Assembly: GCA_009746045.1 (NCBI GenBank)
Contig: RPFO01000225.1
Coordinates: 1,696,454-1,760,453, forward strand
Direction of reading: 5' to 3'
Length of the DNA: 64,000 nucleotides
DNA from: Mesostigma viride
Taxonomy: Eukaryota; Streptophyta; Mesostigmatophyceae; Mesostigmatales; Mesostigmataceae
Shown: positions 1-64,000 of the stretch, in pieces
Position numbering within the stretch: position 1 is the first letter of the stretch
Layout of the letters: every line of letters begins with the position of its first letter
Position numbers and translations under genes: made by a program
The notes under the pieces: model-generated
Seen by the model: only the letters and a program-made list of their open reading frames with translations
The model's database searches: none
What the model was told of the DNA's origin: nothing

Positions 1-1639
1 AGACCATCCTGCCATGGAGCCACCTCCTGGGCCCCTTGCCTGAGGCAACATTGATAAAGCACCACGACCAGGCAGCAGCATTCTTTTAACCAGAAATTCA
101 TTGCGGAGTAGTCATGGCATGAAATGACTGGCTATGGTTGGAAACCCTTCAGGAATTTCTTGCTTGCCCTGTGTGGTTATTACACCACGGAAATTGTGGG
201 GGCATAATAGCAGCCAATGGTGATGGACATTGGCAACCAGCACCACCCTATGTGTCTCAGTGATGGGATTTTTTTCACATGTATTGAGTCTAAGCGACAA
301 GAATATTAGAATAACATCCTTGTAAAGTAAAGAAAGCCCACATTAATTTCCACGTTGAAAATGGAAGGTGGCGGTTGTCTCCTTGATAATTGGAACTTCA
401 GTGTAATTATTCACAACACCGCGAGCCCCGCCAAATTTTTACATAAATTATTGTCCGGAATTCGTCCGAGATCTAGATTTTTCCCGCCACGCGAGAGGCG
501 AAAACGACGAAAACACCCATGGCGGTCGAGCATGAGCTAGCGTTCTGAAACTTGCGTCATTGCAGCCGCTCGAGGTGTCAAAACGAAGCTTACATCACGG
601 TTAATCCATGGAATAATTTTGGACTTATATACGCTGTGATTGCGACGCGGGCATTGAACGGGACAAAAAGTTTTTTTCACAGCGGACCAGTTTTTCGCGA
701 AAACCGGATTTCTCGGTGGTACGTGTCTCAAAGTCTTGGTCACATGAGGATACGAAAATCCCGGCACGATAGCTCAGCTTGTTCGTTATAATATTTCCCG
801 AAAACGTTAGTGTTTTCGTTTTTTGAGTTTCGCTTTTAATTGTCCGGCATTGACGCGAATAAATATGGGGGTGCGTAATCCGCCTGTTTCTTGCCTCATG
901 CAATGCATATCTTTGTCGTCAGATAATCAGCTCTTTAGGCTATGCCCGACCTTCCTATACTGCCAGCCTGCGGCAGTAAGCCACCAGGGGATATGGCGTG
1001 CCCAAGGTTCCGCGCTAAGGCCGCTAATGGTCTTCCGGATGTGCAGTAAGTGCGGTAAAAGCTGCGAAAATTGCTTATAATGCCTGTAGGAAGCTGTTTG
1101 CGACAGTGTTTTCCAAGCGAGTTCATTGTTCTTTTGACGCCAGATACAAAAGGCAAAGGGGGGCATCGTTTTTATTAGTCGGCAGTGCGGTTGCGAGATG
1201 TGATGAGTCGGGCAGACGACCTCGCCACGACACGCTCGGCTCAAGCTTCGCATATCCCGGCTGCCATAAAGAAGCGCAGATTAAGCGAGGTGAGCGAGCC
1301 AGAGGGCCCAGAATCGTTGCTAACGCAAGGCAGCTTCTGAAAGGGTAGAAAGCTGGATTGTTAATACTTTCTCAAGAGCATGGTGCAGTGGTTATTGCCA
1401 CCTTGTCCAGATATTTGCCTTTGTCTTTCTGATTTAAAGACTGTTTGAAAGAGGAGTGGGAGCTCTCTCGAGAGCGTTTCCAACGTTGTTGCTTATTCAT
1501 TACTGTGAAGAAAGAGCCTTTTCAGTTGCTGACAATGAGATGGAAGCTGTCTCATGCAAATTACCCAGGCAATGCAAGTGGTGCAAGGTGAGGCCATGCA
1601 TGGCTGATGTTGCCTTCATTCATGCGTGAGTTGAGCAGG
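1..1639. other. Unannotated sequence, no gene recognised
   Basis: Mixed-composition DNA with only short open frames (at most about 108 codons) on both strands, none of which resembles a known protein or shows an exon-like GC block with splice signals. I saw no tandem repeat, terminal inverted repeat or RNA gene. It could be intergenic or intronic sequence of a gene outside the window. Confidence 0.5.
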
Positions 1640-2531
1640 AGACTGGCTGGGTGTGTGGCTGGCTAGGTGACCGGGGCGTGTATGGGGTGTTGCAATGGTG
1701 AGGGCATGCGAGGCGGGCATATGCCTGGCTGGTGTGGGTGTTGGGTACTTGGTTGGTTCGGTGATTGTGTTGTTGAGTGGTTAGGTGGTTAGGTGGTTGT
1801 GTAGCTGGGTGATTGGTTGTTTGGTTGTTTGATTGCCCAGAGAGCCTTGGGTGGGAGGCTTGGGCTATAGATGCTTCAAGGGATGCCTTGGCGTGGGTGG
1901 GTTCAATGGCAGGTGGCTGGCTTATAGGTGGATGCCTTGGTAAATGGCTGGCTGCGTAGGTGGGAGCACAGGCAGTTGGAGAGGGTGGGTGGCTGGCTGG
2001 CTGGTCATGGTGGATGAGTGCAAGGGCGGTCGGTTATTGGCAGATGGCCAGGTGGCTGCATGGGTGATGATAGGCTTTGGGGACTTTGAAGTGGGTGTTT
2101 TGTTGGATGCATGAGTGAAACAACTGCACGGTTTTGAGGGTGGTGGGTTGGTGGTTGGTTGGTTAGGGATGTGTGTGTGTGGGTGGGTTGGTGGGTGGGC
2201 CATTGGTGGTTGGTGGCTGGCAGATGTGTAGATGACTAGATGTGGGTGGGTGGGTGAAGGGACGGGTAGATGGACGGGTGGGCGCACAGATATGGATGCG
2301 TGGATGGGTTAATGGTTGGGACCGACTCACCTATCGCGGGTGAACGGCTGTGCAGGCTTGGGGTGAGGTAGGTGTCGGGGTGCTGGCTGAGAAAATGCGT
2401 GTGTGGGTGGGTCAGTGGGTGGGTCACTGGGTATAAGGGTGTGGGGGCAGTGAGTGGTTGAGTGGGTAGGTGCGTGGGTGGGTCAACTGTGGGTGGCCGG
2501 ACGGGTGCATATGGGGCCAGCTGGCTGGGTG
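1640..2531. repeat. G/T-rich low-complexity tract, left part
   Basis: The plus strand is dominated by degenerate GGTGGGTGG, GGTTGGTTGG and GGCTGGCTGG words. The same type of sequence resumes at 9315 after the LTR element, so the two were one tract before the insertion. The minus strand gives spurious Pro/His/Thr-rich open frames. The G-run density makes G-quadruplex formation possible; that is an inference. Confidence 0.8.
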
Positions 2532-2536
2532 TTTAG
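2532..2536. repeat. Target-site duplication TTTAG, left copy
   Basis: TTTAG directly abuts the left end of the LTR element and is repeated at 9310-9314 directly after its right end. A 5-bp duplication is normal for LTR retrotransposon integrases. It supports insertion into the G/T-rich tract. Confidence 0.8.
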
Positions 2537-3230
2537 TTTTACATCCCGGCTGACTGCCGGGTGTGAAAGATCTACACCTGATTCATAATAGACCATTATG
2601 AACAGTGGTCGCTATATTAATCTACGCAATCCACACCATGACTAGTATGGACGATAACTAATCTAACATAATTGACCTGGCGCAGTTGACCCTGGCCGGT
2701 TCAAGCCCGAGGTGTTGCAACCTCGTGGGAAGCTGGGCGAAATGCCTCCCGAGGTGCATGTAGCATTTACGACAGGAATTCAGGACCATGCATTTCCTAA
2801 ACCCGCGGGCGTGACCCAGCCGGAAAGAGAAAGAGATTAGCTCAATTCATTTCATTCATTCCGGGGGTGACAATGGTGAACGTTCCCACACACTATTAAC
2901 CTTGGCGGCTCACGGCGTTGCCAAGCAGTGCCAAGCAGCACTGCTTGGACGCATGGTCAACCGAGATCTCTAGGGCGCTACGGTTCACACGAATTGACCG
3001 TACGACCCAATACGACTTACACTAGGTCCACGCACATTGACATGCTGCGCACCTACAGATAAACCAAAGTACCGAAAGTACTACAAAACCACTGAATAGC
3101 AAGTACAACGCCGTATGAACCGGCTGTACGAATATGCCTAAATAGCCGAACAATGAGACTACGGCTATTAAACATTGTTGCGCCGAACTGTCCACTAAAG
3201 GAACCTAATTAAATAGGCTTGGACGCAACA
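2537..3230 (-). repeat. Long terminal repeat (3' LTR in element sense)
   Basis: This repeat matches 8616-9309 base for base apart from two substitutions seen by eye. It contains an internal inverted repeat (CCAAGCAGTGC ... GCACTGCTTGG near 2920-2950) and a small hairpin CCGGC-TGACT-GCCGG at its left end. It would supply the polyadenylation region of the element. Confidence 0.88.
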
Positions 3231-3246
3231 CTCCTCCCCCCTCTCT
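3231..3246 (-). other. Polypurine tract of the LTR element
   Basis: The plus strand carries 16 consecutive pyrimidines directly after the LTR, that is AGAGAGGGGGGAGGAG on the minus strand immediately before TGTTGCG. This is the classic position and composition of the plus-strand DNA synthesis primer. It fixes the element's sense as minus. Confidence 0.75.
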
Positions 3247-4032
3247 GGGGAGAGGTCGGCTACCCCGACAGCTAGCCCAACGACAACCACGCCCAGAACA
3301 TGCTAGACTCCGTATACGCATGGTGCAACCCATGAGTGACCTATGGTCCCGATGGGGCAGGGACCAGCTTGCACGACTAAGCTGGTCCATCGGGCAAGCC
3401 CAACTCAGATCCCGTCCATTGGTCGCGCGGCACGCAGAAGAAGGATGCATGCCCAAAGGACAGAAGCGAGGGGCCAAGACACAGGGCAGTGAGCCAAGGT
3501 CTCCACGATCACCACAAGTTTAGCCACGGACATACGTGAATCGTAACACATCCAAAGTGAGGATAGTCAATACAGGCATCGACACGACCACCACTGTAAC
3601 TGCACGAGGTGATACATCACACGCAGGTGGCTCAATCAACCTCCAAATTCTCATCACAAGAGCCAATAAAGGCCATGCTACAATAAAGTAGCCAAAAGTC
3701 GCCAAAGATCACCGAGTGTCGCCAAATGTCACCGAATGTCGCCAAATGTCACCAAATGTCACCAACTCAACAACGTCCCAAATAGAACAGTCTACCAATG
3801 GCAAGCAAGGTGCCAAAGGCTCCCACCCGATAAGACAATGGGGTGAAGAACACAATGTAAACTGTCATGTGACCATGACCAATCACACGCCCACCATACT
3901 ATCGCCACACGCGGCAATAGGGAGGTCCACCCAGACCCCTGAGTGGGAACCTGGACAGGAGCCAAAGGTCGGTGTGAGGAGCTGGAAAGCCCCGCCACGT
4001 GGGGACCTGACGGCCCCGGTGCGACCCCTGAA

Positions 4033-4453
4033 TCACCACCCGCAACGGTCACAGTACCCACCGGTAACGTCGCGCTGGTGACTGCCCCGCCCGGCCCTTA
4101 AGGCGCGACCCGATTGGGTCCTGCACTGGAATGTGTAGAAGCCCCAAGTCCCGCCGCCGCTTGGGGAGTCAACATCCGCTCCATCACCTTCTGGAGTACC
4201 GCTTCCATCGTGGTGGACAACCGCGCCTAAAAAAAAAAACTCTGCCTGTGCAACCATCTGTTTCTCCAAACCTAAACGCAGCGCCTGCAGCTGGGAGAAA
4301 ACCCGCTGCTCGACCTCCACCGCGGACTGCGAAGAGAGGTCGGACGCCTTGTTAATGCCGCAAACCATGTTGTCCAACAAATGACTCGCCAATGTGTCCA
4401 TCGACTCGCCGATGTGGTCACTGTGTCTCCTTGTCCTTGTCGCCCGTCGCCAC
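4033..4453 (-). other. GC-rich open block inside the LTR element, unknown
   Basis: This GC-rich island stands out from the A/C-rich rest of the element. It has a 122-codon minus frame (4033-4401) whose first half is helix-like, rich in Leu, Gln and Glu (residues about 1-55), with an overlapping shorter frame upstream. It could be a decayed gag coil or a captured host exon. I recognise no domain, so no function is proposed. Confidence 0.25.
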
Positions 4454-6239
4454 TATACCTGAGGGGCATAGCGCGGGCTCCATGTACGGTGGCTTACCAC
4501 TGTTGCACAAATATACGCTTGCGACGGAACTTCGCGTGTGATACTTCGCCCGACGGCCGCCCTAGCTCTGACTGCCGCCACTGCGCCGACGTAGCAACTT
4601 GAGGCGCGATCATAGCTCGAACTGCGCGCACCGTATCCCGCGCTCTTTGTCGCCGCCGTAACCCTTATGAAAGCGGTGTCCCTCGCCACCTCGTATGACT
4701 ACAAGGGGGACTCCGCGCCGAATGAACTAATGCCGAGTTCCAACCCCTCCTGAAGAGCGGGGTACTGAAGAGCAGATAGCTCCTCCTTGCGGACATGCGG
4801 CTGGTATTGGTGTGGTGGGGAAGAGACAAGTGTGCATGACTGCGCACATCCATCGCACGAAAGAGATGAGATACCTCCCCCCCCTAAGGGGGAGCCAAGC
4901 GTGTGCCTCGGCATGGAGGAACCCACACCAAGTTCAAAGAAAAAAATTGAAAGATTCCTCTGACACGCATACGCATCTTCCAATCCTTTATGCACACACC
5001 ACGTACACCCTCATACACCTACTACATGACCTAGTTGACCTCAGGCACTGACGAACCAAGGACAACCAACCCCGTACATCCATGATGTCCGGACCAACAC
5101 ATGCACCAGAGCTCACTAGTATGACTACCAGTACAAACACAGATGCTCGGACCAACATGTGCATCCGCTAGTATGACTACTAGTACAGACACAATATCTA
5201 GTTGCTACTAGAGCCATTAGTAATAACACTAGTAACCTCAGTGCTTTCTCACACTTACTCCTCCCCCCCCTAAGGGGGATGGGAGCCTCTCCCTTCAGTC
5301 CACTAACTGGGTAACACACAGATGCCTATCTCTGTGACTCCTCCCCCCCCTAAGGGGCTGTGAAGCCTCTTCCTTCTTCTCTCCTCCCCCCTCTATGGGA
5401 ATCGGAGCGCCCTCGCGACGGAAAGCACCCGGAGGGGGAGGGGGGGGAAGGAAAAAAAAATTCCAAGCACGTCCTCCAGGATCCAAAAAAATTCCAAACA
5501 AACCAAACAGATAGAATATCAAGCCAAAATAGACGTGCCACAACTGAGGTACAAAGACATTGTACCCACAACGGTACCCCCAGACTGGGGAGAAAGGGGT
5601 GTGAAGGTCAAGACAAGGCAGTGTCTACGAAACATGTGTCCGAATGGCAGTGAGAGTGGAGTGATCAGGTCCACAAGCAAGGCTGCCCCTACAAACACGT
5701 CGAGGAACTCCCCGGTACTGAGCTTTCACGAGCCCCTGTCATCATGGTAGATGTGTCTAGCTTGCGATGTACGATAAACCATTGCCACGGTTACCAGCAT
5801 GACCGCTAGTATTGAGTACAAAAAAAAATAGGTATGACTACCTGCAACAGAAACGTGCCACACACCCACAACAATGGGTAGGAACACCCATTATCACCTG
5901 ACATCAATCCCAGCAAACAGCAGGTATGACCAACAGCAACCCCGATTAACAGCAAGGATTACTGCTTGCTAGCTCTTGGCACGGTGGTTGTGCAGGGAAG
6001 GGGTGATGGCAAGGGGCTGAATGCGACTGAGGATAGATGATGTGGGGGTGATGGTAAAACCCAATGCACCCCATGTGAAGAGTCCTAACTCCCCTTAGAA
6101 CAGGGAAGAGAACAAAATGCTAATAGCGCCTTCAGACTGAAGGAGCACTGCTAACCCTATAGGATCCATAGATTGTTATGTCAAGCAACAAAAATCAACA
6201 ACAATCCCAGACCCTTCATGCAGCTAAGTGCTCCATTGC

Positions 6240-6484
6240 CTAGAACCTGCAACTTAGAAGGTTGCACATTGTGGCGACGTAACCCTCCCTGACTGGAAGG
6301 AAAAAGTAAGAGGAGACAAGTGTGAATGACAGGAGGACTGAGAACCCTGTAGGATTCACACGTGGGAACTGATGTCCATGAACGTCCACAACAGCATGCA
6401 TTTCAGCAAAGTGAAATCTGCAACTAGGAAAGGTTGCAAAGCATATGCTGATAGAACCCTCCCTGACTGGAAGGAAAAGTAAGG
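6240..6484. repeat. Imperfect 65-bp direct repeat
   Basis: Two related blocks (about 6246-6310 and 6418-6483) both contain CTGCAACT(T/A)(A)G, GAAGGTTGCA-like sequence and the shared CCCTCCCTGACTGGAAGGAA. They lie in the internal non-coding region of the LTR element. Confidence 0.6.
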
Positions 6485-7077
6485 TACCCGAGCTACAACA
6501 ACCAAGCGCATCATCCTGAAACAACCACGTCGCATAGATACGTCAAAGGTAAGAAACATAAAGTACCCTTGCAAAACAGGCCGACGCTTGAAGATGGACA
6601 TCATTGATGCACAAAGGAACAAGCCGGTGGAACGCCGGCGACAACCACTAAGGAAACAAAAGAGGTAAAGTGTTGATGCACTTCACATGGACGGCCGTGA
6701 GGGCCATATACACAGGAACCAAAAGAAGCAAAAGAGACAAAATGGCACCAGCTATGACTAACTGTTGCAACAACTGCCGTCACTCTAACTAATTAATCCC
6801 AACAAAGAGACAGCAACAGCCATGAGGGTATCCCTAATTGCGATGTCTAGTAGCAAATAAGACCAACCTAGACAACACAGCTATTACTAGCTGCTGTCAC
6901 AGCTGATACAAATATTGCTAGAATATTGCAGTCACTGAAGACTACAAGGGACGATGCTACTAAAGATAGCAATTGTCACTATGGCACCTATAAGGTGAGC
7001 ACAGGCAGCCATCCTGGCCCCTGCAAAGGAGGTATGGTACAGGCAGCTAACGGCTACACCCACAGGGACACAGTGTC

Positions 7078-7323
7078 AACATACTGGCATGACTAGCAGC
7101 ATATGGAAATAACCAAACAACAAAAGAAAGAAGAAGGACAGGTGTGACCACCCGTGACAGCACAGCAGCTAGCCAGACTGGCTACTACCTGCCTATCTCC
7201 AAGATACTGGCATGACTACCAGCACCTAAAGAAAATAAAACAACCCAATGAAGGAAAAGAACAAGTGTGACCACCTGTAACAGTGCAGCAGCCAACCAAA
7301 GTAGCTACTACTGCGCGTCACCA
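7078..7323. repeat. 123-bp tandem duplication
   Basis: Landmarks recur at a fixed 123-bp offset: ACTGGCATGACTA at 7083 and 7206, and GTGACCACC at 7144 and 7267, each followed by a related AACAG/GACAG-type stretch ending GCAGC. The intervening A-rich spacers have diverged, so this is an older duplication within the retroelement. Confidence 0.6.
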
Positions 7324-7637
7324 CTCGCGCATGCAACAGATATGACTACCTGTTGTCACAGCTACGTAGTGCATCCAACAATTATTGCCCTCCCTGTACC
7401 CTCTACACTGATGACCCCGGTGAGAGGAGGGTTGGGGCAGAAGGCAGAGGTGGTGGTGAAGGTCACAGAGTGGTACAAGTGTCTCCTAGTGACCGAGGAG
7501 TGCCGTGTGCATAAGAATTAACTCTTCTGCCTGAACAAGAGTGGCAAGACCTGCCTCCCCCACCCGTACCCACGAATGACCTGCTCAGCGTGCTCCGAAG
7601 ATTAAGGAGCAAGCCACAGTGTACACTATTGCTGCTA

Positions 7638-8069
7638 GGGGCTACAGCCTATAAGGGCTGCCACTAAAAGAAACACTTGGGCTACAGCCTGGAAGGACTG
7701 CAACGCTAAATGGGCTACAGCCGGGAAGGGCTGCAACGCCAAAATGGGCTACAGCCGGGAAGGGCTGCAACGCAAAAATGGGCTACAGCCTGTAAGTGTC
7801 CATTTACCCAGAGGCCTCAATTGAGGCCTTTTGGCTCAATTGAGGCCTTTTTCACCAAGGTCACATGGGGACGGTAATTTTGGCGGGAAGGACCGGTCCT
7901 ATGGGTCGTCCGGCCCCAGGCTGCAGCACCACAATGGGCTACAACATGTAAGGGCTGCAGCACAAAAATGGGCTACAGCCTGGAAGGGCTGCAGCATGAC
8001 AAAAAGAAAAGGGGGCTACAGCCTGGAAGGGCTGCAACCCTAAAAGAAACACTACTGGGTAGGGCTGCA
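7638..8069. repeat. 34-bp minisatellite, interrupted
   Basis: About nine units of the type GGGCTACAGCC-NGGAAGGGCTGCAACGC-AAAAT occur in two blocks (7638-7797 and 7933-8069), separated by about 135 bp holding a perfect palindrome. Each unit contains CAGCC...GGCTG arms around a six-base spacer, so each could fold into a small hairpin. The array is part of the LTR element, near its 5' end in element sense. Confidence 0.75.
7812..7829. repeat. 18-bp perfect palindrome
   Basis: AGGCCTCAATTGAGGCCT reads the same on both strands and is followed at once by a second half copy (GGCTCAATTGAGGCC, 7832-7846). It splits the 34-bp repeat array. It may be an extruding palindrome or the remnant of a small insertion. 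Confidence 0.8.
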
Positions 8070-8594
8070 TATACTACTGATAGAAATTCAAGTCTAGGAA
8101 AAACTAAAATTTCGACAGCAATGGCCAAAGGAGCGTTCTATCATAATGAACAATCCTACTCCGGGCATACCTGTGTCTTCGACTCCCCCAGCTGACTGCC
8201 GGGTGTCGTGCCCATGGACGCTGCCGATCGAAGTAAAAGAGGTCGCCGATGATGAGGATATTCCCTCGGACGCTCGCCAGCACCCCGCCCCACTAAAAAG
8301 TCGACTATAGGGGGATTATGGACCCGCTATAGATTCTCGATGCCGATTGCCGGACTTATTCAATAACTACCGAACCCATAACCCCTCTTCGGTAGGGGCA
8401 ATTGTAAATCGACCTACCGCCTCAAGAAAAAATTAAATTCGTGAAAAAAAAAGCCGTTCCTGACAGGAATCTGGGTCATGACCTCTAGAGTGTGGGTCAC
8501 GACATACGCACAATCGCAAGGTGGCAAGTCTGCGATGTGGCATTACAATTGATTTAGAAACTTATAAACATCGCTTATTTACCTCTGCGACTCA

Positions 8595-8614
8595 GGTGGA
8601 TTCCTCCGAGTCCA
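8595..8614 (-). other. tRNA primer-binding site of the LTR element
   Basis: One base inside the 5' LTR, the minus strand reads TGGACTCGGAGGAATCCACC. Starting with TGG (the complement of a tRNA CCA end) at this position is diagnostic of a primer-binding site. The primer tRNA would end ...GATTCCTCCGAGTCCA. I cannot assign the tRNA species without a tRNA set from this organism. Confidence 0.7.
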
Positions 8615-8615
8615 G

Positions 8616-9309
8616 TTTTACATCCCGCCTGACTGCCGGGTGTGAAAGATCTACACCTGATTCATAATAGACCATTATGAACAGTGGTCGCTATATTAAT
8701 CTACGCAATCCACACCATGACTAGTATGGACGATAACTAATCTAACATAATTGACCTGGCGCAGTTGACCCTGGCCGGTTCAAGCCCGAGGTGTTGCAAC
8801 CTCGTGGGAAGCTGGGCGAAATGCCTCCCGAGGTGCATGTAGCATTTACGACAGGAATTCAGGACCATGCATTTCCTAAACCCGCGGGCGTGACCCAGCC
8901 GGAAAGAGAAAGAGATTAGCTCAATTCATTTCATTCATTCCGGGGGTGACAATGGTGAACGTTCCCATACACTATTAACCTTGGCGGCTCACGGCGTTGC
9001 CAAGCAGTGCCAAGCAGCACTGCTTGGACGCATGGTCAACCGAGATCTCTAGGGCGCTACGGTTCACACGAATTGACCGTACGACCCAATACGACTTACA
9101 CTAGGTCCACGCACATTGACATGCTGCGCACCTACAGATAAACCAAAGTACCGAAAGTACTACAAAACCACTGAATAGCAAGTACAACGCCGTATGAACC
9201 GGCTGTACGAATATGCCTAAATAGCCGAACAATGAGACTACGGCTATTAAACATTGTTGCGCCGAACTGTCCACTAAAGGAACCTAATTAAATAGGCTTG
9301 GACGCAACA
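8616..9309 (-). repeat. Long terminal repeat (5' LTR in element sense)
   Basis: This is the second copy of the 694-bp LTR, with TTTAG following at 9310-9314. In element sense it would hold the promoter. No convincing TATA box could be chosen by eye. Confidence 0.88.
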
Positions 9310-9314
9310 TTTAG

Positions 9315-9620
9315 GTGGTTGGGTGGTTGGGTGGTTGGCTCATTGGATGGGGGAAATTGCCTCCTTACTACCTAGTTGGTGTGTGGGTTGCGCAGGTGCC
9401 TTGGTGGGTGGGTGGATGTCCAAGTGGGTTGGTAGGTGGTTGGGTGCCTAGGTGCACGCATGGTTATATAAGTTGGGTAAGCACGTGCGCGGCTGGCTTG
9501 GTGGGTGGCTCACTGGGTGGGAGGACAGGTGGCTGTCTGGGTGCACGGGCGCGCGAGTGTGTGAGCAGTTGTGTGGGTGGGTGGCCAGGTGGCTGCATGG
9601 GTGGGCGACTGCATGGGTGG
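9315..9620. repeat. G/T-rich low-complexity tract, right part
   Basis: This is the continuation of the GGTGGTTGGGTGG-type sequence seen at 1640-2531. It begins directly after the right target-site duplication, as expected if the LTR element landed inside the tract. Open frames here (for example 9315-9734) are composition artefacts. Confidence 0.75.
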
Positions 9621-9886
9621 CTTGGTGCGCACAAAGTGCAAGAGATGGAGACATGGGATATGCCAATGCCATATCATGTGAGCATACGTGGATGCCAGGT
9701 GACATGTGCCAGCGTTGGGGTCACTGCACCTTGATATGCTCGCTCGGCATATTCTCGACATGTATTACACGTAGTGTAGATCATGCATGGTGCGTGTTGG
9801 TAGCATTCACATGGCTGTGTTAGTGATGTGGCATGTATTGTTCACCTTTCCTTCCCATTTTGCAATGTGCCATGTAGTTTAGAGGC

Positions 9887-10195
9887 ATGGTGTCATGGGG
9901 TATACATATGGAGCGGGCCAAGCTCCTGGCCTATGGCGACGTCGGGCACCATCGTGTGGTGCCCTTTGTCCTGGAGGAGTTTGGGGCCATGGGGCCCCTG
10001 ACCTCCGCCTTCTTCAAGGAGTGTTGCCGGCTCCGGGAGGACCGGCTGGACCTGGAGGGCCAGCGGGCCCCATGGTCGGCGCGGACCTGGACGTCATATT
10101 GGCGTCAGCGCTTGTCGGTGGCGCTGACTCGGGCCATGGCTGACATCATGCTCCGCCGTACGCGGGCTGATTTTGCGGTGCAGCAGGGCTATTAG
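9887..10195 (+). pseudogene. 3' fragment of a non-LTR retrotransposon reverse transcriptase (likely)
   Basis: A 102-codon frame contains HHRVVPFVLEEFGAMGP, then a helical stretch and WSARTWTSYWRQRLSVAL, ending in an Arg-rich tail. A 'RxVPFVxExFGxLGP ... W..R...Y W...LS.AL' pattern is what I recall from the extreme C-terminus of LINE-type proteins in green algae; this is recalled, not searched. No reverse-transcriptase core lies upstream, so the copy is 5'-truncated, as LINEs usually are. After the stop comes about 130 bp of AT-rich sequence ending near TTATATTTTTTATA, a possible 3' tail. It could instead be the last exon of a host gene. Confidence 0.5.
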
Positions 10196-10553
10196 GTTCC
10201 TCCCGTTAGGCGTTTCCATTGGTCTTATCGTAGTATAGAGCTTTGACATGGCTCTGTATATAGGTTTATAGCTGGGCGTTTGCTTTGGTTTGAGTGATTT
10301 CACTCTGTTGTAAGTAATTATATTTTTTATACATATGGACATGCACTGCACATCACAGCTTTGTGGCATACTGGCAATGCCTACCTTACATGATGGATTC
10401 TGCTAGCAATGGTCACCACCCAGGCATTCACATGCACCAAGTTTTTGCACACTGTTTGTACTAGTCATTCTTGAGTTGCCTGCAAAGATTTAAATGATGT
10501 GCCCCAGCTTGGAGAGTGTTTTGGTGTTGTTATAATTATGAGTAAAAAAGCAA

Positions 10554-10756
10554 AAAATGGTGACAATTGCTGGCAAATGTCACCATTTTGGGCTCTGCAT
10601 GATCTGAATTTTTGCTCATGACTTGTTGAGACCACTCGTCAGGTGCTGGCATGATGGCAATAAGTTTTGGTGGCATTCTGACATTATTTGGGTTAAATAT
10701 TTATTTAAAATGGCCATTAATGACAAATGCTAGCAAAATTTTGCTAGCATTTGTCA
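10554..10756. repeat. Foldback DNA: 12-bp inverted repeat plus 36-bp perfect palindrome
   Basis: AAAATGGTGACA (10554-10565) pairs with TGTCACCATTTT (10578-10589). About 130 bp on, 10721-10756 is a perfect 36-bp palindrome with half-site TGACAAATGCTAGCAAAA. The two hairpins share the word GCAAATGTCACC/GCATTTGTCACC, so they are related. This looks like a MITE or foldback remnant. No target-site duplication was found. Confidence 0.75.
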
Positions 10757-11397
10757 CCAACTAGGGCTCCAAATGGCGTAGAACTTTGTAGAATGTCAAA
10801 ACAACTATTATTCATCACCACTGCAAAGTTACAGCATAATCTGATGTCAACTATTGTTTCTATGCAAGTGCAAGTGGTTTAGGTGGCCAGTTTTGGCCTT
10901 GGCTACACTAGACGTGACGGGCTCACCCCCGGGCAGCCTCCTGGTTTGTCTGTAATATGGAGGCAGATGGTGCGCAAGGATAGATGGCAAGTAGTGATGA
11001 AGGAGACCACCCCCAAGCCTGTGGGGGCTCCGCGTGTGACCAAGTATGGCATTCATAGCGATTCGGGCCGCGGTGCCCACACCCCTGTAACTAGGACCTA
11101 GATAGCTTATACCATCCATTCCATCCCATGTTCCCCTCCCACTGAGGACTTATGCTCACGTGACGCAGTCACGTGTCTATTAATTAATTAATTAATTTGG
11201 CCTTGGATCTGGAGTTAACTTAAGCAGGGAGTACCATGTAAACTTAACATTTTGACTCAACTACTCCACCACTAGCCAGACACATCCCGGGGAGTGGTGG
11301 GATCCAATCCTAGGTCAATCTGACAATAAACTTGCCATGGGCCATAATTTATGTAAAAAAAAGGCCATTTCAAGGTGTTGTGTTTTTCTAATGCTCA

Positions 11398-11457
11398 TGA
11401 TTAGCATAGTACTCCGTGGAATGCCCATGCGCATGACACGCAAGTACGTACTTACTT
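11398..11457. repeat. Dispersed 60-bp repeat, copy 1
   Basis: GATTAGCATAGTACTCCGTGG followed by GCATGACACGCAAGTAC is repeated almost exactly at 15159-15217 inside an intron of the RlmD-like gene. Upstream both copies share TTTTTCTAATG. This is a transposon-derived dispersed repeat of unknown type. Confidence 0.7.
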
Positions 11458-12004
11458 ATACTTAGGGTCCTGTTTAGTGGGCACTAAACAGGACTCAAAT
11501 AGTCACTCGGTCTCAGTGCACTTGAAACCTTATAACTTTCTCAAATCTTGTCCAAAAGACCTTGAACAAAAGCCAAACTTTCACATGCAGAACACTGGAT
11601 GCATAGCAACCTAATACAAGATGTAACAACAACAGTCACTTTTGTTGTTACCAAGTCGCGAGTCGTTCAGGATGATGGAATGGTGGATCCAACCCCATTC
11701 ACCCACATTTCAAAATATGAAGCCGTGTATGTTAAAATCACGGCCAGCTGGCAAACGTTCAAAGCGAGAACTAGACCTTGCCAATGTGATGCAGGCGCTT
11801 GTTATGGTTGCATGAACAAAACAATGGTTTATTTCTATTGGTCTGCTATTCTCGATTTCATGGAATTCCCCATGTGGGGTCGCTCCGCCCTGTCACTGGG
11901 TACGACAAGCACCGTCAAGCCCGGAATCAAGATCAAGGAAATATGGGTGACCACAGCTCTAGGTCAAAACAGGGGCCTGAATGGGCTTTCATTGACAGCC
12001 TTGA

Positions 12005-15000
12005 TCATCTAGTTTCTCTGCGTTGAAGCACTGCGATGCTCTCCACATGGGGTGTATGGGGAAACATGTCAACCGGTTGAATGCTAACCAGCTCATAAGG
12101 CCCCACCCGATCACCCACAGAGCCCTCCTCATCACCCTGTACGTACAAACCCAATTCAAAAGCATAGCACACAGGCAAGTTGAGGTTGATCAGCCTTGAA
12201 GTAGACCAAGGAATACGAAATTCACACATGCCAGGTAAAGCCACTGTTTAGGGCTTTTGCTATCACGTTTTATCGGCCAATTACTCATCGGCCTGACATC
12301 CTGCGTTCTCTAAAAGGTTGCCTAAGGTGCCAAAGGCCATGAAACTGTGACATGTTCAACCACAGCAGGCCCCACCACAACCCTCAGGCTGCGGTGGCTG
12401 TGGCAGCCACGCCAATGTCGCATATTCTGGGCGTATACCTCGACTTGTTGCCTGGACACCAAGGACAAATGGGATGCCTAACAGACGTTCTACAAGTAAA
12501 TATACCAGTACTTCTATCATGGTGCTTGAGCGCATGTGTAACCACACCGTGCATACATCAACCGGGCGACCTACACTGCATAGATCGTGCACAAGCTCAT
12601 TGGCTAACCATGGCGTGGCAGGGACATGGCACATCGCACATGTGAGGGTAAACGTGCGTGTGTGGGTGCAGGGCGTACCTCGGGACCGTGGCAGAGGATG
12701 TCCAGGTCACGCGCCTGCGTGGCCGGGTTGCACGAGACGTACACGATGCGGGGGCAGCCGCTGGTGGCCAGGAAGGAGAGAAGCTTCTTGCCCATGCCGG
12801 GGCGGTTTGGGTCTGCTTGGCAAGTGGACAGGTGGCAGGAGCCAATTGGGCGCAGGGACACAGCAGGTGCTCGCATGCATCCCATGGGAGTAGGAACGGT
12901 CATGTGAGGACATGGAGCACAAGTCCACGTAGCTGCTGCTGCTGGGCCGTTCCTACCCCTTGAACCCACAAGCAGAGTCGGCTAGCATGGTAACAAGTAG
13001 ATAAAAAAGGGAACGAAAAAATACTCTGCATCCCTGGAGCCCTTGCAAGCACCGCCGTCATCTAGCCAGCACGGCCATTACACAGTAAAACAGCGCACAG
13101 CTAGCAGGTGGCTGCAAGTATAGCTGCCTGATTGAGCGCGCTGAGGTGGTCCCGGAATACCTGTCATCGCTTGAAGCCAATGGCAATACCCTACCTGACA
13201 TGCCTGCAGTGCGCCTCTGGCCCATGCGTTCAACCTCACATGCCTGCAGTGTGCCTCCTGGCCCATGTGTTCAACCTCACATGCCCACAGTGCGCCTCCT
13301 GGCCCATGCGCTCGTCCTCACATGCCTGCAGTGTGCCTCCTGGCCCATGTGTTCAACCTCACATGCCCACAGTGCGCCTCCTGGCCCATGCGTTCGTCCT
13401 CACATGCCTGCAGTGCGCCCTCTGGCCCATGCGTTCGTCCTCACATGCCTGCAGTGTGCCTCCTGGCCCATGTGTTCAACCTCACATGCCCACAGTGCGC
13501 CTCCTGGCCCATGCGTTCGTCCTCACATGCCTGCAGTGCGCCCTCTGGCCCATGCGTTCGTCCTCACATGCCCACAGTGCGCTTTCTGCCCAATGCGTTC
13601 GTCCTCACATGCCTGCAGTGCGCCCTCTGGCCCATGCGTTCATCCTCACATGCCTGCAGTGCGCCTCCAGGCCCATGCGTTCATCCTCACATGCCTGCAG
13701 TGCGCCTCCAGGCCCATGTGTCCAACCATCCCAGGCGCGGCTACCCGGCGGCATCGGTACCCACCTGTGCAGATGACGTCGGGTCGCGGCACGTCGCGCC
13801 CGATCTCCTGCGCGACCTTCATGAGGTCGGCCACGCGGAACTCAGCGTTGGAGATGCCGTTGCGCGCGGCGTTGCTTCTTGCATCCGCCACCGCTGCCTC
13901 CACGATCTCGTACCCGACCAGCCGGCGCAGCTTGCGGGCCATGGAGAGGCCGATGGTGCCCGTTCCGCAGAACAGGTCGAGGAGCACCTCGCTGCCGTCA
14001 CTGCGCAGGCCGCACGCCTCCTCCACCAGTGCGTAGAGTACCTCCGCCTGCGCAGGTCCGGGAATTGCATGCATGCAGGCGTGACATGGGTTGGATTTGC
14101 TGGAACAACCACCTGCCGAGGCTGGCACGGTGGCCTGCAGACGTTGACCAAACATGGGCCCTGGCTACCCTGCGTCGGCAACAACAAGGCTGAACATGCC
14201 ATGCTGCGTGCTGTCAAGAAGGCTGCCAAGATGGAGAGGTTTCTTGACTGATAGCAGCGACAGCAAGGACCCCTGCAACACAGTGGCATTCTCCCCCATG
14301 GCAGCACGACACAATGGGCATGATCCGCCATTGGCTGCCCTGCGGCCATGTTCACCTGCAGTGGGATTATGCGGGCTCTGAGCCACGCACTATGACAACA
14401 AAATTGCTATCTCAGACAGTCAATTTAAGCCATAAAACATGCTTGACAGACCGGATCGAGCCAAACCAGGCCGCGTCACGGCGTGCCGCCTCCTTACCTG
14501 CCCTGTGTTGGTCTGGAAGAAGGAGTTAGCTGATATCTCAAACCGCAGGCCGCGCAGCTGCTCGGTGATGTAGGGCCGGCCGTGCAGCACGTACTGCCGC
14601 TCGCCCAGCGTGCTGCCCCCCTTGGTGGACGTCACGTTGACCACCACGCTAGCGATACAGTCCCCCAGATGCTGCACCAGCAGGGAGGACAGGGGGGCCA
14701 GCCGGTGCGGCGCATCCTCGGTGTCGGACGTGACAAAGTTGATCATGAACTCGGGCGCGCCGGTGTCCGCGTTGCTGCGGCAAGGGGAAAGGGGGGGTGA
14801 GGGGGGTTGCACACGGCACATGAAAGTAGCACATGCGCAAACGTGGGAGCGTGCAACTGTGCCCATCGCCAAGAACTCCTGCACATGTTGCTTGTGGCTT
14901 TACCGTCCCCCGCTACGCTAGCCGTGCCATCAGGGAAGAGCAGGGGAAGGACAAGCCTGTCCTGAGGCCCGTGGCACGAAGGGTGCCGCCACGCCGCCGT

Positions 15001-18000
15001 GTCGCCACCAGGAGGCGAGGCCAAGGCCCCTGAACCATCACCCCTGCCAGCCGTGGCTGCCAGCGTCCAGTTTGCCTATTCTGCTTGACTACCGCCAAAA
15101 ATCACTTTACTCTGATGCAGACAATATTTGCAACTTTTGTGTAGTTATTTTTCTAATGAGATTAGCATAGTACTCCGTGGCATGCCCATGTGCATGACAC
15201 GCAAGTACTCACTTACTGTGCACGAGCGCTCTATTGGACTGCCATCCTAGGCGAGCCGCTAGCCCCTGGCACACGTCCCTGGATCCGCGTGTTTGAGAAC
15301 ACGCTCATACGGACATGTAGCCTGGCAGCCACCATAGACAACGCCTGGGTGACCAGCACGGATCACCAGGAAGGAGGCCCTGGTGGCCTTTGCCTGCCTC
15401 ACGCTCTCCCTAGGGTTGGGTCGGTTACCGGGGAGTAACCGAGGGGTCGGTTACTGGAACCGTTTATCGGTAGTACCGATACCGGGAACGAACGGCCTCC
15501 CTGGTAACCGGTGCCGGTAACGAAGGCTAACCAAGATAACCGAGGTACGCGATTACCTCTCGGTTACCGTTACTTTGGCGGTGCGCCAAGTGCCAACAGC
15601 CAGCCCAGCAAAGATTTCGTCAGTCTTTCAGACAGCAATATGGTAACGGGTTCCGGTAACCGATGGCAATGGGTACTGGTAACCGATGGTAACGAGTACT
15701 AGTGGCACTGGACTTAGCCTTCAGTTTATGCCATTGGGTACCGGTACCGGTAACCGACGGTAACTGGTAACGGTACCGATTGCCTCTCCCGGTAACCGAT
15801 ACCGGTACCGGTAGTCGAGCGAAAGTACCGGTTCCGGTACCGATGGGCTAGAACCGGTAACCGACCCGACCCTAGCTCTCCCACACAGCCACACACACAT
15901 GCACATATCACTCGCACCATGCATGCTACCTGCCCTTGCGCACCATGTGCCCCCTCACCTGCCTTTGCGGACTAAATGCCCCCACTAATGGACCGTGCCT
16001 GTTATCTGCCTTTGCGGACTATATGCGCCCACTCATGGACCGCGCCATTTACCTGCCCTTGCGGACCATTAGGCTGCGCAGGAACCCCTTGTGCGCGACG
16101 TTGTCGTATGCCGGCAGCTCCTCCTGATGGCTTCTGGCGTACGCATCCACCAGCGCCAACACACGGTCCGCCACCTCGTGCTGCAGGTGGCAGCTGCTGA
16201 TGGGCAGCACTTTGTCAAAGCGGCCGGGAGCGTGCAGGCCCAGCGCGTACCCGGCCACCTCGGGGGGGCGAGGGGCATCGCGGTTCTTGGCGGGGGCCTC
16301 GGCCGTCCACACGCGCGTGGAGAAGGAGAACTCCATCTGGAGGGAGCACACCCCCGTCCACACGGGGGGCATGGCATGAAAGCAGGCAACCCAGGTGGGC
16401 GTGCGCGGTACACAAGTCGCACCTCACTCATTAGCGTAGCCGTGCCCATCAAAACACCAAACCAGAAGTGACCATATGGTATTGTGGGATAATTCCTGCT
16501 GATGTGCCAGAGCCATTACCAGACAAGAAAAGAATTGTACTTACAACATTTAGGAAAACAATGGTTACAATTATAATGTGAAAGAAAGATTAGACTAATA
16601 ATGAAAACACAACAAACAGAGTGAAAAATTACAACAGTGATGACAGCGATTACATTAGTCGCGACCCTGAGTCCCTGACATCTATGAGAAAACATAGCAG
16701 TAGCAGATTCCTTCCCCACCTCCCCAGTGCATGCCCCCCCTGCTCCCTCCCATGTCTTTAATACCTTTTATCTGGTGCATGGCGCACCACAAATATCTGG
16801 CCAGCACACTGACAGTGTGAGGCAGGCCTCCTGCTGCCACACGTTTAATACATGAGTGTTGGATTTGGCGGCCCTCGTACGGTGACCGCTCACCTTGTTG
16901 CGGTAGCGGTACGGCTGTGCGCAGGGCACGATGGGCTTCATGAGCGACGCCACGTCGGGGAACTTGCCCAGCCGGCCAATCAGCTCGCGCACCTGCGACT
17001 CCTTGGCCGCCAGCTGCGACTCGTACGCTAGGTTCTGAAGCTTGCAGCCGCCACAGGAGGTGAAGTGGGGGCACGGTGGCTCCACCTTGTTCGCGTGCGG
17101 CTCGAGTGTGGCTATTTTTACCGCCTGCGGCCATGGTGGACAAGCCATGCATCCATGCAACACGCAGGGTGGACCAGAAGCAGGCGCAGATCATTTGAGG
17201 TCATGGTCCAGAACGCCCAGGTCAACTGCATTTTGGTTTGGAGGAATTCTGATACACATGGGAAGGTAGATCTTGTCTTTATCCACACTTGAGCAGTGAG
17301 ATAATGCCTGAAGCAAAGGAAAACATGATGGAAACGGAGACAAAGCTTTTTAGGTTTACGAATCAGGAAACGAGATATTGGTATTACGCCACCACGCGCA
17401 CCCTTAAGGACCCTAAACAGCACCCATTCCTCACCTCGGCATGGGAGGACTGGCGCTTGGTAATGCGGGCAATTAAGCGCTCGCCAGGAAGCGCCCCCTC
17501 ACAGAGGACCACGTAGTTGCCAACCTTGCAAACGCCCTGCAAAATAGCACATAAAGGCAGCTTGCATGAGCAGCAGTAATAGAAACAATAGTGATAATAG
17601 AAACGCACGGACGATGTTCACACAAGTTACAATAATTTAAAACCACGAGCAAAGAACAATTACTATGTTCAAGTGTCGCACCATGCCCTTGAAGGCGAGG
17701 CTTAGGCACACGAGCTCGACCTGCGCTCCCTTTTTCGGGCGCGGGGGAGAATTTGTACTCGTTTCCTCCCCTGTTTCTGCCAATATGGTCTCCACCGTCT
17801 CCACTCCCAGCTCATCATAGGATAGGGACGCTGTAGGGGGTTTAACAGACTGAGACTTGCCGACCGTGTGCAGCAACTGTACTCTCTCGCTAAACGGAGG
17901 TCGAATTATCCCACGGCGGCTGGTGAATGCCGACATAAAGACATGTTTCCGAGGAAATTCCGTCGTGAGCCTTTGAATACAATGCGTCAAAGGCAGAGAC

Positions 18001-18059
18001 GACGCAACCCTGATTGATCCTATAGCTCGAGGCGAAATTATTGAAGCAAGGCAGATCAT
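12005..18059 (-). CDS. RlmD/TrmA-family RNA uracil-C5 methyltransferase, probably organellar
   Basis: Eight exons (minus): 17682-18059, 17435-17536, 16894-17124, 16053-16336, 14498-14774, 13765-14047, 12679-12812, 12005-12136. All joins keep phase and give 606 aa. It transfers methyl from S-adenosylmethionine to C5 of a uracil in RNA (family knowledge). Residues 1-75 are rich in Ser, Arg and Ile with few acids, transit-peptide-like. A TRAM domain follows at about 115-170. Iron-sulfur cysteines are C178-x5-C184-x2-C187, and C228 may be the fourth. Next come RNK-MEFSF, FEISANSFFQTNTGQ, the SAM-binding motif FCGTGTIG (450-457), DPNRPGMG (519-526), catalytic C546 in YVSCNP and the general base E595 in PHVE. 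The Fe-S motif favours RlmD (23S rRNA) over bacterial TrmA, but the plant-type relatives I recall are also called tRNA methyltransferases. The last exon's acceptor (12137) is the least certain junction. Confidence 0.9.
13196..13726. repeat. 41-bp minisatellite in intron 6 of the RlmD-like gene
   Basis: About 13 tandem units of the type CACATGCCTGCAGTGCGCC..CTGGCCCATGCG, alternating between TTCAACCT and TTCGTCCT or TTCATCCT endings. Because three units make 123 bp, long spurious frames (up to 328 codons) run through it on the plus strand. The array starts only about 40 bp inside the intron, next to the exon 6 donor. On the minus strand each unit contains CTGCAG and GTGAGG, which resemble splice signals. 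Confidence 0.9.
15159..15217. repeat. Dispersed 60-bp repeat, copy 2
   Basis: This is the second copy of the repeat at 11398-11457, here in intron 4 of the RlmD-like gene. The differences are a few single-base changes. Confidence 0.7.
15411..15874. mobile_element. hAT-type MITE (464 bp) with 8-bp target-site duplication
   Basis: The ends are 21-bp terminal inverted repeats beginning TAGGGTTGGGTCGGTTACCG (left) and TAGGGTCGGGTCGGTTACCG (right, reverse complement), one mismatch. The 8-bp sequence GCTCTCCC flanks both ends exactly (15403-15410 and 15875-15882). An 8-bp duplication with TAGGG-type ends is the hallmark of hAT transposons. The interior has no coding capacity and is packed with GGTAACCG, GGTACCGGTA and related words on both strands, as expected for repeated transposase-binding subterminal motifs. 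It sits in intron 4 of the RlmD-like gene. Confidence 0.88.
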
Positions 18060-18722
18060 TGTTGCGATGTGTTTCTATGAAGCAGTAGTCGGTTAACAAC
18101 GACTAGAATAAATTCGCCGACGTGCGCGACGCATCCAGTCCAAATGCAACCTTCGTCAAAAGAGGCTAAAACCCAAAGGAATTCAAAACAGTAATTTGAG
18201 AACACGTGATTATACAGTTTGCATTTTGAAATCGTTACTTGTATGTTGGAATTGCCGGTCGCAACATTCTACTAATAATAATTGATCATGATACCCGTCC
18301 GACCCGCAATGACGGCCATCGCATTTTTTCGTAATTATTGCCCGATCGTCCTCGACAGACGATTGATCGATAAGACTACGGCGCAAGCCAAAAAAAAGTG
18401 GAAAGGGTGCTACTGCTGTCATCCTAAGGCGCGGCGCTGGGTCATGTAGGCAAAAATATTTGAAAGGGGTCTGGCGCCAGAAGCGAGCAACGGGCTGTTA
18501 CCACAAGAAAATAAAATCATAAAACGCATAATGAGAGAACAAGACCATGGCCGCTCATTGCACCAACAATTTGAAGGCGGGTACCCAATAGCGAGCAGGA
18601 ATAAGGGATAAAGTCGCCACCTCGGTTGCCTGCAGTGGGACTAGCGCTTCGTCTTAGAACGTAGGAACTTCGTCATCGGACGGTGACTGGCATGAAGGTG
18701 TAAAGGCGTTCATCACCCCAGA
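18060..18722. promoter_or_regulatory. Shared upstream region between the RlmD-like gene and SMC2
   Basis: The two start codons are 663 bp apart and face away from each other, so both promoters must lie here unless a 5' non-coding exon is hidden. The DNA is less GC-rich than the coding exons. I see CCAATAGCG (from 18586) but no strong TATA box at a sensible distance. Placement is by position, not by motif. Confidence 0.5.
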
Positions 18723-21700
18723 ATGTATATCGAGGAGATTAGCATTGAAGGATTCAAATCATATGCGCAGCGAACCGTCGTTTCCAACTTTGATCCTTTG
18801 TTCAACGCCATTACCGGACTAAATGGGTCGGGAAAATCGAACATTCTCGACGCCATATGCTTCGTTTTGGGAATCACGAACCTATCTCAGGTGGGCCTCG
18901 CAACACACCCATAGCGGGGATTTCGAGGCATATATTCATGTCGCATGAGCGGATTTCGTTGTGACTTTGGCTGACAATTTATCGCCGTTTCGCTGATTGT
19001 CTTATCACCAACAGGTTCGTGCCAGCAATCTGCAAGAGCTGGTTTACAAACAAGGTCAGGCCGGTATTAACAAGGCGACTGTGTCTATCGTTTTCAACAA
19101 CAGCGACCGAGCAACAAGCCCGGTTGGATACGAGCATTGCGAGCAGATCACTGTCACCCGCCAGGTACGACCAGGTTGCTAGTATACTGGTTGACGTCGC
19201 CTTGAACGTGGGTTGCGTGTAGCTGGCTCCCACTCACAGGTCTCTTCTCGCGTTGCTTGCCCACCCGCTCTGCTCGCAGATCGTCATTGGAGGCCGGAAT
19301 AAATACCTAATTAACGGTCACGTAGCCCAGCCCAGTCGCGTTCAAAACCTGTTTCATTCTGTCCAGCTGAATGTCAACAATCCTCACTTCCTCATCATGC
19401 AAGGGCGGATCACCAAGGTGCTGAACATGAAACCGCTGGAGACGCTGTCCATGCTTGAGGAGGCGGCCGGAACGCGGATGTACGAGATGAAGAAGGAAGG
19501 CGCGATCAAGACGATGGAAAAGAAGCAGGCGAAGCTGGACGAGATCAACCAGGTAAATATTTGCAATATGATTGATGGCCACAAATACCTGATTGTGTCA
19601 TGTCCGCACGTGATGGCCCTTGGTTACAATGTTGTCAGTCTTATTCAGATGGGAGACGTGGGAAACGACCAAAGCTGAACCGAATTTGCTGTGCCAACAA
19701 CAAACCTGCACGCCTCATCTGCCCTCGTCGTTCTACCCGTGCCTGCGCTGGCACTTGCCCCCCTGCCCTGCGCGTGCTCCAGCTGCTGGACGTGGATATC
19801 TTGCCTGCGATGGAGAGCCTGCGCAAGGAGCGTGGCGAGTTCCTGCAGTGGCAGGCCAACCAGAAGGACGTGGAGTCGCTCAAGCGCTTCTGCCTTGCGT
19901 ACGAGTTCATGATGGCGGAGACGGTACGCCCTGCCTGCGTCAATATTCAGTAATGGGCTTTGTGACACGATCCATGGATGGCAGGACAGGTGCGCTATTG
20001 CTTTGTGACGCCGTGTGCCATGATGGCAGAAATGCTACGTAGTCACGTCCTATGCAAGCATATGCACGTGCAGAGGCCACCCAGGGCTGGGATACGCCCG
20101 ACGTGCGCGTGTGCGACCTATGCTAGCACGTGTCACCTGCTGCCAACCCAGTACCAACGCGGCACTAACCTGGCACCACTAGCTCCAGACAGCGTGACAG
20201 ACTGAAGCCACCATGGATGAGATGGCCGTACCAGTATACATATGTGCACGTCCGGCCTGGTTCATCGACGGGATGCCAGTGAACTGCCTAGTTCCTGCTG
20301 CCATGCATGCCCTGCTCTGTCCCTTACCTGTTAACCCACCAGGGCAGCGCTGTCTTGCTATGTGCTGCCATGCTGGCACATCTTCCATTATCATTGTTAG
20401 CTGTCCTAATGCACCCCGGCTGCTGCCTGGACTGCTTCCATGGTTTGAACTGCTGCACCACCCCACGCACCTCTCTCTGGTCCCCAGATCCAGGGCCAGT
20501 CGGAGGAGCAGACTGCCAAGTTGCAGGAGCAGCTGCGCGTGATGGATGCCGAGGTGGCGGCCGCGGAGGGCGAGCGGCAGCAGCTGGAGGAGAGTGCCGC
20601 GCGGCTGGTGGCGGAGAAGGAGAGTGCGGTGGGGCCCGAGGCGCGCGGGCTGGGCGTCAAGGTGGACGAGCTGTCCAAGGTGCTGGTCAAGGAGACAAGC
20701 GTGTTGAGGAACTGCAAGGATTCGCTGGCGTCCGACACGCGCGCGCTGGTCAAGGTACGTGCGCGTAGCTACAAGCCGCAAGGGGATGCGCACCGGCAAA
20801 CAGAGAAGTGCAGGGATGCAAGAGGCTTTAAGTATTTATGTTCCCGCATGCCATCCGTAGCAGCCTCGCTTGCAGGTGGCACAGGATGCCACGTGCCTAC
20901 GGTTCCATGGTCCATTTTTTTCTGCCTGGCGTTCCCCTTCAGCAGCTCCTCCAGCTCTCCCAGACTCCCAGTACAACATTATCAGCAGCTCCCAGCCCCC
21001 CCCCCGATGATGCCCACAGGCCCTCTGCACGTCAAGATGGCCCCTAACATCTGCGGGGCCTGTCACCGCCCCTCACGCACCTCCCCTGCGCTTGCGCGTG
21101 CATCCTCCCACAACGCTTGCTCCTACCCCCCACATCTGCCCCCAGCTGAAGGACAGCGGCAAGGAGCTGGACGCAAGCCTGCAAAAGAAAAGGGCGGAGC
21201 TGGCCAATGCGGAGCAGGGCATGGGCAGTGGCCGCGCACGTGTGGAGCAGCTGGAGAAGGAGCTGGTCAAGTGCGAACGAGACAATGAGGTGAGGCAACA
21301 TGGCACTGGAGGCCGCATGCACACACGCACATGGGGGGAGCACTGGAGGAAGAGTGGGCGGTTCATGGCATGCACTGGGTGGCGCTCACTGCCATTAGTG
21401 GTGTGAACTGCTGCACCAGGGTGAGCAAGCGCATTCCAAGTTTAGGGATGCCACCTGTGCACGGATATCCACCCCAGCTCCCCTTGGGACGTGGTTGTCA
21501 GGATGCGGCAGGTGTATGCGACTGCCGGTGTTTGCTACGGCAAGAGGGCCCATGGACAGGTGGCGCACACAGGCTGCACGGTAAGAGTGGCGGCCGCGGT
21601 GGATGCCCATGTACCTGTCATGGCTTCTACGGGGGTCACTCAACGGTTCTAAGAGTGGTTGTGCGCTCCATGCCAGGCACATGCTCACCGTGGCGGCGAG

Positions 21701-24700
21701 ACGCACTCATCCTGCCCCAACCTGGGTGCTTGTGCCGGTGCCGTCGGTACACCGGCTCCTGCTTGTGCCGCTGTGCATGTCCCCCGTGCCCATCATGCGC
21801 CGCCCCCCTCGTGGAACCAGGCCATCCAAGCAGGCAAGCAGGGCGGCGAGGAGGGCGAGAAGAGCCTGGGGGAGCAGCTGAGCGATGCACGCGCAGGCAT
21901 GGCGGCGGCGCAGGGCGATCAGCAGCGGTGGGCGCTGCAGCGGTCGCACGCCGCCAAGGAGCTGGCGGCCAAGCGCGCGCAGGCGGCCGCTAAGGAGAAG
22001 GAGGCGGGGGCCGCAGAGCAGGAGGTGCGCAAGCTGCAGGGCGAGGTGGACGCGGCGACGGCGGCGCTGGGCGCACTTGCGTTTGATCCCGCGCACTATG
22101 CGCAGCTGGAACAGGTGGGTGCCTTCAGCGCAGCGGGAGAAGGTGGGTAGATATGCCTTGCTGTTGCCATCTTGCTGCTCCCTGGTGGGCGCATCAGGCC
22201 ATTACCCTGCCCCCACCAACTGCTGGGCATCTTGTCTGGGATGGTAATGAACCTGTCCGTGAACACCAGCCAAGGGTGGCAACTGCCAAGCCAAGCTAGC
22301 GGGGGTGCTGTGTGAGGCATGCCGGCAGAAGGAGAGTACAGCCACGCAGGAGTTTGTGCCCTTGAATTCGCACCGCTGGCTGGGATGGCAGGCATGCTAG
22401 TTAGAAGCCTACCCTCACACCGTGGCTGTGGCATGTGCGTGCATGCGGCCTGCCCCATCCGGTGCCCCACTTGCAGGAGCGTGTGGCGGAGGCAGCGCTG
22501 GTGCGCGGCGCGCAGGATCGCTTTGACAAGCTGTCAGCCGAGTTCCCGCGCGGCTTGCACTTCCAGTACAGCGACCCGTACCCGGGCTTTGATCGCGCCC
22601 GTGTCAAGGGGCTGGTCGCCTCGCTCATTACCGTCAAGGACCCAGCTACCAGCACCGCACTCGAGGTGGGTGACGTGCGCCAGGCAGCCAGCTGATGCTG
22701 TGACTCCTGAGCTTATGCGTGTGTTTGTTCATGCACTGTCAAAGCCAAAAGTTGTGTGGGCGCATGGTGTGCTTCTTATGGCTGGTTGTATTGGTATGTC
22801 AACCGTGTGCGGCAGCCGTCCCATGGAAGTGTGGTCACCTTATTAGGGTACCTTCCTGACTGCCATTGACCCGTCTCACCTGCAGGTATGCAGTGGGCCA
22901 TGTGCCCGTTGCCTTCCTGTCAAACCTCCTAACCTTCGGCCATGGCTTACGTCCCCCCCCCTCCTTGCTGCCCCCCCCAGGTGACGGCGGGCGGCCGGCT
23001 GTACAACGTGGTGGTGGACAGCGACCAGACGGGCAAGGATCTGCTGCAGAAGGGGAAGCTCAAATCGCGCGTGACCATCATCCCACTAAACAAGATCAGC
23101 GCGAACAGTGTGCCAGCCGACAAGATGCAGGCCGCACACCAGCTGGTGCGTGCAGGAACATTGCCACCACCTGGCCTTCCACTCCCTAGTGGCTGGGTCC
23201 AGAGCAGGGGCTGTGTGGTCAAGGGCGTGCGCACCAATGCACGCCCAAATGCTTACTCGTTGCCCCACGAGCAGTTCAAACTTTCGGAGGCTGGACTGAA
23301 ACGTTGTGTGGCATAGTGCTGGGCGCATGCCGTGCATAGGGATGCCCTGTTCCCCCCTTATTCGCGCGCGCTGACGCGCCTGGTCGGTGCCCTGTTGGGG
23401 CGAATGCACAACACGTGCGTGTCTCACCTGTGCACCCTCTGCCTGCTGCCCATCGCTATGTTGTGTGCACTGCAGGTGGGCCCCGAGCGCGCGAAACTGG
23501 CGCTCTCCCTCGTGGGCTACGACGCGGAGATCAAGGTGAGCGGCCACGCCTGATGCCGTGTGCGCCAGCGAGGATGCTGAGGCAGTCAGTTTTGTGGTGG
23601 CGCGAGAGAAGCATGCAACCGCTGGGATGAGGTGCTTGCTTGCCTCCATGATGGCTCGCGTAAAGGCCACTTGGGTTGCACGGCAAGGCTGAGTGGGACG
23701 GAATGCATAGCAGGGAGCACTTTCCAACGCAAGTTGCTTGCAGTACCATTCAAGGGAGGCCATGAAGTGGCTGATTTGTGTTTGGCTGACCCTTTCTCTC
23801 CGTTGCTGCATGCACTGCACTCCCTTGCACGTGACACCTGGCTTGCGTGCACTCCTTGTGGGCGGCACACAGAAAGCGATGGAGTTTGTCTTTGGCTCCA
23901 CTATCGTCTGCCAGGACTCGGACACTGCCCGCAAGGTACGCGACATGCCGCGCGCTATGCCTGCCCACCAGCCTTCCGTCGCTAGCTTGAGCCTAGCAAT
24001 CTCTGGGCGTATCTCGCTCACTCTGTGAACCATATGGGGCTGATGAGCTGTGGAGTGCACCTGTACTTGAACGGGACACTGCCTCTCGTGGCACGCCGAA
24101 ACAGGTGCTGCAGCTCTGACGTGCTTGCTGTGCCTTCTTGGTACCCGTGCAGGCACGCCATGCAGTACAGGGAAGCTAGGTGTGCAGGCGGTGCAGGCAG
24201 GCCAAGCTGGTTTCCGATACCTTAACCGTAATGTGGATGATTACCGTGATGTGTCGCCTTCTTGTCTCAGCAATTACATTGCCACTGCTTGGTGCCACTT
24301 GCCGGGACTTTTGCTGTTTGCGCGCCCAGGTGGCTTTTGACCGCAACGTGATGGCGCACTGCGTCACGCTCGATGGTGACCTGTTCAACCCGCAGGGCAC
24401 GCTGACAGGAGGATCTCGCAGGTATGCGCAGGGATTTCCTAGTTCTCATCGCCAAGTGTGAGGAATGGGGACGTTCTTGAGTGTCATTCTATAGCCTTGG
24501 TTTGGAGCTAGCAATTACGACTGCAATCGTGGCACCCATCCAACCTGTCTTTTCCCCTGCATTCATTCATCTTTTTCATAACTTGCATCGTTACAATCCA
24601 AAAACTTCTGGTGGATGAAAGATTCTGCAGGGCATGCAGGGTTACCTTTTTTGTCACAGCTTGTAAAAGCAGCCGGGATATCTTTGCAACACTTGAGTTC

Positions 24701-27700
24701 TCAGCACTTGTTGCCGGTGACCGTGCCAGCACAGATATGGCTGTCTGTGTGAGAATTAGGCAAGGCCAGACGAGAAATTAGGAGGGGAGAAGAGAGCATG
24801 GTGGCAGCCAGGAAGACGGTGCGTGGGCCATGGCGTGGCCGCAATGCCAGCCTCAGATATAGTAAACATGCAAGCCCCATCCAGGTCACCCAACGGCTGC
24901 TTCTCTGCCCACGCTGACACCCACGTACACCCACTACAGCCCGTTGTTGTGCTTGTGGCGCGGCGTGCTCAAGACTCGCCATCATCCCCTGCCCCGCTCT
25001 CTGCCTGTTCCCTCCCCCTACCTGTGGTATCGCAGCCAGCAGTCATCGGTGCTGGCGCTGCTCCACGAGCTCAACGAGGCAGAGGCCACGCTGCGGCATC
25101 ACCAGGCGCGGCTCGACGCCATCGTGAAGCAGGTGGGTGAGGCCATTCAACATGCGGGGGTGGGCGCCGGCGCGCTGTAGCACTCTCGCAGGCGTCGCCT
25201 GTCCTGCATGGCAGGCAGGAGGGGGATGGGAGTGGGCACGGTTCTGGGGTGTATGGTGTTGCTGCCATGGGCCAGCCCCGAGGAACCTTGCACCCCTAGC
25301 CAGCGGTTGGCCAGTCTGGACTCGTGGATATAGCAGGCAGGGAGGCAGCAAGGATAGTTCTTTTCCGCCGGTGTCTCCCCTGGACAAAATACCTTATACT
25401 CGAGATGATAGTGTGCTGCTGGCCCCTTCTATAGATATCGCTATGTTCTTAGGGTGCTGGGAACCCAATGCATGATGGGCCACTGGCATGTATACTGGCG
25501 TCCTAGTTCACACACACTGACTGCACGATCCTGTCCCTATGCGACGCAAAGACATGGCCACGCATGCATGCATGTTGATTGATGGTTACAACCTCAAGCT
25601 AAGGAAACCCATCCCCTGTGTGTTCCCCCTACCGGCGGTGCAGCTGGCGGGGCTGACCAAGGGCGAGAAGGAGTTCAAGAAGCTGTCCTCGGCGGTGGAG
25701 TTGGCGCGCCACCGGCTGGACCTGCTCACGCAGCGGCTGCAGCAGGGGGAGCATCACCAGGTGGGTACCATGCCTAGTAGTGCCGCACCGCCGAGGTGTA
25801 CAGGCATTGTGTGGGGGCGCTTGACACAGCTGAGTGCGACCTCGCATGTGTCAGTCCATGAGAGGGTAGGGCGCCTGGGAGATGCCTCATCACTTGCTGC
25901 CCCAACTGCTGGCTACTATTCTTGTGGGCTGTGTGGTTTTCCTATGTCTAGTGATGCAAGCTCCTTTAGGAAAGCGGCTAGGAATGCGGTTAGGAAAGCC
26001 ATCTGGACAGCGCATCCCCCAATTCAACCTTCGTCCGGCCTTGTAGAATAACCCATGGCAAGCCATGTTGGTATCTTCTTGAATGTGCAGCACTGCTGGT
26101 GTTGGCAGCTTGACTATTGGGACCAATGCCAGTGAAGCAACGATGTGGCTTTCCGCGCCAGCCTCAGTCTCTCCACAACAGTGTTGCTGTGTGGCAACCT
26201 GGTCGCTTGGTCTCATTCCACCCCCCAAGGCCCCCGCCCCCACACCCCACCACACCACACCACACCACTGGTTCAGCTGCGTGAGGCCATCGCTGCGCTG
26301 GAGGCCAGCCTGCAGGAGGCCACGGACAAGGGCGCAGAGGCGGTGGCGCGCTGCGAGCAGTTGAAGGGAGACGCGGCGCGCATCGAGGCCAGCATGGCCA
26401 ACTACGCGGCCGAGAGGGAGAAGAGGCTGGAGCAGGCAGCCGCCAAGGCCAAGGCGGCGCGCGTGGCGCTCAAGGAGGCCAAGGAGAGCATCAAGGTGAG
26501 GGGGGAGGGGGGGGGAAGGGAGGCACCTACGCTGGGATGGAGCGCCCTGTCTGTGCCTGCTGCAGAGCTTGGGATGGTTAGGGCAAGAGCAACACGTTGC
26601 CCACATCACACTCCGATGAGCTTTCCTGGTGCTTGTTGTGCCGTCCTGGAACCATTGGCATGGAGAGATGCATGCTTGGCATCTGGGAAGGATCGGCTCG
26701 CGTGTGGTAGGGCTTATGCAACGATCTACAATGTCCATGTCCGGTCATCTTAGAACTAAGGTTTACTCAGTGTCGCATGGCAAAGATCGCCTAGCGATAA
26801 TTCCTTTCTTTTGGCTACGCTCTTGGTATGAATGTGTGGCCTGGCACCCAACTTCTTGTGGATGTGACTTGCTGAATGGCACCACATCTGCCCATGTGCT
26901 GCATCACCAATGTCCGTGCTTCCCTGTCCCGCATCACCTTTCCTCGCTTGCGCCTTCGCATCGGCCAACCTGTTCCGTCCCCAGGCGGCGGAGTCGGGCG
27001 CGCAAAAGCTGGCGCTGGAGGTGGAGGTGCTGCAGGCGGAGCGCGCGGGGCTGGACGAGAGTGTGGCGGCGGCAGAAGCGGCGCTCGCAAAGCTGGCGGA
27101 AGAGGAGCGCGCGCTCACCGAGAAGGTGGGCTAAAGGGGGGGAGAGTATGCAGGGCACAATTGTGGAGGGGGGGGGGGCAGCAGAAAGAGGGCGTTGGAG
27201 CCAGGTTGGGGGGCGTTCAGCCTGGATGGTTGCAATGGTGACAGACGTCATGCCATGATGTGCGGCATGTTCTTGATGGCAGCAGGACCCTGCAGTACTC
27301 TGCAGCAAAAAGCTGTGGCAGGCCACTGCTGCGGTCTTGAATGCTTGTTCTGATAGTGGCTAGACATGCATCAGAACTGGAGCCACCCTTCAGGGTTGCA
27401 TTGTCTCACTACAAGTAGGTAAAATGCTTGCATCTTTATTCCATGCCGTTTCCTCCCTCTTCTTCCCCTGGTGTGCTTATACCCCCACCCCCCTCTCCTC
27501 GACAGGTGACGGCCACCAGTGTGGCGTATGACAGTGCCAAGGCGGAGCTGGACGCAGTCACGGCGCGCCTCAAGGAGTGCGACGCCGAGGTGGCCGCGCT
27601 CACCAAGGCCAAGGGCAAGCTGGGCAAGCGCATCACCGACCTCAACCTCGATGCCAAGAAGGTGGAGCACAAGGTGAGCACGGTGCAGACAGGGGGGGTG

Positions 27701-30700
27701 GGGGGGGGGGGGGGTCGCGTCCTGCTCCGGCTTGGGTCTTACTGGGCCCATGCGCTTGTGGCGTGCACCGTGTGGCCCAGCACGCTTTGAACACAGGGCT
27801 GTCAGACAGCAAGGGGGCTAGTTATTGGTGAACCAACGAACACTCACCCAGCAAGAGCGACTGTACAGATTCCACTGGGGAGGATGTTAAGGCCAAGGGG
27901 GCTTGAAAGTGTCTGCGCTGACGTGGTCGGCCTAGGTGGGCCTATCTTGTCGCCGGCCACTTGTAACAGTTGGCGAGAGACCGGACTACGGCAGAGAAAA
28001 AACACATTTTGGCGAATTAATTGATTTTTTGGGTTGCGGGTAGCATATTTTGGTCCGTGCCGCTCGAATATGGACAATTCCTGGGACGTGACATGCAGAT
28101 TCTGGGTGCCCTCATCAAGATCTATCGATTGCACTACTAAAACTTTTGTTTGGACCCTCCAACAAGCTACTTGGTCTGTCTTAGCTTTGGCCCATTTGAT
28201 GCTTAAGTATCAGCTTACAGCCATTTTTACCTGTCTTGTAGGCCTACTATCGCTCAACTGAAAACGGACTTTCCGGAATCTAAGGTATGATCCAGGATCC
28301 TCTCGCGGAGATCTGTCGATTTGCGCTACTCGAAATAAAATTCAAACTTGAATTTTGAGCCCCAGTCTACGATAGTAGTCCGGTCTCTCGCCAAGTGTTT
28401 CATATGCAAGTTCTGCCCGTTCGTGTCATGCCTGCGCGGCCCCATCCTGTCGCGCCATCTCGTGCACGCCTCCCACCCATCGGGTGCTTGCGGCACGTGC
28501 AAGCTCAGTCCCACCTGGGTTGGTGTCCCCCACTCGCTGGTGTTCGCCTATGCCCGTAACACACGTGTGTGTGTGTGTGTGTGTGCGTCGTGCCCCCTGC
28601 GAGTGCCCTCAGCTGAAGAAGATGGAGGCGGACCAGCGACAGTCCTCGCTCGTGGTGGCGCGCCTGCTGGAGGAGCACCCCTGGATCCCCTCGGAGCGCC
28701 CGCTGTTCGGCAAGCCAGGCAGCGACTATGACTTCAACGCACGCTCACCCGAGGAGTCGCGCGCGCAGCTGGAGGAGGCCACCAAGCAGCAGGAGAGGTG
28801 AGCGCCTGCCCATGCACACAAGGATTGCCTGCTGCCACCCAGGGATCGGCGCCCTGCAAAGGCTAGACAACCCAATGCATTCTATTTTCATTTGGCCCTA
28901 CGGACTGATATTGCCAATCGACAAACATCCAGGTTACTACCACAGAGGTTTGGACTCTACCTCCTTGCCCGCGCTTCCCTACGTGACTGCATGTCCCTTT
29001 TGCATGTCACGGGATGGAGAGCTTGCTTGTGCACGTCATCCTCCGCGATCCCTCCCACGGCCCTGGATCTGCCCATTCTCAGCTCCTCAACTTCCCATGC
29101 ATTTGCCATATGCTTGTGCCTCCCCTTGCCCCATGTGTGGTGTGTGCGTCCCCCCCCCCCTGGCCGTGTTCGCGTGGGCGGCGTGCGCACCTTTCCCCCC
29201 ACCCCCACCCCCAGCCTGTCCAAGCGCGTGAACAAGCGCGTGATGAGCATGTTTGACAAGGCGGAGCAGGAGGCGCAAGACCTCATGGCCAAGAAGAACA
29301 CGGTGCTGGTGCGTGGGGGGTGGGGGCCAATTCGAGGTGATGGCGCATGGGGGCTGGAGTAGGGGGGGACGCTAGGGAGGTTGGGTGGGGGCCCAACCCA
29401 TGCGGCTCAGCGCAAGGCGGTGCCCCAGACCCTTGTGGTGGCCATGACGGCACGTTATCAACCGTTATGTATCACCTTTGCATCGCGTCCACAATGTCGG
29501 CATGCTCTGCGTGCAGGGGGGCGTTGGCAGGACCATGGCAAGCGAAGGGGAAAGTGTGCATCCCCACAAGGGCCCGAGAGGGTTACCACCACAATGATGG
29601 ATTATTGGCAAACTATTGTAGGGCTACTCCCCCTGCAAGGGCACGGCTACCCCTTTGCCTTACAGCTGATATGAGGGGCTAAAGCGGATTGACGGGCAAT
29701 GCTGGGCAGCCAGTTATTTTTGCTTGGGTTCGTTACTGGCTTGCAGGTAGAGTGGAAAGGCAGGCAGAGCTACGCGCGAAGTCTTGCTTGTGCACTAGTT
29801 TCGACATTGATGGTGCCACCACCACTCCGCCATTCCATACCCTCTTTGAGGTGGTTAGCAGAACCCCTGCTGCTGCCGGGTCACGCCATCCTTCTCCACG
29901 TGTCTGTGTGTGTGTCTGTGTGTATCTCCCTGTGTGTGGCATGCGCAGCGCGACAAGCGCAAGATCGAGGAGGTGATCAACGAGCTGGACGAGAAGAAGC
30001 GCGAGGCGCTGCAGCGCACGTGGGAGAAGGTCAATCGGTGCGTGCGCGCACACGGCACACGGGACGCCACATGCTGTGCAGCCTAGCGGCCACTTTGCAC
30101 TGCTGTCAATAGAGATGTGCGGATGCGCATTGTTCCTCATGGGAAAGCCATGCATGGGCCTCATATGCTACACTCCCCTTAACACCAAGTGCTCACTCCT
30201 ATCTTGTGCCGGTGCCATGTGGGCGCGCATTTGCCTCCTCCACCGATCCCCCCCACCCCACCCACCCACCCATCCCACCCCCACCCACCCACCCACCCAC
30301 CCACACACAAACGCACACCCATGCCCCCACGCATGCAATTGCAGTGACTTTGGCTCCATCTTCTCTACCCTGCTGCCCGGCACTAGCGCCAAGCTGGAGC
30401 CCGAGGCCGGCAAGAGCTTCCTGGACGGGCTGGAGGTCAAGGTGGCCTTTGGCACTGTCTGGAAGCAGTCGCTCACCGAGCTGAGTGGGGGCCAGCGCTC
30501 GCTGCTGGCGCTGTCCCTCATCCTGGCGCTGCTGCTCTTCAAGCCGGCGCCGCTGTACATTCTCGATGAGGTAACAAACCGCCTGCCCCCTTGTGCCCCC
30601 TTGTGTCTTCGTCAAGCCTTTCAGCGTCGTCATCCTGATGCCAACGTTACCTGGCTGCATGTCGCTGCCCTGCCTCCCCCACCCTTTTTGCTGCCCCCCC

Positions 30701-31546
30701 TGGCCGCCCTCACCCTACCCACCGCTTGTCTTTCACCATGGCCGCAGGTGGACGCCGCGCTGGACCTCAGCCACACGCAGAACATCGGGCGCATGATCAA
30801 GGCCCACTTCCCCTTCTCGCAGGTGGGATGCATGCGCCGCGAATGTATGCTTGGCTGCCTCACATGGCACGTACTGTGCGGGGGCTTGTGCAGTGGCCAG
30901 GAGACGTTGCCTTAGTGTGGAGCCATGCTGCGGTGTACCAGCAGAAGCATGGGCTGGGCGATGCCAGCCTGTGTTATCGCATATGAGAGGGCGTGTTGCG
31001 GGCTGTTACTGGGGTTCATGACGAGGCGTTTTTCATTGGAGCAATTCCACACATAGGGACCAGCTCTAGTTTGCAAGGGTGGCCACCAAGTCCAGCTGAT
31101 GTAATGCATTATGGGATAAGCTGGCCAGATGTGAGCGGAACCGCGTGGCAAACCACCAAGTTGCACTAAGTTGTGTACATGAGCCGTTTTGCATGGCTTT
31201 ATCGCAACCTACTTTATGAGCCCATTCCTTTCTTTCATGCCCCACTTCCATCTCCAGACGGTAGGATTGTAACACCCCCAGTCAAGCCCCAGTGGCGAGT
31301 CTTTGCATGGGGTGCTGACGCCGACGTACGTGCTGTTTTGGCTGGTGAGCCATGTGGCCTGTTCCTCCATCTGCACGGTGCCCCTCCCCCCAGTTTGTGG
31401 TCGTCTCCCTCAAGGAGGGCATGTTCAACAACGCCAATGTCATCTACCGCACCAAGTTCATCGACGGAATCTCCACCGTCACGCGCACGGTGCCCTCGGC
31501 AAAGGACAAGGACAAGCAGCCCGCCGTCTCCAAGGTGGCCAGGTGA
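18723..31546 (+). CDS. SMC2: Condensin subunit SMC2
   Basis: 23 exons: 18723-18890, 19015-19164, 19280-19552, 19783-19923, 20488-20754, 21146-21289, 21821-22114, 22477-22665, 22981-23145, 23476-23535, 23873-23935, 24330-24421, 25036-25132, 25644-25760, 26277-26495, 26985-27125, 27506-27673, 28613-28797, 29215-29308, 29949-30037, 30345-30570, 30748-30822, 31394-31546. All are GT-AG and in phase, giving 1189 aa (human about 1197). SMC2 pairs with SMC4 as the ATPase core of condensin, which compacts mitotic chromosomes. Walker A GLNGSGKS is at 32-39 and the SMC2-typical [19 protein letters not shown] crosses the first junction. Coiled coils run about 165-510 and 675-1000 around the hinge (about 515-670, with VKGLVASLI and TLTGGSRS). 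Signature LSGGQ is 1085-1089 and Walker B/D-loop YILDEVDAALD ends at 1120. The start is the ATG giving the canonical MYIEEI N-terminus. Confidence 0.97.
27970..28394. mobile_element. Terminal-inverted-repeat element in an SMC2 intron
   Basis: A 20-bp perfect inverted repeat, TTGGCGAGAGACCGGACTAC (27970-27989) and its complement (28375-28394), bounds 425 bp of non-coding AT-richer DNA within the 939-bp intron 17. The interior has an imperfect direct repeat (AGATCTATCGATT near 28109 and AGATCTGTCGATT near 28309). A possible 3-bp duplication AGT flanks the ends if they are set one base in. This is MITE-like; the superfamily is not assignable. Confidence 0.65.
28565..28585 (+). repeat. (GT)n microsatellite near an SMC2 splice acceptor
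   Basis: About ten GT dinucleotides lie 28 bp upstream of the acceptor at 28612, inside intron 17. They sit in the polypyrimidine-tract region and could affect acceptor strength if the length varies. Confidence 0.9.
30247..30306 (+). repeat. CCCA-type low-complexity repeat in an SMC2 intron
   Basis: Imperfect CCCACCCA repeats fill the end of intron 20, about 40 bp before the acceptor at 30344. They act as an extended C-rich tract. The spurious open frame across the intron (Pro/Thr/His-rich) is not coding. Confidence 0.9.
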
Positions 31547-32275
31547 GGGCGGGGGGCGCAACATGGCCAGCTTACCTTGGGGTGTTGTGCGGGCATTTGC
31601 TGTCAAATCAGCTGCCTGTGCTCTCTCAGTGCAAGAATCTTCATTTATCGCGTGCGGGAGGCCAAGAGGACGACGGTTACAAGCATAATGGCTGGCCGGC
31701 AGGAAACAGAAAAGTGGTCATAACAACACGCTCGCTGACGTGTTTCCACTAACCTTTCATATATTTGCTGGTAGACATCAAGACTTGGAGCCTGGCTGTT
31801 AATTCATGCAGTCCTGTTTTGTCTCGGCCACGGTGTTTATAACCGCTTAAGTTGTCTTTGGTTAACCGTTTACTACAGGAGGAGCTGTATATTCCTTAAT
31901 TAATCCTCGGATAAGGTAGACAACTACAGTAGCTATTAGTGGAAGGGCTGCATAGACCATGGTTGGTTAAGCTCATGTTTCGCGTATCCATAGCCGTGTG
32001 GGATGCTCATGCTGCGTTCCTCTTACCCTACTTGACTCAGCTTTAACAAAGTCTTCCTTGGCATCCTTGTCGTGTTCATTGCAGGCAACACGCCTCACAG
32101 AAGGAGAACCAAGTCCCGCTTAATTGAGGGTCTACGCCCCCTCATGTCTAAAAGTTAGCAAGAAGTAGTCAAAATCGTGCGGGAATGCCTTAGCCAAAAT
32201 GTGGCCTGCAGAAGGCCTCCGTCTTATTTCAACCAGAAACTAACAAATAGTTGGCTACACAGCCTGGTATGTCTT

Positions 32276-32523
32276 TCAGTTCTTACAAGGGCTGGGCAGC
32301 GATGAGTGGTGGCCGTCTGCGCTCCAATCTCTGGCCGGGACCTGCGCGGCCAGGGCCTTGGTTTGGGCGGTGATGGCGTTCAGCTTCTTGACGATCGAGC
32401 TAAACCAAAAGTGATGCAAAGCTCAAGCATGCATGCTGAACCTGGCATGCAAACTTGAGTCGTTTGCTGCATGGGCGCGGACGTGCCCGCGGGGATCGAA
32501 GGCGCTAGCGGCTGTTGCATCAT
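32276..32523 (-). CDS. Possible small two-exon gene, unknown protein
   Basis: Two GC-rich blocks on the minus strand look like short exons. 32455-32523 starts ATG ATG and encodes MMQQPLAPSIPAGTSAPMQQ plus three residues, up to a GT. 32276-32386 continues in phase with KLNAITAQTKALAAQVPARD, then about 16 residues and a stop. The joined product would be 59 aa with a short helical centre. An alternative acceptor at 32404 would lengthen exon 2 but shift phase. The first block could itself be an internal exon (acceptor-like CAACAG at its start), with a 16-codon candidate first exon at 36137-36184. I recognise no family. The case rests on composition and phase only. Confidence 0.28.
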
Positions 32524-32739
32524 GATGATTGTGTGCCCATGAGTATTCATTCATTCGTATTTACATGCATCCGTTGGTACTAGTATGCAGACTGGACACT
32601 GTCAGTTTTTAGTGTCTTTACGCTCACAGGGTACCGGCTTCTGAATAGGTACCTTTCATCGACTGTTTAAATTGATACATGAGCAAGAAGGAAGCACGGG
32701 ACCCCCCCCGTCCGGCTTCTCTTGTTACCTTTGAAAGGC

Positions 32740-32838
32740 AGGCTGTCGCGTTTGCGTGCCATTATGTCCTAGACTATAACTTGGAAGACATATCCACAGC
32801 AATAGCTAGAGCACGCATGTGTGTGATCCACTATATCA
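32740..32838. repeat. Dispersed repeat family, copy A
   Basis: About 95 bp beginning TGTCGCGTTTGCGTGCCATT and ending GTGTGTGATCCACTATAT is shared with copies at 33031-33122 and 38633-38722. Similarity is high but imperfect, so these are old transposon copies or pieces of one. Confidence 0.75.
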
Positions 32839-32871
32839 GCCACAAGCGTGGTAGAGCTGGGTACTAGCATC

Positions 32872-33122
32872 CGGCGCGGCGACTCACACCGGCCGGTACC
32901 CAGACTTTTTAATTAAAGCCAAACGGCTACCGCGGAACCAAACCAACGGAACTGAACCGGACGTAGATGATTCGGTGATGCAGCCGTTTCTCGAGTGCGC
33001 GGATGGAAATATGATCATGGATGTGACAGCTGTCGCGTTTGCGTGCCATTATGTCCTAGACTATTACTTGAAAGACATATCCACAGCAATAGAGCACTCA
33101 TGTGTGTGATCTACTATATCCC
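32872..33122. repeat. Dispersed repeat family, copy B (longest)
   Basis: This copy contains the roughly 95-bp core plus about 150 bp of upstream sequence (CCGGCGCGGCG...CACACCGGCC, and later CTCGAGTGCGCGGA...GATGTGACA) that is matched in the copy at 39627-39790. It therefore shows that the partial copies belong to one element. Confidence 0.65.
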
Positions 33123-33215
33123 CCCCACTTTTTTTAGCTCGAAACTGGAAGATCCAAAAAGTCAAAAAGAGGATCACACAGGGGGAAAAAATTCCCATTG
33201 CAGCAGGACCACACA

Positions 33216-33387
33216 TGCTTTTCAAATAGGCTAAGCAATAACCTCTTCAGTGCTTTTCAAATAGGCTAAGCAATAACCTCTTCAGTGCTTTTTCAAGGAT
33301 AAGCATAATCCTCTAGTCATGGCTTTTTCAAGGATAAGCCTCATCCTCTTCAGTGCTTCTCAAATAGGCTAAGCAAGAACCTCTTCA
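33216..33387. repeat. 34/35-bp minisatellite, five units
   Basis: Two identical 35-bp units (TGCTTTTCAAATAGGCTAAG...) are followed by three 34-bp variants, two of which read TTTTTCAAGGATAAGC. Several units contain short arms AGGAT...ATCCT. Two further variant units occur at 37058-37122. Confidence 0.8.
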
Positions 33388-36300
33388 CATCACCTAAAAA
33401 CGGCCTTTTTTGTTACATGGGGTCATATCTCCCACACATATAGTCAGATCGGGGTGCCTTTCTGGACTTAAGGTCCCCCTAGGACCCTGTTCACATCACA
33501 TAAATTGGGGGGCCAACTGACCTATTTTTAGCATCAAACCGTGACGTGGAAAAGTGCAAAAAACGATGTTTTCCAGGCATAAGGAGATGCTCTCTGTCGA
33601 GAAGCCATGCCCTAGCCCTTGCATAGCCATGATGATCTTCCTCCCCCGTGCCAGGATCCCCTTAGCTGGGTTGAACCTGAGACAGCATGGTGGTGCCGGT
33701 GCCCTTGCGGCACCTAGAGCAAGTGTTGCTTACATTCCCACCCTTGCATGAAGTAGCCTAGGATGTATTTAAAGCCATATGCCCCTTCTCAGGGATATGT
33801 GCTACATTGACTCCCAACGGAGTGATGTTGATAATTAATTAATTAATTAAGGAGGCATAGCAGGCACACACAAGTAGTAAATGTAGTCCAATTCAGCTGG
33901 AAATGGTCATGCTTATTAATTTATATCCAAAGACAAAAACCACCCTTAAGTATGCAATGTAGGACCAAACTATGTGCTATAATTCTGGCATACATGAGCC
34001 AAAACACCGTTTTAGTGCATTATTTTCAAACTTATGAAGCCCCTGCCAGCACATATGCGGCCCAATCATGCCAGAATTCGTCACATTAATAGCACAATAC
34101 TTGAATTTACACTAGAACACAAGTTGGACATATTAGGACCACTGCCGGCCCACTAAAAGTGACGGATGCAAGCAGAAATAGAGCGATTTTTGCAAAAATA
34201 CTCCATATTCTGCGCCATTGTCTTGGAAAACTTTGCATTCTTCACTCAATTATCGTCATGGCTGTCATGGGATTCATATACATGCCACTGGGGCTGGATA
34301 CATTAGCCAACACAGACTAAAAAAGCGATCATCAAGGGATAAAATCACCATCAATCACAGTAGATGCTGGCATTCGGAACAAGCACCATAGTGCCTACAA
34401 GCCTCAAGAAGGGGAGCTTGGCTGACCAGTCGTGCCTGTCGGCTGACCAGTCTCTTTTCTAAACGGGCCCCGCTCGGCAGCACACACAATCTCCTTTGCA
34501 GTACTTGGCCCACTCTGCTGGGCACCCCTGCTGTGCGTGTCTTATAGCAGCTAATCCAAATATATATCTGCCAGGTGCCTCTCTGCTACATGGAAATACA
34601 AAGCGCAATCAAGGACAGCAGTGGCTTGGGCTGCTATTCAATTGAGCTCAGCACCTAGCTGCTGTACAACATAATTCTGCATCAGTGCCTGTCCTAATTG
34701 CGCCCCCCCGCCCCCTTGCCATCATCGTCATGCTCATCATAGTCTTTGGAACGTGCACTGAACTCCAACCCTTGGACAGTCCATAGGTCATTAAGAATCT
34801 GTGCATGTAATGCTAGCTCTTCTCAGTTGAACTCATCTACCACCCTCTCATGGTCGTGTCATCTCTCATGTAATCCACCTAGGTTTATCGTGGCCACTGA
34901 TCTTTCAGCCCCTCCTGACATCAAAATCTGGGCAAACACACTGTTGACATCGCCCTTCCGTTTTAGCCTGCATGGCTCCTCATGTTTACCCTTATCTCAT
35001 CCCTCAACACACCTATAACTGTCTATTCATCCCCCTTGCATAGGCGGTGCATAACTGCGGCATGATGGGGGCTTGCCAAAAATAGGTGTAAAATGCATGG
35101 GATGGCACGGGGAGGCTCACACTCATCGGTTTACAATCACACTCATGTGCTAACAGTGTCCCTCTCTGCTTTTGACACTGCATGCACATGCATTTCCTAC
35201 CGGCTATATCAAGCCTTTAGTGTGGTTTGGTGCATCAAGAGAAATGGCAGGTCAGCTGAGTGCATCAGACCACATTTGTGTTAAGTGTACGCTTGCAACG
35301 CTGTTTGCCCACCGCATGGAGCTCCCCTTTCGGACAGTGGCGCAAGTAGCACTTACACCTTACTCCCAGCCGCTCACCCTGCCCATGCTAGCAACAAGAA
35401 CAAATGCATGGTCCCCATCCCAACGTAAGGTGCATCACATGGATGGCCCTGCCATCACCTAGCAGTGTGCCACCCCTCTCCACCTCAACCTACTCTGAAA
35501 TGCCAGGGCCCCAACAAACCTTTCAAGACATGGCACTCCTCAAAGAAGGCAACCCCTCAAAGAAGGCGAGGCAGTTTAGGTCTAGGGGGGCTTTGGGTAA
35601 GTTAAAAGATGATAGAGTTCACTAACACAGGCCACGGCAACGACAACCTGCCTCACCCGCTGCATCCATACATCACAAGCCATAAACTGCACAGCCTCGC
35701 ATGATTGCCTAAGGGTCACGTGATCCAAGGTGCCCTTCAGGCTCACCCCAGCACACCGGCCCATCCTCACCACCCCACTGGTCATAGTCATCTACAGTGG
35801 CATCAAACTCCTCTAGGACAGAGTGCAGTAAAGGCAACATAGACGTCCTGACACAATTGAATAAGAACGTGGCTGCTACCTACTGCCCTTAATAAAAAAT
35901 GTCCATGGCTTGCACAAATACGCATTCAATTCTTCAAGCAAGCATGCTAACACCTTCACAGCACATCCCAAGGTTTATATCCATCGAGCTTTGTCAACAA
36001 GCATGACTTCCTGATGCAAACTTAGCTGTCAAGCTAGGAGGAGGAAAGCTAGGTAAAGAGGTGAGATAGACCCCCCCACAGCACCTTCCTGCACCAAAAC
36101 CATGACAATATCATCCAGAGCTTGCTAAATACGTACAGCTAGCCGGTAGCGGGCGACCTTGCAGTCCAGGTTCAGCGCGAACATCTCGTGTCAGCACCCG
36201 GCGGAGATGGCGGACGCGAACCCACAATGCTATAAAAGCGAGTCATAAGACTATTTCGGGGAGCGGTGAACGGCTTGGAACACCGAAGGTATGCCGCGAC

Positions 36301-37057
36301 AAAAGCCTGAAGTTTTTCTCGGAAATACACGCCTGGATGTGGATTAGGGCACCGTTGTCGTGCTTGTGCTTGCGTTGCGAGCAGGCAACCAGTGTTTCTT
36401 GCAGTGTCGAGCAGTAACAGATGGTGGCGCGAGAGCAATATGTGACTTTTAAATCATGGCTACACAGCTTACACCTCCGCAGGCATGTTGGAACAAGCCC
36501 CGCCATGCCGTGAGCCGAAAAAAAGGAAGAAACGCATCAAGCAAGGACGGTCGTAAACGTCACTGAAAACAGCAAAATCTGACCTGCCGGCAGGTAATGC
36601 GACAGCCTGGAAAATGTGATTCGTTTCTCGAAAAACTGATTAGCGCTCGTGAAAGTAGACTTGAAGCCCATTCGGATTCCACCTTTTGGGAATTGTGAGC
36701 TTCCAACAAAAAAGTTTCCCCCACAATTAATAAACATGCATTTTCGCTGCCAATTCCAGATCTGGCCGACACAAAAAATCAGCGTCTCAGTTTGCGAATT
36801 ATTTTGACGCATGAACATACGCGAATAATATCTACCATGCATCATCGCAAAGCAGGAGAGTTTACGCGTCGTTTGCATCCATCGCAGCGACTTAACATGC
36901 ATAATTGACTTTTGACTGATATTCCGGCGGACATAGGGTCGACAGCCATGCGAGGTGGAATTTTTCTGGTCCCGTCGTCCTCAACGCGACGCGTTCGCGC
37001 CAAAATTCCCAGGATCTCATGTAACCGGACGGACCGATTTTAGGTGATGTGTCGATG

Positions 37058-37122
37058 CTTTTTCAAGGATAAGCATAATCCTATTCATTGGTTTTCCAAG
37101 GATAAGCCTCATCCTCTTCATC
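37058..37122. repeat. Second site of the 34-bp repeat, two units
   Basis: GCTTTTTCAAGGATAAGCAT and CCAAGGATAAGCCTCATCCT match the variant units at 33286-33353, nearly 4 kb away. The repeat is therefore dispersed as well as tandem. Confidence 0.75.
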
Positions 37123-37311
37123 AGCCACGAGCCACGAGGTAGCCATGGCTGACGGCGGAGCTCATAACTTTCACGTTTGAGCACCGAATTTAGCCGTGAA
37201 TATCACTATCGCTTCGTCTTTATAAGACACACATGCTGATATAATTTTCCGAATCTATTACGCAATATATGACGGCAAACGCTCCTCGACGCAACTGACG
37301 CAGTTTGGCGG

Positions 37312-38457
37312 ATGCGCTCGGCCACGAAAATACGTCTGCAGCTTCGCCCACAGGTCCGGCAGGCAGCGGTGACACTAGTCGCGCACTGGTGGTCGCCCCG
37401 CACCCCCCCGGGCTTAATTAATGCCTCGCCATCTGCATCGCCTGAACCTAAACGCACCCGCTCAGCCGACAAAACAGGAGGGCCTTCACGCCCCTCAGAA
37501 CCGCGCTTTCGGCCCCGGCCTTTCAAGGTCGATGATTACGACTGGACCAACATGCCTCCGAGCGATGTTATGACATGCATCTTCTTCGGGGACTACGAGC
37601 GCTTCGCTTTACGACCTGTGCCTCGATCCATCTCCACGACAACAATCGCCTCCTCCTCCCGGACGGCCGCAGCTGGCACAACATCAGCCTGCTGTTCAGG
37701 TGCACGGTCCGCCCCGCACTCCAGCATACCATTCTCAACTCCCTTCTCATGCGCTCCGATGGCGAGATCTGGGCTCCATCCATCTCCCGGCCCACACACT
37801 TCGTTCCATCCTTACGGAAGCCTTTCAGCAGCACGTGACCCCCCTTGCCGCCGATCGATGTGGCAGCAATGGGCGGCACGCTGGCTACTGAACTTCCTCA
37901 CCGCCGGCTTTCCACCACTGCCGCCTCCACCTCCACTGCCATTTCCGCCTCCACTGCCGACATCAAAGCCCAGCTCCTCGATCTCGACCAGCGCCTTCAA
38001 GCCACCGCCACCGCCCTTGAGTGCTTGCATGACACCGCCGGCCTCACCGCCCAGGCGGTGAAGGACTGACGACGCTGCCCAGCCGGCACCTGCCGGGCCC
38101 GGCCATGCAGTGATGTTCCCTCCACCTGGGCGGACTCATCATACCACCTCCACCACCTCCACCATCGCGGCACAACTCAAGCAACAAGCCCTCGACCTTC
38201 GCGAGGAGGCCGACATCACCCAGCGCAGCCACAATGGCATCGTCAAGCACTTCGACCAGCCGGCAGGTGAGACCTCGACGAGCCTTCTCACGGCATTTAA
38301 GCGCAACATTCTTGCCCCCATGCGACTCACTGGTGAGCTGCGGATGTTGGCTAGCTGTACGTCCGCCTCCCCCGCGCGAGTAAGGCTGGCCCGGCACCGG
38401 CCGTGCTCCTCACCTTTTAATCAATTGGTGCCACACGTGACGCATTGTGCGGACTAG
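37312..38457 (+). pseudogene. GC-rich broken coding-like block, unknown
   Basis: This GC-rich island has several plus-strand frames that look protein-like in turn. One includes FKVDDYDWTNMPPSDVMTCI (about 37524-37583). After a frame change comes LRFTTCASIHLHDNNRLLLP onward (37600-37838, stop), then in the same frame IKAQLLDLDQRLQATATALE (ends at 38069). After another frame change there is a helical stretch starting IAAQLKQQALDLREEADITQ (38164-38457). This could be a decayed transposon protein or a host gene whose introns I could not place. No family was recognised. Confidence 0.3.
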
Positions 38458-38628
38458 CTTTTAGTTATAGTGATATCGAAAGTTATATGGAGAGAGAGCC
38501 TTATAGGCTCAGAGCTTTAGTTGAGCCGGCCACTAGTTTCCTAGCTTTCTGTGTGTTCCCAGGGCCACCAACATGCACCCAGTACCCATTTTCATAATTT
38601 CCACCCCGTGCTGCCGTCCACTCGGACC

Positions 38629-38722
38629 ATTTGTCGCGTTTGCGTGCCATTATATCCTAGCCTATCACTTGGAAGGCATATCCATAGCAATAGAGTACTC
38701 TTGTGTGTGATCCACTATATTG
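38629..38722. repeat. Dispersed repeat family, copy C
   Basis: This is the third copy of the roughly 95-bp core (TGTCGCGTTTGCGTGCCATT ... GATCCACTATAT), with about ten substitutions relative to copy A. It lies just downstream of the broken coding-like block. Confidence 0.75.
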
Positions 38723-39626
38723 TTTAAATAAAGTGGAAATGATAGGTGTGGTCCTTGACGGCACCACCACCTTCATGACAGGCAGCGCAGCCAGCCGATA
38801 TTTATATTATGAAGATTGCAATAATGCTTTATGATGAAAGCAATGCCCAAACCATTCATTCCATAACATTTGACAAATTACAATGAATGCCGAGTTGTGC
38901 TGCCGCAACTGTAAGAGTAACTACATATCCTTGAGACCCATCGAAATCACCACAGACTGACCATGACGCCACTGTGGCGCAACAGTGTTTACTTACGTCA
39001 TAATCTATATCAACTGTGTGACTCTGCGCTCATGTCCCAGTTACTGGCACACTGGCCAACGACGAACCGGCCCTTTCCCGGGACTGTTCCCGGGTCAGCA
39101 GAACGTTTCTCGTCCACAATGCCAACAACATCCCAACCGGATCAAACCATTGTCAATCTTATCAACCATCGTCATGGCAACGACATGCAACCACTCACGG
39201 GGGCTGCTCCGGGCTGTTCGAGAAGTTTAACCCCATGAAGACAACAAACTAGTTGTGAGGGAGAGAAACGAGCGAACAACGACCACCATGGCCGCTGCGC
39301 TGCTCCTAAATACCTCCAAAAATCCCGGCATCCATGCGCTGTCGCATTTGCCAGCAAGCCGCCTGACGTGCAGTTAGACTGCCAGCAAAATGCAGAGCAA
39401 GTCTGTTCGACAACCACGTGCGAGCCAGCACACCGCACACTACGATCTGCGTATCTAGCTTTGTCAGATGGACTGAACATCATTCCGTCTGGACAATACA
39501 AAAGATTCATAACTGCCAAATGTCACGCACCGGAATATTGCGCAAGCCACCAAGGCTTTGCGCCCCAAAGTCTTGCGCCTGAACCTAAGTCAGGTCACCT
39601 AAGACTGTCACTCTAGAAATTCAGGC

Positions 39627-39790
39627 CTTTCCGGCGCGGCGCTCCACACCGGCCCAAGGAACAAAGCCTGCGGCCTACTGAATCGGAACCAACCAAACGT
39701 CGGTAACGATTCCGATTACGGCAACCGCGTAACTTCTTGAGTGCACGGACGTAAATGATCACGGACGTGACACATTGAGTACTCCATTAC
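39627..39790. repeat. Dispersed repeat family, copy D (partial)
   Basis: This copy shares CGGCGCGGCG..CACACCGGCC and TTGAGTGCACGGACGTAAAT..GATCACGGACGTGACA with the upstream half of copy B. The core at its right end is mostly lost. It ends about 120 bp from the CFAP221 stop codon. Confidence 0.55.
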
Positions 39791-39910
39791 TCCTAGCGAT
39801 TATGACCTCCGAAGGGTGGAACATGTTTAATTCATAGGATAGTAGGATATCTGTCAATATATTGAGGCAACTACTTCCCTAGTGGCATAGTAAGGCTGAA
39901 GCTCAAGTGC

Positions 39911-42900
39911 CTAGGGCAGCACGACATGGGAGGCAGCTACACGTAACCTCGGGTCCTTTACGAGACCATTAAACTCAACCAGACGTTGCGACAGTCTCCC
40001 TATCATTTCTGTCCTTTGCTTGACCAGCCCACGGTGAAGCTCTTCTTGCTTGCTGTCCCGTATTAGACGCTGGCGGGAACTTTCCGTGGAATCAGTTTGT
40101 CTCACGTTGGCTTCATCCTTAGTCTCAGATTGCGCATGAGCATCCATATTGAAACGCCCAGCAGGGGGGACGAAGAACATCCCTGCTACCGTTTCCGGTG
40201 TAAGCCCTTGGGTTGGTTTCTGGGTGCTCCCACTTCCCATGATGTCCTCTGGGTTGGGCCCGAGCATCAGCTCTGGCGGGGAGAACGGCTCCAGCTGCCA
40301 GTCGTCCAGCGACGGCCGCCACACGTGCGACAGCGTGGACACCATGTCCAGCGCGCGGCACGCGTTGATGCCCGACACCTCGGTCGTCGTCACGTCCACA
40401 AACGGGTACAACACCGGGCGGAACAGCTGGTCCTTGTCCATACCCCAGGCAGGTGTGGGCGGCAGTGTAACCGTCTCCTTGCCATACTGCCAGCGGCAAC
40501 CATCCACAAAGGTCAAGCAGAGCAAGTTAGAATGTTGGAACTCTCCTGCACTTAGATGTACTGCAATGCAGTTCTAGTCCCGAACAGGGTTTATACTCAA
40601 ATTGCTGCTAGCATGAATTGGTGCAAATCGATGCATCTACGGGATGAAACAGAAACACACGTGCATGGGTGGGTGGATCATGCAGGACCAGGGATGGGGC
40701 TTTCCACTCTCAAAGCACTACAGGAAAACAGGAAAGTTGTCACTAAGACCGGCGGGCAAAGGCAGGCACACTACCAAGGAGCTTTAGCACAAGGCCCCTG
40801 CCCCTGCATGTGCTATGTCTGCTACAAACATGTTGCATCATGACCAGCCAACGCCATGCATGGGACGCAGCATACCTTGATGGGGAAGGGCGCGCAGGCG
40901 GCCGAGACACGGCAGAGCTCCGGGCACTCCCCCAGCAGGCGGGCCTCGTCGATAATGCCCACGGGCCCTGCAGGGTTAGCACCCAAACAGGTGCGCCAAC
41001 AAAGAGAGGTACCGAACAGATGCAGCCGCAGAGGTTGGGTCGGTACAACTGCCCCCCTGACGTGACCACATCGTCAGCGCAGGGCGCTGCCCCTTGAAAG
41101 TGATGACACTTGGTGATGCTCCCATTGGACCCCACGAGGGGATCCACAAGTCCACGTCATGCACCACAGCGCATCGCCCAGACCCAAACAACACGAGGGC
41201 CTCCCCTATGTATGTAGTAGGTTTGCACGCGTTGTCTACCTGCACCGATCATGCGACATAGCCCCAGAAGATTTGGCCTCACAAATCTAGAAGAGAGACA
41301 GTGGCGCTGAAAAAGCCTGGGCTGTGGCACCCTGGCTGTGGAGATCACAAACTGCTACCCAAGGAACTGCTACGCATTGCAACCAGCGTGGCACTCGCGC
41401 GCATCCCTTACAATGCTTCAGTCTATTGTTAAGGATGCTAAGAATGTTTGGGCGTGCTTCCAGACGTCGCACCGCTTGACACTTTGGATTGCAAGCAACC
41501 CAGTGGAAGGAAGCGCATGAGTCTGCCTGCGGCTGCATGCTACTTTTGTGGGCACACGGCGTGTTCCTTTTCTCTCGGCAGGCACACATGTCCACACTCA
41601 CATGCCTGGGCCTCTCGTGGCATCTCATGCCACACCCTGCAACAGCGCTCCCTGCGCACAGCAAAACTGGCAGCACGACCTCTGACAGCTCAACCCCGCA
41701 CAACGGTGGCAGCACACACCACCATCAGACTTGCACATGAACCACTTGCTGTAAGCCCCGCTGGCTGGCTGGCAGCAGCCCGAAAAACATGACTGTGCAT
41801 TGGTACCTCCACCTCTGAGTCATAAACTTGCGGCTGCCAGCAGCAGGCCCATGTGAATTGTTGAGAATCATTATGGTCGCCATAGAGAGTGTGACCTGCT
41901 CGGGACACCTACCCGCCGCCATCTCCTCCTGTGCTCCCACCAGCACATCCGGTGTGCCCGTGGCCATCGGCACGTGGCCCACCAGCGGCGCGGGGAACTC
42001 CTTGCTGTGTCCGCGCGCACAGAACGCCAGCGGCTCCTGGGGCACAAGGAGGGGACGTCCAGGGGACGGCGTGCGGAGGGCGGACAGCAAGGGGCCATGG
42101 GCCAGGGAACAAAGGGGGCCGGTGTGCTCGCCACGTCAGTCTGGCACGCACGAGGCTCGCATGGGTGGTGCTGACGGCAAGGGAAGAGTGATGATGGGCC
42201 AAGCAGCGAGTTCGCACATGCTCCACCATCCAATAGCCATAGCGTCAGAGGCGCAGGCGGCATCTCTGGGCACATTGCTACACATGGGAGCAAGTCGTGG
42301 CTGGCCCTGTCGAGGTGCGTTGATGCAAAAGGGGCTAGTCGTGCCTGGTCCTGTCGAGGTGCGTTGATGCAAAAGGGGCTAGTCGTGCCTGGCCCTGTCA
42401 AGGTGCGTTGATGCAAAAGGGGCTGGTCGTGCCTGGCCCCGTCGAGGTGCGTTGATGCAAAAGGGGCTAGTCACGCCTGGTCCTGTCGAGGTGCGTTGAT
42501 GCAAAAGGGGCTAGTCACGCCTGGTCCTGTCGAGGTGCGTTGATGCAAAAGGGGCTAGTCGTGCCTGGCCCTGTCGAGGTGCGTTGATGCAAAAGGGGCT
42601 GGTCGTGCCTGGTCCTGTCGAGGTGCGTTGATGCAAAAGGGGCTAGTCGTGCCTGGTCCTGTCGAGGTGCGTTGATGCAAAAGGGGCTGGTCGTGCCTGG
42701 CCCCGTCGAGGTGCGTTGATGCAAAAGGGGCTAGTCACGCCTGGTCCTGTCGAGGTGCGTTGATGCAAAAGGGGCTAGTCACGCCTGGTCCTGTCGAGGT
42801 GCGTTGATGCAAAAGGGGCTAGTCGTGCCTGGCCCTGTCGAGGTGCGTTGATGCAAAAGGGGCTGGTCGTGCCTGGTCCTGTCGAGGTGCGTTGATGCAA

Positions 42901-45900
42901 AAGGGGCTGGTCGTGCCTGGCCCCGTCGAGGTGCGTTGATGCAAAAGGGGCTAGTCACGCCTGGTCCTGCCGAGGTGCGTTGATGCAAAAGGGGCTAGTC
43001 GTGCCTGGCCCTGTCGAGGTGCGTTGATGCAAAAGGGGCTGGTCGTGCCTGGTCCTGTCGAGGTGCGTTGATGCAAAAGGGGCCATTCGTGCCTGGCCCT
43101 GTCGAGGTGCGTTGATGCAAAAGGGGCTAGTCGTGCCTGGTCCTGTCTACACAAGGCGGCGCTGCCGCACGCACGCACCGTCATGGGCAGGGCCTCCACC
43201 GTGTTGACGTCGGCGTACTCCGACATGTCCACCGGGCCAAGATCGCGCACCGCGTCCGGGTGAAAGCTGGGGAAGCGGGGGCCTGCATTTATGCTGGTGC
43301 ACGTCAGCGAGGGGTCGGCCAGCCGCTCCAGGAACGTCCGCAGCAGCGTGTCGTTGCTGCTGGCAGCTGCCCCGTGGCCCCCTGCTGGGGTTGTGTCGAT
43401 CCGCTGCGACCCAGCACCCACGGACGCACTGCCGGCACCTGAACGCAAAGGTGGGGGAGGACATGTTGGTGGGAGCCATCAAGCCCGTGCTGTCAGGCAT
43501 GTACCCCTGCTAGCGGGGCACGCTTGAGGGACATATCACTGCCTGCGGACTGGCCATCCCGCGTAGCTCACCCACCACCTAAGCCTGCAGTGTCCGAGGT
43601 TGATCACCCCTGACACAGCACAGTACCCGCGCATGCCTGTGCGGCGACCGGGGTAGCAGGCCAAAACAAGTGGTTGACAAAAACAAATGGCAACCGCGGT
43701 TGACAAAACGAATCGCAACCGTTTCGCTAATAAAGTCCTTTCATGATGAATGTGAGGGGCAAGGATTGGATGCTTAGGAATTTGAGTTCAAGGCGTGGCC
43801 ACATCATGCCGCCCAGTGCCTACATTCTTCTGCAGACATGGGGGAACCCACCACCAGTGCGGAACGGAAGGGGGGCCCAGTGCATGACCAGGACCCCCAA
43901 CCATGCACACCCTAACGTGCTGCCTATAACAGCTTGAACCAAACACCTTCCATCTATCAGCAGCTGCAGGCATGACATGTGGCACCTAGGCAGCCCCTAC
44001 TGCCGGCAGGCTCACCGCTTTGCGCGGCGGCCGACTGTATGGCCGCCAGCCGTCCCATCATGCGGGCACGGTAGATGACCTGCGCGCACCGAGCCAGCAA
44101 GCAGGGGGGGAGGCAGCGTTGGGAATGTGAGGCGCGGGGCAATGTGCGAGGCGTGGGGCACTGCATGGTTTGACGAGGGCCAAACAGCGTGCAGGGCGGT
44201 AGCAGGACTAGTGCCCGCAGAGGTGGCACTGCCGGGATGCCTCTCCAGCAGTTCCCTAAGACAAACCTGACAACCTCGGATGGAATGAAAAGTCTGCAAA
44301 ATGCCCACCACTGAGGATGACCCTCGGAACACATTATCGAAGCCCGCATGACCCTTGGTAAGCATGCTAGGAAAACCCCTGGCCACTTGTAATGACCATC
44401 CATGGCCTGCATCACAGTAGGAGTGTGCGGTGGACACCTGAATTTTTCCTGGTGGACCGCCGGCATGCATGCAAGGATGACCCAGGGACTACCCTGCTGG
44501 GTTCCGAAGGATATTCGCCTGCGGCAATGTCGATGCTCAGGCGCGGCAATCGCCGCATGGCATCAAGGGAGTACGGGGCCTGGCTCCATGTGCGGGGGAC
44601 GTGCCTCCTTTGGCACGATGACAGCCAGGATATCGCAGGGCATGGCGACCTATGGCGCGGAAAGAGGGTTGGCCCCCCGCATAGGGACGCATGGGGGGGG
44701 GGGGAGTGTACGTACCCTGCGCACCGCCAGCACAAACGTGCGCATGACGAGCGCCCGCTTGCCCCACACGTGCGTCGGGATCTCCTCCCACGACACCACC
44801 TCAAGTGCCACCCCCCCCGTGGCGCCGTCCCCCACCCTGGTCAGGTGCATGGCGCGCTCCTCGCAGAGCTCCACAGTTCGCCGCTCGCGCCCGATCGCGC
44901 GCTCGTCCGCCGCGCGCTGGGCCTCCTGCTGCGCCTGCGCGCGTTTGAACGCCGCCAGCTGGTCGTCCGTCATCAGCTCCACGCCGAGTGCGAGGCAGAT
45001 CTTCAGGTCCTGCGCATGTCATAGGCACGCAGGCACACGGGCACGCAGGCATGCGGCAGGTGGGTGTGCGCGGGGGCCACGCAAGCAATGGGGGGTGACC
45101 AAAGTCACCACGCGCCGTGTCGGCATGCGTGTGCAACACATGTTTCGCTACAAGCCATGGCTGAAAGTGCAGGCCCTACCCCTCTTGTGCACCTGCCAGT
45201 GACTGTTACAGTGACTTTGTGATCCCTGGATGGGGCATTTCCAACGGTTTCTTGCTACTCCCATGTCTTCACAGTACGAGTAAAAATCTGATGGTTGTGT
45301 ATCTCAGCCATTCCTCTGGTGTGGTGGTACGTGCCGCTGGGTGGCTACACCCTGACCTATAGACAGCCAGCCCGTATAGTGCAGCCCCCAGCTAGCCACC
45401 AATCAGCACATCATGCGAGGTGTGTGCGCACGCACCTTCGCCTTTTCGCTCTGCTGCACGCGGCCCAGCTCCTTCTGGAAGTAGGCCTCCTTGACTTGGC
45501 GGTTCAGCGACAGGTCGTCCAGGATGCCCGCCCGTGCGTATGCGGACTGCAGGCACCCATCAAGGCACCGTGGGAGGCGAAAGGCAACAGGACAGGTCGC
45601 GAGCGCTCGCGCATCAAGACACGCGGGGAGGCGGCAGGCGACAGCAGGCTGGTGGGGTGCACTGACCACGCCTGCCCAGCCTATATGGAATATCCAAATA
45701 CTGTAGGACCAGGGCAGCGCCATGGGAAACAGTCTGGTGCTATCAAACAGCAAATGTTGTGAAACTGCAATGTGCCTGCAGGTGCGCGCTTGTGGCATGG
45801 TGGCATGGGAGCCCTAAAGATGAATGCCCTGTTTGCAGCAGCATGGCAGGAGACCAGCTTGTGTGCACCGGTGCATGTGGACGCTGTGCTGCCACAGAGT

Positions 45901-48619
45901 GTTATCTCACGTTTTTCATAATCTGGGAATTGCTGGAAACGTTTCACCAACTATATGGCATAGAGCCAGGGGTAATGCGTCTGCAGGCAGCCACCACAGG
46001 CCCATGGACCATATAAATGAACAAGCAAGGTGTGGACAAATGTGATCAGAGTTACACTCGACAAGTTCCTAGCAGGGCCCCTACCTGCCCAAGCGTGTTG
46101 CCCCCCTCAGACGCCTGCCCCCCATCTTGTGGTGCCGCCATCACCGCGTTCAAGTCCTGCGCCCGCAGTTTGCCCGGCTGTAGGGGAGGCGGTCCACCAC
46201 ACAGGCACACGCGCAAGCACACACACAGGAACACAGGCACAGGCACAGGCACAGGCAGATGGGGTCAGCACGCACACGGCCACACGGACAGCACCCACCC
46301 ACCCACACGTACACCCAGGTGCGCATGGTCGTGGAGAACAGGAAGCCAGTGGCGTCAGGCATTATGGCAGCTGACAGGCACGCACATGCAGGAATGGGCG
46401 GCGCACACGCACTGGTATCCACTATCTTCACCCATGGAGCGCCAGGTGGCACGAGGCAGACCAGTAGTGGGAACAAGGCGACTGGGCATGTGAGGAGGCA
46501 TGGGTTGTGTGCACCAGGGGGCCAGCGCAGGAGAGGAAGCAGGGGGTCTAGGAGCAGGGGGATTGAGGGGGGGAAATCATGTGCCCCCGCATGGCCTGAA
46601 TGTGACGAAGGCGGCAGCACAGGTCTGGTTGGCAGCACAGCAGACGGCATTGTGACAAGCAGCTATCCCCCAGCCTGCCATGTGTTGTTCATGGCAGCCT
46701 CTTGCATGCCCCACTTTTGCGTTGTATTGCTGCAGCAACACAGGCTGGGCGTGCGCGTGGCCTCACCTGCTGCAGCGGCACATGCTGGATGTGCGCGTGG
46801 CCTCACCTGCTGCAGCAGCACATGCTGGACGTGCGCGTGGTCCGCCAGCCGCGTGCGGCGTATGCGCAGGCCGTCCACCACCTCCTCGGGTGTGGGCGGC
46901 CGCATCTTGGGCAGCGTGGCCTGGATGCTGCGCAGGTGGCCGGCCTGGATGTCCTGCAGCGTCTTCTGCAGCGTGTTGGCCAGGTGTATCTGTGCGGCGA
47001 CGCACACGACCACAGCGACAAATAAGGGGTCAGAACCGGACGAGGGACCTATGAGGGCACACTGACACAGCCATAATCCACTTTAGTTTATATAAAAGTA
47101 GGCAGCAACTGAATGGCAGACATGCCACAGCCATCGTGGTGAAAACTGACGCTTGGGAGCAAAACCTCCACCCAACTGCTGTAAACCCTAGAACTTGATC
47201 ATGCACATCCGAAAAGGGTTTACCATCGCGGGCAGCTCTGCCCTTTGCACGCAGCAAGGCACGGCATCGTGGTCTGCCAGCCCCTCACTATGCTCCCCCT
47301 GCCCCCGCCTCGAAGCAGCACACGACGAGGGATGTGGCATGCTGGGGCAACACCCGCACGGTGCCCGCTATGTGTGCGACCCCGCATGCGTGATTCACTC
47401 ACACTACAGCCACAACCGCCACATGTCAACGCGCGGACAAATGGGTGCTGTTCACGGGGTCCTCACCTTGTCCTGCCTGCGTGTGTAGGCATCCCCCCCC
47501 CCGGCACCGCCCCCTATCACCCGCTGGCTGTACTCGAGCCGCCTCGTCGTCTCCGTCAGGTTGACCACCTCCTCCTCGCGGTGCACGCCGCTGCCCTCCC
47601 CGTCCTCGGGCAGCTCTGTCGCCATCAGGTTGCTCAGCAGTCGCTCCCTGCGGCCATGGCCAGGAACAGCAGTAGAGGAGCACAATGTATCCGTAACGGA
47701 CAGGAAATGTGGCATCTTGTGGGGGACAGCTGGTTCACTACACAGCAGAGGCTACAAAATGGCGACTGACAACAATAACGGTGCACAAACGGCAGCGGAG
47801 GTAGCAACGGTGCACAAACGGCAGCGGAGGTAGACAACCCAGCACCGAGTGCACCGGCTAGCCTGGTATCGTTGTGTGCCCGGAGCAAGCATGGGGGCTG
47901 TGCCCATGGAAGGGTGAAAAGGTGGGCTGCGTGTGTGGCATGGCATGGACTTCAGCAGCTAGGTGGATGGGAACAAGGTACACCCCCCCATACACGTTTA
48001 AGATTGGGGTCCAACCAATCCAGGGCTCACAATCTTAAAGAATCTTACTCTGTGATTCAATTCTACTACATTCTACTACGTTATACTACTACTCTAATAC
48101 TAGAAGAGGTCAAATCCAGGGTCTCAGAATATTAAACCTGGGATTCTTAAAGATGGTGTGGGGGGTTGTACCAGTATGGTGTGGGTGACCTAGGTTTAGG
48201 GCGGTGCGAACATGCCAGCACATGCACTATTGGCTCCTTGCTGCACGGTGTTATGGTGCCGGGGAGAACGCAGCCGCGATAGGCTGGCCCGCACATGGGC
48301 GAGGCAGGAGGCTGCTCGGGCACACTTTGCCTTTGTTCCTGCCTGCTGAGGGGCTCCCATGGCGTGCATGCTCCCATGCCATGCGTGCGTGTAGCTCACT
48401 ATCGTGTAGGCGTACGCGCGCACGTGAAGCAAGCATGCGTGCACACACGTTGCCCCACGCACCGCTTGAGACCGGGGAACCCTGTCCCGCTGACGTGGCA
48501 GCGCAGCGGCTCGGAGTGGAACTGGGAGATGTGGACCACCACCTCCTGCGCGTGCGTGGCCAGCCGCGTCGGGCAGAAGTCCACCGTGATGGTCGCGTCG
48601 CCATTGGCGGGTACCACTC
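39911..48619 (-). CDS. CFAP221: CFAP221 (Pcdp1/FAP221), central-pair flagellar protein, 5' end missing
   Basis: Eleven in-phase exons: 48463-48619, 47467-47647, 46807-46989, 46085-46177, 45436-45546, 44716-45009, 44016-44079, 43179-43438, 41913-42036, 40876-40967, 39911-40486 (stop). They give 710 aa. CFAP221 is a calmodulin-binding part of the C1d projection of the ciliary central pair, with FAP46, FAP54 and FAP74 (known in Chlamydomonas). The first visible exon completes an ASH domain: VVPANG..TITVDFCP...VVVHISQFHSEPL.C.VSGTGFPG. Later landmarks match the vertebrate protein as I recall it: PGKLRAQDLNAVM, NRQVKEAYFQKELGRVQQ and VIYRARMMGRLAAIQ. The exon set starts in phase 1, so a coding exon must lie upstream. 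By comparison about 200 N-terminal residues are missing, and they must lie beyond the 33-bp array, past 64000. Introns carry a 44-bp minisatellite, a duplicated donor and a MITE. Confidence 0.85.
42292..43147. repeat. 44-bp minisatellite in a CFAP221 intron
   Basis: About 19.5 units of the type GAGGTGCGTTGATGCAAAAG-GGGCT(A/G)GTC(GT/AC)GCCTGG.C.. fill most of the intron between exons 43179-43438 and 41913-42036, starting about 30 bp from the donor at 43178. Variants at three positions (AGTC/GGTC, GTGCC/ACGCC, CCCTG/TCCTG/CCCCG) recur in blocks, with the rare CCCCG type at 42441, 42705 and 42925. On the minus strand each unit contains CACCTCGACAG, which resembles a splice acceptor. Confidence 0.92.
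46731..46840 (-). repeat. 40-bp tandem duplication of an exon end and its splice donor
   Basis: 46801-46840 (the last 34 nt of the CFAP221 exon 46807-46989 plus its donor GTGAGG) is repeated almost exactly at 46761-46800, and partly again at 46731-46760 without an intact donor. Each full 40-bp unit ends CTGCAGCAG|GTGAGG on the minus strand, so two equal donors lie 40 bp apart. Use of the inner donor keeps phase with the next exon (PGKL...). Use of the second would add 40 nt and shift the frame. Confidence 0.85.
47981..48168. mobile_element. Small MITE with TA flanks (Tc1/mariner-like)
   Basis: The left end, CACCCCCCCATACACGTTTA, and the right end, CAACCCCCCACACCATCTTT (reverse complement), form imperfect terminal inverted repeats of about 25 bp. 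TA dinucleotides flank both ends (47979-47980 and 48169-48170). The 188-bp interior is AT-rich with TTCTACTAC repeats and no coding potential. A TA duplication suggests the Tc1/mariner group. It sits in the first visible CFAP221 intron. Confidence 0.6.
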
Positions 48620-48715
48620 CTGGCACACCACGCAGGGAAAGGGAGGCATGCAGCAGGCCGCTCAAGGGATTTGTCCGGGGGATTGGTTTGGGGCGCGGGC
48701 AAAGGGAAGCAGACC

Positions 48716-48775
48716 CGTCAAGAGGGGCCATCACCCGTCAAGTGGGGCCATCACCCCTCAAGTGGGGCCATCATC
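48716..48775. repeat. 20-bp tandem repeat, three units
   Basis: CGTCAAGTGGGGCCATCACC and two close variants occur head to tail, just upstream (in gene sense) of the first visible CFAP221 exon. It is a small intronic repeat. Confidence 0.9.
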
Positions 48776-49337
48776 GGGCTATTGATAACCTGCACTGTCA
48801 ACAAACCTCTGCAACTGCAAACCTGTGCAATGAAAAAACAGTCCAGACAGTTGCACACCATAACCAGCTGCAAACGGTGCAGATGCCTGGCATATCCCAG
48901 CAACGGGCCTACTGGCACTCTCATGCGCTGGACTCATGGCCGTGGGCGCTACACCACCCCGTGGATACCGAGCGAACAAAGGGGCAGGTACAAGACGCGA
49001 CCTACCCCGCAACAGGACCTGGGGCCAGCACCAGTGGGGAGGGTCCCAAGGGCTGGTTGGGTCGTGCAGAGCTGCAGGGAGCCCAGCACCTCACACCCTT
49101 GGCTGGCTAGGTAGCAGGCTGCATGCAAGGGCTCGCCATGGCCACACATGGCCAGCCTTGGTGCCGACCAGCTAAACTGGCAGCTAGTGCCATCACATAG
49201 AAGATCCTTGCCACATACCGCCATCCCCTGTAGAGCACCTTCCCCCGCTACACGCACTCCCATCTCGCCGACTCATGCCACAACCTGCAACAGCCTGCGT
49301 GCCTGCCCCCAGCAAACAGAGCACCTGAAGCGCATCA

Positions 49338-52300
49338 CCCACCGTGCATGCTGTACATGCTGCACGCCCACCGTGCATGCTGTACACGCTGAACTCGGGC
49401 TCACCGTGCATGCTGTACACGCTGAACTCGGGCTCACCTTGCATGCTGTACACGCTGAACTCGGGCCCACCGTGCATGCTGTACACGCTGAACTCGGGCT
49501 CACCGTGCATGCTGTACACGCTGCACGCCCACCGTGCATGCTGTACACGCTGAACTCGGGCTCACCGTGCATGCTGTACACGCTGAACTCGGGCTCACCG
49601 TGCATGCTGTACACGCTGAACTCGGGCTCACCGTGCATGCTGTACACGCTGAACTCGGGCTCACCGTGCATGCTGTACACGCTGAACTCGGGCTCACCGT
49701 GCATGCTGTACACGCTGAACTCGGGCTCACCGTGCATGCTGTACACGCTGAACTCGGGCTCACCGTGCATGCTGTACACGCTGAACTCGGGCTCACCGTG
49801 CATGCTGTACACGCTGAACTCGGGCTCACCGTGCATGCTGTACACGCTGAACTCGGGCTCACCGTGCATGCTGTACACGCTGAACTCGGGCCACCGTGCA
49901 TGCTGTACACGCTGAACTCGGGCCCACCGTGCATGCTGTACACGCTGAACTCGGGCTCACCGTGCATGCTGTACACGCTGAACTCGGGCTCACCGTGCAT
50001 GCTGTACACGCTGAACTCGGGCTCACCGTGCATGCTGTACACGCTGAACTCGGGCTCACCGTGCATGCTGTACACGCTGAACTCGGGCTCACCGTGCATG
50101 CTGTACACGCTGAACTCGGGCTCACCGTGCATGCTGTACACGCTGAACTCGGGCTCACCGTGCATGCTGTACACGCTGAACTCGGGCTCACCGTGCATGC
50201 TGTACACGCTGAACTCGGGCTCACCGTGCATGCTGTACACGCTGAACTCGGGCTCACCGTGCATGCTGTACACGCTGAACTCGGGCTCACCGTGCATGCT
50301 GTACACGCTGAACTCGGGCTCACCGTGCATGCTGTACACGCTGAACTCGGGCTCACCGTGCATGCTGTACACGCTGAACTCGGGCTCACCGTGCATGCTG
50401 TACACGCTGAACTCGGGCTCACCGTGCATGCTGTACACGCTGAACTCGGGCTCACCGTGCATGCTGTACACGCTGAACTCGGGCTCACCGTGCATGCTGT
50501 ACACGCTGAACTCGGGCTCACCGTGCATGCTGTACACGCTGAACTCGGGCTCACCGTGCATGCTGTACACGCTGAACTCGGGCTCACCGTGCATGCTGTA
50601 CACGCTGAACTCGGGCTCACCGTGCATGCTGTACACGCTGAACTCGGGCTCACCGTGCATGCTGTACACGCTGAACTCGGGCCCACCGTGCATGCTGTAC
50701 ACGCTGAACTCGGGCTCACCGTGCATGCTGTACACGCTGAACTCGGGCTCACCGTGCATGCTGTACACGCTGAACTCGGGCCCACCGTGCATGCTGTACA
50801 CGCTGAACTCGGGCTCACCGTGCATGCTGTACACGCTGAACTCGGGCTCACCGTGCATGCTGTACACGCTGAACTCGGGCTCACCGTGCATGCTGTACAC
50901 GCTGAACTCGGGCTCACCGTGCATGCTGTACACGCTGAACTCGGGCTCACCGTGCATGCTGTACACGCTGAACTCGGGCCACCGTGCATGCTGTACACGC
51001 TGAACTCGGGCTCACCGTGCATGCTGTACACGCTGAACTCGGGCTCACCGTGCATGCTGTACACGCTGAACTCGGGCTCACCGTGCATGCTGTACACGCT
51101 GAACTCGGGCTCACCGTGCATGCTGTACACGCTGAACTCGGGCTCACCGTGCATGCTGTACACGCTGAACTCGGGCTCACCGTGCATGCTGTACACGCTG
51201 AACTCGGGCTCACCGTGCATGCTGTACACGCTGAACTCGGGCTCACCGTGCATGCTGTACACGCTGAACTCGGGCTCACCGTGCATGCTGTACACGCTGA
51301 ACTCGGGCTCACCGTGCATGCTGTACACGCTGAACTCGGGCTCACCGTGCATGCTGTACACGCTGAACTCGGGCTCACCGTGCATGCTGTACACGCTGAA
51401 CTCGGGCTCACCGTGCATGCTGTACACGCTGAACTCGGGCTCACCGTGCATGCTGTACACGCTGAACTCGGGCTCACCGTGCATGCTGTACACGCTGAAC
51501 TCGGGCTCACCGTGCATGCTGTACACGCTGAACTCGGGCTCACCGTGCATGCTGTACACGCTGAACTCGGGCTCACCGTGCATGCTGTACACGCTGAACT
51601 CGGGCTCACCGTGCATGCTGTACACGCTGAACTCGGGCTCACCGTGCATGCTGTACACGCTGAACTCGGGCTCACCGTGCATGCTGTACACGCTGAACTC
51701 GGGCTCACCGTGCATGCTGTACACGCTGAACTCGGGCTCACCGTGCATGCTGTACACGCTGAACTCGGGCTCACCGTGCATGCTGTACACGCTGAACTCG
51801 GGCTCACCGTGCATGCTGTACACGCTGAACTCGGGCTCACCGTGCATGCTGTACACGCTGAACTCGGGCTCACCGTGCATGCTGTACACGCTGAACTCGG
51901 GCTCACCGTGCATGCTGTACACGCTGAACTCGGGCTCACCGTGCATGCTGTACACGCTGAACTCGGGCTCACCGTGCATGCTGTACACGCTGAACTCGGG
52001 CTCACCGTGCATGCTGTACACGCTGAACTCGGGCTCACCGTGCATGCTGTACACGCTGAACTCGGGCTCACCGTGCATGCTGTACACGCTGAACTCGGGC
52101 TCACCGTGCATGCTGTACACGCTGAACTCGGGCTCACCGTGCATGCTGTACACGCTGAACTCGGGCTCACCGTGCATGCTGTACACGCTGAACTCGGGCT
52201 CACCGTGCATGCTGTACACGCTGAACTCGGGCTCACCGTGCATGCTGTACACGCTGAACTCGGGCTCACCGTGCATGCTGTACACGCTGAACTCGGGCTC

Positions 52301-55300
52301 ACCGTGCATGCTGTACACGCTGAACTCGGGCTCACCGTGCATGCTGTACACGCTGAACTCGGGCTCACCGTGCATGCTGTACACGCTGAACTCGGGCTCA
52401 CCGTGCATGCTGTACACGCTGAACTCGGGCTCACCGTGCATGCTGTACACGCTGAACTCGGGCTCACCGTGCATGCTGTACACGCTGAACTCGGGCTCAC
52501 CGTGCATGCTGTACACGCTGAACTCGGGCTCACCGTGCATGCTGTACACGCTGAACTCGGGCTCACCGTGCATGCTGTACACGCTGAACTCGGGCTCACC
52601 GTGCATGCTGTACACGCTGAACTCGGGCTCACCGTGCATGCTGTACACGCTGAACTCGGGCCACCGTGCATGCTGTACACGCTGAACTCGGGCTCACCGT
52701 GCATGCTGTACACGCTGAACTCGGGCTCACCGTGCATGCTGTACACGCTGAACTCGGGCTCACCGTGCATGCTGTACACGCTGAACTCGGGCTCACCGTG
52801 CATGCTGTACACGCTGAACTCGGGCTCACCGTGCATGCTGTACACGCTGAACTCGGGCTCACCGTGCATGCTGTACACGCTGAACTCGGGCTCACCGTGC
52901 ATGCTGTACACGCTGAACTCGGGCTCACCGTGCATGCTGTACACGCTGAACTCGGGCTCACCGTGCATGCTGTACACGCTGAACTCGGGCTCACCGTGCA
53001 TGCTGTACACGCTGAACTCGGGCTCACCGTGCATGCTGTACACGCTGAACTCGGGCTCACCGTGCATGCTGTACACGCTGAACTCGGGCTCACCGTGCAT
53101 GCTGTACACGCTGAACTCGGGCTCACCGTGCATGCTGTACACGCTGAACTCGGGCTCACCGTGCATGCTGTACACGCTGAACTCGGGCTCACCGTGCATG
53201 CTGTACACGCTGAACTCGGGCTCACCGTGCATGCTGTACACGCTGAACTCGGGCTCACCGTGCATGCTGTACACGCTGAACTCGGGCTCACCGTGCATGC
53301 TGTACACGCTGAACTCGGGCTCACCGTGCATGCTGTACACGCTGAACTCGGGCTCACCGTGCATGCTGTACACGCTGAACTCGGGCTCACCGTGCATGCT
53401 GTACACGCTGAACTCGGGCTCACCGTGCATGCTGTACACGCTGAACTCGGGCTCACCGTGCATGCTGTACACGCTGAACTCGGGCTCACCGTGCATGCTG
53501 TACACGCTGAACTCGGGCTCACCGTGCATGCTGTACACGCTGAACTCGGGCTCACCGTGCATGCTGTACACGCTGAACTCGGGCTCACCGTGCATGCTGT
53601 ACACGCTGAACTCGGGCTCACCGTGCATGCTGTACACGCTGAACTCGGGCTCACCGTGCATGCTGTACACGCTGAACTCGGGCTCACCGTGCATGCTGTA
53701 CACGCTGAACTCGGGCTCACCGTGCATGCTGTACACGCTGAACTCGGGCTCACCGTGCATGCTGTACACGCTGAACTCGGGCTCACCGTGCATGCTGTAC
53801 ACGCTGAACTCGGGCTCACCGTGCATGCTGTACACGCTGAACTCGGGCTCACCGTGCATGCTGTACACGCTGAACTCGGGCTCACCGTGCATGCTGTACA
53901 CGCTGAACTCGGGCTCACCGTGCATGCTGTACACGCTGAACTCGGGCTCACCGTGCATGCTGTACACGCTGAACTCGGGCTCACCGTGCATGCTGTACAC
54001 GCTGAACTCGGGCTCACCGTGCATGCTGTACACGCTGAACTCGGGCTCACCGTGCATGCTGTACACGCTGAACTCGGGCTCACCGTGCATGCTGTACACG
54101 CTGAACTCGGGCTCACCGTGCATGCTGTACACGCTGAACTCGGGCTCACCGTGCATGCTGTACACGCTGAACTCGGGCTCACCGTGCATGCTGTACACGC
54201 TGAACTCGGGCTCACCGTGCATGCTGTACACGCTGAACTCGGGCTCACCGTGCATGCTGTACACGCTGAACTCGGGCTCACCGTGCATGCTGTACACGCT
54301 GAACTCGGGCTCACCGTGCATGCTGTACACGCTGAACTCGGGCTCACCGTGCATGCTGTACACGCTGAACTCGGGCTCACCGTGCATGCTGTACACGCTG
54401 AACTCGGGCTCACCGTGCATGCTGTACACGCTGAACTCGGGCTCACCGTGCATGCTGTACACGCTGAACTCGGGCTCACCGTGCATGCTGTACACGCTGA
54501 ACTCGGGCTCACCGTGCATGCTGTACACGCTGAACTCGGGCTCACCGTGCATGCTGTACACGCTGAACTCGGGCTCACCGTGCATGCTGTACACGCTGAA
54601 CTCGGGCTCACCGTGCATGCTGTACACGCTGAACTCGGGCTCACCGTGCATGCTGTACACGCTGAACTCGGGCTCACCGTGCATGCTGTACACGCTGAAC
54701 TCGGGCTCACCGTGCATGCTGTACACGCTGAACTCGGGCTCACCGTGCATGCTGTACACGCTGAACTCGGGCTCACCGTGCATGCTGTACACGCTGAACT
54801 CGGGCTCACCGTGCATGCTGTACACGCTGAACTCGGGCTCACCGTGCATGCTGTACACGCTGAACTCGGGCTCACCGTGCATGCTGTACACGCTGAACTC
54901 GGGCTCACCGTGCATGCTGTACACGCTGAACTCGGGCTCACCGTGCATGCTGTACACGCTGAACTCGGGCTCACCGTGCATGCTGTACACGCTGAACTCG
55001 GGCTCACCGTGCATGCTGTACACGCTGAACTCGGGCTCACCGTGCATGCTGTACACGCTGAACTCGGGCTCACCGTGCATGCTGTACACGCTGAACTCGG
55101 GCTCACCGTGCATGCTGTACACGCTGAACTCGGGCTCACCGTGCATGCTGTACACGCTGAACTCGGGCTCACCGTGCATGCTGTACACGCTGAACTCGGG
55201 CTCACCGTGCATGCTGTACACGCTGAACTCGGGCTCACCGTGCATGCTGTACACGCTGAACTCGGGCTCACCGTGCATGCTGTACACGCTGAACTCGGGC

Positions 55301-58300
55301 TCACCGTGCATGCTGTACACGCTGAACTCGGGCTCACCGTGCATGCTGTACACGCTGAACTCGGGCTCACCGTGCATGCTGTACACGCTGAACTCGGGCT
55401 CACCGTGCATGCTGTACACGCTGAACTCGGGCTCACCGTGCATGCTGTACACGCTGAACTCGGGCTCACCGTGCATGCTGTACACGCTGAACTCGGGCTC
55501 ACCGTGCATGCTGTACACGCTGAACTCGGGCTCACCGTGCATGCTGTACACGCTGAACTCGGGCTCACCGTGCATGCTGTACACGCTGAACTCGGGCTCA
55601 CCGTGCATGCTGTACACGCTGAACTCGGGCTCACCGTGCATGCTGTACACGCTGAACTCGGGCTCACCGTGCATGCTGTACACGCTGAACTCGGGCTCAC
55701 CGTGCATGCTGTACACGCTGAACTCGGGCTCACCGTGCATGCTGTACACGCTGAACTCGGGCTCACCGTGCATGCTGTACACGCTGAACTCGGGCTCACC
55801 GTGCATGCTGTACACGCTGAACTCGGGCTCACCGTGCATGCTGTACACGCTGAACTCGGGCTCACCGTGCATGCTGTACACGCTGAACTCGGGCTCACCG
55901 TGCATGCTGTACACGCTGAACTCGGGCTCACCGTGCATGCTGTACACGCTGAACTCGGGCTCACCGTGCATGCTGTACACGCTGAACTCGGGCTCACCGT
56001 GCATGCTGTACACGCTGAACTCGGGCTCACCGTGCATGCTGTACACGCTGAACTCGGGCTCACCGTGCATGCTGTACACGCTGAACTCGGGCTCACCGTG
56101 CATGCTGTACACGCTGAACTCGGGCTCACCGTGCATGCTGTACACGCTGAACTCGGGCTCACCGTGCATGCTGTACACGCTGAACTCGGGCTCACCGTGC
56201 ATGCTGTACACGCTGAACTCGGGCTCACCGTGCATGCTGTACACGCTGAACTCGGGCTCACCGTGCATGCTGTACACGCTGAACTCGGGCTCACCGTGCA
56301 TGCTGTACACGCTGAACTCGGGCTCACCGTGCATGCTGTACACGCTGAACTCGGGCTCACCGTGCATGCTGTACACGCTGAACTCGGGCTCACCGTGCAT
56401 GCTGTACACGCTGAACTCGGGCTCACCGTGCATGCTGTACACGCTGAACTCGGGCTCACCGTGCATGCTGTACACGCTGAACTCGGGCTCACCGTGCATG
56501 CTGTACACGCTGAACTCGGGCTCACCGTGCATGCTGTACACGCTGAACTCGGGCTCACCGTGCATGCTGTACACGCTGAACTCGGGCTCACCGTGCATGC
56601 TGTACACGCTGAACTCGGGCTCACCGTGCATGCTGTACACGCTGAACTCGGGCTCACCGTGCATGCTGTACACGCTGAACTCGGGCTCACCGTGCATGCT
56701 GTACACGCTGAACTCGGGCTCACCGTGCATGCTGTACACGCTGAACTCGGGCTCACCGTGCATGCTGTACACGCTGAACTCGGGCTCACCGTGCATGCTG
56801 TACACGCTGAACTCGGGCTCACCGTGCATGCTGTACACGCTGAACTCGGGCTCACCGTGCATGCTGTACACGCTGAACTCGGGCTCACCGTGCATGCTGT
56901 ACACGCTGAACTCGGGCTCACCGTGCATGCTGTACACGCTGAACTCGGGCTCACCGTGCATGCTGTACACGCTGAACTCGGGCTCACCGTGCATGCTGTA
57001 CACGCTGAACTCGGGCTCACCGTGCATGCTGTACACGCTGAACTCGGGCTCACCGTGCATGCTGTACACGCTGAACTCGGGCTCACCGTGCATGCTGTAC
57101 ACGCTGAACTCGGGCTCACCGTGCATGCTGTACACGCTGAACTCGGGCTCACCGTGCATGCTGTACACGCTGAACTCGGGCTCACCGTGCATGCTGTACA
57201 CGCTGAACTCGGGCTCACCGTGCATGCTGTACACGCTGAACTCGGGCTCACCGTGCATGCTGTACACGCTGAACTCGGGCTCACCGTGCATGCTGTACAC
57301 GCTGAACTCGGGCTCACCGTGCATGCTGTACACGCTGAACTCGGGCTCACCGTGCATGCTGTACACGCTGAACTCGGGCTCACCGTGCATGCTGTACACG
57401 CTGAACTCGGGCTCACCGTGCATGCTGTACACGCTGAACTCGGGCTCACCGTGCATGCTGTACACGCTGAACTCGGGCTCACCGTGCATGCTGTACACGC
57501 TGAACTCGGGCTCACCGTGCATGCTGTACACGCTGAACTCGGGCTCACCGTGCATGCTGTACACGCTGAACTCGGGCTCACCGTGCATGCTGTACACGCT
57601 GAACTCGGGCTCACCGTGCATGCTGTACACGCTGAACTCGGGCTCACCGTGCATGCTGTACACGCTGAACTCGGGCTCACCGTGCATGCTGTACACGCTG
57701 AACTCGGGCTCACCGTGCATGCTGTACACGCTGAACTCGGGCTCACCGTGCATGCTGTACACGCTGAACTCGGGCTCACCGTGCATGCTGTACACGCTGA
57801 ACTCGGGCTCACCGTGCATGCTGTACACGCTGAACTCGGGCTCACCGTGCATGCTGTACACGCTGAACTCGGGCTCACCGTGCATGCTGTACACGCTGAA
57901 CTCGGGCTCACCGTGCATGCTGTACACGCTGAACTCGGGCTCACCGTGCATGCTGTACACGCTGAACTCGGGCTCACCGTGCATGCTGTACACGCTGAAC
58001 TCGGGCTCACCGTGCATGCTGTACACGCTGAACTCGGGCTCACCGTGCATGCTGTACACGCTGAACTCGGGCTCACCGTGCATGCTGTACACGCTGAACT
58101 CGGGCTCACCGTGCATGCTGTACACGCTGAACTCGGGCTCACCGTGCATGCTGTACACGCTGAACTCGGGCTCACCGTGCATGCTGTACACGCTGAACTC
58201 GGGCTCACCGTGCATGCTGTACACGCTGAACTCGGGCTCACCGTGCATGCTGTACACGCTGAACTCGGGCTCACCGTGCATGCTGTACACGCTGAACTCG

Positions 58301-61300
58301 GGCTCACCGTGCATGCTGTACACGCTGAACTCGGGCTCACCGTGCATGCTGTACACGCTGAACTCGGGCTCACCGTGCATGCTGTACACGCTGAACTCGG
58401 GCTCACCGTGCATGCTGTACACGCTGAACTCGGGCTCACCGTGCATGCTGTACACGCTGAACTCGGGCTCACCGTGCATGCTGTACACGCTGAACTCGGG
58501 CTCACCGTGCATGCTGTACACGCTGAACTCGGGCTCACCGTGCATGCTGTACACGCTGAACTCGGGCTCACCGTGCATGCTGTACACGCTGAACTCGGGC
58601 TCACCGTGCATGCTGTACACGCTGAACTCGGGCTCACCGTGCATGCTGTACACGCTGAACTCGGGCTCACCGTGCATGCTGTACACGCTGAACTCGGGCT
58701 CACCGTGCATGCTGTACACGCTGAACTCGGGCTCACCGTGCATGCTGTACACGCTGAACTCGGGCTCACCGTGCATGCTGTACACGCTGAACTCGGGCTC
58801 ACCGTGCATGCTGTACACGCTGAACTCGGGCTCACCGTGCATGCTGTACACGCTGAACTCGGGCTCACCGTGCATGCTGTACACGCTGAACTCGGGCTCA
58901 CCGTGCATGCTGTACACGCTGAACTCGGGCTCACCGTGCATGCTGTACACGCTGAACTCGGGCTCACCGTGCATGCTGTACACGCTGAACTCGGGCTCAC
59001 CGTGCATGCTGTACACGCTGAACTCGGGCTCACCGTGCATGCTGTACACGCTGAACTCGGGCTCACCGTGCATGCTGTACACGCTGAACTCGGGCTCACC
59101 GTGCATGCTGTACACGCTGAACTCGGGCTCACCGTGCATGCTGTACACGCTGAACTCGGGCTCACCGTGCATGCTGTACACGCTGAACTCGGGCTCACCG
59201 TGCATGCTGTACACGCTGAACTCGGGCTCACCGTGCATGCTGTACACGCTGAACTCGGGCTCACCGTGCATGCTGTACACGCTGAACTCGGGCTCACCGT
59301 GCATGCTGTACACGCTGAACTCGGGCTCACCGTGCATGCTGTACACGCTGAACTCGGGCTCACCGTGCATGCTGTACACGCTGAACTCGGGCTCACCGTG
59401 CATGCTGTACACGCTGAACTCGGGCTCACCGTGCATGCTGTACACGCTGAACTCGGGCTCACCGTGCATGCTGTACACGCTGAACTCGGGCTCACCGTGC
59501 ATGCTGTACACGCTGAACTCGGGCTCACCGTGCATGCTGTACACGCTGAACTCGGGCTCACCGTGCATGCTGTACACGCTGAACTCGGGCTCACCGTGCA
59601 TGCTGTACACGCTGAACTCGGGCTCACCGTGCATGCTGTACACGCTGAACTCGGGCTCACCGTGCATGCTGTACACGCTGAACTCGGGCTCACCGTGCAT
59701 GCTGTACACGCTGAACTCGGGCTCACCGTGCATGCTGTACACGCTGAACTCGGGCTCACCGTGCATGCTGTACACGCTGAACTCGGGCTCACCGTGCATG
59801 CTGTACACGCTGAACTCGGGCTCACCGTGCATGCTGTACACGCTGAACTCGGGCTCACCGTGCATGCTGTACACGCTGAACTCGGGCTCACCGTGCATGC
59901 TGTACACGCTGAACTCGGGCTCACCGTGCATGCTGTACACGCTGAACTCGGGCTCACCGTGCATGCTGTACACGCTGAACTCGGGCTCACCGTGCATGCT
60001 GTACACGCTGAACTCGGGCTCACCGTGCATGCTGTACACGCTGAACTCGGGCTCACCGTGCATGCTGTACACGCTGAACTCGGGCTCACCGTGCATGCTG
60101 TACACGCTGAACTCGGGCTCACCGTGCATGCTGTACACGCTGAACTCGGGCTCACCGTGCATGCTGTACACGCTGAACTCGGGCTCACCGTGCATGCTGT
60201 ACACGCTGAACTCGGGCTCACCGTGCATGCTGTACACGCTGAACTCGGGCTCACCGTGCATGCTGTACACGCTGAACTCGGGCTCACCGTGCATGCTGTA
60301 CACGCTGAACTCGGGCTCACCGTGCATGCTGTACACGCTGAACTCGGGCTCACCGTGCATGCTGTACACGCTGAACTCGGGCTCACCGTGCATGCTGTAC
60401 ACGCTGAACTCGGGCTCACCGTGCATGCTGTACACGCTGAACTCGGGCTCACCGTGCATGCTGTACACGCTGAACTCGGGCTCACCGTGCATGCTGTACA
60501 CGCTGAACTCGGGCTCACCGTGCATGCTGTACACGCTGAACTCGGGCTCACCGTGCATGCTGTACACGCTGAACTCGGGCTCACCGTGCATGCTGTACAC
60601 GCTGAACTCGGGCTCACCGTGCATGCTGTACACGCTGAACTCGGGCTCACCGTGCATGCTGTACACGCTGAACTCGGGCTCACCGTGCATGCTGTACACG
60701 CTGAACTCGGGCTCACCGTGCATGCTGTACACGCTGAACTCGGGCTCACCGTGCATGCTGTACACGCTGAACTCGGGCTCACCGTGCATGCTGTACACGC
60801 TGAACTCGGGCTCACCGTGCATGCTGTACACGCTGAACTCGGGCTCACCGTGCATGCTGTACACGCTGAACTCGGGCTCACCGTGCATGCTGTACACGCT
60901 GAACTCGGGCTCACCGTGCATGCTGTACACGCTGAACTCGGGCTCACCGTGCATGCTGTACACGCTGAACTCGGGCTCACCGTGCATGCTGTACACGCTG
61001 AACTCGGGCTCACCGTGCATGCTGTACACGCTGAACTCGGGCTCACCGTGCATGCTGTACACGCTGAACTCGGGCTCACCGTGCATGCTGTACACGCTGA
61101 ACTCGGGCTCACCGTGCATGCTGTACACGCTGAACTCGGGCTCACCGTGCATGCTGTACACGCTGAACTCGGGCTCACCGTGCATGCTGTACACGCTGAA
61201 CTCGGGCTCACCGTGCATGCTGTACACGCTGAACTCGGGCTCACCGTGCATGCTGTACACGCTGAACTCGGGCTCACCGTGCATGCTGTACACGCTGAAC

Positions 61301-64000
61301 TCGGGCTCACCGTGCATGCTGTACACGCTGAACTCGGGCTCACCGTGCATGCTGTACACGCTGAACTCGGGCTCACCGTGCATGCTGTACACGCTGAACT
61401 CGGGCTCACCGTGCATGCTGTACACGCTGAACTCGGGCTCACCGTGCATGCTGTACACGCTGAACTCGGGCTCACCGTGCATGCTGTACACGCTGAACTC
61501 GGGCTCACCGTGCATGCTGTACACGCTGAACTCGGGCTCACCGTGCATGCTGTACACGCTGAACTCGGGCTCACCGTGCATGCTGTACACGCTGAACTCG
61601 GGCTCACCGTGCATGCTGTACACGCTGAACTCGGGCTCACCGTGCATGCTGTACACGCTGAACTCGGGCTCACCGTGCATGCTGTACACGCTGAACTCGG
61701 GCTCACCGTGCATGCTGTACACGCTGAACTCGGGCTCACCGTGCATGCTGTACACGCTGAACTCGGGCTCACCGTGCATGCTGTACACGCTGAACTCGGG
61801 CTCACCGTGCATGCTGTACACGCTGAACTCGGGCTCACCGTGCATGCTGTACACGCTGAACTCGGGCTCACCGTGCATGCTGTACACGCTGAACTCGGGC
61901 TCACCGTGCATGCTGTACACGCTGAACTCGGGCTCACCGTGCATGCTGTACACGCTGAACTCGGGCTCACCGTGCATGCTGTACACGCTGAACTCGGGCT
62001 CACCGTGCATGCTGTACACGCTGAACTCGGGCTCACCGTGCATGCTGTACACGCTGAACTCGGGCTCACCGTGCATGCTGTACACGCTGAACTCGGGCTC
62101 ACCGTGCATGCTGTACACGCTGAACTCGGGCTCACCGTGCATGCTGTACACGCTGAACTCGGGCTCACCGTGCATGCTGTACACGCTGAACTCGGGCTCA
62201 CCGTGCATGCTGTACACGCTGAACTCGGGCTCACCGTGCATGCTGTACACGCTGAACTCGGGCTCACCGTGCATGCTGTACACGCTGAACTCGGGCTCAC
62301 CGTGCATGCTGTACACGCTGAACTCGGGCTCACCGTGCATGCTGTACACGCTGAACTCGGGCTCACCGTGCATGCTGTACACGCTGAACTCGGGCTCACC
62401 GTGCATGCTGTACACGCTGAACTCGGGCTCACCGTGCATGCTGTACACGCTGAACTCGGGCTCACCGTGCATGCTGTACACGCTGAACTCGGGCTCACCG
62501 TGCATGCTGTACACGCTGAACTCGGGCTCACCGTGCATGCTGTACACGCTGAACTCGGGCTCACCGTGCATGCTGTACACGCTGAACTCGGGCTCACCGT
62601 GCATGCTGTACACGCTGAACTCGGGCTCACCGTGCATGCTGTACACGCTGAACTCGGGCTCACCGTGCATGCTGTACACGCTGAACTCGGGCTCACCGTG
62701 CATGCTGTACACGCTGAACTCGGGCTCACCGTGCATGCTGTACACGCTGAACTCGGGCTCACCGTGCATGCTGTACACGCTGAACTCGGGCTCACCGTGC
62801 ATGCTGTACACGCTGAACTCGGGCTCACCGTGCATGCTGTACACGCTGAACTCGGGCTCACCGTGCATGCTGTACACGCTGAACTCGGGCTCACCGTGCA
62901 TGCTGTACACGCTGAACTCGGGCTCACCGTGCATGCTGTACACGCTGAACTCGGGCTCACCGTGCATGCTGTACACGCTGAACTCGGGCTCACCGTGCAT
63001 GCTGTACACGCTGAACTCGGGCTCACCGTGCATGCTGTACACGCTGAACTCGGGCTCACCGTGCATGCTGTACACGCTGAACTCGGGCTCACCGTGCATG
63101 CTGTACACGCTGAACTCGGGCTCACCGTGCATGCTGTACACGCTGAACTCGGGCTCACCGTGCATGCTGTACACGCTGAACTCGGGCTCACCGTGCATGC
63201 TGTACACGCTGAACTCGGGCTCACCGTGCATGCTGTACACGCTGAACTCGGGCTCACCGTGCATGCTGTACACGCTGAACTCGGGCTCACCGTGCATGCT
63301 GTACACGCTGAACTCGGGCTCACCGTGCATGCTGTACACGCTGAACTCGGGCTCACCGTGCATGCTGTACACGCTGAACTCGGGCTCACCGTGCATGCTG
63401 TACACGCTGAACTCGGGCTCACCGTGCATGCTGTACACGCTGAACTCGGGCTCACCGTGCATGCTGTACACGCTGAACTCGGGCTCACCGTGCATGCTGT
63501 ACACGCTGAACTCGGGCTCACCGTGCATGCTGTACACGCTGAACTCGGGCCACCGTGCATGCTGTACACGCTGAACTCGGGCTCACCGTGCATGCTGTAC
63601 ACGCTGAACTCGGGCTCACCGTGCATGCTGTACACGCTGAACTCGGGCTCACCGTGCATGCTGTACACGCTGAACTCGGGCTCACCGTGCATGCTGTACA
63701 CGCTGAACTCGGGCTCACCGTGCATGCTGTACACGCTGAACTCGGGCTCACCGTGCATGCTGTACACGCTGAACTCGGGCTCACCGTGCATGCTGTACAC
63801 GCTGAACTCGGGCTCACCGTGCATGCTGTACACGCTGAACTCGGGCTCACCGTGCATGCTGTACACGCTGAACTCGGGCTCACCGTGCATGCTGTACACG
63901 CTGAACTCGGGCTCACCGTGCATGCTGTACACGCTGAACTCGGGCTCACCGTGCATGCTGTACACGCTGAACTCGGGCTCACCGTGCATGCTGTACACGC
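49338..64000 (-). repeat. 33-bp satellite array (about 440 units), exon-donor junction of CFAP221
   Basis: A 33-bp unit is repeated without interruption to the end of the window and beyond. In gene sense (minus) a unit is CCGAGTTCAGCG, then TGTACAGCATGCACG, then GTGAGC. Most units are identical. GGGCCC variants occur near 49468, 49921, 50682 and 50781. Four 32-bp units lack one base (near 49890, 50979, 52660, 63550). The edge at 49338-49545 also holds shortened units. Since 33 is a multiple of three, very long open frames (up to 4196 codons) arise on both strands; none should be called a gene. The first 27 nt read PEFSVYSMH plus G in phase 1 and are followed by a perfect splice donor, matching what must precede the CFAP221 exon at 48619. 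Confidence 0.97.

Follow-up and report, generated by a model that had tools for sequence, protein, structure and literature searches.

A 33-bp satellite in an intron of CFAP221 in the green alga Mesostigma viride is probably an overgrown exon-border duplication

One intron of the cilia gene CFAP221 of Mesostigma viride contains a satellite of at least 515 units of 33 bp, and a typical unit consists of what reads as the end of the preceding exon together with a 5' splice site. We consider it very probable that this satellite is an overgrown duplication of an exon border, of the type known as a mirage or exon stutter, that it is intronic, and that splicing proceeds from the 5'-most donor so that the array is discarded. 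Copies of exon ends with their donors recur at two further borders of the same gene and in kinesin genes.

Results

CFAP221 in the window

The window, by which we mean the whole stretch of 64,000 nucleotides that was analysed, corresponds to bases 1,696,454-1,760,453 of contig C1746 in an assembly of 440 Mb and 2,243 contigs. The C-terminal part of CFAP221 (FAP221/PCDP1) is encoded by eleven exons that run from 48619 to a stop at 39911, with GT-AG borders and agreeing phases. These visible exons are intact and open throughout. Joined, they match EukProt P0001 (jgi/Mesvir1) at 99% identity over 93% of the query. The identity of the gene is indicated by the best solved chains, labelled FAP360, FAP221 and CFAP221, and by the homologue P0004, named "primary ciliary dyskinesia 1-like". 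The features of the gene and of its repeats in the window are as follows (a slash marks the exon-intron border here and below).

49340..64000, minus strand: 33-bp satellite (TRF period 33, 99% matches)
Typical unit of this satellite, minus strand: putative 25-base exon end GAGTTCAGCGTGTACAGCATGCACG followed by donor GTGAGCCC
48620..49339, minus strand: unique intron sequence between the last unit (donor ACG/GTGGGTGATG) and the acceptor GTGCCAG
48463..48619, minus strand: first visible CFAP221 exon (VVPANG...FPGLK), phase-1 start
47467..47647, minus strand: CFAP221 exon
46807..46989, minus strand: CFAP221 exon E3, its end and donor tandemly copied
46728..46840, minus strand: 40-bp repeat, 2.8 copies, over the end of E3 and its donor CTGCTGCAGCAG/GTGAGGCC, border at 46807
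46085..46177, minus strand: CFAP221 exon
45436..45546, minus strand: CFAP221 exon
44716..45009, minus strand: CFAP221 exon
44016..44079, minus strand: CFAP221 exon
43179..43438, minus strand: CFAP221 exon
41913..42036, minus strand: CFAP221 exon
40876..40967, minus strand: CFAP221 exon
39911..40486, minus strand: last CFAP221 exon, including the stop

The 33-bp satellite is long and homogeneous

Read past position 64000, as the first-pass annotation of this DNA had proposed, the satellite persists for 2,362 bases as far as the end of C1746, which gives a total of 17,023 bp, and no N-terminal exon appears before the contig ends. The minus-strand unit is CACGGTGAGCCCGAGTTCAGCGTGTACAGCATG. We parsed 515 units, including those beyond the window; 493 of them are identical, and 329 identical units follow one another without a break at 52669-63525. 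Unit length is 33 in 499 cases, 32 in 11 and 29 in two, with lengths of 31, 34 and 66 also present. The splice site is part of what is copied: 495 of the 516 CACGGT sites in the array carry the donor GTGAGC, while 10 read GTGGCC and 8 GTGGGC, and the earlier statement that every unit holds GTGAGC was slightly too strong.

The exact 26-mer GAGTTCAGCGTGTACAGCATGCACGG from the unit is found 1,093 times in the assembly, never in forward and always in reverse orientation, and the same word read backwards is found nowhere in it. C1746 has 512 of these occurrences; the others among the matches listed are all on C877 (20,963 bp), a contig that starts in the same unique flank as C1746, with small indels, and terminates inside the array. 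C877 is in our view either redundant or a haplotig. Reading C1746 to the contig end and C877 at both of its ends did not reach the 5' edge of the array. Among the matches listed, words of this satellite and of a 16-bp satellite described below occur at CFAP221 only.

An array over-expanded or mis-joined during assembly would be expected to show more unit errors at contig ends, as is seen here, and consensus smoothing could yield 329 successive identical units. We judge such an artefact to be extremely unlikely, as C1746 and C877 share the unique flank and both pass from it into the array, and the copies in kinesin genes (see below) are diverged and are no duplicated reads.

The unit fits CFAP221 in phase, donor and protein sequence

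Following GTGCCAG, the exon at 48619-48463 opens with GA GTG GTA CCC, and the first base of its first codon has to come from upstream. Prefixing one satellite unit supplies it and gives EFSVYSMH-G-VVPANG. The first-pass annotation had pointed out that donor, phase and protein sense of the unit agree, and this is borne out by the orthologues, which read F.V....GVVPANG at this place. When the joined protein is aligned with orthologues, the similarity does extend ahead of VVPANG. F2 and G9 of the EFSVYSMHG segment are invariant among nine aligned sequences (homologue sequences at the position of the unit are AFVVQPQHGVVPANG, TFDVEPRRGVVPANG and EFTIGPLSGTIPPGG), and the score against the Pfam family Ig_CFAP65_4th rises from 34.6 to 45.1 bits (+10.5) once the unit is prefixed to the exon. 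The best solved chain, labelled FAP360, goes from 41.3 to 46.8 bits (+5.5) and the FAP221 chain from 40.3 to 45.9 bits, both gap-free. We also built an orthologue-column score from eleven homologue segments and applied it to the phase-1 open G/GT sites of the fetched sequence. Only 3 of 4,377 other sites fit at least as well as the unit (rank 4 of 4,378), in line with the expectation that chance would rarely give this agreement. The score of the unit, 9.7, is below every leave-one-out score of the homologues (10.4-20.3), and the unit is without the Pro that is usual in them.

It is conceivable that the unit is unrelated to CFAP221 and that its GTGAGC and its frame match the exon by chance. The fit is poorer than that of true orthologues and the source exon was not found, but the gap-free gains in score and the rank of the unit speak against coincidence, as does the architecture shared with the two repeats visible elsewhere in CFAP221 (the 16-bp satellite and E3), and we regard a chance match as highly improbable. 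That the satellite is an amplified CFAP221 exon end with its donor, as had been claimed, stands as far as orthologue fit, phase and donor are concerned; the exon content of the unit is read from the orthologue fit only, a weak short-query search having found no source exon.

A coding array is the other reading that the frame invites. Splicing would then use donors at the 3' end of the array, and CFAP221 would have a very long (EPEFSVYSMHG)n insertion. Thirty-three bases make 11 codons, the exon frame of the unit is stop-free, and the longest open stretches within the array reach up to 4,211 codons. However, the 11 units of 32 bp and the few of other lengths shift the frame, and stops occur in all three frames (70, 364 and 63); because every frame contains stops, we hold a coding array to be very unlikely. 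The insertion would also land within an Ig-like domain, and the neighbouring 16-bp array cannot be coding, as each copied donor adds 16 bases. On this analysis the 33-bp array is most likely intronic, with the first donor in use.

A second satellite begins at the donor of the preceding visible exon

A Trebouxia query located the N-terminal CFAP221 exons on contig C1419. The last of them ends ...CVIHET, at CATGAGAC/GTGAGTGAGGGGA. This exon (...CATGAGAC/GTGAGT) passes straight into an (GAGACGTGAGTGAGGG)n array, the satellite being present from the first intron base.

C1419:124800-134641 (L013 800-10000 and L014): 16-bp satellite, GAGAC/GTGAGTGAGGG, starting at the donor of the HET exon

Here the source exon is visible, and the 16-bp unit is therefore plainly five exon bases plus the donor. 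The array extends over 9.8 kb up to the end of C1419 and, with 78% matches, is less regular than the 33-bp one. The sequence GAGACGTGAGT, donor included, is present in 307 copies, and all 43 occurrences of a 28-mer from this satellite are on C1419. Upstream of the N-terminal exons there is a 51-bp tandem repeat with GC/GTGAGT in each unit (L012, 5079-5618).

Homologues demand about 35 further residues from HET to EFSVYSMHG, and these probably sit in the gap between the 16-bp and the 33-bp satellites. A search with the Trebouxia segment was empty at E up to 10, which is a weak test with so short a query, and a longer query matched only the N-terminal exons on C1419 and the exon at 48619. The missing exon is absent from C1746 up to the contig end and from both ends of C877 (flank and array). 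Protein searches for a fuller CFAP221 returned from Mesvir1 just two split models: Mesvir1/26042 (P0008) stops at HET, the donor GTGA being read as a stop, and Mesvir1/13489 is without the exon at 48619. This accounts for a concrete annotation failure, in which CFAP221 is represented by two truncated models and the stretch between the two satellites is lost.

Exon E3 and other arrays of the window

The repeat at the border of E3, which had gone unmentioned in the first-pass annotation, lies inside the window. Its period is 40, 38 of 40 bases are alike over -28..+12, and 28 exon bases are included.

Two other arrays were considered as exon-derived repeats and rejected. The first is a 44-bp array (19 copies, 42293-43147) in the CFAP221 intron that follows the exon 43438-43179; the adjoining exon end is absent from its units. 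The second is a 41-bp array (13 copies, 13194-13718) in an intron of a minus-strand gene that appears to be methyltransferase-like from our reading of its ORFs. Its unit contains CAT/GTGAGG and is without the adjoining exon end.

Copies of exon ends with donors at other genes

The survey covered SMC2, CFAP221 and 30 exon loci of kinesins taken from a single family search. The SMC2 gene lies in the window at 18723-31486 on the plus strand, and its exons were placed by tblastn. The query was -40..+12 at each donor and the target the next 600 bp. The score threshold of 15 was fixed after the first scan; none of 2,000 shuffled-intron trials reached it. Kinesin loci were dropped where no usable donor (7 of 30) or no usable acceptor (11 of 30) was available. 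The repeat had been seen in advance at L022, L032, L033, L038, E3 and the 16-bp site, L025 and L030 were entered as donors once a repeat was noticed there, and at L022, L032, L033 and L038 the donor used was the top-scoring one.

Leaving the 33-bp case uncounted, exon end and donor are copied nearby at 13 of 50 donors, or at 11 of 48 without the two post-hoc cases. The copies are found at 11 of 23 donors in kinesin genes, 2 of 12 in CFAP221 and 0 of 15 in SMC2, and five additional donors scanned for copies gave 0 of 5. At L033 and at the 16-bp site just 3 and 5 exon bases, respectively, are common to the copies. The mirrored scan of acceptors identified copies at 3 of 46 (the acceptor sides of L036, L033 and L038). 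The same queries run against the exon side gave 0 of 50 donors and 0 of 46 acceptors, and purely exonic windows likewise 0 of 50 and 0 of 46, while intron-internal windows gave 3 to 8 of 50 after donors and 3 to 5 of 46 before acceptors. A cross-locus null reached a score of 52, which we put down to paralogous loci. Donor copying is thus real and frequent in kinesin genes, and it stands over a background of intronic stuttering. The absence of copies from SMC2 and from the five other donors indicates that the process is uneven.

The excess of donors over acceptors is suggestive (p 0.013 with all sites). In a reduced set, with post-hoc cases out and the five negatives in, p is 0.049 at the threshold of 15, and 0.16, 0.13 and 0.28 at thresholds of 13, 17 and 20, respectively.

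In the kinesin copies at L022, L032, L035, L038 and L041, similarity is well kept over the exon end, extends through the donor and fades out after 5-9 intron bases. This limit is not predicted by a plain tandem duplication. Together with the donor excess, it could mean that copied donors are retained because they are functional, either binding U1 and helping to define the exon or acting as decoys. We consider this unlikely: the excess weakens in the reduced set and weakens further at the thresholds of 17 and 20, local alignments in any case end at the onset of mismatches, the copy at L041 has lost its GT, and SMC2 manages without copies.

Use of the listed copied donor would shift the frame in 11 of 13 genes and introduce stops in the other two. 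Since use of a copied donor breaks the frame or brings stops in all 13, the working donor would normally be the first one, beside the exon. By analogy, the 33-bp array would be intronic as well. Errors of donor choice there would be mild: each unit spans 11 stop-free codons and, provided that unit length stays constant, splicing from a later donor would do no more than insert extra EPEFSVYSMHG repeats.

Several further features were observed at the surveyed loci and at a pair of CCT genes. At L025 (reverse strand), the donor GTTTGTGCAG/GCAAGTGC belongs to an apparent GC-AG intron of a kinesin gene, and a 22-bp array there repeats the donor together with the end of the exon, with six further copies at 14/18 or better. 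A 63-bp array of 5.4 copies (L033, 1762-2100) begins three bases ahead of a kinesin donor (AAG/GTGGGG), and a long (CTCCCTC)n tract precedes a kinesin exon (L022, 695-1472). In the CCT gene pair, exon starts are 4,237 bp apart on C1641 (L046) and 1,062 bp apart on C887 (L045). The two CCT-like regions differ by 5 mismatches in 405 aligned bases and then become abruptly unrelated inside the intron, which is about 3.2 kb longer in C1641; this looks like an insertion difference between haplotigs. An allelic array difference was sought in this pair, and the stretches read contain no array.

Discussion

Origin and growth of the satellite

We infer the duplication origin of the satellite, the first-donor rule and the way of growth from the features described above. 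A short tandem duplication across the 3' border of a CFAP221 exon would have placed a second exon end and 5' splice site in the intron. Copies past the first donor are without coding constraint, and slippage or unequal exchange could therefore amplify them; by either route they may have been multiplied and homogenised to at least 515 units. With the 5'-most donor, the one next to the true exon, spliced to the single acceptor before 48619, the array would be discarded. The kinesin copies, the 40-bp repeat at E3 and the 16-bp satellite in the CFAP221 intron before this one may have arisen in the same way. If so, the satellite illustrates one route of satellite birth, and it is a natural setting in which to ask how one donor among hundreds of identical ones is chosen by the spliceosome.

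This raises the broader possibility that 5' splice sites of Mesostigma viride are hot spots of duplication, where donors seed stuttering more than acceptors or intron interiors do, introns grow outward from the donor, and some become kilobase satellites. We offer this tentatively and think it somewhat less probable than its opposite. If true, stuttering seeded at donors would be one way in which introns lengthen and satellites arise in this early-diverging streptophyte alga.

Comparison with known systems

The genome paper on Mesostigma gives a size of 441.8 Mb and attributes 30.1% of intron space to repeats; the portions available contain nothing on donor repeats, and its main text is without the word "splice" (PMC6947507). 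The array shares its local tandem growth within an intron with the usual minisatellites of introns, of which the 44-bp array at 42293-43147 is an example, and differs from them in that their units are without the adjoining exon end.

The first-pass annotation knew of no described satellite made from an exon/5'-splice-site junction. That claim does not hold: the available text on amphioxus mirages and on chicken exon stuttering already describes repeats of this make (PMC3087553, PMC3902484, PMC12954441), so the kind of repeat is known. Searches for stuttering terms found only the chicken paper (PMC12954441), and among the matches listed we recognised no algal or Mesostigma case, in a search mostly of literature outside subscription. 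Within the reach of these searches, the new elements are the algal lineage, the copy number and homogeneity, and the pair of such satellites that flank a single missing exon.

In the parts of the amphioxus papers that were available, mirage minisatellites are described from the genes Adh3, globin, TnC and PGBD5 as tandem duplications over the exon-intron border that contain many copies of the splice signal; they reportedly leave splicing undisturbed and have been proposed as a source of new introns (PMC3087553, PMC3902484). The Mesostigma array is like them in its tandem copies that carry the splice signal and probably span an exon border. The chordate arrays in those accounts are small, two globin haplotypes having 3 and 6 units, and their units measure 10-72 or 150-160 bp (PMC3087553, PMC3902484), whereas the present array, from a green alga, comprises no fewer than 515 units of 33 bp. 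Rogers' idea of intron gain through tandem duplication of AG/GT segments, as outlined in the sections consulted of one of these papers (PMC3087553), similarly has the splice site carried by the duplicated segment. In Mesostigma it is an existing intron that has been enlarged, and no new intron is seen.

On chicken dot chromosomes, exon stuttering is described, in the available part of the report, as the spread of copied exon edges, together with the donor or acceptor, across introns of GC-rich microchromosomes, in 1-44 imperfect copies and over spans to 23,555 bp, with length variation demonstrated between individuals (PMC12954441). Mesostigma shares with these cases the local copies in the adjoining intron beside an intact exon, and the pattern in which some genes have many introns affected while others are spared. 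The spans are comparable, reaching 23.6 kb in the chicken cases described there (PMC12954441) and 17.0 kb in C1746, where the contig ends inside the array. The copies in Mesostigma are far more numerous than those reported there (PMC12954441), and 493 of 515 are identical. The satellite thus extends a phenomenon of lancelets and chicken dot chromosomes to a streptophyte green alga, at satellite copy number.
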